Shown here piece by piece: positions 1 through 46,128 of a stretch of 46,128 nt of DNA. Source of the DNA: an uncultured Eubacteriales bacterium (GTDB taxonomy: Bacteria; Bacillota; Clostridia; Peptostreptococcales; Anaerovoracaceae); the NCBI GenBank assembly GCA_902801255.1, contig CADCHO010000014.1:1-46128 (forward strand). The letters are read 5' to 3'. The notes beneath the pieces are model-generated. The model ran no database searches, was not told the origin of the DNA, and was given only the letters and a program-made list of their open reading frames with translations. A program made the position numbers and the translations under genes. Numbering within the stretch: the stretch's first letter is position 1; each line of letters opens with the position of its first letter.

Positions 1-100
1 GGGTCTGCAGCCGAAGACAAAGTACTATGTACGCATACGTGCTTATGCAGCGGGCAACCACTACTCAGCATGGAAGTCCAAGAGTGCTAAAGTAAAATAA
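1..100 (+). CDS. C-terminal end of a secreted fibronectin type III protein (5' truncated by window)
   Basis: The second frame is open from the window edge to a TAA at 98-100 and gives 32 complete residues. They contain the F/G-strand pattern of a bacterial Fn3 domain (LQPKTKYYVRIRAY, then SAWKSKSAKVK at the C-terminus). The last residues closely match the C-terminus of the transglutaminase-like protein ending at 7325 (LNPKTKYYVRIRAY, then SNWKSKSVKIK), so the two are probably paralogous secreted proteins or share a wall-binding tail module. The function of the rest of the protein cannot be seen. A perfect 12-bp hairpin follows 40 bases after the stop. Confidence 0.85.
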   Translation, partial: GLQPKTKYYVRIRAYAAGNHYSAWKSKSAKVK

Positions 101-140
101 CTGAATAGGGGGGGGGAATTATTCCCTGCAGAAGAAAAGA

Positions 141-170
141 ACGGGATGCCACATAATCGTGGCATCCCGT
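141..170. terminator. bidirectional intrinsic terminator
   Basis: ACGGGATGCCAC (141-152) and GTGGCATCCCGT (159-170) are perfectly complementary 12-base arms with a 6-base loop. T-rich sequence follows on the plus strand, and an A/G-rich stretch (131-140) gives a U-rich tail for the minus strand. It sits between the Fn3 gene ending at 100 and the leftward lipoprotein gene ending at 220, so it can serve both. Confidence 0.85.
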
Positions 171-219
171 TTAGTTTGTATAGTGCTAAAACATCAATTA
201 TTAATGCATTGGCCGGAAG

Positions 220-1407
220 TTATGGCTGCGGATATATTCCTGGCCAGATTGGGTTGACATCAAGCTCTGAAGCAGCTTTATCCAGCGTATCCTGTCCTAC
301 CTTGCCGTGCATCGCATCAAGCAGCACAAGCTTGTAGAACAACTTCTGATTATCGCTGCCATTTATTGTATCGTCAGATATAATGATCACTTTTTCGAGG
401 GCTGTCGGGTTACCCTCTGCATCGACGCTGTTCTCGCTAAATATACGTTGAGCCTCTTCATCGGAAACATTTTCTTTTGCTGCAAAGACTATGATGCATT
501 TAGGAGCATTTTCAGGGGCCACAATGTTGCCTTTACAAGCTTCAACTGTGCTCTTTCCCTTATCGTCAGGAAGCAACCGACAGTCCAGTTTATCTTTCTG
601 ATCGTTGGCTGCAACATCGAAACGGTTGCCCCATATCTCCGCAGGATCTTTCTGAGTCCAGTGTGCGTAGAGCGTCTGATCGCTGTCAGAAGTGTAATCG
701 TCTCCTTCTTTCACTTTTTTGCCGCCGTCTTTCTCAGTGAACCATCCTTCAAATATGTATTCATCCCCTCGTGATGGTGGGTCCGGAAGGCTTCCGTACT
801 TACCGCCTTCTTCGACGCTTATGGTTGCTCCGTCCATGTCCACACCGTTGCCATCAAAGCTGACCGTATACTGTTTCTTTGGCTGCTCCTGCTGTTCCTG
901 TTGCTCCTGTTGCTCCTGAGAAGGGCTGGTGTCTGTTTTCGTGCTTGTGTTTTTCTTTGCAGGAGTGGTTTTCCTTCTGGTGGTAGTCCTGCGCCTTGGG
1001 GGCGTAGAATTCGTATTTCTTCTGGTCGTAGTGCTGCTTGATGTCTGTGAGCTTCTGTCAGAGCTGCGGTCATCATCGCTGCCGTCGACAGTGTCATAGA
1101 AATCATCCTCTTCCGGATTATTTATATAGTCATCAAGATCTTCCATGGCGCTGTCGTAATCATCATAACCATCGAGTTCTTCATCACTGCTGCCTGTGAT
1201 GAACGGTTTTTTTGCGACCGGCATGCCTAATTCGTCTCTGCGCATCTGGTAGGATTCCTGCAGCCAGCCGTCCTCGTCGCTAATGGTCGATGCCACCTCA
1301 GTGTTGTTACTGAGCCGCGTGCGGCAACCGCTCAAAAGCAGCACCATAGCAAGAGCTGTGATGAGCAGGAGAATTTTATTGAGTTTTGTGCGTCCGTTGT
1401 TTCTCAT
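220..1407 (-). CDS. surface lipoprotein with one InlB B-type (Listeria-Bacteroides) repeat
   Basis: A 395-residue lipoprotein. Residues 8-28 form a hydrophobic signal ending in the lipobox LLSGC, so Cys28 should be lipidated and the rest displayed outside. Residues 30-110 are acidic. Residues about 110-175 are a Ser/Thr/Arg/Gln-rich linker with a run of QEQ repeats. Residues about 178-253 match the InlB B-repeat signature (VSFDGNG, then FEGWFTEKDGG, then LYAHWT). The last 140 residues are a domain I do not recognise. It is the last gene of the leftward moxR operon, starting 3 bases after the stop of the membrane-protein gene, so it may be a surface substrate or partner of that MoxR system; this is inferred from position only. 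Confidence 0.8.
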   Translation of the reverse strand: MRNNGRTKLNKILLLITALAMVLLLSGCRTRLSNNTEVASTISDEDGWLQESYQMRRDELGMPVAKKPFITGSSDEELDGYDDYDSAMEDLDDYINNPEEDDFYDTVDGSDDDRSSDRSSQTSSSTTTRRNTNSTPPRRRTTTRRKTTPAKKNTSTKTDTSPSQEQQEQQEQQEQPKKQYTVSFDGNGVDMDGATISVEEGGKYGSLPDPPSRGDEYIFEGWFTEKDGGKKVKEGDDYTSDSDQTLYAHWTQKDPAEIWGNRFDVAANDQKDKLDCRLLPDDKGKSTVEACKGNIVAPENAPKCIIVFAAKENVSDEEAQRIFSENSVDAEGNPTALEKVIIISDDTINGSDNQKLFYKLVLLDAMHGKVGQDTLDKAASELDVNPIWPGIYPQP

Positions 1408-1410
1408 TCT

Positions 1411-2847
1411 TTAAAGTGCGTGTTTGTATTTCATTCTCAGCCGTTGCATGGTGTTCCATTTTCCCGACACCATGGCGACAGTCTCTTTTGTGAAGCGGTC
1501 CATCGCATTTTTGTCGGCTTCGGTTATATCATGATCGCTATATGCCGCCTCGCGCCACAACGAATACATTTCACTGAATCTGCCCGCGTATCCTGTTTCG
1601 TATACCCTGCGTATATCATCTGCCATTTCTGCAAAAGGAGCTTCGCGGGTCTCAATGCCCGATGCCTTGAGCCACCTGACTGAATATGGAAACATTGCTA
1701 TAACTGCTTCGCGCGGATCTGCGCTGTCCAGGCCTTTCCGCACTTCAGCCCGGCGCTTTCTGAAGCGTTTTATCAACTGATAAACTGCGGCTCCTATCGC
1801 AGCAGCAAGCAGCAGACCAAGGCCGATATAAAAGTATGAAGAGTTACTGCCTATAAGTGAGGAGCTTTCACTTTCCGCTGTCTGCTCTGTCAGACTGCCC
1901 GGATCTAAAGTATCTTCGGTCGGGGTATCTTCTTTCTCGATCAGTGCCGAGCGGAATGCGATCCTGTCACGAATGTTCTCATCCATGCGGGAAATGCCGT
2001 AGCTTTCACCGGGATCGATCAGTGTAATGGCACCAAAGAGTATTACCGTAACCAGCAGAAGCGGTAATGTAGCAAGTATATTGTCTCTGGATAATGTGAG
2101 AAGCAGTGCCAGAAGCATTGCACCTGCACACAGCGTTTCAGGAAGCAGCCCATAGTAGGCCAGGGCCAGCATGACAATCGCGGTCAATATCATACCTGCA
2201 ATTCTCCTAAGCCTTGCAGGTACAAGAGCCATCAGCATACCCATCAGGGAGGAGACCCAAAGCATGGCAATACGCCAGTCAGTTTCTGAAGCCTCATCAC
2301 CGCCCGGAAATCTGTCGTAAATGTACGCCTGAGCTTCCTCGGCTACATCATAGAATTCATCCATTAATGAGGCAAGTCCTGAGCCTATCTTTGAATGCAG
2401 GATAACCAGGGAGGCGAGCAGCAAAGCTGCAATAACACCACAGGCGATGTATTTAATGCCGGTGCGGTCGAATGAGTCAAGTGCAGCCAGCGCTGTAAAC
2501 ACTATGAGCGCAGGCGCCGCGAATGCAATCAGCAGAGGCTCGTCTATCATCATGCAAAAGATAGCTGCAAACGAGACCAGGAGCAGACCTGTTGCAATGT
2601 TGCTGAGAAGGTCTTTGCGCCATGCAGCTTCTTTTGATGTGGCAGTGACCTTGAGTATCGGGTCCGAGAACCGGACATTAGCGACGAAACTGTCATCAGC
2701 AGGCGTGCTGTCAAAGTTTTCTTTGCGTAAGTGCTTCCTTTGCAGCCTGCGTTCGGCGCGCGGAACATGAGCCACACGAGTAACATCCGTTTTGGCCCGC
2801 TCTACCACCATCGTTTTGAACTTGTTGATTCTGTCTTTTTTATCCAT
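1411..2847 (-). CDS. multi-pass membrane protein with C-terminal DUF4129-like domain (TgpA-like without transglutaminase)
   Basis: A 478-residue protein with a charged cytoplasmic N-terminus (about 80 residues), several hydrophobic helices between about 85 and 275, an acidic extracytoplasmic stretch (about 275-335), one more helix (about 337-360) and a soluble C-terminal domain. That domain (PREAVIAMFPYSVRWLKA, later MYSLWREAAYS) resembles DUF4129, the cytoplasmic tail of TgpA-type proteins. MoxR-DUF58 loci commonly carry a third gene encoding a membrane-embedded transglutaminase. Here the protein has the frame of such a protein but no Cys/His/Asp transglutaminase core, and a secreted transglutaminase is encoded divergently at 5208. 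It starts 9 bases after the DUF58 stop and lacks a clear Shine-Dalgarno, so translation is probably coupled. Exact function is unknown. Confidence 0.7.
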   Translation of the reverse strand: MDKKDRINKFKTMVVERAKTDVTRVAHVPRAERRLQRKHLRKENFDSTPADDSFVANVRFSDPILKVTATSKEAAWRKDLLSNIATGLLLVSFAAIFCMMIDEPLLIAFAAPALIVFTALAALDSFDRTGIKYIACGVIAALLLASLVILHSKIGSGLASLMDEFYDVAEEAQAYIYDRFPGGDEASETDWRIAMLWVSSLMGMLMALVPARLRRIAGMILTAIVMLALAYYGLLPETLCAGAMLLALLLTLSRDNILATLPLLLVTVILFGAITLIDPGESYGISRMDENIRDRIAFRSALIEKEDTPTEDTLDPGSLTEQTAESESSSLIGSNSSYFYIGLGLLLAAAIGAAVYQLIKRFRKRRAEVRKGLDSADPREAVIAMFPYSVRWLKASGIETREAPFAEMADDIRRVYETGYAGRFSEMYSLWREAAYSDHDITEADKNAMDRFTKETVAMVSGKWNTMQRLRMKYKHAL

Positions 2848-2856
2848 TTATCAGGT

Positions 2857-3996
2857 CTACAGCTCTACTGTAGACAGGCTTTCTCTATATGAATATGAGT
2901 CAAATCCCAGTACGGTCACACCGGCAATGCCGTGTCCGCTGCCGCCGCCATACATCAGCACAGTGGCTTCGCATCCGTTGGTAAGATTCTCTATATTTGC
3001 AGGGACGCGAGGTCCCACTATTATCACGCGTGCGTAGCGGCTGTCGCTTATATCGCTCTCAATTTTGTTAAAGGCACTTGGAGTCGATACAGGAACTGCC
3101 AGAAAGCTGTCAACCGCATTGTTGTAATCCTCTTCAGTAACAACGCGATATATTACTACCTTTTCAGTAGCAGGATCGGTCCATCCCACATTGAATGCAA
3201 TGTCACTGAGCCGCAGCGAGTGCATTAGGGAAGCAAATACCGAAGCGACAGCGTCGAGTGCGGCCGTGTCATGAACTATACCGGCTGCGCTGTCAAGAAG
3301 CAGCAGGTAGTTGTCTGTTGCCGGATCACCAAGCTCCTTTACAAGCAGCTTGTCAGTCTTCTCGGAAAGCTTCCAGTGTATATTGCGCACCGGATCACCG
3401 GCTACGTACTCCTTGATGCCGATCATGTCACCGGCTACAGAGCCCTTGCGGCGTACAGCATAGACATCACTCTCAGGCATTGCAGCACTGCTTACAGGCT
3501 TAATGTTCATGTCATATATTACCGGCAGAGAGGTCATGTAGCGATGATCGTCGCATTCAATGCTTTCGCTCCATATACCGAGAGGATCATACATTCTGCC
3601 TGCAGCTACTGACAGGTCATAACGTCCCGCATGAGTAGGTGAGACTTCTATCTTCACCTCCGCACTTTTGCGCGGCATCAATCCGCGATGAACGTGATAA
3701 AGGTCGGTCTCGCCTGTCCTCAGGTTCTCGCAGCGAACCTCGACTTCGGCTGATGCTACAGGCAGCCAGCCTTTGTTTTTCATGGTCAGCGTGAATGAGC
3801 TTTTATTGTCGGTACGTACGGCATCGCTAAGCGATACTTCAATGCTGCGGCGACTCAGGCGCAGCAGCAAAAAAGACGCGGGCAGCACGGCGATAAGTGC
3901 CAGAAGCAATGCCAGCGTAACGGTCTCATTCGAAAACAGGTAGAGAATGAGAGCCGATATTATTACAAAGATCCATGTACCAAGCCCTCTGCGCAT
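2857..3996 (-). CDS. DUF58 (von Willebrand-type) membrane-anchored protein
   Basis: A 379-residue protein with two N-terminal hydrophobic helices (about residues 8-48), a beta-rich segment, and then the DUF58 hallmark GDPVRNIHWKLSEK (about 195-210) followed by a hydrophobic strand and LLLD, the start of a vWA-like fold. DUF58 proteins are the usual partners of MoxR AAA ATPases, which are thought to act as chaperones inserting metal or remodelling the vWA protein. It lies 15 bases downstream of moxR in the same operon. The ATG at 3996 is the only good start. A GGAG lies 12 bases upstream, farther than usual. Family assignment is strong; the biological role here is inferred as envelope-related from the neighbours. 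Confidence 0.85.
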   Translation of the reverse strand: MRRGLGTWIFVIISALILYLFSNETVTLALLLALIAVLPASFLLLRLSRRSIEVSLSDAVRTDNKSSFTLTMKNKGWLPVASAEVEVRCENLRTGETDLYHVHRGLMPRKSAEVKIEVSPTHAGRYDLSVAAGRMYDPLGIWSESIECDDHRYMTSLPVIYDMNIKPVSSAAMPESDVYAVRRKGSVAGDMIGIKEYVAGDPVRNIHWKLSEKTDKLLVKELGDPATDNYLLLLDSAAGIVHDTAALDAVASVFASLMHSLRLSDIAFNVGWTDPATEKVVIYRVVTEEDYNNAVDSFLAVPVSTPSAFNKIESDISDSRYARVIIVGPRVPANIENLTNGCEATVLMYGGGSGHGIAGVTVLGFDSYSYRESLSTVEL

Positions 3997-4011
3997 CGCG
4001 ATGAGCAGCTC

Positions 4012-4971
4012 CTATACACTGTATGGCAGTTTGACGCTGCCGAGTATCTGATTCAGCACGTCAGAAGCGGTCGAGCCTGCGGCACGCGCTTTCTGTGTAA
4101 TGATTATCCTGTGTGAGCATACGTCGACGAAAACGTTGCGTATGTCTTCTTCTGTAACATAATCACGTCCGGACATAAGTGCGGAAGCCTTGGCCATATG
4201 GCTCACTGCAATGGATCCTCTCGGGCTGACCCCCAGCTCAGTCATCTGGCTTGCACGTGTAGCCGATGCTAATTCAGTAATGTATCTGACGAGTGGTTCC
4301 TTTATTGTTACTGCAAGAGTAGCCTTCTGCATCGCTATTACCGACTTGTTGTCAATTACCTTACGGAGCTTTGCATACGGATCAGCAGTCTGCCTTCCCT
4401 CGATAATCTTCACTTCGCTTTCCTTGTCAGGATAGCCAAGCTCCAGTTTTACGAGGAATCTGTCCATCTGAGCATAAGGCAGCATCTGTGTGCCGGCTGC
4501 TCCTACCTGGTTTTCAGTCGCGATAACGATGAAAGGATCAGGGAGAGCACGGGTGGTGCCGTCTACTGTTACCTGCTTTTCCTCCATTGCCTCGAGGAGA
4601 GCCGCCTGTGTACGGCTCGATGTACGGTTTATCTCATCGGCGAGCAGCAGGTTTGTGCCATTGATGATACCCGGCATATATGTGAACGAATCCTTGTCCT
4701 TGTTGAACACGGAAAATCCTACGATGTCTGAAGGCAGTACATCCGGAGTGAACTGTATACGATTATATTCGAGGCCGAGGACCTTGCCGAACGCGACTGC
4801 GAGAGAGGTCTTACCTACTCCCGGTACGTCGTCAAGCAGTACGTGACCGTTCGCGAGTATGCTCATGAGCACCTTTCGTATAACGTCGTCCTTGCCTATG
4901 ATTACTTTGCCTACTTCTTTTACTATTGCTTCAGTTGCCTGATGAATGGCTTTTACGGTTTCTTGCTGCAA
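4012..4971 (-). CDS. MoxR-family AAA+ ATPase
   Basis: A 319-residue cytoplasmic ATPase of the usual MoxR length. Walker A is PGVGKTS (residues 50-56), Walker B is LLLADEINRT (about 108-117) with the Asp-Glu pair at 112-113, and sensor 1 is IATENQ (about 150). The region DRFLVKLELGYPD is typical of MoxR, and the C-terminal lid carries SPRGS. The start is TTG at 4971: there is no in-frame ATG close by, and a perfect AGGAGG lies 7 bases upstream (4984-4979). It is the first gene of the leftward operon moxR, DUF58, DUF4129 membrane protein, lipoprotein. MoxR proteins are ATP-driven chaperones for vWA partners, here presumably the DUF58 protein. Confidence 0.92.
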   Translation of the reverse strand: MQQETVKAIHQATEAIVKEVGKVIIGKDDVIRKVLMSILANGHVLLDDVPGVGKTSLAVAFGKVLGLEYNRIQFTPDVLPSDIVGFSVFNKDKDSFTYMPGIINGTNLLLADEINRTSSRTQAALLEAMEEKQVTVDGTTRALPDPFIVIATENQVGAAGTQMLPYAQMDRFLVKLELGYPDKESEVKIIEGRQTADPYAKLRKVIDNKSVIAMQKATLAVTIKEPLVRYITELASATRASQMTELGVSPRGSIAVSHMAKASALMSGRDYVTEEDIRNVFVDVCSHRIIITQKARAAGSTASDVLNQILGSVKLPYSV

Positions 4972-4978
4972 TTTAGCG

Positions 4979-4984
4979 CCTCCT
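4979..4984 (-). promoter_or_regulatory. ribosome binding site fixing the TTG start of moxR
   Basis: AGGAGG on the minus strand, 7 bases before TTG at 4971-4969. No ATG in this frame has a comparable site, so the unusual start codon is supported. Confidence 0.8.
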
Positions 4985-5100
4985 GAATCTGTATTAAACT
5001 GCCAATTATCTGGAAATTTGTTGCGACATAAGAATAACAGATAAATGCCTTAAAATCCATAAATATAAAGGAATGGCAAGGTTTATCGGAGCAGTTTCAC

Positions 5101-5130
5101 TTGATATAAAAGCGGCGCTTAATGTAGAAT
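5101..5130 (+). promoter_or_regulatory. candidate promoter of the transglutaminase gene
   Basis: TTGATA (5101-5106) and TAGAAT (5125-5130) are separated by 18 bases and lie about 78 bases before the start codon at 5208. They are close to sigma-A consensus. The 236-base divergent region holds no other structure that I can see, apart from a poor leftward candidate, GATAAT at 5010-5005, without a good -35. Confidence 0.5.
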
Positions 5131-5207
5131 TTTCCTAACTATAAGTCACTGTCAGAAATGCGAATAAGGTATAGGGATTCGGAGAACAGTGCTCCCGGGA
5201 GAAACGG

Positions 5208-7325
5208 ATGGATAATTTTGACGGAAGAATAATAAAACGCCTCATGGCAGCTTTGCTGTGCGCGCTTATTTTTGTGTCTTTCATGCCTGATCCGGCCTAC
5301 GCGTTTGAAGATCAGCAAGAGCAAACAGAGATAACAGCAGGCACTGACGATCCGGGCACCCCTGATTACGAGACTGAAGCCGCAGATCCGCTTAGCTATG
5401 ATCCTGAGACAGAAGTCGAAGATCTTGTAAGCGCAGAACCTGAGACAGAGGCCCCGGAAGGTGGACTGGCAGATGATAATACTCTGCTTGAAGGTTATAT
5501 GGACAGCCGCCTTAACGAAGCGCTCGGAAGGCCCAAACCCGGCAGCGGCATGCGAAAAGCTGCTGCATCCAAGCGCAGAAATACGCTCAGTGACAATGAA
5601 AAGTATATTTATGATGCTCTCAGAGACTTTATTTACAGGGTCGCAGAAGGGGAGGAAACGACAGCAGAAACTTACATAGATGTAGATTGGATATTCCGGC
5701 CATATTTCTCAGAATATGGAAAGGACTATTTTGTTATCACGAGCAGCGGTCTGGGGATCAGTTCGGCGGTTTGTGTAAGGAAGATTGAGGACGGCAGAAT
5801 AAAATGGCCGTTTTCTGACGAGGCAAAGACAAAGCTTTACGATTTCAGCAAGATAGTCGGCGCATTGATGGCGGACGAGCCGCATGCTCTCTATTGGTAT
5901 GACAAAACAGAGGGCATTGCCAATTCTGTTAACGGGATGCTGATCAACACCTCAGGCTATACGTCGGATATTTACTTTAAAAAACCGGCAAATCCGGTAC
6001 TGAAAGTATCTTTTACCGTATCCGGAGATTACCGGCCTGATGGAGGCAGTGAATGTGATCTCGACATAGCAAAGACAGGAGCGACCACTCAGGCAACAAG
6101 GAATGCAGCAGCTATCATAGAGGACAATAAATCGGTTCAAGATATCGATAAGCTATATGCTTATAAAGACAAAATCTGCGCATGGACGTCATATAACAAG
6201 CCTGCTGCATATGACAGCTCTTATCCGTATGGCGATCCATGGCAAATGATTTACGTTTTTGATGATGACAAAACGAATCAGGTCGTATGTGAGGGCTACT
6301 CGAAGGCGTTCCAGTATCTATGTGATCACACGCAGTTTGCTTACCATGATATTGAATGTGATACCGTGACCGGGATAATGAAGGGCAGCTCAGGCTCCGG
6401 CGGCCATATGTGGAACATATTGCATATGGATGACGGCAGAAATTATATTGCGGATTTAACTAATTCTGATACCGGCATGATAGGAAGCAGAGGCGGTCTG
6501 TTTCTTGATGGGGCAATGGAAGGCGGCACCGTAGCTGCAGGCTACAATTATGATGTTAACGGTAACGGACTGGCGAACTTAACATACACTTATGATAAGG
6601 AAACCGGAGAGCTGTTCTCTGACGATGAACTGACAATGGCTGATTCTGACTATATTATGCCTCATGTTTTCTCTGATGCTGAGTATACATGGGAAGAGGA
6701 TGGAAGCAGCTGCACGGCATCGGGCATCTGTCTCGAGTGCGAAGAGCCTGAAACCCAGGAGGCGATCATAACCGGTTCAGTGAAGATCCCGGCCACCTGC
6801 ACCGAAAAAGGGACTACGACTTACACTGCAGCTTTCAGAAACAAAAGTCTGGTTACACAAACTAAGGACATAACAGATATCCCTGTTGATAACAACAATC
6901 ACGCATGGGATGTCGGTATCACTACTAAAGCGGCGTCTGAGGGCATAGCAGGCAGCAAATTCTTTACCTGCACGAGGTGCGGCAAGAGCAGGACTGAAAT
7001 CATTCCGGCAATCTTGTATCCGAACGATCTTCTGGCCGTGAAGATCTCGAAACCGAAAGCCGGTAAAAAGAAAGTGACTGTCAAGTGGAAGAAGGTCAGC
7101 AAGAAGAATCAGAAGAAGATCCAGGGCGTCGAGATACAGATTGCGACAGATCCCGGCTTCACTGACATATTAAAAACCGCAAATGGAAGCAAAAAGAAAA
7201 CGTCCAAGGTGATCAAAGGCCTGAATCCGAAAACAAAGTATTATGTCCGTATCCGTGCTTACAAAAATGCCTCTGACGGCAAACACGTATCAAACTGGAA
7301 ATCCAAATCAGTTAAAATAAAATAA
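5208..7325 (+). CDS. secreted transglutaminase-like protein with C-terminal Fn3 domain
   Basis: A 705-residue exported protein. Residues 1-32 form a signal peptide with an AYA cleavage site, followed by an acidic Glu/Asp/Thr-rich region to about residue 90. The transglutaminase-like core has Cys361 in VVCEGYSKAF, His400 in GGHMWNIL and Asp416 in YIADLTNSD, the order and spacing of the papain-like Cys-His-Asp triad. Residues about 490-600 contain paired Cys residues (CLECEEPE, FTCTRCGKS), which may bind metal. Residues about 605-705 form a Lys-rich Fn3 domain. Such proteins may crosslink or hydrolyse peptide bonds at the wall; the substrate is unknown. GGGAGA lies 5 bases before the ATG. It is transcribed away from the moxR operon and may supply the catalytic domain that the operon's TgpA-like protein lacks (inference). 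Confidence 0.85.
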   Translation: MDNFDGRIIKRLMAALLCALIFVSFMPDPAYAFEDQQEQTEITAGTDDPGTPDYETEAADPLSYDPETEVEDLVSAEPETEAPEGGLADDNTLLEGYMDSRLNEALGRPKPGSGMRKAAASKRRNTLSDNEKYIYDALRDFIYRVAEGEETTAETYIDVDWIFRPYFSEYGKDYFVITSSGLGISSAVCVRKIEDGRIKWPFSDEAKTKLYDFSKIVGALMADEPHALYWYDKTEGIANSVNGMLINTSGYTSDIYFKKPANPVLKVSFTVSGDYRPDGGSECDLDIAKTGATTQATRNAAAIIEDNKSVQDIDKLYAYKDKICAWTSYNKPAAYDSSYPYGDPWQMIYVFDDDKTNQVVCEGYSKAFQYLCDHTQFAYHDIECDTVTGIMKGSSGSGGHMWNILHMDDGRNYIADLTNSDTGMIGSRGGLFLDGAMEGGTVAAGYNYDVNGNGLANLTYTYDKETGELFSDDELTMADSDYIMPHVFSDAEYTWEEDGSSCTASGICLECEEPETQEAIITGSVKIPATCTEKGTTTYTAAFRNKSLVTQTKDITDIPVDNNNHAWDVGITTKAASEGIAGSKFFTCTRCGKSRTEIIPAILYPNDLLAVKISKPKAGKKKVTVKWKKVSKKNQKKIQGVEIQIATDPGFTDILKTANGSKKKTSKVIKGLNPKTKYYVRIRAYKNASDGKHVSNWKSKSVKIK

Positions 7326-7334
7326 AAACGCAGC

Positions 7335-7373
7335 ATACGGGGAGCAAGACAAAAGTGTCTCAAATCCCCGTAT
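7335..7373 (+). terminator. two-tier hairpin terminator after the transglutaminase gene
   Basis: The outer arms ATACGGGGA (7335-7343) and TCCCCGTAT (7365-7373) are perfect. Nested inside is AGACA (7347-7351) and TGTCT (7356-7360) with a 4-base loop. A T-rich stretch follows (TTTTT at 7384-7388). It starts 10 bases after the stop codon. Confidence 0.7.
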
Positions 7374-7398
7374 TCATTTCAGGTTTTTCGGGGATATA

Positions 7399-7407
7399 TG
7401 TTACAAT
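7399..7407 (+). promoter_or_regulatory. extended -10 promoter, possibly giving a leaderless mRNA
   Basis: TGtTACAAT is an extended -10 element. The -35 region is poor (TTCAGG-like). The 8 bases between the -10 and the ATG at 7416 would place the transcription start at or next to that ATG. Confidence 0.45.
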
Positions 7408-7415
7408 TAAGTGTT

Positions 7416-8498
7416 ATGAAAGCAAAGAAAAAGAGGGTATCCATAATAAGCCGTGAAAGCGATGACAAAACGCTTGACATTGCGATGCTTGAGGCTGAGT
7501 TGCTTAAGCGCGGAGTCAAGGTTACGGTGCTGAGCAAGCTTCTGACCAAAGACAAATCGCTGAAGGCTGTCGGCTACGCCGGGCATGTGCTCAGGCAGGA
7601 GGCGGCGATTATTGCGTCGGATGTTGTCGTGCTTGATACATATTGTATCCCGGCCAGCATGATCCCGCACAGGAAGAACACTAAGATAATCCAGATGTGG
7701 CACGCTCTCGGAGCCATCAAGAAGTTCGGATGGCAGACTGTCGGCAAAGAAGGCGGCTCATCTGAAAAAGTGGCGCGCCTGATGAAGATGCATAATGGCT
7801 ATGATTATGTGGTAAGCCCGAGTGATATTACTGCACAGTACTTCTGCGAGGCGTTCAGATCGGACAGCAGCAAAATCGTGAAATACGGACTCCCACGCAT
7901 AGATTATATAAAAAGCGTTGCATCCGGAGACAGGCGTGATGAGCTGCGGAGCAGGATCCTTTCAAAGTACCAGCAGCTTGAAAACGGCAAAAGGACAGTG
8001 CTCTATGCGCCGACTTTCCGCAGAGGCAAAGCGGTCGATGTGAAAAGCCTTGCTGATGCATTCGATACTGATAATTACAATCTCGTAGTAAAGCTGCACC
8101 CGCTCTACAGGGGCGATTCCGAAGAGACGTCCGGAGACCGTGCAAACACAATATATGATGAGACCTTTTCATCATACGACTGGCTCTCCGTGGCGGATAT
8201 AATAATAAGTGACTATTCATCCTTCGTGATTGAGTCTACACTTGCGGACAAGCCGCTTTACATCTATGCGTACGACCTGGAGGACTATGAGACTAATACA
8301 GGCCTCAACATCAATTTTGACGCTGAGCCTATTGCGCCTTATGTATTCAGAAGTGCGGATAAACTCGCCGCGGCTGCTGCAAGTGAAGATTACGACTTCA
8401 ACGCACTGCACGCATTCAGAGACAGATATATTGACATAAACACAGAAAACTGTACTGCCGCCTTGGCAGACTTCATAGTTTCGCTCGCAGACCGCTGA
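7416..8498 (+). CDS. CDP-glycerol glycerophosphotransferase family protein (TagF/TagB-like)
   Basis: About 360 residues of the Glyphos_transf GT-B family, which moves glycerol-phosphate (or related polyol-phosphate) from CDP-glycerol to teichoic acid or a capsule-like polymer at the inner face of the membrane. Family motifs are IIQMWHALGAIKKFG, VLYAPTFRRGK, VVKLHPLYRG and IISDYSSFVIES. An upstream in-frame ATG at 7398 exists with GGGG four bases before it. I prefer 7416 because an extended -10 (7399-7407) overlaps the codons just after 7398, and the protein then begins MKAKKKRVSIISRES, as is usual for the family. The next gene starts 13 bases after its stop. It is first in the cluster ending with the flippase at 13337. 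The acceptor is unknown. Confidence 0.85.
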   Translation: MKAKKKRVSIISRESDDKTLDIAMLEAELLKRGVKVTVLSKLLTKDKSLKAVGYAGHVLRQEAAIIASDVVVLDTYCIPASMIPHRKNTKIIQMWHALGAIKKFGWQTVGKEGGSSEKVARLMKMHNGYDYVVSPSDITAQYFCEAFRSDSSKIVKYGLPRIDYIKSVASGDRRDELRSRILSKYQQLENGKRTVLYAPTFRRGKAVDVKSLADAFDTDNYNLVVKLHPLYRGDSEETSGDRANTIYDETFSSYDWLSVADIIISDYSSFVIESTLADKPLYIYAYDLEDYETNTGLNINFDAEPIAPYVFRSADKLAAAAASEDYDFNALHAFRDRYIDINTENCTAALADFIVSLADR

Positions 8499-8511
8499 TC
8501 ATATAACGAAA

Positions 8512-9432
8512 ATGAAGAGGCGCAACAAAGTATTAATAATAGTTATACTATTAATGCTGATCCTGACAGCCCTGATATCGGTGCGGATATATGACCGGGG
8601 CCGTGTGCTGAATACTGCCCGTGTTATGGAAGCTGTTACTAAGGAAACCCGGGAGTCATTGGCCGGAGTCGAAGAGGATGCCGCTGCGGGGATAGAAGAA
8701 ATGATCGCTTCTCATGTTTATTCGCACCGCGGCTCAGACGGAGCGGAAGAGCATTCTTTCAAGGCATATGATTCGGCCATTGAGGCAGGCTCGCGCTATA
8801 TAGAGCAGGACGTTGTGATGTCGGCTGACGGGATCCTCTACGTTTCGCACGATTTTAATGCCTGGCTGATGACGGGATATGATGGCTTGTATGAGCATAT
8901 GAGCTCTGAAGCGATTGACAATCTGAGAACGAGAGCAGGCAATAAGATACTGCGTCTCAGTGAAGTGTTTGACAGATATGGCAGGAGCATCAACTATGTG
9001 ATCGAATTGAAGCCTGACAATGATGCATGTGTCGAGGCGTTCATGAAACTGGTGGATGAATATGAGCTCGGCGATTTGATTACTGTTCAGTCGATGTATC
9101 CCGGAAGGCTTGAAGAGCTTGAGACCCGCTATCCCGACATGCCGAAGCTTTTCGTGTGCCGGAGCCAGGCAGAATTATACCGGGCTCTGGACAGTGCATA
9201 TATCGATATAATATCCGTGAAAGCTGATGCCGGACTCATGACCTTAAGCAACTGTGAAGAAGCTCATGACCATAATAAACTGTTCAGTGCATGGATCCTC
9301 AACTCAGAGGAAGCGATAAAAAATGCCATAGACATGGGTGTAGATACATATTTTACTGCTGATACACCGCTTGCGCTCTCACTTGAAAGAGAATATGGAA
9401 TAATAGAGGGCAGGCGCAGAGGAAAAAGATGA
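8512..9432 (+). CDS. membrane-anchored glycerophosphodiester phosphodiesterase
   Basis: A 306-residue GDPD-family protein. Residues 6-25 form one N-terminal helix that should anchor it with the catalytic domain outside. Catalytic elements are His72-Arg73-Gly74 (SHRGSDG), Glu98 and Asp100 (YIEQDVV), and His113 (VSHDF), with YVIELKPD further on. The usual ENT after HRG is replaced by EEHS. GDPDs cleave glycerophosphodiesters to glycerol-3-phosphate. B. subtilis GlpQ uses the same chemistry on glycerol-phosphate teichoic acid, so trimming or recycling of a glycerol-phosphate polymer is a reasonable inference, given its position between two glycerophosphotransferase-like genes. It overlaps the next gene by ATGA (9429-9432). 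Confidence 0.85.
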   Translation: MKRRNKVLIIVILLMLILTALISVRIYDRGRVLNTARVMEAVTKETRESLAGVEEDAAAGIEEMIASHVYSHRGSDGAEEHSFKAYDSAIEAGSRYIEQDVVMSADGILYVSHDFNAWLMTGYDGLYEHMSSEAIDNLRTRAGNKILRLSEVFDRYGRSINYVIELKPDNDACVEAFMKLVDEYELGDLITVQSMYPGRLEELETRYPDMPKLFVCRSQAELYRALDSAYIDIISVKADAGLMTLSNCEEAHDHNKLFSAWILNSEEAIKNAIDMGVDTYFTADTPLALSLEREYGIIEGRRRGKR

Positions 9433-10688
9433 GTATAACAACGAAATTCAAAAAAGTAGTATTTGACATCGCAAAGAAGAACAAGACCTTCCGCGTAGTA
9501 TTCAGGACGAGCCGCGACAACGCATACCGCGCCAAGATGGTACTTGATGACCCGTTCGGCAAGCTCGATGACAGGCTTGTGTATTTCCGTACTTTCTCGG
9601 GCCGCGGCTACAGCGACTCGCCTAAGGCGATGTATGAGTATATGCTTACAGCCCCTGAGTACAAGGACTTCAGATTCGTCTGGTGCTTCAAGGAGCCTGA
9701 AAAGTATGACTATCTGGTAAAAAACGACAAATCGGGAAGAACGAGCCTCGTAAAGTTCCGTACCAGAGCTGACAACAAGGCTCTGCGAAAGGCAAAGTAC
9801 TGGATCACCAATTACCGCATGCTCAATCATCAGTATCCGCGAAAGGGGCAGATCTACCTGCAGTGCTGGCACGGCACGCCTCTCAAGAGACTCGGTTATG
9901 ATATTGCTGAGAGCGACAACGCCATGAACTCTCTTGCGGAGATCAGGGAAAAGTACAGAACCGATGCTGAGAAATTTGCTTATATGCTGTCGCCGTCCCC
10001 GTTTGCGACTGACAAGTTCGCGACTGCATGGAACCTGCGTGAGACAGGACAGGAGTACAAGATAATTGAGGAAGGTTATCCGCGCAACGACAGGCTGATC
10101 ACTACTACGGCTGAGGAACGTGAGGTCCTCAGAAAAAAGCTAGGTGTAGACGGCAAAAAGGTCATACTTTATGCACCGACATGGCGTGATAACCAGCATA
10201 CAAGCGGTCAGGGCTATACTTACAAGACAGAGGTGGACTTTGACAAACTGCACAGGGAGCTGGGCGATGAATACGTAATACTGTTCCGTGCACATTATCT
10301 GGTAGCCAACAGCTTCGATTTTGCACGCTATGGCGACTTTGTGCGTGATGTCAGCTCATACGGAGATATCAATGACCTTTACATAGCGTCCGATATTCTG
10401 GTCACTGACTATTCGAGCGTATTCTTCGACTATTCGAATCTTGTGCGTCCGATCGTTTTCTACATGTACGATCTTGAGCATTATGCCAACGAGATGCGCG
10501 GATTCTATCTGTCGCTCGATGAGCTGCCGGGTCCGATAGTGAAGACTGAGGACGCTCTGATAACCGAAATAAAGGCGGCTGACGGCTGGAAACCTGACGA
10601 TAAATATATGGAATTCAAAGAGCGCTTCAACCCGTATGAAGACGGGAATTCATCAAAGAGGGTGCTCGCACGTATCATAAAAGACTGA
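9429..10688 (+). CDS. CDP-glycerol:polyol-phosphate glycerophosphotransferase (TagF-like)
   Basis: A 419-residue protein with the complete TagF catalytic signature: LQCWHGTPLKRLGYD (catalytic-type His), the SPSPFATDKF segment, VILYAPTWRDNQ, FRAHYLV and ILVTDYSSVFFDYS, then RPIVFYMYDL. The N-terminal about 60 residues include a basic, hydrophobic start likely to bind the membrane face. It is expected to transfer glycerol-phosphate units from CDP-glycerol to a lipid-linked acceptor. The ATG overlaps the GDPD stop (ATGA), so the two are translationally coupled. No CDP-glycerol synthase (TagD-like) gene lies in the window, so the donor must be made elsewhere. Whether it primes or polymerises cannot be told from sequence. 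Confidence 0.9.
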   Translation: MSITTKFKKVVFDIAKKNKTFRVVFRTSRDNAYRAKMVLDDPFGKLDDRLVYFRTFSGRGYSDSPKAMYEYMLTAPEYKDFRFVWCFKEPEKYDYLVKNDKSGRTSLVKFRTRADNKALRKAKYWITNYRMLNHQYPRKGQIYLQCWHGTPLKRLGYDIAESDNAMNSLAEIREKYRTDAEKFAYMLSPSPFATDKFATAWNLRETGQEYKIIEEGYPRNDRLITTTAEEREVLRKKLGVDGKKVILYAPTWRDNQHTSGQGYTYKTEVDFDKLHRELGDEYVILFRAHYLVANSFDFARYGDFVRDVSSYGDINDLYIASDILVTDYSSVFFDYSNLVRPIVFYMYDLEHYANEMRGFYLSLDELPGPIVKTEDALITEIKAADGWKPDDKYMEFKERFNPYEDGNSSKRVLARIIKD

Positions 10689-10713
10689 CACTCTTTAACA
10701 GGAAGGAATGCTT

Positions 10714-12030
10714 ATGGCTTCGTTTGTAAAAAAAGAACTCAAGAATGCGATGACACTGTATTATCTGCTCAAGCTGGATAAGAAAGTGCCGACTGACCGC
10801 AAAAAACTGAAAGCGCGCCAGGACAGACTGGTACACAAGACCATGAAGCGCGCGTATAATCATGTACCGTATTACCGCGGCAAATTTGAAGAAAACGGAC
10901 TCACTCCGGCAGACTTCAAAACGGTTGAGGACCTTGTGAAGTTTCCGGTCATGACACGCAAGGACCTTCGCGAGTGGATGCAGAGCGAGTTTGCCGCACA
11001 TCCTAAAGAGGCGGAGGACTGGGAGATCTTCAGCACGAGCGGTTCGTCCGGCGTACCTCTCAAGTTCGCGCTGACTCACCGCGAGGCAGCCTGCATGAAC
11101 GCCAACTGGATACGCGTGCTGATGTTTGCGGGATACAAACCGTTCACCGGCAAGATGCTTTCGTTCCTTACGACGCACTCAAAGGTGGATCCTAAAAAGG
11201 GTGATTCATGGGTGCAGAAACTGGGCATCATGCGCCGCAAGATCGTTCCGGAACACCTCTATGTGGGTGAGGGCATGCGTGACCTGATCGAGCTGGTCAA
11301 CGATTACAAACCTGACTGCCTGTGCTTCAGAAAGAACGTACTGGTGAGAATGGCGCTCTATGCGAAGAATCATGGAATGACTATACACCAGCCTAAGGTC
11401 TATACGCCGGTAAGCGAGATGGTCGACGAGATGACGCGCAAGCTGCTTCTTGAGACATACGGTCCGGGCCTTATGGATGCATACGGCTGCAATGAGACAG
11501 GAAGCTGTGCGGTAAGACTGCCGGGCAGCGATCTCTATTACATTTATGCAGATACACACGTGCTCAACCTCATCGATGAGGACGGGAACCTTGCTGACGA
11601 AGGCAAGGTCATCGGAACCACGCTCTACAAGAGAGACTTCCCGATCATCAATTATGAGATAGGCGATACGGCAACCTCCGAGACCATTGACGGCGTCAGA
11701 TATATCAAGACGATCAAAGGCCGCACCAACGACATGGTTAAACATGAAGGCGGCATACAGACTTCGGCTACCGAGCTGATGAAGATCCCTAACGGCATTA
11801 CGGGTGTTGCTCAGTTCAGATATGTGCAGACAGCGATAGATGAGATCCACGTGCTGCTGGTGAAGGACCCTGGCGACAACAGCCACAGCAAGGAAGAAAT
11901 AGAAGAGTTCTACTCCCGCAAGGTAGAGGAGCTTTACGGCAGGCCTGAGTATAAGCTCGTGTTCGAGTGGATGGATGAGATCCCGCCGGATGAGAACGGT
12001 AAGATGAGATGCTTCATCTGCAGAGTATAG
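10714..12030 (+). CDS. PaaK/CapK-like adenylate-forming enzyme
   Basis: About 438 residues of the phenylacetate-CoA ligase / coenzyme F390 synthetase-like family often found in capsule loci (CapK). The ATP-binding loop is STSGSSGVPLKF (about residue 109). YGCNETGSCAV (about 255) is the adenylation A5-type motif, and IKGRTNDMVKHEGG (about 348) carries the hinge Asp and A8-like residues. It should activate a carboxylic acid as an acyl-adenylate; whether CoA is the acceptor is unclear. Of two in-frame ATGs (10708 and 10714), I choose 10714 because AGGAAGG (10700-10706) is correctly spaced for it but only one base from 10708. It is flanked by a glycerophosphotransferase and a flippase, so an acyl decoration of the polymer is plausible (inference). 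Confidence 0.85.
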   Translation: MASFVKKELKNAMTLYYLLKLDKKVPTDRKKLKARQDRLVHKTMKRAYNHVPYYRGKFEENGLTPADFKTVEDLVKFPVMTRKDLREWMQSEFAAHPKEAEDWEIFSTSGSSGVPLKFALTHREAACMNANWIRVLMFAGYKPFTGKMLSFLTTHSKVDPKKGDSWVQKLGIMRRKIVPEHLYVGEGMRDLIELVNDYKPDCLCFRKNVLVRMALYAKNHGMTIHQPKVYTPVSEMVDEMTRKLLLETYGPGLMDAYGCNETGSCAVRLPGSDLYYIYADTHVLNLIDEDGNLADEGKVIGTTLYKRDFPIINYEIGDTATSETIDGVRYIKTIKGRTNDMVKHEGGIQTSATELMKIPNGITGVAQFRYVQTAIDEIHVLLVKDPGDNSHSKEEIEEFYSRKVEELYGRPEYKLVFEWMDEIPPDENGKMRCFICRV

Positions 12031-12035
12031 TTTAA

Positions 12036-13337
12036 ATGCTTAAAGCGATAGTAAGGTTTCTCGAAAAGACGAATAATATAGACCGCAGTACCTACATTTG
12101 GAATACTGTGAGTGCCACGGTGCTGGCGATGCAGGGCCCCGTTATCCAGGCTGTTGTCAGCCGGACCAACGGAGCCACTGATCTCGGCATCTTTTCTATT
12201 GCCTTTTCGATAGCGACTCTGATGATGTATGTGGGCCAGTACGGTATAAGGCGCTTTCAGGCATCAGATGTGAACGAGCAGTTCAGCTTTGAAGAGTATC
12301 ACGGCATGCGTATCATCACTTGTATTGCGCTGGTGATCGCGAGCCTTGCGTACTGTGCTTACGGTCGCGCTTTCAGAGGCTATTCCGACATCAAGTTTGC
12401 TGTCATCTTTATGGTGTGCATGCTCAAGATGATAATGGCTTACTCGGACGTGTATCACGGAAATATGCAGCAGAAAGGGCGCTTTGATGTAGCTGCCAAG
12501 GCGACTGCGATACGTTACACAGCAGAGCTAATATTATTCTGCGCGATGCTGGTGGCTACGCACGATCTTCTGCTCTCGGCAGTGGTGACCGTATCATGCT
12601 CGGTGGTAATGATGTTCATGCTTTCTGTGAATGCCGGACGTCATTATTGCAGCTCGCTGAAGCCGTCTTTCAGAAAACCTGCCATACGCGGTCTGATGAT
12701 AGAAGGCTTCCCTCTGTTTGTCAGCATGTTTCTCAACACCTATGTAAGCAACGCGCCGAGATATGCGATCGACGCGTATCTGAATGACGACATCCAGGCT
12801 GTATTCTCCTGCATCTTCATGCCTGTATTCGTTGTACAGGTGGTGGCGCAGTTCATATTCAATCCTATCATTGCGTCATATGCAAGAATGTGGCTCAAGA
12901 GGACCATGGAGTCATATAACACATTCATAAAGAGAATAAAGAAGATGTGTGTCGCTGTACTTGGCCTCGCACTGCTTGGACTTCTGGTCGCAGCGACGAT
13001 AGGAATACCGGTGCTTTCAGCGGTCTTCGGGCTGGATCTTTCTGACTATAAGAAGGAGCTCTGCATAATAATGCTTGGCGGAGCGCCGCTCGCTTATTCC
13101 GTATACTTCAGCACGGTGATCGCTATCATAAGAGCGCAGAAAAGCCTTATCTTCTGTTATGGCGGAGTATCGCTGATGTCGCTCCTGCTCTCCAGATACT
13201 TTGTGCAGGGACACGGCATCACCGGGGCTTCGTGGATGTACGTACTGCTGATGAGTGTGCTTGCAGTATCACTGTTTATCGCAATGAAGCTGCGCCTTGA
13301 TCAGGAACGCAAGGCTTTGCAGGAGCAGGAGTTATAA
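12036..13337 (+). CDS. Wzx-type polysaccharide flippase (MOP superfamily)
   Basis: A 433-residue protein made almost entirely of hydrophobic helices (roughly 12), with the N-terminal pattern of polysaccharide flippases (a short basic start, NTVSATVLAMQGPVIQAVVS, then TDLGIFSIAFSIA). Such proteins move undecaprenyl-linked glycans across the membrane. It starts 5 bases after the stop of the PaaK-like gene with no clear Shine-Dalgarno, so coupling is likely. Finding a flippase next to TagF-like enzymes is notable, because classical teichoic acids use the TagGH ABC exporter; none is visible here. A strong terminator follows at 13351-13380. Confidence 0.85.
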   Translation: MLKAIVRFLEKTNNIDRSTYIWNTVSATVLAMQGPVIQAVVSRTNGATDLGIFSIAFSIATLMMYVGQYGIRRFQASDVNEQFSFEEYHGMRIITCIALVIASLAYCAYGRAFRGYSDIKFAVIFMVCMLKMIMAYSDVYHGNMQQKGRFDVAAKATAIRYTAELILFCAMLVATHDLLLSAVVTVSCSVVMMFMLSVNAGRHYCSSLKPSFRKPAIRGLMIEGFPLFVSMFLNTYVSNAPRYAIDAYLNDDIQAVFSCIFMPVFVVQVVAQFIFNPIIASYARMWLKRTMESYNTFIKRIKKMCVAVLGLALLGLLVAATIGIPVLSAVFGLDLSDYKKELCIIMLGGAPLAYSVYFSTVIAIIRAQKSLIFCYGGVSLMSLLLSRYFVQGHGITGASWMYVLLMSVLAVSLFIAMKLRLDQERKALQEQEL

Positions 13338-13350
13338 TTTTAAGGACAAT

Positions 13351-13380
13351 AAAAGAGGTCAGGGAGCCCTGACCTCTTTT
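13351..13380. terminator. strong bidirectional terminator
   Basis: AAAAGAGGTCAGGG (13351-13364) is the perfect complement of CCCTGACCTCTTTT (13367-13380), with T and A tracts at the ends. It separates two convergent operons, flippase on the plus strand and surface protein on the minus strand. Confidence 0.92.
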
Positions 13381-13385
13381 TATTA

Positions 13386-14639
13386 TTATTCTTCTTCCGA
13401 GGAATCCTTCTTCTTTTTTACAATGACAAATGCTATCAATGCTCCGGCAGCGGCTATAGCGGCAAGGCCTAAAGCACCGCCCGGGATGTAATCCAGGAAG
13501 GTCTTCTTATTGGCATTACCCTTAGGTGCTATCCACTCAAGCGTTACAGGGTCACCATCCTTCAGAGTCTCCTCAAGCGGCCCGCCTGACCTGTCGTACA
13601 TTTTTATTGTCTTGAATTCCGGAAGAGTCTCTTCAGGTGCAGTTACTTTCGGAACTTTAGGCTTTTTGGCCTTAGCAACCGGTTTAGGCTGCTCGGCGGC
13701 TTCGTCCTTTACTTCCTCTTTCACCGGCTCGCAGATTTCTTCAACGTATTCTGCATCCTTATCTGTGGCTATCACCACGAAAAGCAGACTTGGACTAGTG
13801 AGGGCAGAGACAGAATACCAAGTGATTTCTTCCGGCACAGGTTCCGGAGGAACTACCGGATCAGTAGAACCACCTGAAGGATTCGTCGGATCGGTTGCAG
13901 GATCGGTAGAACCGCCCGAAGGATCCGTCGGATCGGCTGCAGGATCGGTGGAACCACCCGAAGGGTCCGTCGGATCGGCTGCAGGATCGGTGGAACCACC
14001 CGAAGGGTCCGTCGGATCGGCTGCAGGATCGGTGGAACCACCCGAAGGGTCCGTCGGATCAGCTGCAGGATCGTCCGCTGATCCTTCAGCAGGTGCTGTT
14101 GCGGCGGTTTGACTGATCACAGATGCCGTGGAGCCGGATAACTTCCCGGATGCCTTCTCTGTGGATATCAGCGGATCAATATAAAGCTTTACCGGAGCAC
14201 CATCCTTAGGAGAGGCCCCTCGGATAGCTGCCAGATCTGTTTTGCTGAATGAAAAACTGCCTTTGTCTTTCGTCCACTCTTCGACTGTAATTTCGGAATG
14301 CGATGAATCGTTGCAGTTGGGCTCTTTCATGTAAAGCCCCGCGCGTTCCAGTATCAGAGCCGTCAGCTCCTCATCTGTGCGCTCTTTGCCGTCTTCGGAT
14401 ACGGCTATTTCTCCGGGAGTCAGAACTACATTGTTTTCTGCGAAAAAGCAGTAGGACTTATCTCCGACTTTTACCTTATGCAGGCAACGCACCGGCTCAG
14501 CAGCCGCACCCTGCGCCAGAGAAGTAATGAGAGTTCCGCAAAATACCGATGCAAAGATAACAAGCAGGATCAGCAATATGGAAGCGAACCTGGATGAAGC
14601 ATTTATGAATCCGGAACTGTATTTTCTGTGATTTAGCAT
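13386..14639 (-). CDS. secreted or membrane-tethered surface protein with Asp/Pro/Ser tandem repeats
   Basis: A 417-residue protein I do not recognise. A hydrophobic helix at about residues 18-40, after a basic start, is a signal or anchor. A globular part (about 48-165) holds three Cys (CLHKV, YCFFAEN, PNCND). Residues about 190-260 are 14-residue repeats with the core DPTDPSGGSTDPAA. A second domain follows, and then a Glu/Lys/Pro-rich region. The end is a C-terminal hydrophobic helix (about 387-408) followed by KKKK and an acidic tail, as in a stop-transfer anchor. There is no LPXTG sortase signal. The repeat region looks like an extended stalk. GAAAGG lies 9 bases before the ATG. It is the last gene of the GT2/ATP-grasp/ABC operon, 26 bases after the ABC transporter, and may be handled by it (inference). 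Confidence 0.75.
   Translation of the reverse strand: MLNHRKYSSGFINASSRFASILLILLVIFASVFCGTLITSLAQGAAAEPVRCLHKVKVGDKSYCFFAENNVVLTPGEIAVSEDGKERTDEELTALILERAGLYMKEPNCNDSSHSEITVEEWTKDKGSFSFSKTDLAAIRGASPKDGAPVKLYIDPLISTEKASGKLSGSTASVISQTAATAPAEGSADDPAADPTDPSGGSTDPAADPTDPSGGSTDPAADPTDPSGGSTDPAADPTDPSGGSTDPATDPTNPSGGSTDPVVPPEPVPEEITWYSVSALTSPSLLFVVIATDKDAEYVEEICEPVKEEVKDEAAEQPKPVAKAKKPKVPKVTAPEETLPEFKTIKMYDRSGGPLEETLKDGDPVTLEWIAPKGNANKKTFLDYIPGGALGLAAIAAAGALIAFVIVKKKKDSSEEE
13859..14068 (-). repeat. five tandem copies of a 42-bp in-frame repeat
   Basis: The unit begins GATCGGTGGAACCACCCGAA on the plus strand and recurs at 13859, 13901, 13943, 13985 and 14027, exactly 42 bases apart. The 13943-14068 copies are almost identical, whereas the 13859 copy is the most diverged. 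Each unit encodes 14 residues of the surface-protein stalk, so gain or loss of units keeps the frame. Confidence 0.95.
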
Positions 14640-14665
14640 ATTTGTCGCCTTTCAAAGCTTAAACA

Positions 14666-17179
14666 TCAGTTAACATCTGTCCTTGCAAGTATCGCTGCCG
14701 GCTGCTTGATCAATGTATGGAATACAGGCATCAGTCCGAACAGCAAATTGAATACAAATATAAGTATAAGTGACAGAAGCATCGTCTGCGGGTTGCAAAC
14801 GAACATATCCGCAATTGAGGAGATGTTCTGCAACTTATTGATTACATAATTCATAAGGAGCCATCCGGGTACAGATGCAATGGCTGTAATAGCGATTATC
14901 TCTCCGGCAAACATCCTGTATATATCTGACTTCTTTACACCGATAGCTCTGAGTGTTCCTACTTCCTTGATGCGGGAGAGGAACGATGCTCTCATGATCA
15001 GGAAGACTTCTATCAGGGAAATGATTATTATGACGATCCCTACTACCAGAAATGCACGTATCGTTGTAAGCTGATTCTTTCTGTACTGTGTTTTCTGATG
15101 CTCATAAAGATCTCTTACTTTGATGCCGTATGACTGCAGAGCATTCATTGTAGTCTCCTTGTCTTTTGCAGGCTTTACCGTCATACCTTTGCTTTCCTGT
15201 ATAAGTCTGTATTTGATTGTATTTCTGTTCACAAAATACTTGCCGCTGATCTCATCGCTGGTGTAGTAACCGATCACTTTTAGCTTGTGACCGTTGATCT
15301 TGGTGTCCAGCTCGCTGCCGACCTTATGTGAACCGGAGAACTTTTTATCTACCAGTACTTCATAATCATTGGATGGCTTGCTGACCCCGTCGGAAAGCAC
15401 GAGCTTTGAGGAAAACAGGCCATAATCAAGCAGCGCGTTTGCATTAGGTGCGGAAGCAGAATCTTCATCACTGTCATCTGCAGAATCCTCATCAGAGGAC
15501 TCATAATCTTCGGCCATGTAGAAATCGGTATCTTCTCCGTAATCCATCTCACTGCCGCTGCATGCAAGCATATCGATCATCATCGATTCTGCTGCATAAA
15601 TGCAAGGACTTTCCCTGCGTGTGATACCTACTATGGTAAAAGCAGGAAGATTTTTAAGCGTAAGATGACGGCCAAGAAGCTCTTCAGGAGTTTTGTATCC
15701 TGCCTGTATTATATCTCCGCCATTATCCTGCAGACGCTTAAGTATAAGCTCGTCTACTACGATCTCGTAGTTGTCTTCCGGAAGCTTTCCGCATATCAGG
15801 TCATTATTTGCCAGATCTTCCACAGAGCTCAGTGATCCGCTGAATGTAGCGCTGTTCTGTGATGTCTGCCAATACTCATCGTATTTCATAGTCATGTTTA
15901 TGCGGCCGGGACCCGGCAAAGCATATTTGACCGATGAGTCAGCCTCATATTCAAGATAATCCTTAACGGAGATCTTTTGCTGCAGTACTCCGACATATGA
16001 CTTATCATCCTCAACGAATTTGGAATCAGGAGTACTCATTATTCCTGCAATGTTTGAGACTGCATAGGTAATGAACATTGCTGAGATGACGAATCCCAGA
16101 AGAAGCAGCTTCTTCAGGATGTGGTAATTGCTTATAGTGCGGAATCCCGAAGAGATCATCGTGAATGCATTGAGAATAGAAGAATGCCTGAGAGGCTTAG
16201 AAGCTGCCAGACGTTCTGAGTGGAATCTGCGGGCTTCTGCTTCTTCTGCAGTCAGTGCTTTATAGTGATCGTCTACGAGTTCGATACTTGAATTATCGTC
16301 GACTACTTCCATCCGGTTTCTGCCGTCGCGGGTCTGAATGAAGATATTGCCGCGGCTGATCACTATGTCGAGATCTACCTTCTCGCCGCTCTCGTTGAAT
16401 ACGCGAAGAGAGCAGTCTTTATCCCCGTAAGTGCGCTTGTCCTTTATGTCCTGCAGATATATTTTGCTTTCGATCCTGTAATCAAGACCTTCAGTATTCC
16501 GGTTTATTTCATCAGAGATCACCTGACCGTCACGAAGCCTGATGATCCTGTCCGCGTAAAAATTCGCAAGGGTTTCTTCATGAGTAACGAGGATTACCAG
16601 CTTCTCTCTGGAGATCGCCTTGATGATATTCATTACCTCAAGAGTATTGGCACTGTCGAGGTTTCCTGTCGGCTCATCGGCTATGATGATCGAAGGGTTC
16701 TTTACGATCGCCCTGGCAATCGCCACACGCTGTCGCTCTCCTCCGGAGAGCATGTCTGTATAGCGCTTTCTGTAACGGTACATACCGACTAGATCCAGCG
16801 CATAGCTGACTTTATCACGGATCTCTTTTTCATCCGTGATTCCGACCATCCTGAGAACCATGGCTACGTTTTCAAAGACGGTCATATTATCTATAAGGTT
16901 ATAGTTCTGAAATATATAACCTATGTTGAGATTGCGGATACTGTCGACTTTGCCGGCCGTTCTGCCGGTGATCTCTTCTCCGTTTATGAATATTTTGCCC
17001 TTGTCCGGCTTATCCAGACCGCCGATGACATTGAGCAGTGTTGTCTTGCCGCATCCGGAAGGTCCGAGAAGGGCAGTCAGTCCCGTCTCTCCGAACTCCA
17101 GCGTAGTATCGTTTATAACATGTATCTGGTTGATCTGGCGGCGATAGAAATATTTATCTACATTCTGCAGTTTCAGCAA
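14666..17179 (-). CDS. MacB-type ABC transporter, fused ATPase and FtsX-like permease (second of pair)
   Basis: An 837-residue protein. The N-terminal ATPase domain (1 to about 230) has Walker [12 protein letters not shown], signature [14 protein letters not shown] and Walker [14 protein letters not shown]. After a linker, one helix (about 358-380) precedes a large extracytoplasmic domain (about 385-700), and three helices (about 710-830) complete the FtsX-like permease. The extracytoplasmic domain contains an unusual run of Asp, Glu and Ser (around 15450-15540). MacB-type proteins drive extracytoplasmic work or export rather than classical import. The start is TTG at 17179, with AGGAGG about 9 bases upstream, 4 bases after the stop of the preceding ABC gene. 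The pair probably forms a heterodimer. The substrate is unknown. Confidence 0.88.
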
Positions 17180-17183
17180 TGTT

Positions 17184-19463
17184 CTACGCCTCCTCTCTGT
17201 ATGTTCCCATGGCCGAGCTTCTGAAAATGGATCTCATGAAGCGGTTGGATATAAGAACTGCCATCGTGAGCAGTATAACGGCAAGTATTATATAATCCCG
17301 TAGGGTCAGATACATAAGGTAGTCTGCCAGCTGCTGAGACTGCACTATGCCGCTGCGGCTCAGGAATATGAAGAGAAGGAACAGGGCATATGCGATCATG
17401 CATACAAAGATCAGCTCGACACGCATTATCCGGTTTGCCGAATCCCTGTTCATTCCAAGCATTCTGACTATGGCAAAATATACTCCCCTCGACTTAAGGA
17501 TGAGGCGGACTACAAAGTAAGCTATGAAAAATACAGCCAGAGAGATTATTATGGCTATCGGAAGCTGAATGACATCCACGATTTCACTGTTGAAATAGTT
17601 ATAGATATGATCTTTGAGCACCAGCACATGATAGCCGCCTCGTTCAAGCATGTCCTTCATGCCTTCTGTATTCTTGGTATCATCTACAAATACTGATGCC
17701 TGAAAACTTCCTTTTTCATATAACCTTCTGTAGTCAATCGGGTTGATATAGATCTCACCATCATGCTCCGCCAGATCTTCAAGCCCGGTCTTCTTTGTAA
17801 AGGTCTTTTCACCATAGGTGCCCATGATCATAAGATCGGCTTCTGCATAATAATACAGGGCCTTAACGCGCAGTTTGACCTCATTGCCTGCGGCATATCC
17901 TTTTTCAAACATGGCATCATAACTTGTAGGAAGGAGAATGTATCCCTCGGGTACATTCTCGTTTACAACAAGACCGCCTGAACCCGGAGTGCAGGTTTCT
18001 TCCTTCCTGTTTATGATCATGGTAGTCGTACTGTTTGAAGCGTAGAGACTGCTGCGCATCTCTGTGATCATAGCATCAGAAAAGTAAATTTTGCCGGAGT
18101 CATAATAATCGCTGGTATCATCTTCGACCTTGCCAAGTATGCTATCCGTAAAAATGATGCCTGATACTTTGACCTCGTGCTCGGTCTCGTACTCATCGTC
18201 TGATGTCAGTGAGAACGTCTGACCTATGATATCTGAAGGGTTAGTACCGAAGGTAAAACCGTCATCCGGGCCTTCGAGTATTACCTCGTTGTCTTCATCG
18301 GGCATCTCACCAAGGTCGGGCTGTCTGCCAAGATTGCTGATGCTGAGCATGTATCCGATGAACGTGAAGTTCCCGCTTTCCAGATATGCAGAGGAATCAT
18401 AAATAATATCTTCGCGGATCAGTTTCTCCACGTGAGGAGCGTTTTCTATCGCGTCATAATCCGCTCTCGTGAATGGGCCTCGGTCATTTCTTTCAACAAC
18501 GATACGCTTTGGATCGTAATTCGTGAAATAATCATTCCAGCCCGCTTCAGAGACAGTATCCTGCTGCTTTTTAACAGTTACGTATTGTGAGCTCACAGAG
18601 CTGGCCACAAAAAGAAAGACCAGCAGAAGAAGCAGAAACTTTGACGGCAGATTGAAGGTGTTTCTGACACCAAGCTTGAACTGGGTCCCATAAGACATGC
18701 CGCTTCTTTTCTTAGCCTGATGCTTGGAACCTTCCTCACGCTCTGTGACTGCCTGTTCCGCAGTGACAGTTCTTTGCCTGTGACTGACCACCGCATCTTC
18801 CACTATCTTTCCATCGTGCATCTTTATGACGCGTGTAGCGTGGTCTTTGAACTGGTCATAATTGTGAGTAACAACGACTACAAGCTTATCGGCAGCAATC
18901 TCCGTCAGAAGCTCAACGATCCCTTCAGCTGAAGTACTGTCGAGATTGCCTGTAGGTTCATCTGCAACCAGAATAGAAGTATTTTTGGCCAGGGCACGTG
19001 CGATCGCAACGCGTTGCTTCTGTCCTCCCGAGAGCCTTGATGCCTTGCGGTTGCTGAACTCCGACAACCCAACCTTATCAATGATCTCATTCACTCTCTT
19101 TCTGATCTCAGATGCATCGTATCCGTCTATCTGCATAGCCAGAGCTATGTTCTGATATACCGTATAGCTTGATACAAGATTGTAATTCTGGAATATGCAT
19201 GAAATGTATTTCTGCCTGTATGCCTCGAAGTCAGCAGTCGTGTAGTGGCTGGTCTCCCTGCCTTCGATGTACATTTCACCTTCTTCATAAGTATCAAGAC
19301 CTGAAATGACATTCAGCAGCGTTGACTTACCGCTGCCGGACTCTCCGGTAATTACAACAAATTCGCCAACGTCCAGATCCAGATTGACTCTGGAAATGCC
19401 GCTGGCGACTATACCTTTGCTATAGTAGAATTTCGAAACGTTTTTTAAACGTATCATTCCCAT
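17184..19463 (-). CDS. MacB-type ABC transporter, fused ATPase and FtsX-like permease (first of pair)
   Basis: A 759-residue protein with the same architecture as its downstream neighbour. The ATPase (1 to about 230) has [26 protein letters not shown] and [13 protein letters not shown]. One helix lies at about 272-293, the extracytoplasmic domain at about 295-630, and three helices at about 635-745. The permease part is clearly diverged from that of the other transporter, which suggests a heterodimer rather than a recent duplication. The ATG at 19463 has GGAGA about 9 bases upstream and lies 4 bases after the ATP-grasp stop. It belongs to the operon GT2, ATP-grasp, ABC, ABC, surface protein, so it may move or release a product of the first two enzymes, or pull on the surface protein (inference). 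Confidence 0.88.
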   Translation of the reverse strand: MGMIRLKNVSKFYYSKGIVASGISRVNLDLDVGEFVVITGESGSGKSTLLNVISGLDTYEEGEMYIEGRETSHYTTADFEAYRQKYISCIFQNYNLVSSYTVYQNIALAMQIDGYDASEIRKRVNEIIDKVGLSEFSNRKASRLSGGQKQRVAIARALAKNTSILVADEPTGNLDSTSAEGIVELLTEIAADKLVVVVTHNYDQFKDHATRVIKMHDGKIVEDAVVSHRQRTVTAEQAVTEREEGSKHQAKKRSGMSYGTQFKLGVRNTFNLPSKFLLLLLVFLFVASSVSSQYVTVKKQQDTVSEAGWNDYFTNYDPKRIVVERNDRGPFTRADYDAIENAPHVEKLIREDIIYDSSAYLESGNFTFIGYMLSISNLGRQPDLGEMPDEDNEVILEGPDDGFTFGTNPSDIIGQTFSLTSDDEYETEHEVKVSGIIFTDSILGKVEDDTSDYYDSGKIYFSDAMITEMRSSLYASNSTTTMIINRKEETCTPGSGGLVVNENVPEGYILLPTSYDAMFEKGYAAGNEVKLRVKALYYYAEADLMIMGTYGEKTFTKKTGLEDLAEHDGEIYINPIDYRRLYEKGSFQASVFVDDTKNTEGMKDMLERGGYHVLVLKDHIYNYFNSEIVDVIQLPIAIIISLAVFFIAYFVVRLILKSRGVYFAIVRMLGMNRDSANRIMRVELIFVCMIAYALFLLFIFLSRSGIVQSQQLADYLMYLTLRDYIILAVILLTMAVLISNRFMRSIFRSSAMGTYREEA

Positions 19464-19467
19464 TATG

Positions 19468-20667
19468 TTAATCTCCAGTAACGACTATTTTTATATTCTC
19501 AAGAGCTTTTTCAAGAAGCGCAACTGCTTCATCAAGGCTCTTTCCTTTTGTAATAACATGACCTATGCGGTGAGGACCTACTCTGAACGCATGCACCCGG
19601 TCACCCGGCTTGTAGTCAAACTGGACTTCACAGATGTCAGGATCAGGTGCGTTATTGTCTGTCTGCGAAACGATCACTCCGTCCTTATCGCTGATGAGAA
19701 GCTTGCTGGCATTCGGCACTCCGCCGTCTTTTGCGGCCGGTCCCGGGGCAAAGCTCACTTCTTCGCCCAGCGCAGTCTGCAGTATCTTCTCATAGTAGTC
19801 GAAGTCATAGTATATAGCGGTCAGCTCAGCCAGACAGGTTGCTCCCGACCGTCCGCCGATCTCAAGAACATACGTCTTTCCGTCCTTCATGATGAAGTCA
19901 GCGTTTATTGCGCAGTTGTCGAGCTTCATGGCTTTTATCGCGCCTATGAGCTGGAGTCTTGCGTCCTCGAGCACATCCTCTGACAGGTCATACGGAGCAA
20001 AGTGGCCGACCGGCACTCCTGTGTCTCCTTTGAATACGTAGTCACCGTGAGGGAGTATGAACTCGATCCTGCCGTTCCTGACAAAGGCCTGAGCGCCGAA
20101 TTCCTCGCCGTCAATGAATTCCTCGACGATGAAGTAATCGGAACGCGTATTGGCTCTGACTGTTTCACGCGCTGAATCGAACTGCTCAGGTGTATTTACC
20201 TTTACTATTCCTCTGCTGCCCGATGAGTCAACGGACTTGAACATCAGTGGGAGAGTCAGCTCGCTGATCTGGTCTGCATAGGCGTCATTGTCAAAGTACA
20301 CTTTGCGGTACCTGGCTGTTCTTACGCCGCCAGCTTCATAGACCTCTTTCATCAGGAGCTTGTCTGTCGCGATCACTGCTGCCTGCTCTGAAAGGCCGGT
20401 AAGACCAAGTGCATCGCAGACCTTGCCGATCGTTATGACAGCGACATCAGTGCCTGCAGTGACTATGCCGTCGATATTTTCTTCCTTTGCGATCTCCAGT
20501 ATCTTAGCGTAGTCAGTGGTGTTTTCGTAGTAAACCTTATCGGCGAGAGCAAAGCCCGGGTAGTTGCCCGGTATGCTGACTACTATGGAATATATGCCGA
20601 GGCGCCTGGCTGCTTTGATCAGGGGCACCTGATAGATGCCGGCACCAAGTATTAGTATCTTTTTCAT
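19468..20667 (-). CDS. ATP-grasp ligase (carboxylate-amine ligase-like)
   Basis: A 399-residue cytoplasmic enzyme. The N-terminal Rossmann-like preATP-grasp domain begins MKKILILGAGIYQVPLIKAA. The central ATP-grasp fold has the Gly/Ser loop SVDSSGSRGIVKV (about 145-157), the strand FIVEEFIDGEEF (about 183-194) and the Mg-binding segment ADFIMKDGKTYVLEIGGRSG (about 263-282). The family joins a carboxylate to an amine or thiol through an acyl-phosphate, and such members recur in surface-polysaccharide loci. ATP-grasp enzymes of this shape cannot be assigned a substrate from sequence. GGAGGT lies about 8 bases before the ATG, and the start overlaps the GT2 stop by 4 bases (ATGA). With a GT2 and ABC pair in the same operon, an aminoacylated or peptide-linked glycolipid is one possibility. 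Confidence 0.85.
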   Translation of the reverse strand: MKKILILGAGIYQVPLIKAARRLGIYSIVVSIPGNYPGFALADKVYYENTTDYAKILEIAKEENIDGIVTAGTDVAVITIGKVCDALGLTGLSEQAAVIATDKLLMKEVYEAGGVRTARYRKVYFDNDAYADQISELTLPLMFKSVDSSGSRGIVKVNTPEQFDSARETVRANTRSDYFIVEEFIDGEEFGAQAFVRNGRIEFILPHGDYVFKGDTGVPVGHFAPYDLSEDVLEDARLQLIGAIKAMKLDNCAINADFIMKDGKTYVLEIGGRSGATCLAELTAIYYDFDYYEKILQTALGEEVSFAPGPAAKDGGVPNASKLLISDKDGVIVSQTDNNAPDPDICEVQFDYKPGDRVHAFRVGPHRIGHVITKGKSLDEAVALLEKALENIKIVVTGD

Positions 20668-21614
20668 TTCACGGAACCTCCGGAGTTATTTTTACCTGTA
20701 TATGCATCGCGCACCACGAATTGAGGGTCGTTCGTCTGGTTCTGGAACATCCTGCCAAGGTATTCTCCTATAAGGCCCAGGAACAGCATGATGAGTCCAC
20801 TGAAGAAACAGATGCTGACCATTACGGAATACCAGCCTACAGCGCTCGTTGGAGCGAAAATCTTTTTGAGTACAATTGCAGCAGCGCCGAGTATTCCGAG
20901 GATAGCGAAAAACACGCCGGTCCGTGTGGCGATGCGCAGAGGCACAATAGAGTAGCCCATGATATTGGACCACAGGCTTATCAGCTTGCTGAAGGTGTAA
21001 CCTGAATGGCCGTATTCTCTCTCGAAGTGCTCCACAGGCACGCTTGCGATGTTGCGGGTGGTTCTGAGGAAGAGACCCTGCAGGTGAGTATAGTGGCTCT
21101 TGTACTGCACGACATAGTCCCTGACAAAACGCTTGATGATCCAGAAACTCGAGGTTTTCAGATCTTTAGGCTTGCCTATAAGGATGCGTACTGAAGTGTA
21201 GTTGACCCAGCTCCCGAAATTGCGAAACGCATTGTGATGCTTCTGCGGGTAATATCCATAGACGATATCATATCCCTGGTCGAATGCCTCAAAAAGCTTA
21301 GGCAACTGGGAAGGATGCGTCTGCATGTCGTCATCCATTGCGATAAGGACGTCTCCCTCCGCATAGTTGAGACCTGCCATCACGGCGTTGTGCTGGCCTG
21401 AATTGCGTGCAAGCTCTATGACTTTTACAAAGTCGTAATCATCGGCAAGAGCCCTGAGTGCGCATATCGTTTCGCCTTCATCCGGCGAGTAGTCATCGAC
21501 CAATACAAACTCGAAAGGTGTACGGCCAAGCTCTTCAAGTTTGGCAGCCGTAAGCTCTACCACCTCGCGGATCGTATGCGATGATTTATAACAAGGTATA
21601 ATTACTGAATACAT
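20664..21614 (-). CDS. family 2 glycosyltransferase acting on polyprenyl phosphate (ArnC/CsbB/DPM1-like)
   Basis: A 316-residue protein. The N-terminal GT-A domain begins MYSVIIPCYKSSHTIREVV, with FVLVDDYSPD (about 36-45) and the metal-binding IAMDDDMQTHPSQLPKL (about 91-107). Two hydrophobic helices lie at about 225-250 and 258-285, followed by a short charged tail. This topology is typical of enzymes that load a sugar onto undecaprenyl phosphate for later use outside the cell, e.g. ArnC and CsbB/GtrB. It heads a five-gene leftward operon. The promoter TTGATA-17-TAAAAT ends 6 bases before the ATG, so the mRNA should start on or near the A of the start codon; no Shine-Dalgarno is present. The sugar is unknown. 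A YfhO-type acceptor transferase is encoded at 30376. Confidence 0.88.
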   Translation of the reverse strand: MYSVIIPCYKSSHTIREVVELTAAKLEELGRTPFEFVLVDDYSPDEGETICALRALADDYDFVKVIELARNSGQHNAVMAGLNYAEGDVLIAMDDDMQTHPSQLPKLFEAFDQGYDIVYGYYPQKHHNAFRNFGSWVNYTSVRILIGKPKDLKTSSFWIIKRFVRDYVVQYKSHYTHLQGLFLRTTRNIASVPVEHFEREYGHSGYTFSKLISLWSNIMGYSIVPLRIATRTGVFFAILGILGAAAIVLKKIFAPTSAVGWYSVMVSICFFSGLIMLFLGLIGEYLGRMFQNQTNDPQFVVRDAYTGKNNSGGSVK

Positions 21615-21620
21615 AACAAA

Positions 21621-21649
21621 ATTTTATCTCAGTTGCAATTATTTATCAA
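21621..21649 (-). promoter_or_regulatory. promoter of the GT2/ATP-grasp/ABC operon
   Basis: -35 TTGATA (21649-21644), 17-base spacer, -10 TAAAAT (21626-21621). The predicted start site falls on or next to the A of the ATG at 21614. It overlaps the oppositely directed promoter at 21633-21661, so the two may interfere. Confidence 0.65.
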
Positions 21650-21661
21650 CCGTTGTATCAT
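21633..21661 (+). promoter_or_regulatory. promoter of the small lipoprotein gene
   Basis: -35 TTGCAA (21633-21638), 17-base spacer, -10 TATCAT (21656-21661), just upstream of the Shine-Dalgarno AAGGAGGTGAT (21670-21680). Confidence 0.55.
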
Positions 21662-21685
21662 CCACTCACAAGGAGGTGATCCGGT

Positions 21686-22168
21686 ATGAACAAGAGAATA
21701 ACAGCACTTTTGCTGGTACTGACAATGCTGGCTTCGATCGCTGTACTCAGTGCATGCAGCAAGGAAGAGGATACGGTAGAGTCTGAAATGCTCAAGAGGG
21801 AAATGAATATCGAGGATAACGATTTCGAAGATCCGGCTTTCTCTAATGAAGAAGACGGCGCTGAGGTGGTCACCAAGCCTCACGATGAAAAGGACTTCAT
21901 CGGTATCTGGCAGGCACCTTCAGAAAGAGCAGCCTATCTGTATGGCAACATAAATCTGAAGATAAATGAGGACGGCACCTGGAAGGGCAATATAACGGAA
22001 GAGAATTTCCACGGGAAATGGAGATATGACGGCACAGGCATAAACCTGAAGGACACAGAAGGGGTCATAAACTGGAAACTGTTCTATGCAACAGACGGTA
22101 CATTGATGGTGGACGATAACGACGAACCGGGAGATCCGCTGGTGCTGAAGCCGGGCAAAATGAAGTAA
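21686..22168 (+). CDS. small secreted lipoprotein of unknown function
   Basis: A 160-residue protein. Residues 4-21 are hydrophobic and end in the lipobox VLSAC, giving a lipidated Cys at about residue 24. An acidic linker of about 40 residues follows, and then a beta-rich domain of about 90 residues beginning FIGIWQAP, with KINEDGTWKG and FHGKWRYDGTGINL. This pattern of alternating strands with Trp and Gly recalls small lipocalin-like or META-like beta barrels, but I cannot place it in a named family. The Shine-Dalgarno AAGGAGGTGAT is a near-perfect complement of the 16S tail, so translation should be strong. It is monocistronic, with its own promoter and a terminator shared with the convergent L,D-transpeptidase gene. 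Confidence 0.8.
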   Translation: MNKRITALLLVLTMLASIAVLSACSKEEDTVESEMLKREMNIEDNDFEDPAFSNEEDGAEVVTKPHDEKDFIGIWQAPSERAAYLYGNINLKINEDGTWKGNITEENFHGKWRYDGTGINLKDTEGVINWKLFYATDGTLMVDDNDEPGDPLVLKPGKMK

Positions 22169-22196
22169 CGACCGTAGAATCCAATAAGCAAACTAA

Positions 22197-22227
22197 AAAG
22201 GAGTCAGACACAAAGCCTGACTCCTTT
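22197..22227. terminator. bidirectional terminator between lipoprotein and L,D-transpeptidase genes
   Basis: AAAGGAGTCAG (22197-22207) and CTGACTCCTTT (22217-22227) are perfect 11-base arms with a 9-base loop and A/T-rich flanks on both sides. Confidence 0.88.
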
Positions 22228-22247
22228 AATTTGTTCAAATAAGATGA

Positions 22248-23354
22248 TTAGAACAGAAGTACTGCAGTACCGATCGGAGCGTTTACATATACATCGTAAG
22301 CGTTCTCTTTGTAGTTTCTTACGCATCCGTTCGATGATGGAACACCGATCTTCCAGCCCTTCTTCTTGGCGTGGATCGAGTTGATGTCTGAATACGGTGA
22401 CCAGTATGGAATGCCGTGACGTGTCTTGATCTTCTTCCATACAGCCTTCTTACCGGAAACGCCTGTAGGTGAAGGAGTCTTTGCCTTACCTGTTGAGCAG
22501 TCGAAGTCATTTACACATACCCAGTTGCCGGCAGATCCTGTGAATCTGTAGAGATGCTGTGTGTAGGTGTTGATCCAAACGAGAGAGCCGGTTCTGCTTG
22601 AAATTCCTCTGGAATTTACAAAGAACTCTGCTTCTTCTCTGTTGTAGTTCATGTTTTTCTCATATACACAGCTCTTTTTGCCTGTACGTGTCATGTTGCA
22701 GTAGAAGACGCTGCCGATCTCATTCTTGAAGATGTACTTGCCGCCGCCGAAGCCATAAGCATAGATCTGCTGGCCTTTCTTGACCTTCATCGTTGCTTTT
22801 GGACCGCCGTGTGATTTCAGTGTGCCCGAAGTCTTGATAGTAAGCTTGTAACGGATGGTTTTTACGGATGCTCCGCTTGCTGAAGCAGAAGTCGACGGAC
22901 CTTTCGATCCATCATCTTTTACTTTGTACGCTTCAACGGTTGCAGTAGCTATTCCACCTTCACCAGGAGTTCCGCTCAGTCCGGCACCGGTACTTACATC
23001 ATAGCGGTTGAAAACCTGACCTGTCCTAGGGTTTGTATATTTCATAGGGGTGATAGGCTGACCGTTAAAATTATACTTAACATCAGGAGCGTCAACATTC
23101 CAAAGGAAAACGACCGCTTCGTTGCTTGCATAAGGCGTTAAAGTGATCGGAGCCGGTGCTGCTGGTTCTTCTTCGCCCTCGTTTGTTGCAGGAGCAGCAA
23201 CTTCCTCAGCTGCCGGAGCTTCCAATGCCTGCTCTGTAACTGCAGGAACCTCATTCTGGCCCTCATCTTCTGCGGAAACGCCGATAAACGTAAATGATGT
23301 TACGAATACCATCATTGCAACGATTATCGCCAATCTGCTTTTTAAATTCTTCAT
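22248..23354 (-). CDS. secreted L,D-transpeptidase (YkuD family)
   Basis: A 368-residue exported protein. The signal peptide covers about residues 1-28 (basic start, hydrophobic core, then VSAED). A Glu/Ala/Pro-rich linker runs to about residue 75, a beta-rich middle domain to about 230, and the C-terminal YkuD catalytic domain to the end. Catalytic residues are His328 and Cys344 in SSNGCVRN; the usual SHGC is SNGC here, with Asn in place of the second His. These enzymes form 3-3 crosslinks in peptidoglycan or attach proteins to it. The promoter at 23470-23442 is near consensus, giving a leader of about 80 bases with AGAGGAAAG before the ATG. It is transcribed alone. The family is clear; the acceptor is not. 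Confidence 0.88.
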   Translation of the reverse strand: MKNLKSRLAIIVAMMVFVTSFTFIGVSAEDEGQNEVPAVTEQALEAPAAEEVAAPATNEGEEEPAAPAPITLTPYASNEAVVFLWNVDAPDVKYNFNGQPITPMKYTNPRTGQVFNRYDVSTGAGLSGTPGEGGIATATVEAYKVKDDGSKGPSTSASASGASVKTIRYKLTIKTSGTLKSHGGPKATMKVKKGQQIYAYGFGGGKYIFKNEIGSVFYCNMTRTGKKSCVYEKNMNYNREEAEFFVNSRGISSRTGSLVWINTYTQHLYRFTGSAGNWVCVNDFDCSTGKAKTPSPTGVSGKKAVWKKIKTRHGIPYWSPYSDINSIHAKKKGWKIGVPSSNGCVRNYKENAYDVYVNAPIGTAVLLF

Positions 23355-23441
23355 ATAACTTTCCTCTCTTTACTATATTAGTAATAACTTAAACTCTTAT
23401 TGCGCTTATGGCAAAGAGATCAATACCCCATTGGTCATATC

Positions 23442-23470
23442 ATTATAATAGAAAGGACATTCCTTTACAA
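23442..23470 (-). promoter_or_regulatory. promoter of the L,D-transpeptidase gene
   Basis: -35 TTGTAA (23470-23465), 17-base spacer, perfect -10 TATAAT (23447-23442). The predicted start is near 23435, about 80 bases before the ATG at 23354. Confidence 0.7.
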
Positions 23471-23522
23471 TAGTTTATACGACATAACTCGCATACTGAC
23501 CTTTCAGATCGTTCAGTTAGCT

Positions 23523-23550
23523 TGATTGGTCTGCTTAATTGTATTACAAT
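23523..23550 (+). promoter_or_regulatory. promoter of the dlt-like operon
   Basis: -35 TTGATT (23523-23528), 16-base spacer, -10 TACAAT (23545-23550). The predicted start site near 23557 lies downstream of the ATG at 23522, so translation must begin later, which supports the TTG at 23588. Confidence 0.6.
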
Positions 23551-23587
23551 AACAACGGTAGTATGTTCATTATTCAGGAGGTCCTGG

Positions 23588-24700
23588 TTGGCAAGAAGAA
23601 AAGGCAAAAAATTATTCACAAAAAACGCGCTGAAGGCGCTGTTATTTTTGTGCATTATTGCAGCCATAACGCTGTTTTTTAACCATGTGTTGGGGTTCGC
23701 AGATGCTGAGCACACTGAGACCATAATGAATGAATTTTACGAGCAGGAGGAAAACTCCGTCGATGTCATTTACTTCGGTTCAAGCGCAACTCAGAGAGCT
23801 TTTGTACAGCCGGTAGCTTTCCATAATGATGGCATAGCCGGATATTCGCTGGCATGTGGAAGCCAGCCGTTCGTGCTCACCAAATATATCATGGAAGAGG
23901 CTCTCAAAACCCAGAAGCCTAAGCTGTTCATCGTAGAGGTCAGGGGAGCGTGCAAGCCGCCTGAAGAGTTATGGGATGTAGCTGTCCGCAGACTTCTCGA
24001 CAACATGAAGCTTTCTTCTACCAAAATAGATGCCGTGCGTGATGTGGTCGAGTATGCAGAGGGTACTGATACGGGCATTGACGAAACCGGTCTCTCATAC
24101 ATCTTTCCGCTTCTGAAGTATCACGGAAGATGGAATCCGTCAAAACAGCCGAAGTATTTCACCAATATTGATTACTACAAAGGCTATACGATGGACTGGG
24201 GCGTATGCTTTAAGTGTACCGAGATCCACCCATTGGTATATACGGAAGACAACATCATGCCTATCCATGAAAAAACCGAGAAAGCTCTCATAGAGCTGCT
24301 CGATTACTGCGATACTATCGACACAAAGGTTCTCTTCGTCGTATCTCCTTATGAGGCGAGCGAGAAGGGAATGGGCAAGATCAACTATGCGAAAAACATA
24401 ATTGAATCCAGAGGATACGAAGTGCTCAATTTCCTGCCGGCAGAACAGCGCGAGATGCTCGGGCTCAACGATAAGGACAGCTATTACAACAGAGAGCATC
24501 TCAACTACAATGGATCTCTCATGTATACAGACTACCTGTCAAAATATATTAAAGAAAACTATGGTGTCCCTGACAGAAGGGGAGACAGTAAATATGACAG
24601 CTGGGAAGAGCAGTATGACAGACTTGTTGAAAACCTCGATACCAGATATTTCGTTAATTACATCGATATGATGGAGATAGTTAATCAGGTCAGAAGATAA
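23588..24700 (+). CDS. membrane-anchored SGNH-like acyltransferase (DltD counterpart)
   Basis: A 370-residue protein. The start is TTG at 23588, 6 bases after a perfect AGGAGG (23576-23581). An ATG in frame at 23522 overlaps the promoter and is unlikely. Residues 14-35 form one N-terminal helix after a basic start, so the rest is outside. YFGSSATQRAF (about 62-72) carries the Ser of an SGNH-type block I, and NREHLNYNGS (301-310) carries the C-terminal catalytic-type His304. DltD has the same general plan and moves D-alanine from DltB/DltX to teichoic acid, but this protein is not obviously a canonical DltD. It overlaps the MBOAT gene by one base (TAATG), and dltA and dltC follow, so it should be the final D-alanyl transferase (inference). 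Confidence 0.8.
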   Translation: MARRKGKKLFTKNALKALLFLCIIAAITLFFNHVLGFADAEHTETIMNEFYEQEENSVDVIYFGSSATQRAFVQPVAFHNDGIAGYSLACGSQPFVLTKYIMEEALKTQKPKLFIVEVRGACKPPEELWDVAVRRLLDNMKLSSTKIDAVRDVVEYAEGTDTGIDETGLSYIFPLLKYHGRWNPSKQPKYFTNIDYYKGYTMDWGVCFKCTEIHPLVYTEDNIMPIHEKTEKALIELLDYCDTIDTKVLFVVSPYEASEKGMGKINYAKNIIESRGYEVLNFLPAEQREMLGLNDKDSYYNREHLNYNGSLMYTDYLSKYIKENYGVPDRRGDSKYDSWEEQYDRLVENLDTRYFVNYIDMMEIVNQVRR

Positions 24701-26346
24701 TGGCATTTACATCACTTGCATTTTTAATATTCGTTACGGCGGTGGTGATCGTCTACTACCTGACACCGGACCGGCACAAATGGATAGTGCTGCTGCTTGC
24801 CAGCTATGGATACTACCTGCAGGCCAGCGCCAAGTCCTTTGCGTTCATTCTTGTGACTACGGTCGTAACTTTTTATGGTGCGAAGTATATCGACAGGGAA
24901 GATAAGGCGCAGAAAGCGTATGCCAAGGCGCATAAGGCGGAGCTTTCCCGTGATGAGAGAAAGGCTCTCAAGGAAGCTGCCAACAAGAAAAAGAAGCGCA
25001 TCCTTACCCTTGTACTCGTAATAGACTTCGGCATACTTATTGTGCTTAAGTACTTCAGATATTACCTTGAGGTGCTCGGAATAGGCCTATTCAAAGGCGA
25101 CATACTCATCCCGCTCGGTATCTCATTCTATACATTCCAGACGACAGCCTATCTGATCGATGTATACAGGAGCAAATACGATGCTGACACGGATCTTGCG
25201 AAGTTTGCGCTGTTCGTATCATTCTTCCCGCAGATAATCCAGGGACCTATCGCCAGGCATGACCAGCTCGCAAAACAGCTTTATGAAGGACATCCGTTCA
25301 GATATGCCAACCTGGCTCACGGATCACAGCTCATGCTTTGGGGCTTCTTCAAGAAGCTGGTCATCGCTGACAGAATCGGACTTCTGGTAGGCGAGGTGTT
25401 CACAGACTGGGATCAGTACACCGGATGGCCGGTCATTCTTGCGGCTCTCTGTTACTCGATACAGCTTTATATGGACTTCAGCGGAGGTGTGGATATCGCC
25501 CGCGGAGTTGCCCAGCTGATGGGCATCGACATGACAAGAAACTTCAGAAGGCCTTACTTCGGTGACAGCCTCGAAGAGTTCTGGCATCGCTGGCATATCT
25601 CGCTGAGCTTCTGGACGCGCGATTATATCTTCTTCACCGTAGCGTTATCTAAGCCGATCGGAAATCTGGGCAAGAAGGCCCGCAAGATATTCGGAGACCG
25701 TATCGGAAAGATGGTTCCGGTATTCATCGGAAATTATTTGGTATTCCTGTGCATCGGTATGTGGCAGGGCGGTGAGCTCCAGAATGTTTGCTATGGTCTT
25801 TACAATGCGACTGTAATCTGCCTTGCGGATATTCTTGAACCGTATTTTGTGAAGTGGCTCAAGGTCCTGCATATAAACCCGAGCAACAAGGCCTGGATGG
25901 CATTCAAGATGATAAGAACTTACTGCATCGTTTCCTTTGGACGAATTTTCTCGAACGGAAAATCGTTCAAGGCTTCGATACATATGATAAAGTCACTGTT
26001 CATCCCGTATACAGGCGGATTCATGAATGCTTACAAGGAATTTGCGCTCACAAAGTACGATTATCTCGTGCTTGCTGTTGCGATCTTCGTAGTGTTCCTG
26101 GTAAGCGTAAAGCAGGAGAAGCTATATAACGCCAAGCAGGCTGCGTCCGGCGGAGGCGGAGGCATCATCGAGATGGCCGGCGACGAAGAAGGCGCCGGAA
26201 CTGATGCCGAGATGAGAGAATATCTGGACAAAAAGAGCCTTGCCGTCAGGTGGGGACTTTACATACTTCTGTTCACGGCCGTGCTTCTGTTCGGTATCTA
26301 CGGACCGAGCTATGACCCTGCGGTCTTCATTTACAGAGAGTTCTAA
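24700..26346 (+). CDS. dltB: MBOAT O-acyltransferase (DltB/AlgI-like) with fused C-terminal acyl-shuttle motif
   Basis: A 548-residue multi-pass protein. Core MBOAT motifs are IPLGISFYTFQTTAYLIDVY (about 146-165), FFPQIIQGPIARHDQL (about 184-199), YMDFSGGVDIARG and the catalytic-His segment EEFWHRWHISLSFWTRDYIF (about 290-309). Residues about 488-515 form a Gly-rich then acidic linker, followed by a last helix (about 522-538) and the C-terminal hexapeptide FIYREF (543-548). F-x-Y-x-x-F at an extracytoplasmic C-terminus is the acyl-shuttle motif that canonical Dlt systems carry on the separate microprotein DltX; fused versions are known in other MBOAT systems. It should take D-alanine from DltC on the inside and pass it through Tyr545 to the SGNH partner. 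No separate dltX is visible. Confidence 0.85.
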   Translation: MAFTSLAFLIFVTAVVIVYYLTPDRHKWIVLLLASYGYYLQASAKSFAFILVTTVVTFYGAKYIDREDKAQKAYAKAHKAELSRDERKALKEAANKKKKRILTLVLVIDFGILIVLKYFRYYLEVLGIGLFKGDILIPLGISFYTFQTTAYLIDVYRSKYDADTDLAKFALFVSFFPQIIQGPIARHDQLAKQLYEGHPFRYANLAHGSQLMLWGFFKKLVIADRIGLLVGEVFTDWDQYTGWPVILAALCYSIQLYMDFSGGVDIARGVAQLMGIDMTRNFRRPYFGDSLEEFWHRWHISLSFWTRDYIFFTVALSKPIGNLGKKARKIFGDRIGKMVPVFIGNYLVFLCIGMWQGGELQNVCYGLYNATVICLADILEPYFVKWLKVLHINPSNKAWMAFKMIRTYCIVSFGRIFSNGKSFKASIHMIKSLFIPYTGGFMNAYKEFALTKYDYLVLAVAIFVVFLVSVKQEKLYNAKQAASGGGGGIIEMAGDEEGAGTDAEMREYLDKKSLAVRWGLYILLFTAVLLFGIYGPSYDPAVFIYREF

Positions 26347-26363
26347 AAGGAGGTATTGGTACT

Positions 26364-27881
26364 ATGATAAGAAACGCACTTGAATATCTTGAGATAAGCG
26401 CGAAAAAATATCCTGACAAGATCGCTCTTGAGGATGAGCATGAGAAGCTGACTTACACTGAGTATATTACCAAGGCGAAGACAATCGGCACATACCTGCT
26501 CAAAAGGGGACTTGATAAATACAGCAACAAACCGGTCGCAGTCATAATTGACCGCAATATCCGTTCGATAGTCGCTTTCATGGGAGTGCTGTACACCGGT
26601 AACTTCTATGTACCTATTGACTATACTCTTCCGGCTGAAAGGATACAGCTGATATACGACACGCTCGATCCTATCGCAGTTATAGATGCGCGCACGGATA
26701 CCGGCAAAGCGGTAGAAGGAGCAATAGACTTCACGGAGGCTTCATCCGGAGCAGATATAGATGAAGAGCTTCTCAAAAAAGTGAGAAGTGAAGCTATAGA
26801 CACTGACCCGATCTACGGTATCTTTACATCCGGATCTACCGGTGTTCCTAAGGGCGTAGTTATATGCCACCGCGGAGTAATCGACATGGTAGAGGCGTTC
26901 GGAGAGACCTTCGGTTTTGACGATGGAATGGTGCATGCTAACCAGGCTCCGTTCGACTTTGACGTTTCAGTCAAAGACATCTATAACGCCATGAAGAACG
27001 GCGGATCCATAGTCGTTGTGCCGAAGAGACTGTTCCTGATGCCGAAGCTGCTGCTGGAGTTCCTTGTTAAATACAAGGCAAACACCATCATCTGGGCTGT
27101 TTCAGCACTCAGGATAGTATCGGATTTCAAGGCATTCGGCGCGGTCGAAGAAAAACCGGATATGAGGTACATCATGTTCTCGGGAGAGGTGATGCCTATA
27201 AAGGCACTCAACTACTGGATGGATAACCTGCCTGATCCGATGTATGTCAATCTCTACGGACCGACAGAGATCACCTGCAACTGCACTTACTGCATAATAG
27301 AAGGCAAGCAGAACGAACTCAAAGCACTGCCGATAGGTAAAGCCTTCGTTAACACAAAGGTGGTGCTGCTCGACGAGAAGAGAGAAAAGGCTGTTACGAA
27401 GCCTGGAGATGTGGGTGAGGTCTGTGTAGGCGGAGCCGGACTTGCACTCGGCTACTGGAACAATCCGGAGAAGACAAAGGAGGCTTTCTTCCAGAATCCG
27501 GACATCACAGAGCATCCGAGTCTGCTGTACGGTACCGGCGACATGGCTTACTATAACGAAGACGGCAATCTGGTATTCGCTGCGAGAAGAGACTTCCAGA
27601 TCAAGCACATGGGCCACAGAATTGAGCTCGGCGAGATCGAGGTGGCTCTCAACGCGATACCATTCATAGATACATCGTGCTGCCTCTACGATGAGGAGAG
27701 AAGCAAGATCGTATGCTTCTACCAGTCGGAGAGCGACGATACCAAAGCGATAATCAAATTCCTGAGCGATAAGCTGCCTAAATACATGTGGCCTAACATA
27801 TTCAAGAGATATGACAGGCTGCCGATGAACAAGAACAGCAAGATCGACAGGGTGAAATTAAAAGAAGAAATCAGAAAATAG
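26364..27881 (+). CDS. dltA: D-alanine--D-alanyl carrier protein ligase
   Basis: A 505-residue adenylate-forming enzyme of the usual DltA length. The ATP loop is FTSGSTGVPKGVV (about 153-165), A5 is NLYGPTEITCNCTY (about 295-308), A7 is YGTGDMAYYNEDG (about 390-402) and A8 is RRDFQIKHMGHRIELGEIE (about 409-427). The C-terminal Lys of A10 is in NKNSKIDR. DltA activates D-alanine with ATP and loads it onto the phosphopantetheine arm of DltC in the cytoplasm. AAAGGAGGT lies about 10 bases before the ATG. It sits 17 bases after the MBOAT gene and 20 bases before dltC. Assignment as DltA rather than another amino-acid ligase rests on both sequence and dltC adjacency. Confidence 0.93.
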   Translation: MIRNALEYLEISAKKYPDKIALEDEHEKLTYTEYITKAKTIGTYLLKRGLDKYSNKPVAVIIDRNIRSIVAFMGVLYTGNFYVPIDYTLPAERIQLIYDTLDPIAVIDARTDTGKAVEGAIDFTEASSGADIDEELLKKVRSEAIDTDPIYGIFTSGSTGVPKGVVICHRGVIDMVEAFGETFGFDDGMVHANQAPFDFDVSVKDIYNAMKNGGSIVVVPKRLFLMPKLLLEFLVKYKANTIIWAVSALRIVSDFKAFGAVEEKPDMRYIMFSGEVMPIKALNYWMDNLPDPMYVNLYGPTEITCNCTYCIIEGKQNELKALPIGKAFVNTKVVLLDEKREKAVTKPGDVGEVCVGGAGLALGYWNNPEKTKEAFFQNPDITEHPSLLYGTGDMAYYNEDGNLVFAARRDFQIKHMGHRIELGEIEVALNAIPFIDTSCCLYDEERSKIVCFYQSESDDTKAIIKFLSDKLPKYMWPNIFKRYDRLPMNKNSKIDRVKLKEEIRK

Positions 27882-27901
27882 ACAAAATAGGAGGAAGTAA
27901 A

Positions 27902-28129
27902 ATGGAAGAACTGCTTAGGATCATGAGTGAGGTAAGACCTGACATCGACTTCGAGACAGAGGATAAACTGATCGATAACGAGATGCTGGATTCCCTCGAT
28001 ATCGTCGCTATCGTAACTGACGTAAACGACGAATTTGATATTGAAATCAATGTAAATGACCTGCTTCCGGAGAACTTCAACTCTGCAAAGGCACTCTATG
28101 AGCTTATCCAGAAGCTGCAGTACGAATAA
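27902..28129 (+). CDS. dltC: D-alanyl carrier protein
   Basis: A 75-residue acidic acyl-carrier-like protein. Ser31 in [10 protein letters not shown] is the phosphopantetheine attachment site, in the usual DSLD context, followed by [17 protein letters not shown], typical of DltC helices II and III. It carries D-alanine as a thioester from DltA to the MBOAT protein at the membrane. AGGAGG lies 7 bases before the ATG. It directly follows dltA, and the stop is 4 bases before rfbB, so sugar biosynthesis is transcribed with D-alanylation. Confidence 0.93.
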
Positions 28130-28133
28130 TCAA

Positions 28134-29153
28134 ATGAAAATCTTAGTAACCGGAGCTGCGGGGTTTATCGGCAGCAATTTCGTATTTTATATGCTCAAAG
28201 CGCATCCGGACTACGATATCGTAGGACTAGACGCGCTCACATATGCCGGCAATCTCGAGACACTGGCACCGGCCATCGATGAGCCTCACTTCAAATTTGT
28301 GAAGGCCGACATCACTGATGCAGCTGCCATCGACAAGCTCTTTGCTGAAGAGAAGTTTGATGTAGTAGTCAATTTCGCTGCTGAGTCGCATGTAGACAGA
28401 TCGATCGAGGATCCGGGAGTTTTCCTTCGCACAAATATCCTCGGAACGCAGGTGCTTATGGACGCTTCCATAAAGTATGGAGTAAAGAGATTCCATCAGG
28501 TCGGCACAGACGAAGTATACGGCGATCTGCCGCTCGACAGACCTGATCTGTTCTTCGTAGAGACTATGCCGCTGACCGCTTCAAGCCCATATTCGGCATC
28601 GAAAGCATCCGCAGACCTGCTCGTCATGGCATATCACCGCACATACGGACTGCCGGTCACCATCAGCAGGTGCAGCAACAACTACGGACCTTATCAGTTC
28701 CCTGAGAAGCTTATCCCGCTGATGATCGCCAACGCAAGAGCAGATAAAGCGCTGCCCGTATACGGCGAAGGTCTGAACGTAAGAGACTGGCTCTATGTAG
28801 AGGATCACTGCAGGGCTATAGACCTCATTATCGAAAACGGCAGAGTCGGTGAAGTGTACAACATCGGCGGCCATAACGAGAAGGCCAATATCGAAGTAGT
28901 AAAGATCATACTTGAACAGCTCGGAAAGCCTGAGAGCCTGATCACATATGTTACGGACAGAAAGGGACACGATCAGCGCTATGCTATAGACCCTACAAAG
29001 ATCCACGAGGAGCTTGGCTGGCTGCCTGAGACAAAGTTCGAGGACGGTATTAAAAAGACTATCCAGTGGTATCTCGACAATGAGGACTGGTGGAAAAACA
29101 TCGTAAACGGCGAATACCAGAAGTACTACGAAAAAATGTACGGAAACCGCTGA
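28134..29153 (+). CDS. rfbB: dTDP-glucose 4,6-dehydratase
   Basis: A 339-residue short-chain dehydrogenase of the RmlB/RfbB family. The NAD-binding GAAGFIGSN lies at 7-15. Catalytic residues are Thr125-Asp126-Glu127 in GTDEVYGDL and Tyr153/Lys157 in [26 protein letters not shown] is a family signature. It converts dTDP-glucose to dTDP-4-keto-6-deoxyglucose. I start at 28134, because residues encoded upstream in this frame merely overlap dltC. No clear Shine-Dalgarno precedes the ATG, so re-initiation from dltC (4 bases away) is likely. The product feeds the aminotransferase encoded next. RfbA, C and D are not in the window, so rhamnose is not implied. Confidence 0.93.
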
Positions 29154-29174
29154 TAATCATCAAAGGGGATTAGA

Positions 29175-30305
29175 ATGATCAGTTTCAATGTGCCGCCGTA
29201 TATCGGCAGAGAACAGGATTACATAATGGAAGCCATAAAGGCTCATAAGATCTGCGGAGACGGAGCTTTTACCAAAAAGTGCAACTCCTGGATCGAAGAA
29301 AAGACCGGCGTGAGCAAGGCTCTGCTTACTACGGCTTGTTCTACAGCCCTTGACATGGCAGCCATATTAACAGATGTCGGGCCGGGCGACGAAGTGATAT
29401 TGCCTTCGTTCACATTTGTTTCAACAGCCAATGCTTTTGTGCTGAGAGGAGCAAAACTTGTCTTCGTAGACATCAGACCCGACACCCAGAATATAGATGA
29501 GAAACTCATTGAGGACGCCATCACCGACAGGACGAAAGTAATTGCACCGGTACATTACGCCGGAGTCGGATGCGAGATGGATACCATCATGGATATCGCA
29601 AGGCGTCATGACCTGATCGTTGTTGAGGATGCGGCTCAGGGTGTAATGTCGACATATAAAGGAAATGCCCTGGGCGCGATCGGCGATTACGGATGCTATA
29701 GCTTCCATGAGACAAAGAATTACAGCATGGGCGAAGGCGGGGCTCTTCTGATAAAGGATGAAGCCAATGTAGACAGGGCCGAGATAATCAGGGAGAAGGG
29801 TACCGACAGGAGCAGGTTCCTCAGAGGCCAGATCGATAAGTATACATGGGTGGATATGGGATCATCGTATCTGCCTAGCGAGATGAACGCGGCTTATCTG
29901 TATGCTCAGCTCGAGGCCGCCGATGAGATCAACGATGACAGGAAGGCAAGCTGGAATGCGTATAATGAACTGCTCAGACCTCTTGCTGATGACGGCCGCA
30001 TTGAACTTCCGGTGATACCGGCTGAATGCGAGCACAATGCCCACATGTTTTATATCAAAACATCAGGCATAGAAGAGAGGACAGCACTGTCTGCCTACCT
30101 CAAGGAGAACGGAATACTCGCAGTATTCCACTATGTGCCGCTTCACAGCGCACCTGCAGGACTGAAGTTCGGACGATTCCACGGCGAAGACAGGTACACG
30201 ACCAATACGTTCGAGAGGCTGCTGAGACTGCCTATGTATTACGGCCTCGGACGCGACAATGTCGAGTACATCTGCGGCAAAATAAACGAATTCTATAACA
30301 AATAA
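29175..30305 (+). CDS. rffA: dTDP-4-amino-4,6-dideoxygalactose transaminase
   Basis: A 376-residue PLP enzyme of the DegT/DnrJ/EryC1 aminotransferase family, the same length as E. coli WecE/RffA. It begins ISFNVPPYIGREQDYI, characteristic of this subfamily. The PLP Lys is Lys181 in SFHETKNYSMGEGGA, Asp152 (VVEDAAQG) should contact the PLP nitrogen, and TACSTALDMAA lies near the cofactor phosphate. It converts dTDP-4-keto-6-deoxyglucose to dTDP-Fuc4N, consistent with rfbB immediately upstream. An AAGGGG lies 8-13 bases before the ATG. No acetyltransferase follows, so the sugar may be used with a free amine or be acylated by enzymes encoded elsewhere. A terminator lies downstream at 30320-30360. 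Confidence 0.9.
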   Translation: MISFNVPPYIGREQDYIMEAIKAHKICGDGAFTKKCNSWIEEKTGVSKALLTTACSTALDMAAILTDVGPGDEVILPSFTFVSTANAFVLRGAKLVFVDIRPDTQNIDEKLIEDAITDRTKVIAPVHYAGVGCEMDTIMDIARRHDLIVVEDAAQGVMSTYKGNALGAIGDYGCYSFHETKNYSMGEGGALLIKDEANVDRAEIIREKGTDRSRFLRGQIDKYTWVDMGSSYLPSEMNAAYLYAQLEAADEINDDRKASWNAYNELLRPLADDGRIELPVIPAECEHNAHMFYIKTSGIEERTALSAYLKENGILAVFHYVPLHSAPAGLKFGRFHGEDRYTTNTFERLLRLPMYYGLGRDNVEYICGKINEFYNK

Positions 30306-30319
30306 AAAGGAAAGACAGG

Positions 30320-30360
30320 GGTGTAGATATCCTTATAACGATCAGGAATCTACACCTTTT
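30320..30360 (+). terminator. terminator after rffA, or attenuator before the YfhO gene
   Basis: GGTGTAGAT (30320-30328) pairs with ATCTACACC (30348-30356), and TCCT (30330-30333) pairs with AGGA (30344-30347), with one bulged A and a 10-base loop, then TTTTCT. The next start codon is only 16 bases beyond, so readthrough would put this hairpin in the leader of the next gene. Confidence 0.8.
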
Positions 30361-30375
30361 CTGTAAATTGAAAAA

Positions 30376-33096
30376 ATGATCAAGCCACTCAAAAATAAAT
30401 GGACAACACTGATTACCTACACCATCCTCTTCGCGATCCTGATGGCGGGGATCTTTGCTTTGTTTATTATGCAGGGCAGGTCCTTCGTCAACAGCTCAGA
30501 TGCGTATGACCAGGGATACTTCTGGACTGCCGAGATGGGCAACAACCTGAGAAGCCTGTTTGGCGGCAAGGGCTATCCGCTCTGGTCATGGGACAGGGGA
30601 ACCGGTCTTGACACAAAGCTGCCGATCGACCCGTTCCTGATGCTGGCATCGTTCTTCCCTGCAGGCAAGATAGAGCTTGGTTATACGATCGCTATAATCC
30701 TGAGGCTGTACTTCGCAGGGTTCGCTTTTATTGTTTTCTGCTGGGAGGCAGGACTCGATAATTTCAAGGCACTGTTCGGCGCGCTCTGCTACGTTTCGAG
30801 CAGCTTCACCATAAACGTAGCACTGGTTCAGGGGCAGTTCATAGATTTCTTCATTCTGTTCCCTCTGCTGGTAATGGCGGTCGACAGGGTCTATAAGGGC
30901 AAGTCCCCGGTGATGTTCATGCTGGTTGTAGGGATCGCAATGGGCATCAACTACTACCTCGCGTATATGGCCGCAATAGGCATAATCATTTATATTGCTC
31001 TTCGCTACTTCCATTATAACGAATTCAGCGCGAAGAGCTACTTCGCTTTTATTGGCAGGTTTATAATCTACGGAATAACGGGCATAATGCTGTCTGCGAT
31101 CTTTGTGTATGTGACGATAGTTACGCTTTCAGGCGCTTCTACCGGCAGCAGGCCGCCGCTTGAATTCCTCTATGACACAGCTCACTACTATAAGTCAATC
31201 ACCAACCTGCTCTCGGAGGGGTATACCTTCGGATATAAATACATAGGCGTGCCTATACTGGCACTGCTCGTTTTACCTGCATTCAAAGGCAGGCCGACAA
31301 TAAAGGCAACACACGTCATAATGGCAGTCATTATGTGCCTTATGGCGCTTACTCCTTTCTGCGGATCCATGTTCAATGCGTTCAGCTATGAGACAAAGAG
31401 ATGGTATTTCATGCTCATATTCTTCCTCGTATGGTGCGCGGCTGAGCACATGGATCTCGATGAGCTGGCAAAAGGAAAGAACGTTATCCTGATGCTGCTC
31501 TGGTGGGCGGTGCTCACATTCACGACACTCGGTTTTGCCTATCTGGATATAACCGGCAACATGTCGCTGAGACATATGGCATTCGTGGGAGGCAATCTGG
31601 CTGCGGGATTCGTGATGATACTCTTTATCTGGATCGCAGGCAGGCTGAATGCATCTCTGCGGCTCAGACAGTCTCTTATTACCCTGGCTGTCATATGTAC
31701 TCTCGTCCTTGTGTGGAACAGCTCTTTCTACGGACATATTGAGCAGAAGTTCTTTAAGTTCGGAGAGATAAACAGGCAGCTTGAAGCTTCAACGCAGCGT
31801 GCGGGAGCGTTGATCGAGGATGACGGATTCTACCGCATCGACCAGGTCGACTGGATCAATTCGCACATAAAGGCGGATCAGCCGGTAAACGAGAATCTGT
31901 GGTGGGGAAATGACACTATCTACATTTATGACTCCAAACTGCCATCAAGACTGTCAGAATTCAACCGCCTGACAGGAAACAACATGGGCTACTCAAAGAG
32001 GGTCTATATGCAGTCCAACGGCAACCGCATGGGGCTGGATTTCCTCTATGGAGTCAAGTACTTCCTCGGAGACGACGAAAAGAACGGAAAAACAGATGCT
32101 GATGCCTTTGCAGGCTATGCTTTCGATTACTTCGACAATCTTGACGGGGTCCATGTGTTTAAGAGCCGCTATGATTCGAGCCTGGGATTCCTATACGATA
32201 AGTTCCTGACAGAGACTGAGTTCGGCAAGCTTTCAAGGCTTGAAAGGGAGCAGGCGCTGATGCAGGCTCTCGTGGTGCCTGATGAAGAGGCCGCCGAAAT
32301 GGACGAGACCAAGCAGATCACTGCTGCAGACATAGAGACGGATATCACTGAACTTGATTACAAGATCCTCTCGGTAGATGGCATAACGAGAGACGGCAAC
32401 ACTTTCATTGCTGAGAATGATGACGCAAGCATTCTTCTCTTTGCGGATCCGGCCGAGAACTCTCAGGTTGTGGTGTCGTTCGACAACCTCAGAAGAGTCA
32501 ATGATGCCGGGGAAAACATCGGCAACTTCAAGCTGAAGTGCAGGAAGGACGGCAAGCAGACAGAAGCCAGCAATCAGAAAAACAACCAGACGATCCCGGG
32601 TATAGTCGACTACGACCTCAACATGGGCTACTATGATAACTTCACGGGAAAGGTGAAGATCATATTCAGCAAGGCCGGCAGATACGAGTTCGATAAAATG
32701 TACATTTCCGCGATGAGCACTGAACTCTTCGACAAGTACGCGAAGGAAAGGTGCAAATCAGTATATGAGGTGACAGACAGGACATCGACCCGGGTTTCGG
32801 GTACTCTCAACGCAAAGAGCGACGGGTGGCTTTTCCTGTCGATACCGGTCAATACAAACTGGAACGTATACATTGACGGCGGACAGGTAGCCGAGATACA
32901 TAATGCAAATATCGCATTCTTTGCTACACCGGTGACAAAGGGTGAGCATACAGTGGAAATGCGCTACGACCATCGCAACCGCAACATCGCGCTGGCTGTG
33001 AGCGGAGCCGGACTGCTGCTCATGATAGCGCTTGGCATCATAGACAAAAAGAGGCTTAGAAAAACAAAGAAGGAGAACAGCCTTGAGACTGCCTAA
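30376..33096 (+). CDS. YfhO-family multi-pass membrane protein (GT-C-like teichoic acid glycosylation)
   Basis: A 906-residue protein. An N-terminal helix is followed by an extracytoplasmic loop with Asp-containing SDAYDQGYFWTAEMG and then about 11 more helices to about residue 460, as in GT-C glycosyltransferases. A long extracytoplasmic domain follows (about 465-870), ending in the YfhO-like beta module (WLFLSIPVNTNWNVYIDG, then KGEHTVEMRYD), a final helix and a basic tail. B. subtilis YfhO and Listeria relatives transfer a sugar from undecaprenyl phosphate to lipoteichoic acid together with a CsbB-type GT2. A GT2 of that kind lies at 20664. The start has no Shine-Dalgarno and follows a terminator by 15 bases, so its own promoter is not obvious. 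It overlaps the next gene by 14 bases. Confidence 0.85.
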   Translation: MIKPLKNKWTTLITYTILFAILMAGIFALFIMQGRSFVNSSDAYDQGYFWTAEMGNNLRSLFGGKGYPLWSWDRGTGLDTKLPIDPFLMLASFFPAGKIELGYTIAIILRLYFAGFAFIVFCWEAGLDNFKALFGALCYVSSSFTINVALVQGQFIDFFILFPLLVMAVDRVYKGKSPVMFMLVVGIAMGINYYLAYMAAIGIIIYIALRYFHYNEFSAKSYFAFIGRFIIYGITGIMLSAIFVYVTIVTLSGASTGSRPPLEFLYDTAHYYKSITNLLSEGYTFGYKYIGVPILALLVLPAFKGRPTIKATHVIMAVIMCLMALTPFCGSMFNAFSYETKRWYFMLIFFLVWCAAEHMDLDELAKGKNVILMLLWWAVLTFTTLGFAYLDITGNMSLRHMAFVGGNLAAGFVMILFIWIAGRLNASLRLRQSLITLAVICTLVLVWNSSFYGHIEQKFFKFGEINRQLEASTQRAGALIEDDGFYRIDQVDWINSHIKADQPVNENLWWGNDTIYIYDSKLPSRLSEFNRLTGNNMGYSKRVYMQSNGNRMGLDFLYGVKYFLGDDEKNGKTDADAFAGYAFDYFDNLDGVHVFKSRYDSSLGFLYDKFLTETEFGKLSRLEREQALMQALVVPDEEAAEMDETKQITAADIETDITELDYKILSVDGITRDGNTFIAENDDASILLFADPAENSQVVVSFDNLRRVNDAGENIGNFKLKCRKDGKQTEASNQKNNQTIPGIVDYDLNMGYYDNFTGKVKIIFSKAGRYEFDKMYISAMSTELFDKYAKERCKSVYEVTDRTSTRVSGTLNAKSDGWLFLSIPVNTNWNVYIDGGQVAEIHNANIAFFATPVTKGEHTVEMRYDHRNRNIALAVSGAGLLLMIALGIIDKKRLRKTKKENSLETA

Positions 33097-36000
33097 CATT
33101 AAAAAGTATATGGACAAAAAGAACAGGATGCGCTTCGTATATGCCAAATACTATACAAGCGAACCTGTTGATGAGAAGACGGTTCTCTTTGAGTCGTTCC
33201 ACGGCAAGGAAATATCCGATTCGCCGCTTGCCATGGCAAGGGCATTGCTTGACATGCCTTGCGCAGGTGAATACAAGCTATGGTTTTCCACGAACGATCT
33301 CGACAGGGACAAAGACGTGCTGGAACGGCTCGGGCTATGCGATTCCATAGGGCTGGTGCATATTCATTCGGAAGAGTATGCGAGGCTGCTTGCCACGGCC
33401 GGCCTGATGGTAAATAACAGCTCGTTTCCGTCATATATAGTGAGAAGGGAAGGCCAGAAATATCTGCAGACCTGGCACGGGACTCCGTGGAAAACACTCG
33501 GACGCAGCATGAAGGGCGAACTGGCATCGATTCACAACTCACAGCATAACTTCATCCAGGCGAGCCATCTGCTGTTCCCGAATGAGTTCACTAAAAAAGC
33601 TATAATGTACGACTACGTGCTTGATGACATATATACCGGAAAGGTGATCACACATGGTTACCCGCGCTGTGCGGTGTTCTGCGATAAAGCGAAAGCGGCA
33701 GAGGTGAAGAGAGCCTGCGGAGATGAAGGATTCAGCACTCTGGCTTATATGCCTACATGGCGCGGACAGGATAACCGCAACATTGAGACCGGGATTTTTG
33801 TCGAGGATACGCTTATTCAGCTCAAAGCCATGGATGAGGCTCTGGCAGACGATCAGAAGCTATATGTGAATCTGCACCCGATAGTCCAGAGCGACATTGA
33901 TCTCGGAGGGTTCAAACATATCCATCCGTTCCCGAAGGATGTGGAGAAGTACGAGTTCATCAACAGCATGGATGCGCTGATCACCGATTATTCGAGCGTA
34001 TTCTTTGACTACTCGATTACGGGCAAGCCGGTCATCCTTTTCACATATGATTACGACAACTACGCTTCGGAAAGAGGCATGTATTTCGGTATAGAAGAGC
34101 TTCCGTTCGCAAGAGTGGACACTCTCGAAGATCTCGCGGAGATGTTCAGGACAAGATCGTATGAAAAGCTAAGTTACGCAGACCATAAAGCGTATCACGA
34201 TAAGTTCATTAAATACGATACCGTCACTGCTGCGGCGGATATTATGAGCTATATGCTGGAATGCAGCGCAGACGGTCCGGACGGAAATTTAGGATCAGCC
34301 TCAAACCTGAAAATTGAAGACTACTCGTTCAACACCGAAAAGCCGCGCAGGATAGTTAACTGCCGCGAGGTGCCGGGTCGGCTCGATATGGATATACTCG
34401 CAAAAGATCTCGGCATGGATGATGTTGCGGTGTTCCATCAGGCAGGTTTCGATATCAAGGCGGGCGACAGGCTTAAGGATCTGTATGACGGAAAGTTCCC
34501 ATATGTCTTCACTACGGAGGCAGTCCCTCAGACGATGGCTGAATCGAGAAGCGGGAGCAAGGCCGTAAAAGCAGCAGTGAAAGAGAGAAATATCAGAAGG
34601 CAGACAGGCGGACTAAAAGTCAGCAAAGTCGTTGAACACAAGCTGTCCAGAACAGAGCTGCTCAGCATAAAGACTAAAGGCAGCATGCTTGTTCTCAACA
34701 TAAGGACTGCAGGTACCGGCACTGTTAAGGGTGTGGTGCTCGAATACAGAAGCGGGATCGAGGCTATAACGCACAGGATGGACTTCAGCGTCACAGGAGA
34801 TACGATCGAAGCATCCATGGACATGTCGGTGCTTAAACACGGCTGCCTGTACTGGGATATATATGTGGAAGCAGGCGAAGGCGATAATGAGTATCAGTAT
34901 CCGGTCATGCTGAGCAAAAGAATGCGTAAGACCCTCAGAAGGGGCTACTATCAGTGCGAGCTTGGTGACTACATCGCATTTCCTCATATCTCGCTTTCGA
35001 GATCCCTGGCGTTCACGCTAAGAGAGAAGAGCCCGTATGACAACCGGGCGACAAGGCTAAAGGAGGTGCTCGTTCCGTCATGGTCGATCATATGGAGCAG
35101 ACTCAACAGGAAGCGCCGCATATGGCTGGTCTTTGAGAAGTTCTGCTCAGCGGCACAGGACAACGGATTCTACTTCTTCAAATGGTGCATGGAGAACCTG
35201 CCTGCCGATAAGAAAAAGGACATATACTATGTCATCGACAAGAATGCAAAGGACTATGAGAATCTGAAGCCGTACGCAGGCCAGGTGCTGCAGTTCATGA
35301 GCTTCAGGCATCTGCTTTATGCGATCAACGCGAAAGTATATGTAGGATCGGATTCCAGGAAACATCTGTATGCATGGAGACCTAAACCTAATCTCATTTC
35401 GATACGCATGGCTGCAAGACCGATACACTTCCTGCAGCACGGAGTGACCGCGCTAAAAAGGACTGACGGACTCTTTGGCGCAAAGGGAAGCAGTCCGATG
35501 ACTCATATAACGACGACATCTGATTATGAGCAGCGCATAATGGATGAATTCTGGGGCTATTCTCCATCGAACGCTCCTGTGCTCGGATTCACACGATGGG
35601 ACGTTCTCGAAGACAAATCCACGCCTGAAGACAAAACCATTCTCGTGATGCCGACATGGAGAGCGTGGCTGGAGGAGAAACCGGATGAAGATTTTATCGC
35701 CAGCGATTACTTCCGCAATTATATGGAGATGCTGGGAGACGAGAGGCTCAACTCCTGCCTTGAAGAAAACAGGGCGAAGCTCATTTTCTTCATACATCCG
35801 AAGTTCAAGGATTATCTGGGAAGGTTCAGTACTCCGTCAGATAATGTTGAACTTGTGCAGTTCGGAAGCAGGCCTCTCAATGAAATAATGATGAAATGCC
35901 GCATGCTCATTACGGACTACTCAAGCGTATGCTGGGACGTTTACTACATGGGCAAGCCGGTGATCTTTTATCAGTTTGACTATGATATGTATATGGAGGT

Positions 36001-36208
36001 CCACGGCAGCTATCTCGACATGGAGCATGAGCTCTTCGGTGAGAGATATACGGAACTTGATGATGTGATCGAAGGCATAAGGGATGCCATTAAGAACGGA
36101 TTCGAGGAGAGTGAGCGCGCACGCGAGATGAGACCGAAGTATTTTAAATACATAGACTCGGACAACAGCAAGCGTACGTATGAATATCTGCGCAAAAAGG
36201 GGTACTGA
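33083..36208 (+). CDS. tandem-domain glycerophosphotransferase (two TagF-like GT-B modules)
   Basis: A 1041-residue protein, more than twice the size of its relatives at 7416 and 9429. Module 1 (about 1-390) has His132 in LQTWHGTPWKTLG, LAYMPTWRGQD, VNLHPIVQ and Asp302 in ITDYSSVFFD. A linker of about 250 residues, predicted beta-rich, follows. Module 2 (about 660-1041) has His786 in FLQHGVTALKR, ILVMPTWRAW, FFIHPKF and Asp945 in ITDYSSVCWD. Both active sites look intact. Bifunctional polymerases with two transferase modules exist among capsule and teichoic acid synthases, so it may add two different units alternately. The start is TTG at 33083, with AAGGAG 7 bases upstream, and overlaps the YfhO gene by 14 bases. 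Confidence 0.87.
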   Translation: MRLPNIKKYMDKKNRMRFVYAKYYTSEPVDEKTVLFESFHGKEISDSPLAMARALLDMPCAGEYKLWFSTNDLDRDKDVLERLGLCDSIGLVHIHSEEYARLLATAGLMVNNSSFPSYIVRREGQKYLQTWHGTPWKTLGRSMKGELASIHNSQHNFIQASHLLFPNEFTKKAIMYDYVLDDIYTGKVITHGYPRCAVFCDKAKAAEVKRACGDEGFSTLAYMPTWRGQDNRNIETGIFVEDTLIQLKAMDEALADDQKLYVNLHPIVQSDIDLGGFKHIHPFPKDVEKYEFINSMDALITDYSSVFFDYSITGKPVILFTYDYDNYASERGMYFGIEELPFARVDTLEDLAEMFRTRSYEKLSYADHKAYHDKFIKYDTVTAAADIMSYMLECSADGPDGNLGSASNLKIEDYSFNTEKPRRIVNCREVPGRLDMDILAKDLGMDDVAVFHQAGFDIKAGDRLKDLYDGKFPYVFTTEAVPQTMAESRSGSKAVKAAVKERNIRRQTGGLKVSKVVEHKLSRTELLSIKTKGSMLVLNIRTAGTGTVKGVVLEYRSGIEAITHRMDFSVTGDTIEASMDMSVLKHGCLYWDIYVEAGEGDNEYQYPVMLSKRMRKTLRRGYYQCELGDYIAFPHISLSRSLAFTLREKSPYDNRATRLKEVLVPSWSIIWSRLNRKRRIWLVFEKFCSAAQDNGFYFFKWCMENLPADKKKDIYYVIDKNAKDYENLKPYAGQVLQFMSFRHLLYAINAKVYVGSDSRKHLYAWRPKPNLISIRMAARPIHFLQHGVTALKRTDGLFGAKGSSPMTHITTTSDYEQRIMDEFWGYSPSNAPVLGFTRWDVLEDKSTPEDKTILVMPTWRAWLEEKPDEDFIASDYFRNYMEMLGDERLNSCLEENRAKLIFFIHPKFKDYLGRFSTPSDNVELVQFGSRPLNEIMMKCRMLITDYSSVCWDVYYMGKPVIFYQFDYDMYMEVHGSYLDMEHELFGERYTELDDVIEGIRDAIKNGFEESERAREMRPKYFKYIDSDNSKRTYEYLRKKGY

Positions 36209-36222
36209 AATATATTAGGAAC

Positions 36223-36247
36223 ACTATATGTGGTATAATAATATAGT
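36223..36247 (+). promoter_or_regulatory. extended -10 promoter within a 25-bp dyad (operator candidate)
   Basis: TGgTATAAT (36231-36239) is a textbook extended -10. It is centred in an inverted repeat, ACTATAT (36223-36229) and ATATAGT (36241-36247), as expected for a dimeric regulator covering the promoter. No good -35 is seen. Confidence 0.5.
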
Positions 36248-36275
36248 TAGGATTAGAGATCATAGGTAAAAGATG

Positions 36276-36294
36276 TGCAGTCTGACTGACTGCA
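36276..36294 (+). other. stem-loop in the leader of the propeller-like protein gene
   Basis: TGCAGTC (36276-36282) and GACTGCA (36288-36294) are perfect 7-base arms with a 5-base loop. An A-rich rather than T-rich tract follows, so it is not a terminator on the plus strand. With the start site near 36246 the leader would be about 168 bases. I recognise no riboswitch in it. Confidence 0.45.
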
Positions 36295-36413
36295 GACAAA
36301 AAACAAAGTCTTAAACTTTATATAATTTAAGGATTTGTTTTCGCGGCATTTAGTACAATAGAATTCGTATTATTATGCGAAAATATTGGCTAAGAAGAAT
36401 GGAGAGGTTATTT

Positions 36414-38171
36414 ATGATATCTAAAGAAGCAGCAAAAAGATTATCTGTGATGCTGCTTGCATTGGTGATGACACTGTCTATGACAGGGTACAGTTTCGTA
36501 GAAGCATTTGCAGAAGACGGCGATGAGCCGGCAGCATCTGAGGAGTCTTTGAAAAAAGAGACGTCCGAAGAAGCAGACTCCAAAGAGGCCGGTGCTTCGG
36601 AAGAGCAGACAGACAATGTAGTTGAATCACCTGAGGAAGTAAGGCAGGATGAGGCAGAACCGGCTGATGAGACAAACCCTTCAGAAGAGCCGGTCATAGT
36701 ACCTGAAGAGATTCCGGAGGAAACACTACAGAGCCCTGCTATGGAAGCGGCTGAACCCGGAGAAATCAAGATAAGAGCATCCATAGACGAATCTTTTATT
36801 TCAGTGTTCTGGACTAAGGCAGAAGGTGCGGCTTATTATAAGGTTTTCCTGAACAACGAAACCGTTGAATCTAAAAAAATAGATGGTACTGAAGACAAAT
36901 GCATCATACCTCTTGGCAATGCGGATCTTGCGGTCAATAAGGTAAGAATTGAGGCATACCGCCAGAAACAGTCATCTGAGAGTACATCTGCAGATAATAA
37001 CGCAGAAGGATCTGTCAATGGGCAGCCTGTGATGACGGATGAGAAGTTTGCTGAGGGCGTAACTGATAATGTCAATGTAATCAAACGCGGAAAACTGTCG
37101 AGCAGTAATACAGCGGCGGCATATCTGGGCCTCAACCTGAGGACTTTGCTGGGTGAGGGTAACGACGGTTGTGCTGTAGCACAGGGAGCTGCTACTGACG
37201 GAACATACGCTTACTATATGATGACTTCTTCTACCACTCAGAAAGGGAGAGTCATCAAAATCAGACTTAGTGATAGTGCTGTTATAAATTACAGTCCACA
37301 ACCTATAAGTATACATCATGCAAACGGCATGACTTATGACAGCAAGCGCAATCAGCTTGTATGTGTCGGTTACGGAAGCTACAGGCACCAATTGACATTT
37401 ATAGATCCTAACTCGCTGACAATAACCTCTCAGCAGGAAGTAAAATATTCACATGCGGATATGGAGGGGCACAATTATACTCCAAACGGAATGGCCGCGA
37501 TTGCTTATGTTGAGAAGTACAATGTTTATGTTACAAGAGAAAGAGGCGATCTGGTATCCGGCGGAGTCAACGATATAATGGTATTTGATGCAGATACCCT
37601 TGAGATGATCGGATATGTCCGCACTAAGGTTACCAAAGAATTCAATGGCACTTATCAGTCCATGGATGCAGATGAAAAGTATGTGTACTTCCTTATCAGT
37701 CCGGGCGGAAATGTTAAAAATAATATTGTCGTTTGCCTTGACTGGAACAGTGAGAATCTGCTACCTGTACTTAACGGTGAAAAGTCGTATATAAAAGAAT
37801 TATGGTATGCTAATAATGACGGCAGCGGTACTAAAGATGCTGTTTTGACAATTCCAATCGCACAAGAGTCCGAAGGAATTTTCCATACGACTAATGCTGA
37901 CGGCAGCGGAAACTTCTATGTTTCCGAATACTACGGAAGATGGCACTACAAGACTGTAACAAAGAAAGTCAAGGTAAAGGTAAAGTGGAAAAAGGTCCGC
38001 AAGTGGTACAACAAGAAGACCCACAAGTGGACTACCAAGAAACCTAAAAAGAAATACAGAGGCAAATCCAAAAAAGTTTGGAAATATAAAACAAAGACAA
38101 AAAAGAAAAAGGTGACCGAGAAGGACTACTGGGCAAGGGACGATTACGTCTATTTCATAGGGTCATTCTAA
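36414..38171 (+). CDS. secreted protein with Fn3-like and propeller-like regions and a Lys-rich C-terminal tail
   Basis: About 585 residues, no family recognised. I start at ATG 36414, 7 bases after GGAGAGG (36401-36407); an upstream in-frame ATG at 36375 lacks a site. The signal peptide ends near AEAFAEDG (about residue 30), as FVEAFA. A Glu-rich region runs to about residue 120. A Fn3-like stretch (about 120-190) has KVFLNNETV and VRIEAYRQ. The middle (about 225-500) has repeated blade-like strands (GTYAYYMM, MTYDSKRNQLVCVGYG, VYVTRERGD, KYVYFLISPG) suggesting a beta propeller. The last 70 residues are about 45 percent Lys with Trp and Tyr (KVKWKKVRKW), which could bind anionic teichoic acids. 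It precedes tagO by 21 bases and probably shares its transcript. Confidence 0.75.
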   Translation: MISKEAAKRLSVMLLALVMTLSMTGYSFVEAFAEDGDEPAASEESLKKETSEEADSKEAGASEEQTDNVVESPEEVRQDEAEPADETNPSEEPVIVPEEIPEETLQSPAMEAAEPGEIKIRASIDESFISVFWTKAEGAAYYKVFLNNETVESKKIDGTEDKCIIPLGNADLAVNKVRIEAYRQKQSSESTSADNNAEGSVNGQPVMTDEKFAEGVTDNVNVIKRGKLSSSNTAAAYLGLNLRTLLGEGNDGCAVAQGAATDGTYAYYMMTSSTTQKGRVIKIRLSDSAVINYSPQPISIHHANGMTYDSKRNQLVCVGYGSYRHQLTFIDPNSLTITSQQEVKYSHADMEGHNYTPNGMAAIAYVEKYNVYVTRERGDLVSGGVNDIMVFDADTLEMIGYVRTKVTKEFNGTYQSMDADEKYVYFLISPGGNVKNNIVVCLDWNSENLLPVLNGEKSYIKELWYANNDGSGTKDAVLTIPIAQESEGIFHTTNADGSGNFYVSEYYGRWHYKTVTKKVKVKVKWKKVRKWYNKKTHKWTTKKPKKKYRGKSKKVWKYKTKTKKKKVTEKDYWARDDYVYFIGSF

Positions 38172-38192
38172 ACAGTTGCCTGAAGGGAGATA

Positions 38193-39461
38193 ATGCCCGG
38201 AGTAAATTACTTTTTAAGCAGAATAATCGAAGTTATGCTCATAAGCGTCGTGGTCGCTTTTGTGACCACGCCGTTTAGTATTCGTATTGCCAACAGATTT
38301 GGCATTATAGACAAACCGAAAGATGAGAGAAGGGTCCATAAAAAACCGATACCGCGCTTCGGCGGAATGGGCATCTTCATTGGCTCGATGGCAGGGCTTA
38401 TAATACCGGCCGGCCTGAACCACAAGATAGAGGTTGCGATGCTGGGCGGTCTTTTGATGTACGGACTTGGTGTGATCGACGATATATTCGACATAAAGCC
38501 TCTGATAAAATTCGGAGGGCAGGTGCTGATAGCAAGCTTAGTCTATGCTCTGGGGATCCGGATCACATTTATCAGTAACTTCCTGGAACTGCCGGGAGCT
38601 GACAGCCATGCGAATCTTCTGCTAGGAACAGGCGTCGGATATATAATCACGGTGCTTTGGATCGTCGGTATCACGAATGCTGTCAATCTGATGGACGGAC
38701 TCGACGGTCTGGCAGCGGGATCGACTGCAATTATGGCGCTTTCGCTTGCTTACGTTGCATACATCCACGGCATGAGGATCGGATCCATGCCGGTATGCAT
38801 TGCACTGGTAGCAGTAGCAGGAGGCTGTATAGGGTTCCTCCCTTACAACTTCTCTCCGGCCAAGACATTTATGGGAGACGGAGGCGCGCTTTATCTCGGC
38901 TACATGATAGCAGTACTGTCAGTTATTTCACCTCTCAAACAGGCTACATTTGTAGGAGCTATCATACCGATGCTGACGCTCGCTGTGCCTATCTTCGATA
39001 CACTTTTCGCCATGCTGAGGCGTGCGCTGAAACATGAATCGATAATGAGCGCAGACAAAGGCCATCTGCACCATCATCTGATGGCAGCAGGCTTTGGGCA
39101 GAGACGCTCGGTGCTGATAATTTATGGCATAGTCGGTATAATGGGCATCGTCGCGGTGCTTATCAGCCGCGAATTATACAAGGATGCGTTCTTCCTGTTC
39201 TTGATTGCACTGCTGTATTTGTGCATAATAATCGTACCTAAGAGACCGAAAAAAGGCATTAAGAGGATAATTACTCAGGATACCAGCGAACTGGAGAAAG
39301 AATACTTCGCAGAATACCTGAATTATGAGAGAGAGAGAAGAAAGGCATTAAGAGAAGCTGCAAAAGCAGCAGTGGATGCAGAAGAACAGGAAGCCGAAAA
39401 GGCAGAAGAAAAGGCAGAAGAGAATGAAAAAAGAAGCGGAGACGAAACACAGCAGCAATAA
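38193..39461 (+). CDS. tagO: undecaprenyl-phosphate GlcNAc-1-phosphate transferase (TagO/WecA-like)
   Basis: A 422-residue multi-pass enzyme of the polyprenyl-phosphate HexNAc-1-phosphate transferase family (MraY/WecA). Motifs are DKPKDERRVHKKPIPRFGG (about 30-48), the Asp-Asp pair in GVIDDIFDIKP (about 93-103), NLMDGLDGLAAG (about 166-177), FMGDGGALYLGY (about 226-237) and the HIHH-like GHLHHHLMAAGF (about 290-301). It transfers GlcNAc-1-phosphate, or a related sugar, from UDP to undecaprenyl phosphate, the first step of wall teichoic acid and many capsules. GGGAG lies 3 bases before the ATG. The C-terminal about 50 residues are Glu/Ala-rich and helical, beyond the usual family end, and overlap the LCP gene in another frame. 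Confidence 0.9.
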   Translation: MPGVNYFLSRIIEVMLISVVVAFVTTPFSIRIANRFGIIDKPKDERRVHKKPIPRFGGMGIFIGSMAGLIIPAGLNHKIEVAMLGGLLMYGLGVIDDIFDIKPLIKFGGQVLIASLVYALGIRITFISNFLELPGADSHANLLLGTGVGYIITVLWIVGITNAVNLMDGLDGLAAGSTAIMALSLAYVAYIHGMRIGSMPVCIALVAVAGGCIGFLPYNFSPAKTFMGDGGALYLGYMIAVLSVISPLKQATFVGAIIPMLTLAVPIFDTLFAMLRRALKHESIMSADKGHLHHHLMAAGFGQRRSVLIIYGIVGIMGIVAVLISRELYKDAFFLFLIALLYLCIIIVPKRPKKGIKRIITQDTSELEKEYFAEYLNYERERRKALREAAKAAVDAEEQEAEKAEEKAEENEKRSGDETQQQ

Positions 39462-40722
39462 ACGTTCAAAAGGCGGCGGGATATTTCCGAAAAGGATACC
39501 GTACGCGATACTTGTATTGCTGATGGGGGTTGCGACTATCGCTCTTTTTTATGCGATGATCTTGGTCGATGTATTCCCACAGGACCTCACACTGCTGATC
39601 ATAGGCATAGTAATGGGCCTTCTTATCGTAACGTCCATACTTCTGGCACGCCGCAAAAGATGGAAAAGACTGCTGGGCATCATAATCGGTGCGCTGTTCG
39701 TAGTCGTGATAGGATCCGTCACATATTATCTCGGTACTACTTATGCCACTATGACAAAGATCAGCGAGATAGCAAATACATCTAATGCTGAAATGGGTAC
39801 AGGTGCGGATATCGATCCGACAACTGAACCGTTCAATCTGTATATTACCGGTATCGACAGATGGGCAGGGGAGCAGGATCTTGACCGGAGCGATGTAAAC
39901 ATGATCATGACCATCAATCCGGTGACGAAAAAGATACTCCTTACATCGATACCTCGCGATACATATGTGAAGCTGCATACAGCCCAGCAGATGGATAAGC
40001 TTACCCATACCGGCGTTTACGGAGTTGACGAGACGATCAGTACCGTGGAGGACTGGCTCAACATAGATATTGCCTATTATCTGAAGCTGAATTTCTCGTC
40101 GATGAGAGCCATCATCAATGCGATAGGCGGAATCGACGTATATTCGCCGGTCGCTTTCGACAGCGATATATCCGAGTACTCGTACGTGAAGGGGTGGAAC
40201 CATCTGAACGGTAAGCAGGCACTTTACTTCGCGCGTGAGCGTCATGCCTTCGAGGGGCAGGATTCAATGCGTGTAGAGAACCAGCAGAGAGTCGTTAAGG
40301 CGGTTATCAAAAAGCTCACCACTTCAACGACGCTGCTCACCAAGTACGGAGAGATCATGGAGGTAGCCGGAAGCAATCTGAGCACCAACATGAGCTATCA
40401 CGAGATACAGGATCTCATAAAGATGCAGATGACAGATCTGGCTTCATGGGATGTCGAGACACAGAAGGTAGAGGGCGAATACGACATGGACTATGTTGCG
40501 TCGCTTTCGCAGAAAAACAAATACTCGGTATACAGACCTGACGCTGAATCGGTCAGCAAGTGTCTGGACGGGATCTATGCTATTCAGCATCCGACAAGCG
40601 CAGAACTCGAGAAGGCAAGCGAGATCAAAAAGAAGGGATTTATATCCAGCATAATCAGAAAAGCGCAGGAAAGAGTGAAAAACGGTATAGAAGCTTCGGG
40701 TGACGAGGAAGAAGAGGGTTAG
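39424..40722 (+). CDS. LytR-CpsA-Psr (LCP) family glycopolymer ligase
   Basis: About 432 residues. A basic N-terminus is followed by two or three helices (about 22-115), then the LCP domain outside: FNLYITGIDR (about 138), DRSDVNMIMTINP with the conserved Asp (about 152-164), TSIPRDTYVKL with the conserved Arg (about 172-182), the INAIGGIDVYSPVAFD strand and ALYFARERHAFEGQDSMR (about 265-282), typical of the pyrophosphate-binding core. LCP enzymes move undecaprenyl-pyrophosphate-linked glycopolymers onto peptidoglycan. I start at 39424; an ATG at 39376 would add only a basic out-of-frame reading of tagO's Glu-rich tail. It overlaps tagO by 38 bases, so both should be made together. TagO starts the chain and LCP finishes it. 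Confidence 0.9.
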   Translation: MKKEAETKHSSNKRSKGGGIFPKRIPYAILVLLMGVATIALFYAMILVDVFPQDLTLLIIGIVMGLLIVTSILLARRKRWKRLLGIIIGALFVVVIGSVTYYLGTTYATMTKISEIANTSNAEMGTGADIDPTTEPFNLYITGIDRWAGEQDLDRSDVNMIMTINPVTKKILLTSIPRDTYVKLHTAQQMDKLTHTGVYGVDETISTVEDWLNIDIAYYLKLNFSSMRAIINAIGGIDVYSPVAFDSDISEYSYVKGWNHLNGKQALYFARERHAFEGQDSMRVENQQRVVKAVIKKLTTSTTLLTKYGEIMEVAGSNLSTNMSYHEIQDLIKMQMTDLASWDVETQKVEGEYDMDYVASLSQKNKYSVYRPDAESVSKCLDGIYAIQHPTSAELEKASEIKKKGFISSIIRKAQERVKNGIEASGDEEEEG

Positions 40723-40731
40723 CATCAGAGC

Positions 40732-41703
40732 ATGAGTGAATGGAATAAACAGCTTTATGCAGCAATCAATAACCGCAAGGTAGCGATCATCGGAGCGGGC
40801 TTTGTAGGCTCGTCCATTGCGTATGCACTCACGATCAGAAATCTTGCAAGCAGGATCATCCTGATCGACATAGACAAGGAAAAAGCAAAAGGCGAGTCAA
40901 AAGATATCCAGCACGGTATACCGTACATGGGAACATCATCCGTGTGTGCTGGTGATTATCCTGACTGCGCGGGATGCGATCTCATTATAATCACCGCAGG
41001 CCGCAACAGACGTCCGGGCGAGTCCAGACTCGACATGATCGCAGACAACATCGGCATACTGAAACAGGTCACCGATAATATAAAAAAATACTATACGCAT
41101 GGCGTCATAGTGGTGGTATCCAATCCGGTAGATATTCTCACATACAAGGTGGCAGAGTGGATGGGACTTCCTAACGGCAGAGTGTTCGGGACCGGATGTA
41201 TTCTTGATACGTCAAGACTGGTAAGAGCGATCGCTGACTATACGGATATCAATATTGAAGCTATCAAGTGCAACATAGTAGGAGAGCACGGAGATACGCA
41301 GTTCCCTCTGTGGAGCAGGCTATCGATTGCAGGAATCCCTATGGATGAATACTGCTATAACGTCGGACTCGAATGGGGAGACAAACAGAAGCAGGCGCTT
41401 TATGACGAAGTACGCGGAATGGGTGCAAGCATTATACGGGCAAAGGGCAAAACGCATTACGGAATCGCCACGTGCGTATGCTCCCTCGCTGATGCGGTAC
41501 TTAACCAAAGACTGACGATCGCTCCGGTCACTTCCACACTTGAAGGTGAATACGGTATCAGGGATGTCGCAATAAGTGTACCGTCCATAGTAGGCGTTAA
41601 CGGAGTCGAACGCAGGCTTGAGGAAAAACTCACGGCCGAAGAGCTGAAAAACCTGAAAGCCAGTGCAGATAAGATGCGCGAGACGCTTGACAGAATAGAA
41701 TAG
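40732..41703 (+). CDS. lactate/malate dehydrogenase superfamily enzyme with Arg at the specificity position
   Basis: A 323-residue NAD-dependent 2-hydroxyacid dehydrogenase. The Rossmann motif is IIGAGFVGSS (19-28), with Asp46 (LIDID) favouring NAD. Catalytic residues are Arg99 (GESR loop), Asp159/Arg162 (LDTSRL) and His186 (GEHGD). The substrate-specificity loop reads AGRNRRPGESR. Aligned without gaps to Bacillus LDH (AGANQKPGETR), the Gln102 that selects lactate is Arg93 here, as in malate dehydrogenases, while GES and the Thr of KGKTHYG (Thr241, position 246) remain LDH-like. It could therefore reduce oxaloacetate or another dicarboxylate. It lies 9 bases after the LCP gene and before a terminator, so it is transcribed with envelope genes without an obvious metabolic link. 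Confidence 0.85.
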   Translation: MSEWNKQLYAAINNRKVAIIGAGFVGSSIAYALTIRNLASRIILIDIDKEKAKGESKDIQHGIPYMGTSSVCAGDYPDCAGCDLIIITAGRNRRPGESRLDMIADNIGILKQVTDNIKKYYTHGVIVVVSNPVDILTYKVAEWMGLPNGRVFGTGCILDTSRLVRAIADYTDINIEAIKCNIVGEHGDTQFPLWSRLSIAGIPMDEYCYNVGLEWGDKQKQALYDEVRGMGASIIRAKGKTHYGIATCVCSLADAVLNQRLTIAPVTSTLEGEYGIRDVAISVPSIVGVNGVERRLEEKLTAEELKNLKASADKMRETLDRIE

Positions 41704-41718
41704 ACATAAAGAAAAAAG

Positions 41719-41745
41719 AAATCCTCCCGCTGAGCGGGAGGATTT
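41719..41745. terminator. strong bidirectional terminator
   Basis: AAATCCTCCCGC (41719-41730) and GCGGGAGGATTT (41734-41745) are perfect 12-base arms around a TGA loop, with A-rich 5' and T-rich 3' flanks. It ends both the dehydrogenase gene and the convergent SH3/NlpC-like gene. Confidence 0.93.
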
Positions 41746-41765
41746 TTAATTTGCTTTGATATTGA

Positions 41766-42914
41766 TCAATAGCTGTTGCCTATGTACCTGTATGTTCTCT
41801 GTGCAGTAGCATATCTCGAATCTGACAAAGCACAGACTCTGATGGAATTGTTCCATTTTTCGCTGAACGGAACATTGTCATCTCCACCTGTCGACTCAAC
41901 GATCATTCCGTCGCCGAGATAGAGTGCTACGTGGTTGCTCCAGCAGATGACATCACCTTTCTTGAGACTCTGCATTGCAGGCTTTCCGAGCTTTGCGAAG
42001 AGAGGCGATGTGTCATATCCTCTGTTTGCTTTGTAGTCATACGAGCTTCCGTTCTGGCATATCTGGAGCATGGTCGGCTCACCTCCGCCATGGGCGAATG
42101 CTGCATGTACGAATGGATTGCAGCAATATGAAAATTCATAATCATTGACGCCTGTCTTTGCTCTTCCGCCTTCGAGAGTCTGTGTTCCGCAGAAGTAACA
42201 GCCGTTATGCTGCGAATTTGGTTTAATACCGTAGTGGAATCTGTTATCCGCTGCGATGTTGACAGCCCATGCGCATGCGCCGTTTACGACACGAAGTGCT
42301 TCAGCCGACTGTACAACTTCCTGAGGAGTTTCGGCAACCTCTGTAGCTACAGCCGGAAGACCGGTAGTAATGTTACTGACACTGACGGTAGAGCTCTTGA
42401 CATAATAGTAGCCGGGGCCTTTTCTGATCTTATACCATACAGCGCCCGATCCTTTCGCCTGAGCTTCAAGCACAATGGTGAAAGTGGCCTTCTTTTTCAG
42501 ATTGCCTTTTTTTGACATCTTGGTTCCGGCGCCCTTTCTGTAGGCGATTTTCTTTGATGTCTTGCCGGCAGCTGATCCGTAGCTGTTTATCTTGACAAGG
42601 TCTGAACGGACGTAGCCGAGCCCTGCACCGGTATTGACCAGATACCATTTGTACTTGGCACTTCTCTTTTTCTTGTGCGTGAATACTTCTTTCTGGATCT
42701 CAACTACAGAACCGTTATTAAGGACGGCGAGACTGGCGCTCTTTGTGCTTGCTCCTGCCCTGAGATGTGCACCTCCGATGCTTTTTATGTGACCTGAGGC
42801 CTCAAGGCCGCCCATGGCAGCCGAGTCGAATGAGGACGCGAGCAGGGCAAGCGTCATCATTACAGCTACCAGTAATACCCGCAGTACGATGCTTTGCTTT
42901 TTTGAGATAGTCAT
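41766..42914 (-). CDS. secreted SH3b and Cys-rich NlpC/P60-like protein
   Basis: A 382-residue exported protein. I start at ATG 42914, about 7 bases after AGGAAG. An in-frame ATG at 42986 abuts the -10 box and would lie upstream of the mRNA start. The signal peptide spans about 1-32. Two bacterial SH3-like repeats (about 40-110 and 115-180) should bind the wall. The C-terminal domain (about 205-382) has an NlpC/P60-like plan: C264-C265 in YCCNPFVHAAFAHG, GDVICWSNHVALYLGDG with His328, and a closing Tyr-rich strand. It also has GCYFC (239-242), shared with the protein at 44419. One Cys of CC is probably the nucleophile and the others may form disulfides or bind metal. Probably a wall peptidase. 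Confidence 0.82.
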   Translation of the reverse strand: MTISKKQSIVLRVLLVAVMMTLALLASSFDSAAMGGLEASGHIKSIGGAHLRAGASTKSASLAVLNNGSVVEIQKEVFTHKKKRSAKYKWYLVNTGAGLGYVRSDLVKINSYGSAAGKTSKKIAYRKGAGTKMSKKGNLKKKATFTIVLEAQAKGSGAVWYKIRKGPGYYYVKSSTVSVSNITTGLPAVATEVAETPQEVVQSAEALRVVNGACAWAVNIAADNRFHYGIKPNSQHNGCYFCGTQTLEGGRAKTGVNDYEFSYCCNPFVHAAFAHGGGEPTMLQICQNGSSYDYKANRGYDTSPLFAKLGKPAMQSLKKGDVICWSNHVALYLGDGMIVESTGGDDNVPFSEKWNNSIRVCALSDSRYATAQRTYRYIGNSY

Positions 42915-42951
42915 GACAGTACTTCCTGTTCTGTTCCAAAGCGATGGAAAA

Positions 42952-42978
42952 ACTGCGGTCATGCCTGTGACCGGCAGT
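42952..42978 (-). other. 5'-terminal mRNA hairpin candidate
   Basis: On the plus strand ACTGC-GGTCA (42952-42961) pairs with TGACC-g-GCAGT (42968-42978), with one bulged base and a 6-base loop. It lies at the very 5' end of the predicted leftward transcript and may stabilise it. Confidence 0.4.
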
Positions 42979-42987
42979 ATTCCCATA

Positions 42988-42993
42988 ATTATA
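42988..42993 (-). promoter_or_regulatory. -10 box of the SH3/NlpC-like gene
   Basis: TATAAT on the minus strand, about 74 bases before the ATG at 42914. No convincing -35 lies at 16-18 bases. The transcript would start near 42981, immediately before a hairpin (42978-42952). Confidence 0.45.
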
Positions 42994-43063
42994 CAAGGTT
43001 ATGGTAGCTTCAACTGCGGACAGCTTCAATAAATCTGTATAACTCTTAAGGAAAAACTGAGGC

Positions 43064-43092
43064 TTAAGAAATGGGTATATATAATGTATAAT
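43064..43092 (+). promoter_or_regulatory. promoter of the acyltransferase gene
   Basis: TTAAGA (43064-43069), 17-base spacer, TATAAT (43087-43092). A second TATAAT overlaps at 43080-43085. The leader to the GTG start would be about 64 bases. Confidence 0.5.
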
Positions 43093-43106
43093 AACTTCGC
43101 TGTGCA

Positions 43107-43120
43107 ATTGATATATCAAT
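43107..43120 (+). promoter_or_regulatory. 14-bp perfect palindrome just downstream of the promoter
   Basis: ATTGATATATCAAT is its own reverse complement and lies about 8 bases after the predicted start site. It could be an operator for a dimeric repressor. Function is inferred from position only. Confidence 0.35.
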
Positions 43121-43162
43121 GAATATCATTGCCCGGCTAATAATAAAAAGGACAGATAAAAC

Positions 43163-44299
43163 GTGAAACAGAGGATATACAAGTATGACAATGTAAAGGC
43201 GCTGCTCATATTCCTTGTAGTGCTGGGACATATGACGACAGATTATGTGTCGGACTCGCAGCTGATCAGGTGGACTACACTATGGATATATACTTTCCAC
43301 ATGCCTGCGTTTATTTTTATCTCAGGTCTGGTGCATAAACACTATATCACAGCAGAAAAAGCCTCCCTGGGTATAAAGGGTGAGACCCGCATGCGCTGGG
43401 ATAAAGTTCTTGGTTTTTTTCTGTGCGGATACGGCCTTAAGATATTCCTGCAGTTTACCAGAACTCTGATGGGGCAGAATCCTATATGGCACTGGATAGA
43501 GGAGCCGGGCATCCCATGGTATCTTTTCGTGATGGCCGAGTATGAGCTGCTCTTTTATCTGATGCGGAGGATAGACGAGAAAGTAAAACCGTGGGTGATG
43601 GTCACTGCAGCTTTTGCACTAAGCGCTGTGATCGGGTATTTTCCATCTGTCGGCGATACTTTCTGTCTCTCGCGTATGATAAACTTCCTTCCTATATATA
43701 TGCTTGGTTATTACCTGGACATGAAGGAGTTCCTCGGGTGGATAGAGAAGAAAGCGTACAGGATGCTGGGCTGGGCAGGCATAGCAGCTTCGATGGCAGT
43801 ATGCTGCATGGGAAACTGGGGGATGTACAGCTGGCGTAAATGGTTTACCGGCCGGCGCTCATATGAATACCTGCAGGACTTCTTCAGCTATGCCTATGTC
43901 AATGGCTGGTGGATAAGGCTGGCAGTCTGGGCAGTCGCGATCGCGATCACTCTGTCAGTTATCGCAGTCATACCGGATAAAAACATGGGATTCATAACTA
44001 CAATAGGGTCAAGAACTCTGAACGTCTATTTCTGGCACAGACCGCTTTGTTACCTGTTCCGCAACTGGGCAATACTTCCGAAACTCTGTGTTCTGTTCGG
44101 AGGTACATATAACGCTTCTGTTGCAGGCATGAAGCACGGACTTGCTTTCGGAGGGAGTACGCTTTCAATGGCAGCGGCTTATACGGTATATATCCTTATA
44201 GCTGCCGCGATGACAGCGTTCTTCAGCCTGGGAATATTTGATCACCCGTGTTCAGATTTAATGAGATTTGGCACATGGATAACCGGCCGTAAAAGGTAA
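43163..44299 (+). CDS. acyltransferase 3 family membrane protein (OafA-like)
   Basis: A 378-residue multi-pass protein, about 10 helices. The N-terminus KYDNVKALLIFLVVLGHM (about 6-23), with YTFHMPAFIFISGLVHKHY (about 42-60), is the acyltransferase-3 signature, including the conserved His in LGH and the H-x-P-x-F segment. The family O-acetylates or otherwise acylates extracellular sugars or lipids, using acyl-CoA from the cytoplasm; some members are serine transporters or work on peptidoglycan. There is no fused SGNH domain. The start is GTG at 43163, with AAAAGGA 10 bases upstream. It has its own promoter and sits between two Cys-rich NlpC/P60-like genes. The acceptor is unknown, possibly the glycopolymer made by the neighbouring genes. 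Confidence 0.85.
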   Translation: MKQRIYKYDNVKALLIFLVVLGHMTTDYVSDSQLIRWTTLWIYTFHMPAFIFISGLVHKHYITAEKASLGIKGETRMRWDKVLGFFLCGYGLKIFLQFTRTLMGQNPIWHWIEEPGIPWYLFVMAEYELLFYLMRRIDEKVKPWVMVTAAFALSAVIGYFPSVGDTFCLSRMINFLPIYMLGYYLDMKEFLGWIEKKAYRMLGWAGIAASMAVCCMGNWGMYSWRKWFTGRRSYEYLQDFFSYAYVNGWWIRLAVWAVAIAITLSVIAVIPDKNMGFITTIGSRTLNVYFWHRPLCYLFRNWAILPKLCVLFGGTYNASVAGMKHGLAFGGSTLSMAAAYTVYILIAAAMTAFFSLGIFDHPCSDLMRFGTWITGRKR

Positions 44300-44363
44300 G
44301 AATGTTCATACAAACTACACAGTTTTTTTTGAGATACTTGATGAATTTTACAGGCAATTAACA

Positions 44364-44369
44364 TATAAT
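44364..44369 (+). promoter_or_regulatory. -10 box upstream of the Fn3/NlpC-like gene
   Basis: TATAAT at 44364-44369. The nearest -35-like TTGATG (44338-44343) is 20 bases away, longer than usual. No hairpin terminator is visible between 44299 and this site, so readthrough from the acyltransferase gene is possible. Confidence 0.4.
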
Positions 44370-44418
44370 CTATGAGTATTTCGATCCGGAGACAAAGTTC
44401 AGATTTGCATGAGGGAAA

Positions 44419-45903
44419 ATGAAGAAAGCAATAGACTGGATCAGAAAGAATAAGAAGAAGATCCTGCTGACAGATGTACTTGTCATTCTGGCAGCGTGTC
44501 TTGTTGTGCTTTGCATCCCAAAACCGGAAGAGGTAAATAGTCTTCAGATTGCTGACAGCACTTATTCTACCGCGCAGCTGGCATGGAATGAATCAGAGCA
44601 TGCATCTTCCTACAAGGTATACAGATCGGACAACGGGACTGATTATGAATACCTTGGTACCACAAAGGAAGCCAAGTATACAGACAAAAAACTGAGGACA
44701 GGCAAAACCTATTACTATACAGTAGTTGCCAGAAACGTACTCAAGAGTACCGATATAGATCCGAAAGCTGCAGCATCAGTTATGCCGAGCCTCGACACAC
44801 CAGAGCTTGAGGTGGATACATCTCAGGGTGAGATGAAGCTGAGCTATTCACCGGTTGACGGAGCTCTCGGTTATGAGATCGTACGCAACGGCGAAGTTAT
44901 CGGACAGACAGACAAGACGGAATTCGTTGATTCGCAGGCTGAGCTGCAGGGCGGAGAATTCAGCTATGAGGTAAGGGCTTACCGATACGAGAAAAACCCT
45001 GTTTACGGCAAAGCAAGCAATACTGTCGACGCAGAGATTTATGCTCTCCAGAATTTCACGGTCGAGCCGAGTGATAATGATCTCCTGATTCAGTGGACAT
45101 ACAGCGATCATTACAGCAGCTACAAGCTTTTCAACGAAGGTCAGGAAATAGCCGAGACGACTGCAAACACATACAGGCTCCCGGGTTTCGAACTCGATAA
45201 GGTCTACGATTTGAAACTGGTCGGATATACTTCTGACGAATCCGAGAAGAGTCCGGAAGCAGGTAAAAGATTCAAGGTCGTCGAGGAAGAGATGACCAAC
45301 GAGGAAGCCATAGAGGCTGCGGTGCAGTGGGGTATCGATATTGCTGCTGATGACTCATTTACCTACGGCGCAGGTCAGAGAGCACACAGATACGGTTGCT
45401 ACTTCTGCCAGACCAATGTCGGCCCGAGAAAGAACTTAAAGGGAAAGGGCAAGGTCAACGGGCATTCCTACGAGAAGACATATTGCTGCAATCCGTTTGT
45501 TCACGCCTGCTACGCTCACGGTGCCGGAGATCCGAAGATGCTGGAAGCATGCAGGGACGGACATGGAATAGCAATGACCAAGAAGAGCTTTACAAGGTAC
45601 GGCCACTGGAAAAGCTGCGGAAAAGTCTCCAAGAAAAATCTCAGAAGGGGTGATGTTCTCGTCCGCTCCAATCACGTAATGATGTATATCGGCAATGGCC
45701 AGATCGTACAGGCCAGCGGTGGCGGATGGGATGCGGGAAGCATCCAGGTAACTAACCTCGGCGGACGCAAGTACTCATTTGTCATGAGATATACAGGAAA
45801 CGGCAGAGGAGTAAAGCGCGTTATCAAGGACGTGGATGACCTCGGCAATGTAATCGAAGAGGCACCGGCAGAAGCTGCGGAGGACACAACAGAACAGGCA
45901 TAG
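44419..45903 (+). CDS. membrane-anchored Fn3-repeat protein with Cys-rich NlpC/P60-like domain
   Basis: A 494-residue protein. A basic N-terminus and one helix (about 16-33) anchor or export it. Three Fn3-like domains follow (about 37-124, 126-207 and 209-288) with strands such as AQLAWNESEHASSYKVYR and KTYYYTVVARN. The C-terminal domain (about 293-460) matches the one at 41766: AVQWGIDIAADDSFTYG, GCYFC (Cys327, Cys330), YCCNPFVHACYAHGAGDP (Cys356-Cys357), GDVLVRSNHVMMYIGNG (His419) and QASGGGWD. An acidic tail ends the protein. It is probably a wall peptidase or amidase of the NlpC/P60 clan; substrate unknown. GAGGG lies 3 bases before the ATG, a tight spacing. Confidence 0.83.
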   Translation: MKKAIDWIRKNKKKILLTDVLVILAACLVVLCIPKPEEVNSLQIADSTYSTAQLAWNESEHASSYKVYRSDNGTDYEYLGTTKEAKYTDKKLRTGKTYYYTVVARNVLKSTDIDPKAAASVMPSLDTPELEVDTSQGEMKLSYSPVDGALGYEIVRNGEVIGQTDKTEFVDSQAELQGGEFSYEVRAYRYEKNPVYGKASNTVDAEIYALQNFTVEPSDNDLLIQWTYSDHYSSYKLFNEGQEIAETTANTYRLPGFELDKVYDLKLVGYTSDESEKSPEAGKRFKVVEEEMTNEEAIEAAVQWGIDIAADDSFTYGAGQRAHRYGCYFCQTNVGPRKNLKGKGKVNGHSYEKTYCCNPFVHACYAHGAGDPKMLEACRDGHGIAMTKKSFTRYGHWKSCGKVSKKNLRRGDVLVRSNHVMMYIGNGQIVQASGGGWDAGSIQVTNLGGRKYSFVMRYTGNGRGVKRVIKDVDDLGNVIEEAPAEAAEDTTEQA

Positions 45904-45953
45904 AATGTATTAAAGCGATACGGCGTTTATTTAAACTTAAACAAAATTCATCT

Positions 45954-45989
45954 AATCCTCTCTGAAATCTCTTGATTTTAGGGAGGATT
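45954..45989 (+). terminator. 16-bp hairpin terminator overlapping the rpsF promoter
   Basis: AATCCTCTCTGAAATC (45954-45969) pairs fully with GATTTTAGGGAGGATT (45974-45989), counting two G-U pairs, around the loop TCTT. The right arm and loop contain the -35 hexamer of the promoter that follows. Confidence 0.8.
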
Positions 45990-45999
45990 TGTATATAAT
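45972..45999 (+). promoter_or_regulatory. rpsF promoter
   Basis: -35 TTGATT (45972-45977), 16-base spacer, perfect -10 TATAAT (45994-45999). The start site would be near 46006, giving an 80-base leader. Confidence 0.75.
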
Positions 46000-46004
46000 T
46001 AACA

Positions 46005-46063
46005 GGCGCGTCATATTGGCGCGTCATAATTATTACTTTCTGCGCAGGGCAAACCTGCGCCAA
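46005..46063 (+). promoter_or_regulatory. structured rpsF leader (autoregulation candidate)
   Basis: GGCGCGTCATA occurs twice (46005-46015 and 46018-46028). GCGCAGG (46042-46048) pairs with CCTGCGC (46054-46060). TTGGCGC (46016-46022) can instead pair with GCGCCAA (46057-46063), so the two helices are mutually exclusive. Leaders of rpsF-rpsR operons in many bacteria bind the S6:S18 complex. I do not see the conserved CCG bulge clearly, so this is only a candidate. Confidence 0.4.
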
Positions 46064-46085
46064 AAAGACCACAGGAGGTGTCAAC

Positions 46086-46128
46086 ATGAGAGATTATGAA
46101 CTTCTATTCGTGCTTGATCCAAGCCTGG
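46086..46128 (+). CDS. rpsF: 30S ribosomal protein S6 (3' truncated by window)
   Basis: The first 14 residues, MRDYELLFVLDPSL, match the invariant start of bacterial S6, which binds S18 on the platform of the 30S subunit. AGGAGGTG (46073-46080) lies 5 bases before the ATG. It normally heads an operon with ssb and rpsR. The window ends here. Confidence 0.92.
   Translation, partial: MRDYELLFVLDPSL

Follow-up and report, generated by a model that had tools for sequence, protein, structure and literature searches.

A carrier-linked MBOAT with a fused acyl-shuttle tail in Anaerovoracaceae: a Dlt-like locus whose cargo is most likely not D-alanine

Genes at the locus

The four genes considered here lie on the forward strand of the window (the whole stretch of DNA analyzed, 46,128 nucleotides of contig CADCHO010000014.1 from an uncultured Eubacteriales bacterium of the Anaerovoracaceae). 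The first (23588..24700) encodes a putative SGNH-type acyltransferase of 370 amino acids with an N-terminal membrane anchor and a TTG start, assigned from the start codon and its ribosome-binding site, alignments, an AlphaFold model and Foldseek. It is followed by an MBOAT of 548 amino acids with a fused acyl-shuttle tail (24700..26346; PF03062, TIGR04091, AlphaFold, and a DltB fold match), by a stand-alone amino-acid adenylation enzyme of 505 amino acids with the pocket code DVKAMSLCNK (26364..27881; profile matches and a pocket alignment), and by a carrier protein of 75 amino acids with Ser31 as attachment residue (27902..28129; profile matches and an alignment). The set is tightly packed: the MBOAT start overlaps the SGNH stop, and the later gaps are 17 and 20 bases.

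Downstream, on the same strand, are genes for a dTDP-glucose 4,6-dehydratase (RmlB, with its ATG at 28134; 28134..29153; TIGR01181, 491.7 bits for a cut-off of 365.1), a dTDP-4-amino-4,6-dideoxy-hexose transaminase of the WecE type (29175..30305; NF008687, 626 bits for a cut-off of 375), a YfhO family membrane protein (30376..33096; PF09586), a protein with a CDP-glycerol:poly(glycerophosphate) glycerophosphotransferase domain of the TagF type (33083..36208; PF04464, 323 bits), a family 4 glycosyltransferase, probably of the TagO/WecA type (38193..39461; PF00953), and a wall-polymer ligase of the LytR-CpsA-Psr (LCP) family (39376..40722; PF03816). Because of the TagF-, GT4- and LCP-type genes, a teichoic-acid-type polymer is proposed as acceptor.

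The MBOAT and the SGNH protein

The MBOAT matches PF03062 (38 bits, cut-off 27) and does not reach the cut-off of the DltB model TIGR04091 (154.7 bits vs. 375). Its AlphaFold model (pLDDT 90) matches the DltB structure 6bug with an E-value of 5e-12, and the order of its helices is as described for PatA. The chain ends, as the preliminary description had it, in the hexapeptide FIYREF (26326..26343), which is the exact C-terminus after the last transmembrane helix (residues 514–531 of the model, 26239..26292). A profile for which only separate DltX proteins were used recognizes the tail, as it does the tails of the sister proteins, in agreement with the earlier claim that a DltX-like motif is fused to the MBOAT. 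The charges flanking the last helix, positive on its N-terminal side, place the C-terminus outward and not in the cytoplasm, so that it is predicted to lie outside the membrane; in 168 of the 170 relatives with a tail, the K + R count before the last helix exceeds that after it (positive-inside count). Tyr545 would be the acyl-accepting residue. The tail of the model has a pLDDT below 50, and its docking in the funnel is thus only proposed.

The SGNH-fold protein stands where a canonical DltD would be, as had been claimed. It has no Pfam match and thus no PF04914 (DltD). With its AlphaFold model (pLDDT 86), the nearest Foldseek matches, PatB (7tjb, E 2.2e-4) and DltD (6pfx, E 2.8e-4), are weak (E about 1e-4), with TM-scores of about 0.3–0.5 and general SGNH hydrolases scoring close behind. 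From the alignment columns, the predicted nucleophile is Ser66, together with His304. Neither block-V acid position carries an acid (Ser298 and Asn301 are found there), which weakens the reading of these proteins as an acyl relay.

Glutamine at the catalytic position of the MBOAT

The histidine of the RWH motif (His299, codon 25594..25596, equivalent to DltB His289) is invariant in the 168 distinct MBOATs aligned among the matches listed. At the otherwise invariant catalytic histidine (DltB His336, PatA His315), the window protein has Gln356 (codon CAG, 25765..25767); among the matches listed, that position is His in 164 of the 168 distinct MBOATs and Gln in four. In PatA, auto-acetylation is undetectable after the equivalent His to Ala change (PMC12148441), and the relay reading is weakened accordingly, since Gln356 replaces that histidine. 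The mechanism put forward in the preliminary description needs it as well. A literature search for His-to-Gln MBOATs gave nothing usable in the listed titles.

The adenylation enzyme, the carrier and canonical dlt genes

The two genes after the MBOAT had been taken for a true dltA and a true dltC. The enzyme, on the other hand, misses the cut-off of the DltA model TIGR01734 (292.5 bits vs. 559.85), and the carrier that of the DltC model PRK05087 (25 bits vs. 68), with the general carrier fold present and the attachment serine conserved in 111 of 111 aligned carriers. Against TIGR03098 the enzyme scores 190 bits, below cut-off; against structures it scores 197 bits with DltA, 214 with GrsA, and about 195 with the best LgrA domain, and so stands no nearer to DltA than to the other two. 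In a tree of A-domains, the canonical DltA fall on one side of a branch (support 0.81). Nineteen DltA from canonical operons of the same bacterial family were compared, after exclusion of a twentieth row that is an unrelated ligase from L111: 16 have the code DLMTLCTV[AC]K, and the remaining three deviate at one or two places. The window code differs from DLMTLCTVAK at eight of ten places, with Ser for the DltA Cys. With both supposed genes, dltA and dltC, scoring under the curated cut-offs and with a pocket unlike those of the 19 canonical DltA, D-alanylation, as first proposed, is unsupported; most likely, to judge from the sequences, the system carries an aminoacyl cargo other than D-alanine.

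In the window enzyme, Asp235 and Lys517 are kept as in α-amino-acid A-domains; Asp235, Val236, Ser301 and Leu322 also occur in serine codes. For a neutral side chain, Lys239 would be an unusual pocket residue. VinN and AfcQ have an arginine at another code place than Lys239; the VinN residue rule (Arg331), tried on the window enzyme, was rejected, code position 331 being Asn. The cargo is plausibly an amino acid with a second carboxylate, a suggestion that draws on Lys239 and, from relatives only, on decarboxylases (see below). A literature search for β-alanine or aspartyl groups in teichoic acid with an MBOAT found no paper.

For separate dltX genes, the Pfam DltX model proved too weak a test (over cut-off in 5 of 296 genomes of the family); DltD is present in 56 of the 296. 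In canonical loci, a small ORF ending in the shuttle motif occurs in 19 of 20 (3′ of dltD in 17, before dltA in two). The motif pattern also matched chance ORFs, and only those beside dlt genes were taken; a new DltX profile was built from 14 of the 19. With this profile, no separate dltX is found in the window's own genome (78.5% complete), which also has no PF04914 DltD and no DltB over cut-off; neither it nor two sister genomes have a DltA over the TIGR01734 cut-off. Two members of the window's genus possess, besides fused-tail MBOATs, a canonical dlt operon that includes a dltX and a DltB of 464–469 bits against TIGR04091. Of the preliminary interpretation, then, the fused motif, the absence of a separate dltX from the 78.5% complete genome, the SGNH protein in place of DltD, and the carrier and adenylation neighbors are supported; the true dltA and dltC and the D-alanine cargo are not.

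Recurrence among relatives

The MBOAT sample is query-driven, comprises mostly top-scoring loci and omits ORFs of 420 amino acids or fewer; among the matches listed, its 172 rows hold 168 distinct MBOATs, four of which occur twice (L037/L129, two of L065/L135, L137/L268). Genes were counted as near on the same strand within 4.5 kb at a profile score of at least 250 (adenylation enzyme) or within 6.5 kb at a score of at least 55 (carrier); for decarboxylases the limits were 6.5 kb and at least 200. By this rule, one or two MBOATs that neighbor the genes of another MBOAT (L133_14635, L266_830) are also classed as carrier-linked. Among the matches listed, 106 of the 168 distinct MBOATs have a carrier near, 74 a related adenylation enzyme, and 71 both; exact-motif MBOATs with neither make up 58 of the 172 rows. 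At least three pocket classes recur: the window's, IARS, and DAKV/DARV (20 rows without DARV, 21 with it). The SGNH nucleophile, counted among near relatives that are not independent, is Ser in the window's class (20/20) and in the IARS class (13/13), and Cys in the DAKV/DARV class (20/20), the counts being of distinct SGNH genes. Since the genes co-occur and the pocket class tracks the SGNH nucleophile, adenylation enzyme, carrier, MBOAT and SGNH protein are read as one pathway. "Hybrid", the term used at first, is too narrow for an arrangement met repeatedly in Clostridia and combined there with several pocket classes. On plasmids, only distant MBOATs occur (136 records, all below 60% identity).

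A LysA-like PLP decarboxylase adjoins, among the matches listed, 17 of the 24 distinct loci of the window's pocket class, 13 of 13 IARS-class loci and none of 21 DAKV/DARV-class loci. [Clostridium] fimetarium DSM 9179 (L131) and Anaerosacchariphilus polymeriproducens (L142) combine the window's pocket class with the decarboxylase. In three relatives, the decarboxylases match TIGR03099 at 144–171 bits, below cut-off. Decarboxylation on a carrier has precedents in VinO, BtrK and AfcP; by analogy, the enzyme probably shortens the carrier-bound cargo in relatives of the same pocket class. No PLP decarboxylase lies beside the window's adenylation enzyme and carrier, and no dedicated one is found in its own genome (78.5% complete) or in two sisters, with one LysA-like protein each (107–109 bits); the window cargo would therefore keep its carboxylate. 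Within the window's pocket class, and among the matches listed, Gln at the catalytic MBOAT position occurs in four of the seven loci without decarboxylase vs. none of the 17 with it.

Three of those four Gln loci (the window and two sister species) form one clade; the fourth is L155, whose tail is degenerate.

In a FastTree phylogeny with canonical DltB as outgroup, the carrier-linked MBOATs fall inside the fused-tail family, 87 of 88 carrier-linked rows being in a group of 105 rows (support 1.0); the 103-row core of that group has support 0.0 and includes rows without a carrier near. In AU tests bearing on a possible origin by fusion of DltX to DltB, a clade of canonical DltB with the carrier-linked MBOATs is not rejected (p 0.667, the constrained tree scoring better; p 0.114 with L133_14635 counted as carrier-linked); a single clade of carrier-linked MBOATs is not rejected (p 0.82).

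Discussion

We favor, with a probability of about one half, a carrier-fed MBOAT–SGNH system for acylation of the envelope, Dlt-like in its working and most likely not for D-alanine. Its catalytic steps, cargo class and acceptor, as we infer them, would be the following. The adenylation enzyme would activate its substrate amino acid, which plausibly has a second carboxylate, and load it onto the phosphopantetheine at Ser31 of the carrier. In its cytoplasmic tunnel, the MBOAT would take the aminoacyl group from the carrier and transfer it to Tyr545 of its own tail, outside; from the tail it would move to the SGNH protein, at Ser66, and this protein would then esterify a polymer of the teichoic-acid type for which the cluster itself encodes the synthesis.

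The same relay could instead carry a different neutral α-amino acid (e.g., serine or glycine), with the decarboxylase of relatives making or editing another precursor. This is unlikely, but Asp235 and Lys517, kept as in α-amino-acid A-domains, speak for it, as do Ser301 and Leu322, which we take to be serine-like; Lys239 would be unusual with a neutral side chain, and among the matches listed 17 of the 24 loci in the window's class have a neighboring decarboxylase.

A rather improbable extension of the carrier-fed reading concerns Gln356. The lineage may have re-invented the MBOAT step, the carboxylate of an undecarboxylated acidic cargo replacing the catalytic histidine (and perhaps also the SGNH acid), with Gln356 as an adaptation. 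If so, the MBOAT would be substrate-assisted and part of a system that puts aminoacyl esters on teichoic acids, and relatives would swap aspartyl- or glutamyl-type for β-alanyl- or 4-aminobutyryl-type cargo by gain or loss of one decarboxylase. Apart from that reading, this MBOAT with its His-to-Gln change offers a natural way of testing if the large family can ever do without its catalytic histidine.

We give little credence to true D-alanylation with a divergent DltA pocket, in which D-Ala would pass from the carrier through Tyr545 and the SGNH protein to teichoic acid. The Dlt-like gene set, the DltB-like fold, the teichoic-acid-type neighbors, and the finding of no other dlt operon in the window's own genome are consistent with it; against these stand the pocket, with its eight differing places and Cys to Ser change, the scores below cut-off for the DltA, DltB and DltC models, and the two genus members with a canonical dlt operon besides their fused-tail MBOATs.

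It is likewise improbable that MBOAT catalysis is lost and that the operon is decaying or has a regulatory or binding role. Gln356, the SGNH protein without block-V acids, and the Gln case of L155 with its degenerate tail would fit such a loss, as would the SGNH gene, which evolves fastest of the set (pN 0.23–0.33). On the other hand, the carrier, Tyr545 and the motif are intact, and all four genes are open in three species (the window's and two sisters), with pN far below pS in comparisons where synonymous sites are near saturation (0.11–0.15 vs. 0.66–0.69 for the MBOAT; 0.006–0.033 vs. 0.57–0.62 for the carrier), which suggests purifying selection.

An acyl-CoA-dependent O-acetyltransferase of the AlgI/PatA type beside an adenylation enzyme and a carrier from another pathway, for which one may cite the 58 of 172 exact-motif rows with neither gene near among the matches listed and the use of acetyl-CoA by PatA (PMC12148441), is very improbable in view of the carrier near 106 of 168 distinct MBOATs among the matches listed, the one tree group with 87 of 88 carrier-linked MBOATs (which also holds carrier-less rows), the tracking of SGNH nucleophile by pocket class, and the tight packing of the operon.

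Comparison with known systems

The published division sets Dlt (carrier, separate DltX, D-Ala) against fused-shuttle systems that evidently use acyl-CoA, and MBOAT/SGNH pathways other than Dlt are said to lack a carrier protein (PMC12148441). That division is broken by a fused shuttle with carrier and adenylation enzyme, and an optional decarboxylase, that recurs in Clostridia. Among the open-access papers listed in our literature searches we recognized no account of this combination; Schultz et al. 2023 (Nature Microbiology) may mention such loci. Our reading is that, through the recurring systems, envelope polymers receive ester-bound aminoacyl groups other than D-alanyl, derived perhaps from acidic amino acids that in some cases undergo decarboxylation while carrier-bound. 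Should the proposed relay operate, these polymers would bear several aminoacyl esters, and the genome could tell which cargo is used. The reading is experimentally testable because L131 and L142, with the window's pocket class and the decarboxylase, come from named isolates.

Like Dlt, the window has an adenylation enzyme, a carrier, an MBOAT, an FxYxxF tail, an SGNH protein and a wall-polymer context; unlike Dlt, its shuttle is fused to the MBOAT, its pocket is not of the D-Ala type, the catalytic His is Gln, the DltA, DltB and DltC models stay below cut-off and there is no PF04914 DltD. With the PatA/PatB and AlgI type it shares extra C-terminal MBOAT helices leading to FxYxxF and a separate SGNH partner, but its operon encodes a carrier and an adenylation enzyme, whereas PatA uses acetyl-CoA (PMC12148441). 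It differs from the fused-shuttle MBOAT–SGNH acyltransferases in lacking the invariant catalytic histidine (Gln356). A stand-alone adenylation enzyme with a carrier, and in the window's relatives a LysA-like decarboxylase, recalls the VinN/VinL/VinO, AfcQ/AfcK/AfcP and BtrK modules; the module here, however, would supply an envelope MBOAT and not natural-product assembly, no decarboxylase adjoins and code position 331 is not Arg. Finally, there is a likeness to the exosortase-A-associated ligase and decarboxylase, the window enzyme matching TIGR03098 and the decarboxylases of three relatives TIGR03099, all below cut-off.

Cargo of the adenylation enzyme

The operon on the forward strand comprises genes for an SGNH protein (23588–24700), an MBOAT (24700–26346), an adenylation enzyme (26364–27881), and a carrier (27902–28129). 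The preliminary description had taken the last two for a true dltA and dltC, a claim that is not supported: the adenylation enzyme scores 292 bits with the DltA model (cut-off 560) and the carrier 25 bits with the DltC model (cut-off 68). The MBOAT reaches 155 bits with the DltB model (cut-off 375). Among solved structures, DltA of B. cereus (197 bits) is no better a match to the adenylation enzyme than gramicidin synthetase 1 (214 bits). The ten pocket positions were read off via conserved motifs in GrsA numbering. The code is DVKAMSLCNK in the window vs. DLMTLCTV[AC]K in 16 of 19 DltA proteins encoded by canonical operons within the window's bacterial family (the other three differ at one or two places), which argues against D-alanine, the cargo first proposed.

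Among the matches listed, the distinct MBOATs with a related adenylation enzyme divide by pocket into the window's class (24), DAKV/DARV (21), IARS (13), and others (16). Many of the relatives' loci also encode, between or beside the acylation genes, a PLP enzyme roughly 400 residues long. Both Orn/DAP/Arg decarboxylase domains are present in all four such enzymes scanned, and the three scanned against NCBIfam fall under the LysA and TIGR03099 cut-offs; the remaining ones were recognised with a profile made from five of them. In the window's class this decarboxylase occurs at 17 of the 24 distinct loci, in IARS at all 13, and in DAKV/DARV at none of the 21 (among the matches listed). The genomes of the window and of its two sister species (G238, G286) yield no dedicated decarboxylase, only a single LysA-like protein each (107–109 bits); the dedicated enzyme of G228, from the same genus, scores 614 bits.

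An acidic cargo is likely by analogy, because in natural-product pathways the same trio attaches an amino dicarboxylate to the carrier and strips one carboxylate from it there. Such trios are described for VinN/VinL/VinO (PMC11284099), AfcQ/AfcK/AfcP (PMC12186527), and BolO/BolC/BolN (PMC7756342), the last proposed in part and with BtrK as its precedent. The second carboxylate could be bound by Lys239 (window's class) or Arg239 (IARS); VinN and AfcQ use another residue.

The MBOAT and its fused acyl-shuttle tail

The 548-residue MBOAT ends, as previously described, in FIYREF directly before the stop codon. Its gene overlaps by one base with the stop of the gene upstream; a gap of 17 bases separates it from the adenylation enzyme gene, and another 20 bases lie between the latter and the carrier gene. 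A profile built from 14 DltX proteins that canonical dlt operons of the family encode separately matches the last 60 residues (E 2.3e-4) and, among the matches listed, 71 of 172 MBOAT tails at E ≤ 0.01 vs. 1 of 860 shuffled tails; the likeness to DltX extends past the hexapeptide itself. Of 170 relatives whose tail can be recognised (among the matches listed), 168 have more lysines plus arginines before the last helix than behind it, and because of this excess on the N-terminal side the motif is placed outside the membrane, not at a cytoplasmic C-terminus. The AlphaFold model (mean pLDDT 90) ends with a long helix (452–482), a short one (500–510), and a last one (514–531), the order described for helices 15–17 of PatA (PMC12148441); the tail with the motif (537–548) has pLDDT below 50. 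The fused shuttle is thus confirmed; its kind is already known, and it is not rare. The exact FxYxxF C-terminus occurs in 144 of 168 distinct MBOATs among the matches listed.

In 20 canonical dlt loci of the family (L109–L128), DltB has 383–399 residues and lacks a shuttle motif (the L118 ORF, of 453 residues, is open at the end of its 3-kb contig). A separate DltX of 50–76 residues is found in 19 of them; its ORF follows dltD at 17 loci and precedes dltA at the other 2. The Pfam DltX model, over its cut-off in 5 of 296 family genomes (DltD, 56 of 296), overlooks most DltX proteins of the family. Two genomes of the window's genus (G082 and G265) carry a canonical operon plus fused-tail MBOATs elsewhere (loci L071, L050). 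In agreement with the preliminary description, which saw no separate dltX, searches of the window's own genome (78.5% complete) gave no DltX, no DltD, and no DltA or DltB above cut-off; the same was found with identical searches in G238 (96% complete) and G286 (86%).

An MBOAT at E ≤ 1e-20 to that of the window is present in 239 of 296 family genomes. The loci sampled were 60 stretches around MBOAT loci from family genomes, 80 loci among the matches listed, and 20 stretches from the top-ranking matches when a relative's MBOAT was searched at class level. Among the matches listed, a carrier gene is near 106 of 168 distinct MBOATs, a related adenylation enzyme near 74, and both near 71; 87 of 88 carrier-linked rows belong to one group of the MBOAT tree.

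In 35 of 172 rows among the matches listed (including L037, L041, L045, and L049), a carrier adjoins a fused-shuttle MBOAT with neither a related adenylation enzyme nor a decarboxylase in reach. Two ATP-grasp genes of the sugar-transfer type lie close to locus L040.

The SGNH partner

Among the matches listed, all 20 distinct SGNH genes with a DAKV/DARV-type code have Cys as nucleophile, whereas Ser takes this place in all 20 of the window's class and all 13 of IARS. The nucleophile thus tracks the pocket class found in the cytoplasm, as expected with a common cargo, the rows being related and not independent. The DAKV/DARV proteins with Cys (e.g., L133, L136, L139, L143, L263) are possible thiol-based envelope acyltransferases. 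The top structural matches of the window SGNH model are PatB (7tjb, E 2.2e-4) and DltD (6pfx, E 2.8e-4). Since TM-scores are low (0.3–0.5) and general SGNH hydrolases follow closely, the model supports an SGNH fold and not a kinship with PatB or DltD.

Gln in place of the catalytic His

In the window MBOAT, Gln356 occupies the place of the WHG-motif His, aligned with DltB His336, which is termed invariant in PMC11035591; in PatA, a universally conserved His is required for auto-acetylation (PMC12148441). His is present there in 164 of 168 distinct MBOATs among the matches listed, the exceptions being the window, its sister loci (L033, L034), and L155. The other conserved residue, His299, is retained in 168 of 168 (a separate set including the 20 canonical DltB; among the matches listed). 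The block-V acid positions of the SGNH protein are Ser298 and Asn301 in the window and Cys and Asn in both sisters. Five of 109 distinct SGNH proteins among the matches listed lack an acid at both positions, the three sister species and two more (one of which, L204, is possibly misaligned). Because the catalytic His and both block-V acids are missing in the same three species, these would be either transferases with another chemistry or impaired ones. The Gln356 codon is CAG in all three, the four operon genes are open, and pN lies well under pS, although synonymous sites are almost saturated; selection, as read from the sequences, would favour another chemistry.

A second His-to-Gln MBOAT, with a degenerate tail (YVYESI), occurs at a distant Bacillota locus (L155:9001–10578). 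A window-class adenylation code and a carrier are nearby, and neither a decarboxylase nor an SGNH gene was found in that neighbourhood.

Acceptor cluster and neighbouring genes

Downstream from the operon, on the same strand, are genes for RmlB, a WecE-type transaminase, YfhO, a TagF-type glycerophosphotransferase, a family-4 glycosyltransferase, and an LCP protein. They read as a putative wall-teichoic-acid-type cluster with a 4-amino-4,6-dideoxy-hexose, whose polymer would be the natural acceptor. The cluster contains a 598-residue protein (36375–38171, forward strand) with no Pfam match at E ≤ 1e-5. An acyltransferase-3 family protein nearby (43163–44299, forward strand) is a possible second envelope acylation enzyme. 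An ATP-grasp enzyme with an L-amino-acid-ligase C-terminal domain (19468–21614, reverse strand) adjoins an opposite-strand family-2 glycosyltransferase; ORFs with matching N-termini are present at sister locus L034.

Comparison with known systems

The window's system differs from Dlt in that its DltA-, DltB-, and DltC-like proteins each stay under the model cut-offs and in a pocket unlike that of canonical DltA. Other MBOAT/SGNH pathways are said in PMC12148441 to lack a carrier protein. Relative to the searchable literature, the novelty lies in a variant that is supplied by a carrier, probably handles groups other than D-alanine and would offer a choice of cargo, and, inside this variant, in a clade whose catalytic residue is replaced.
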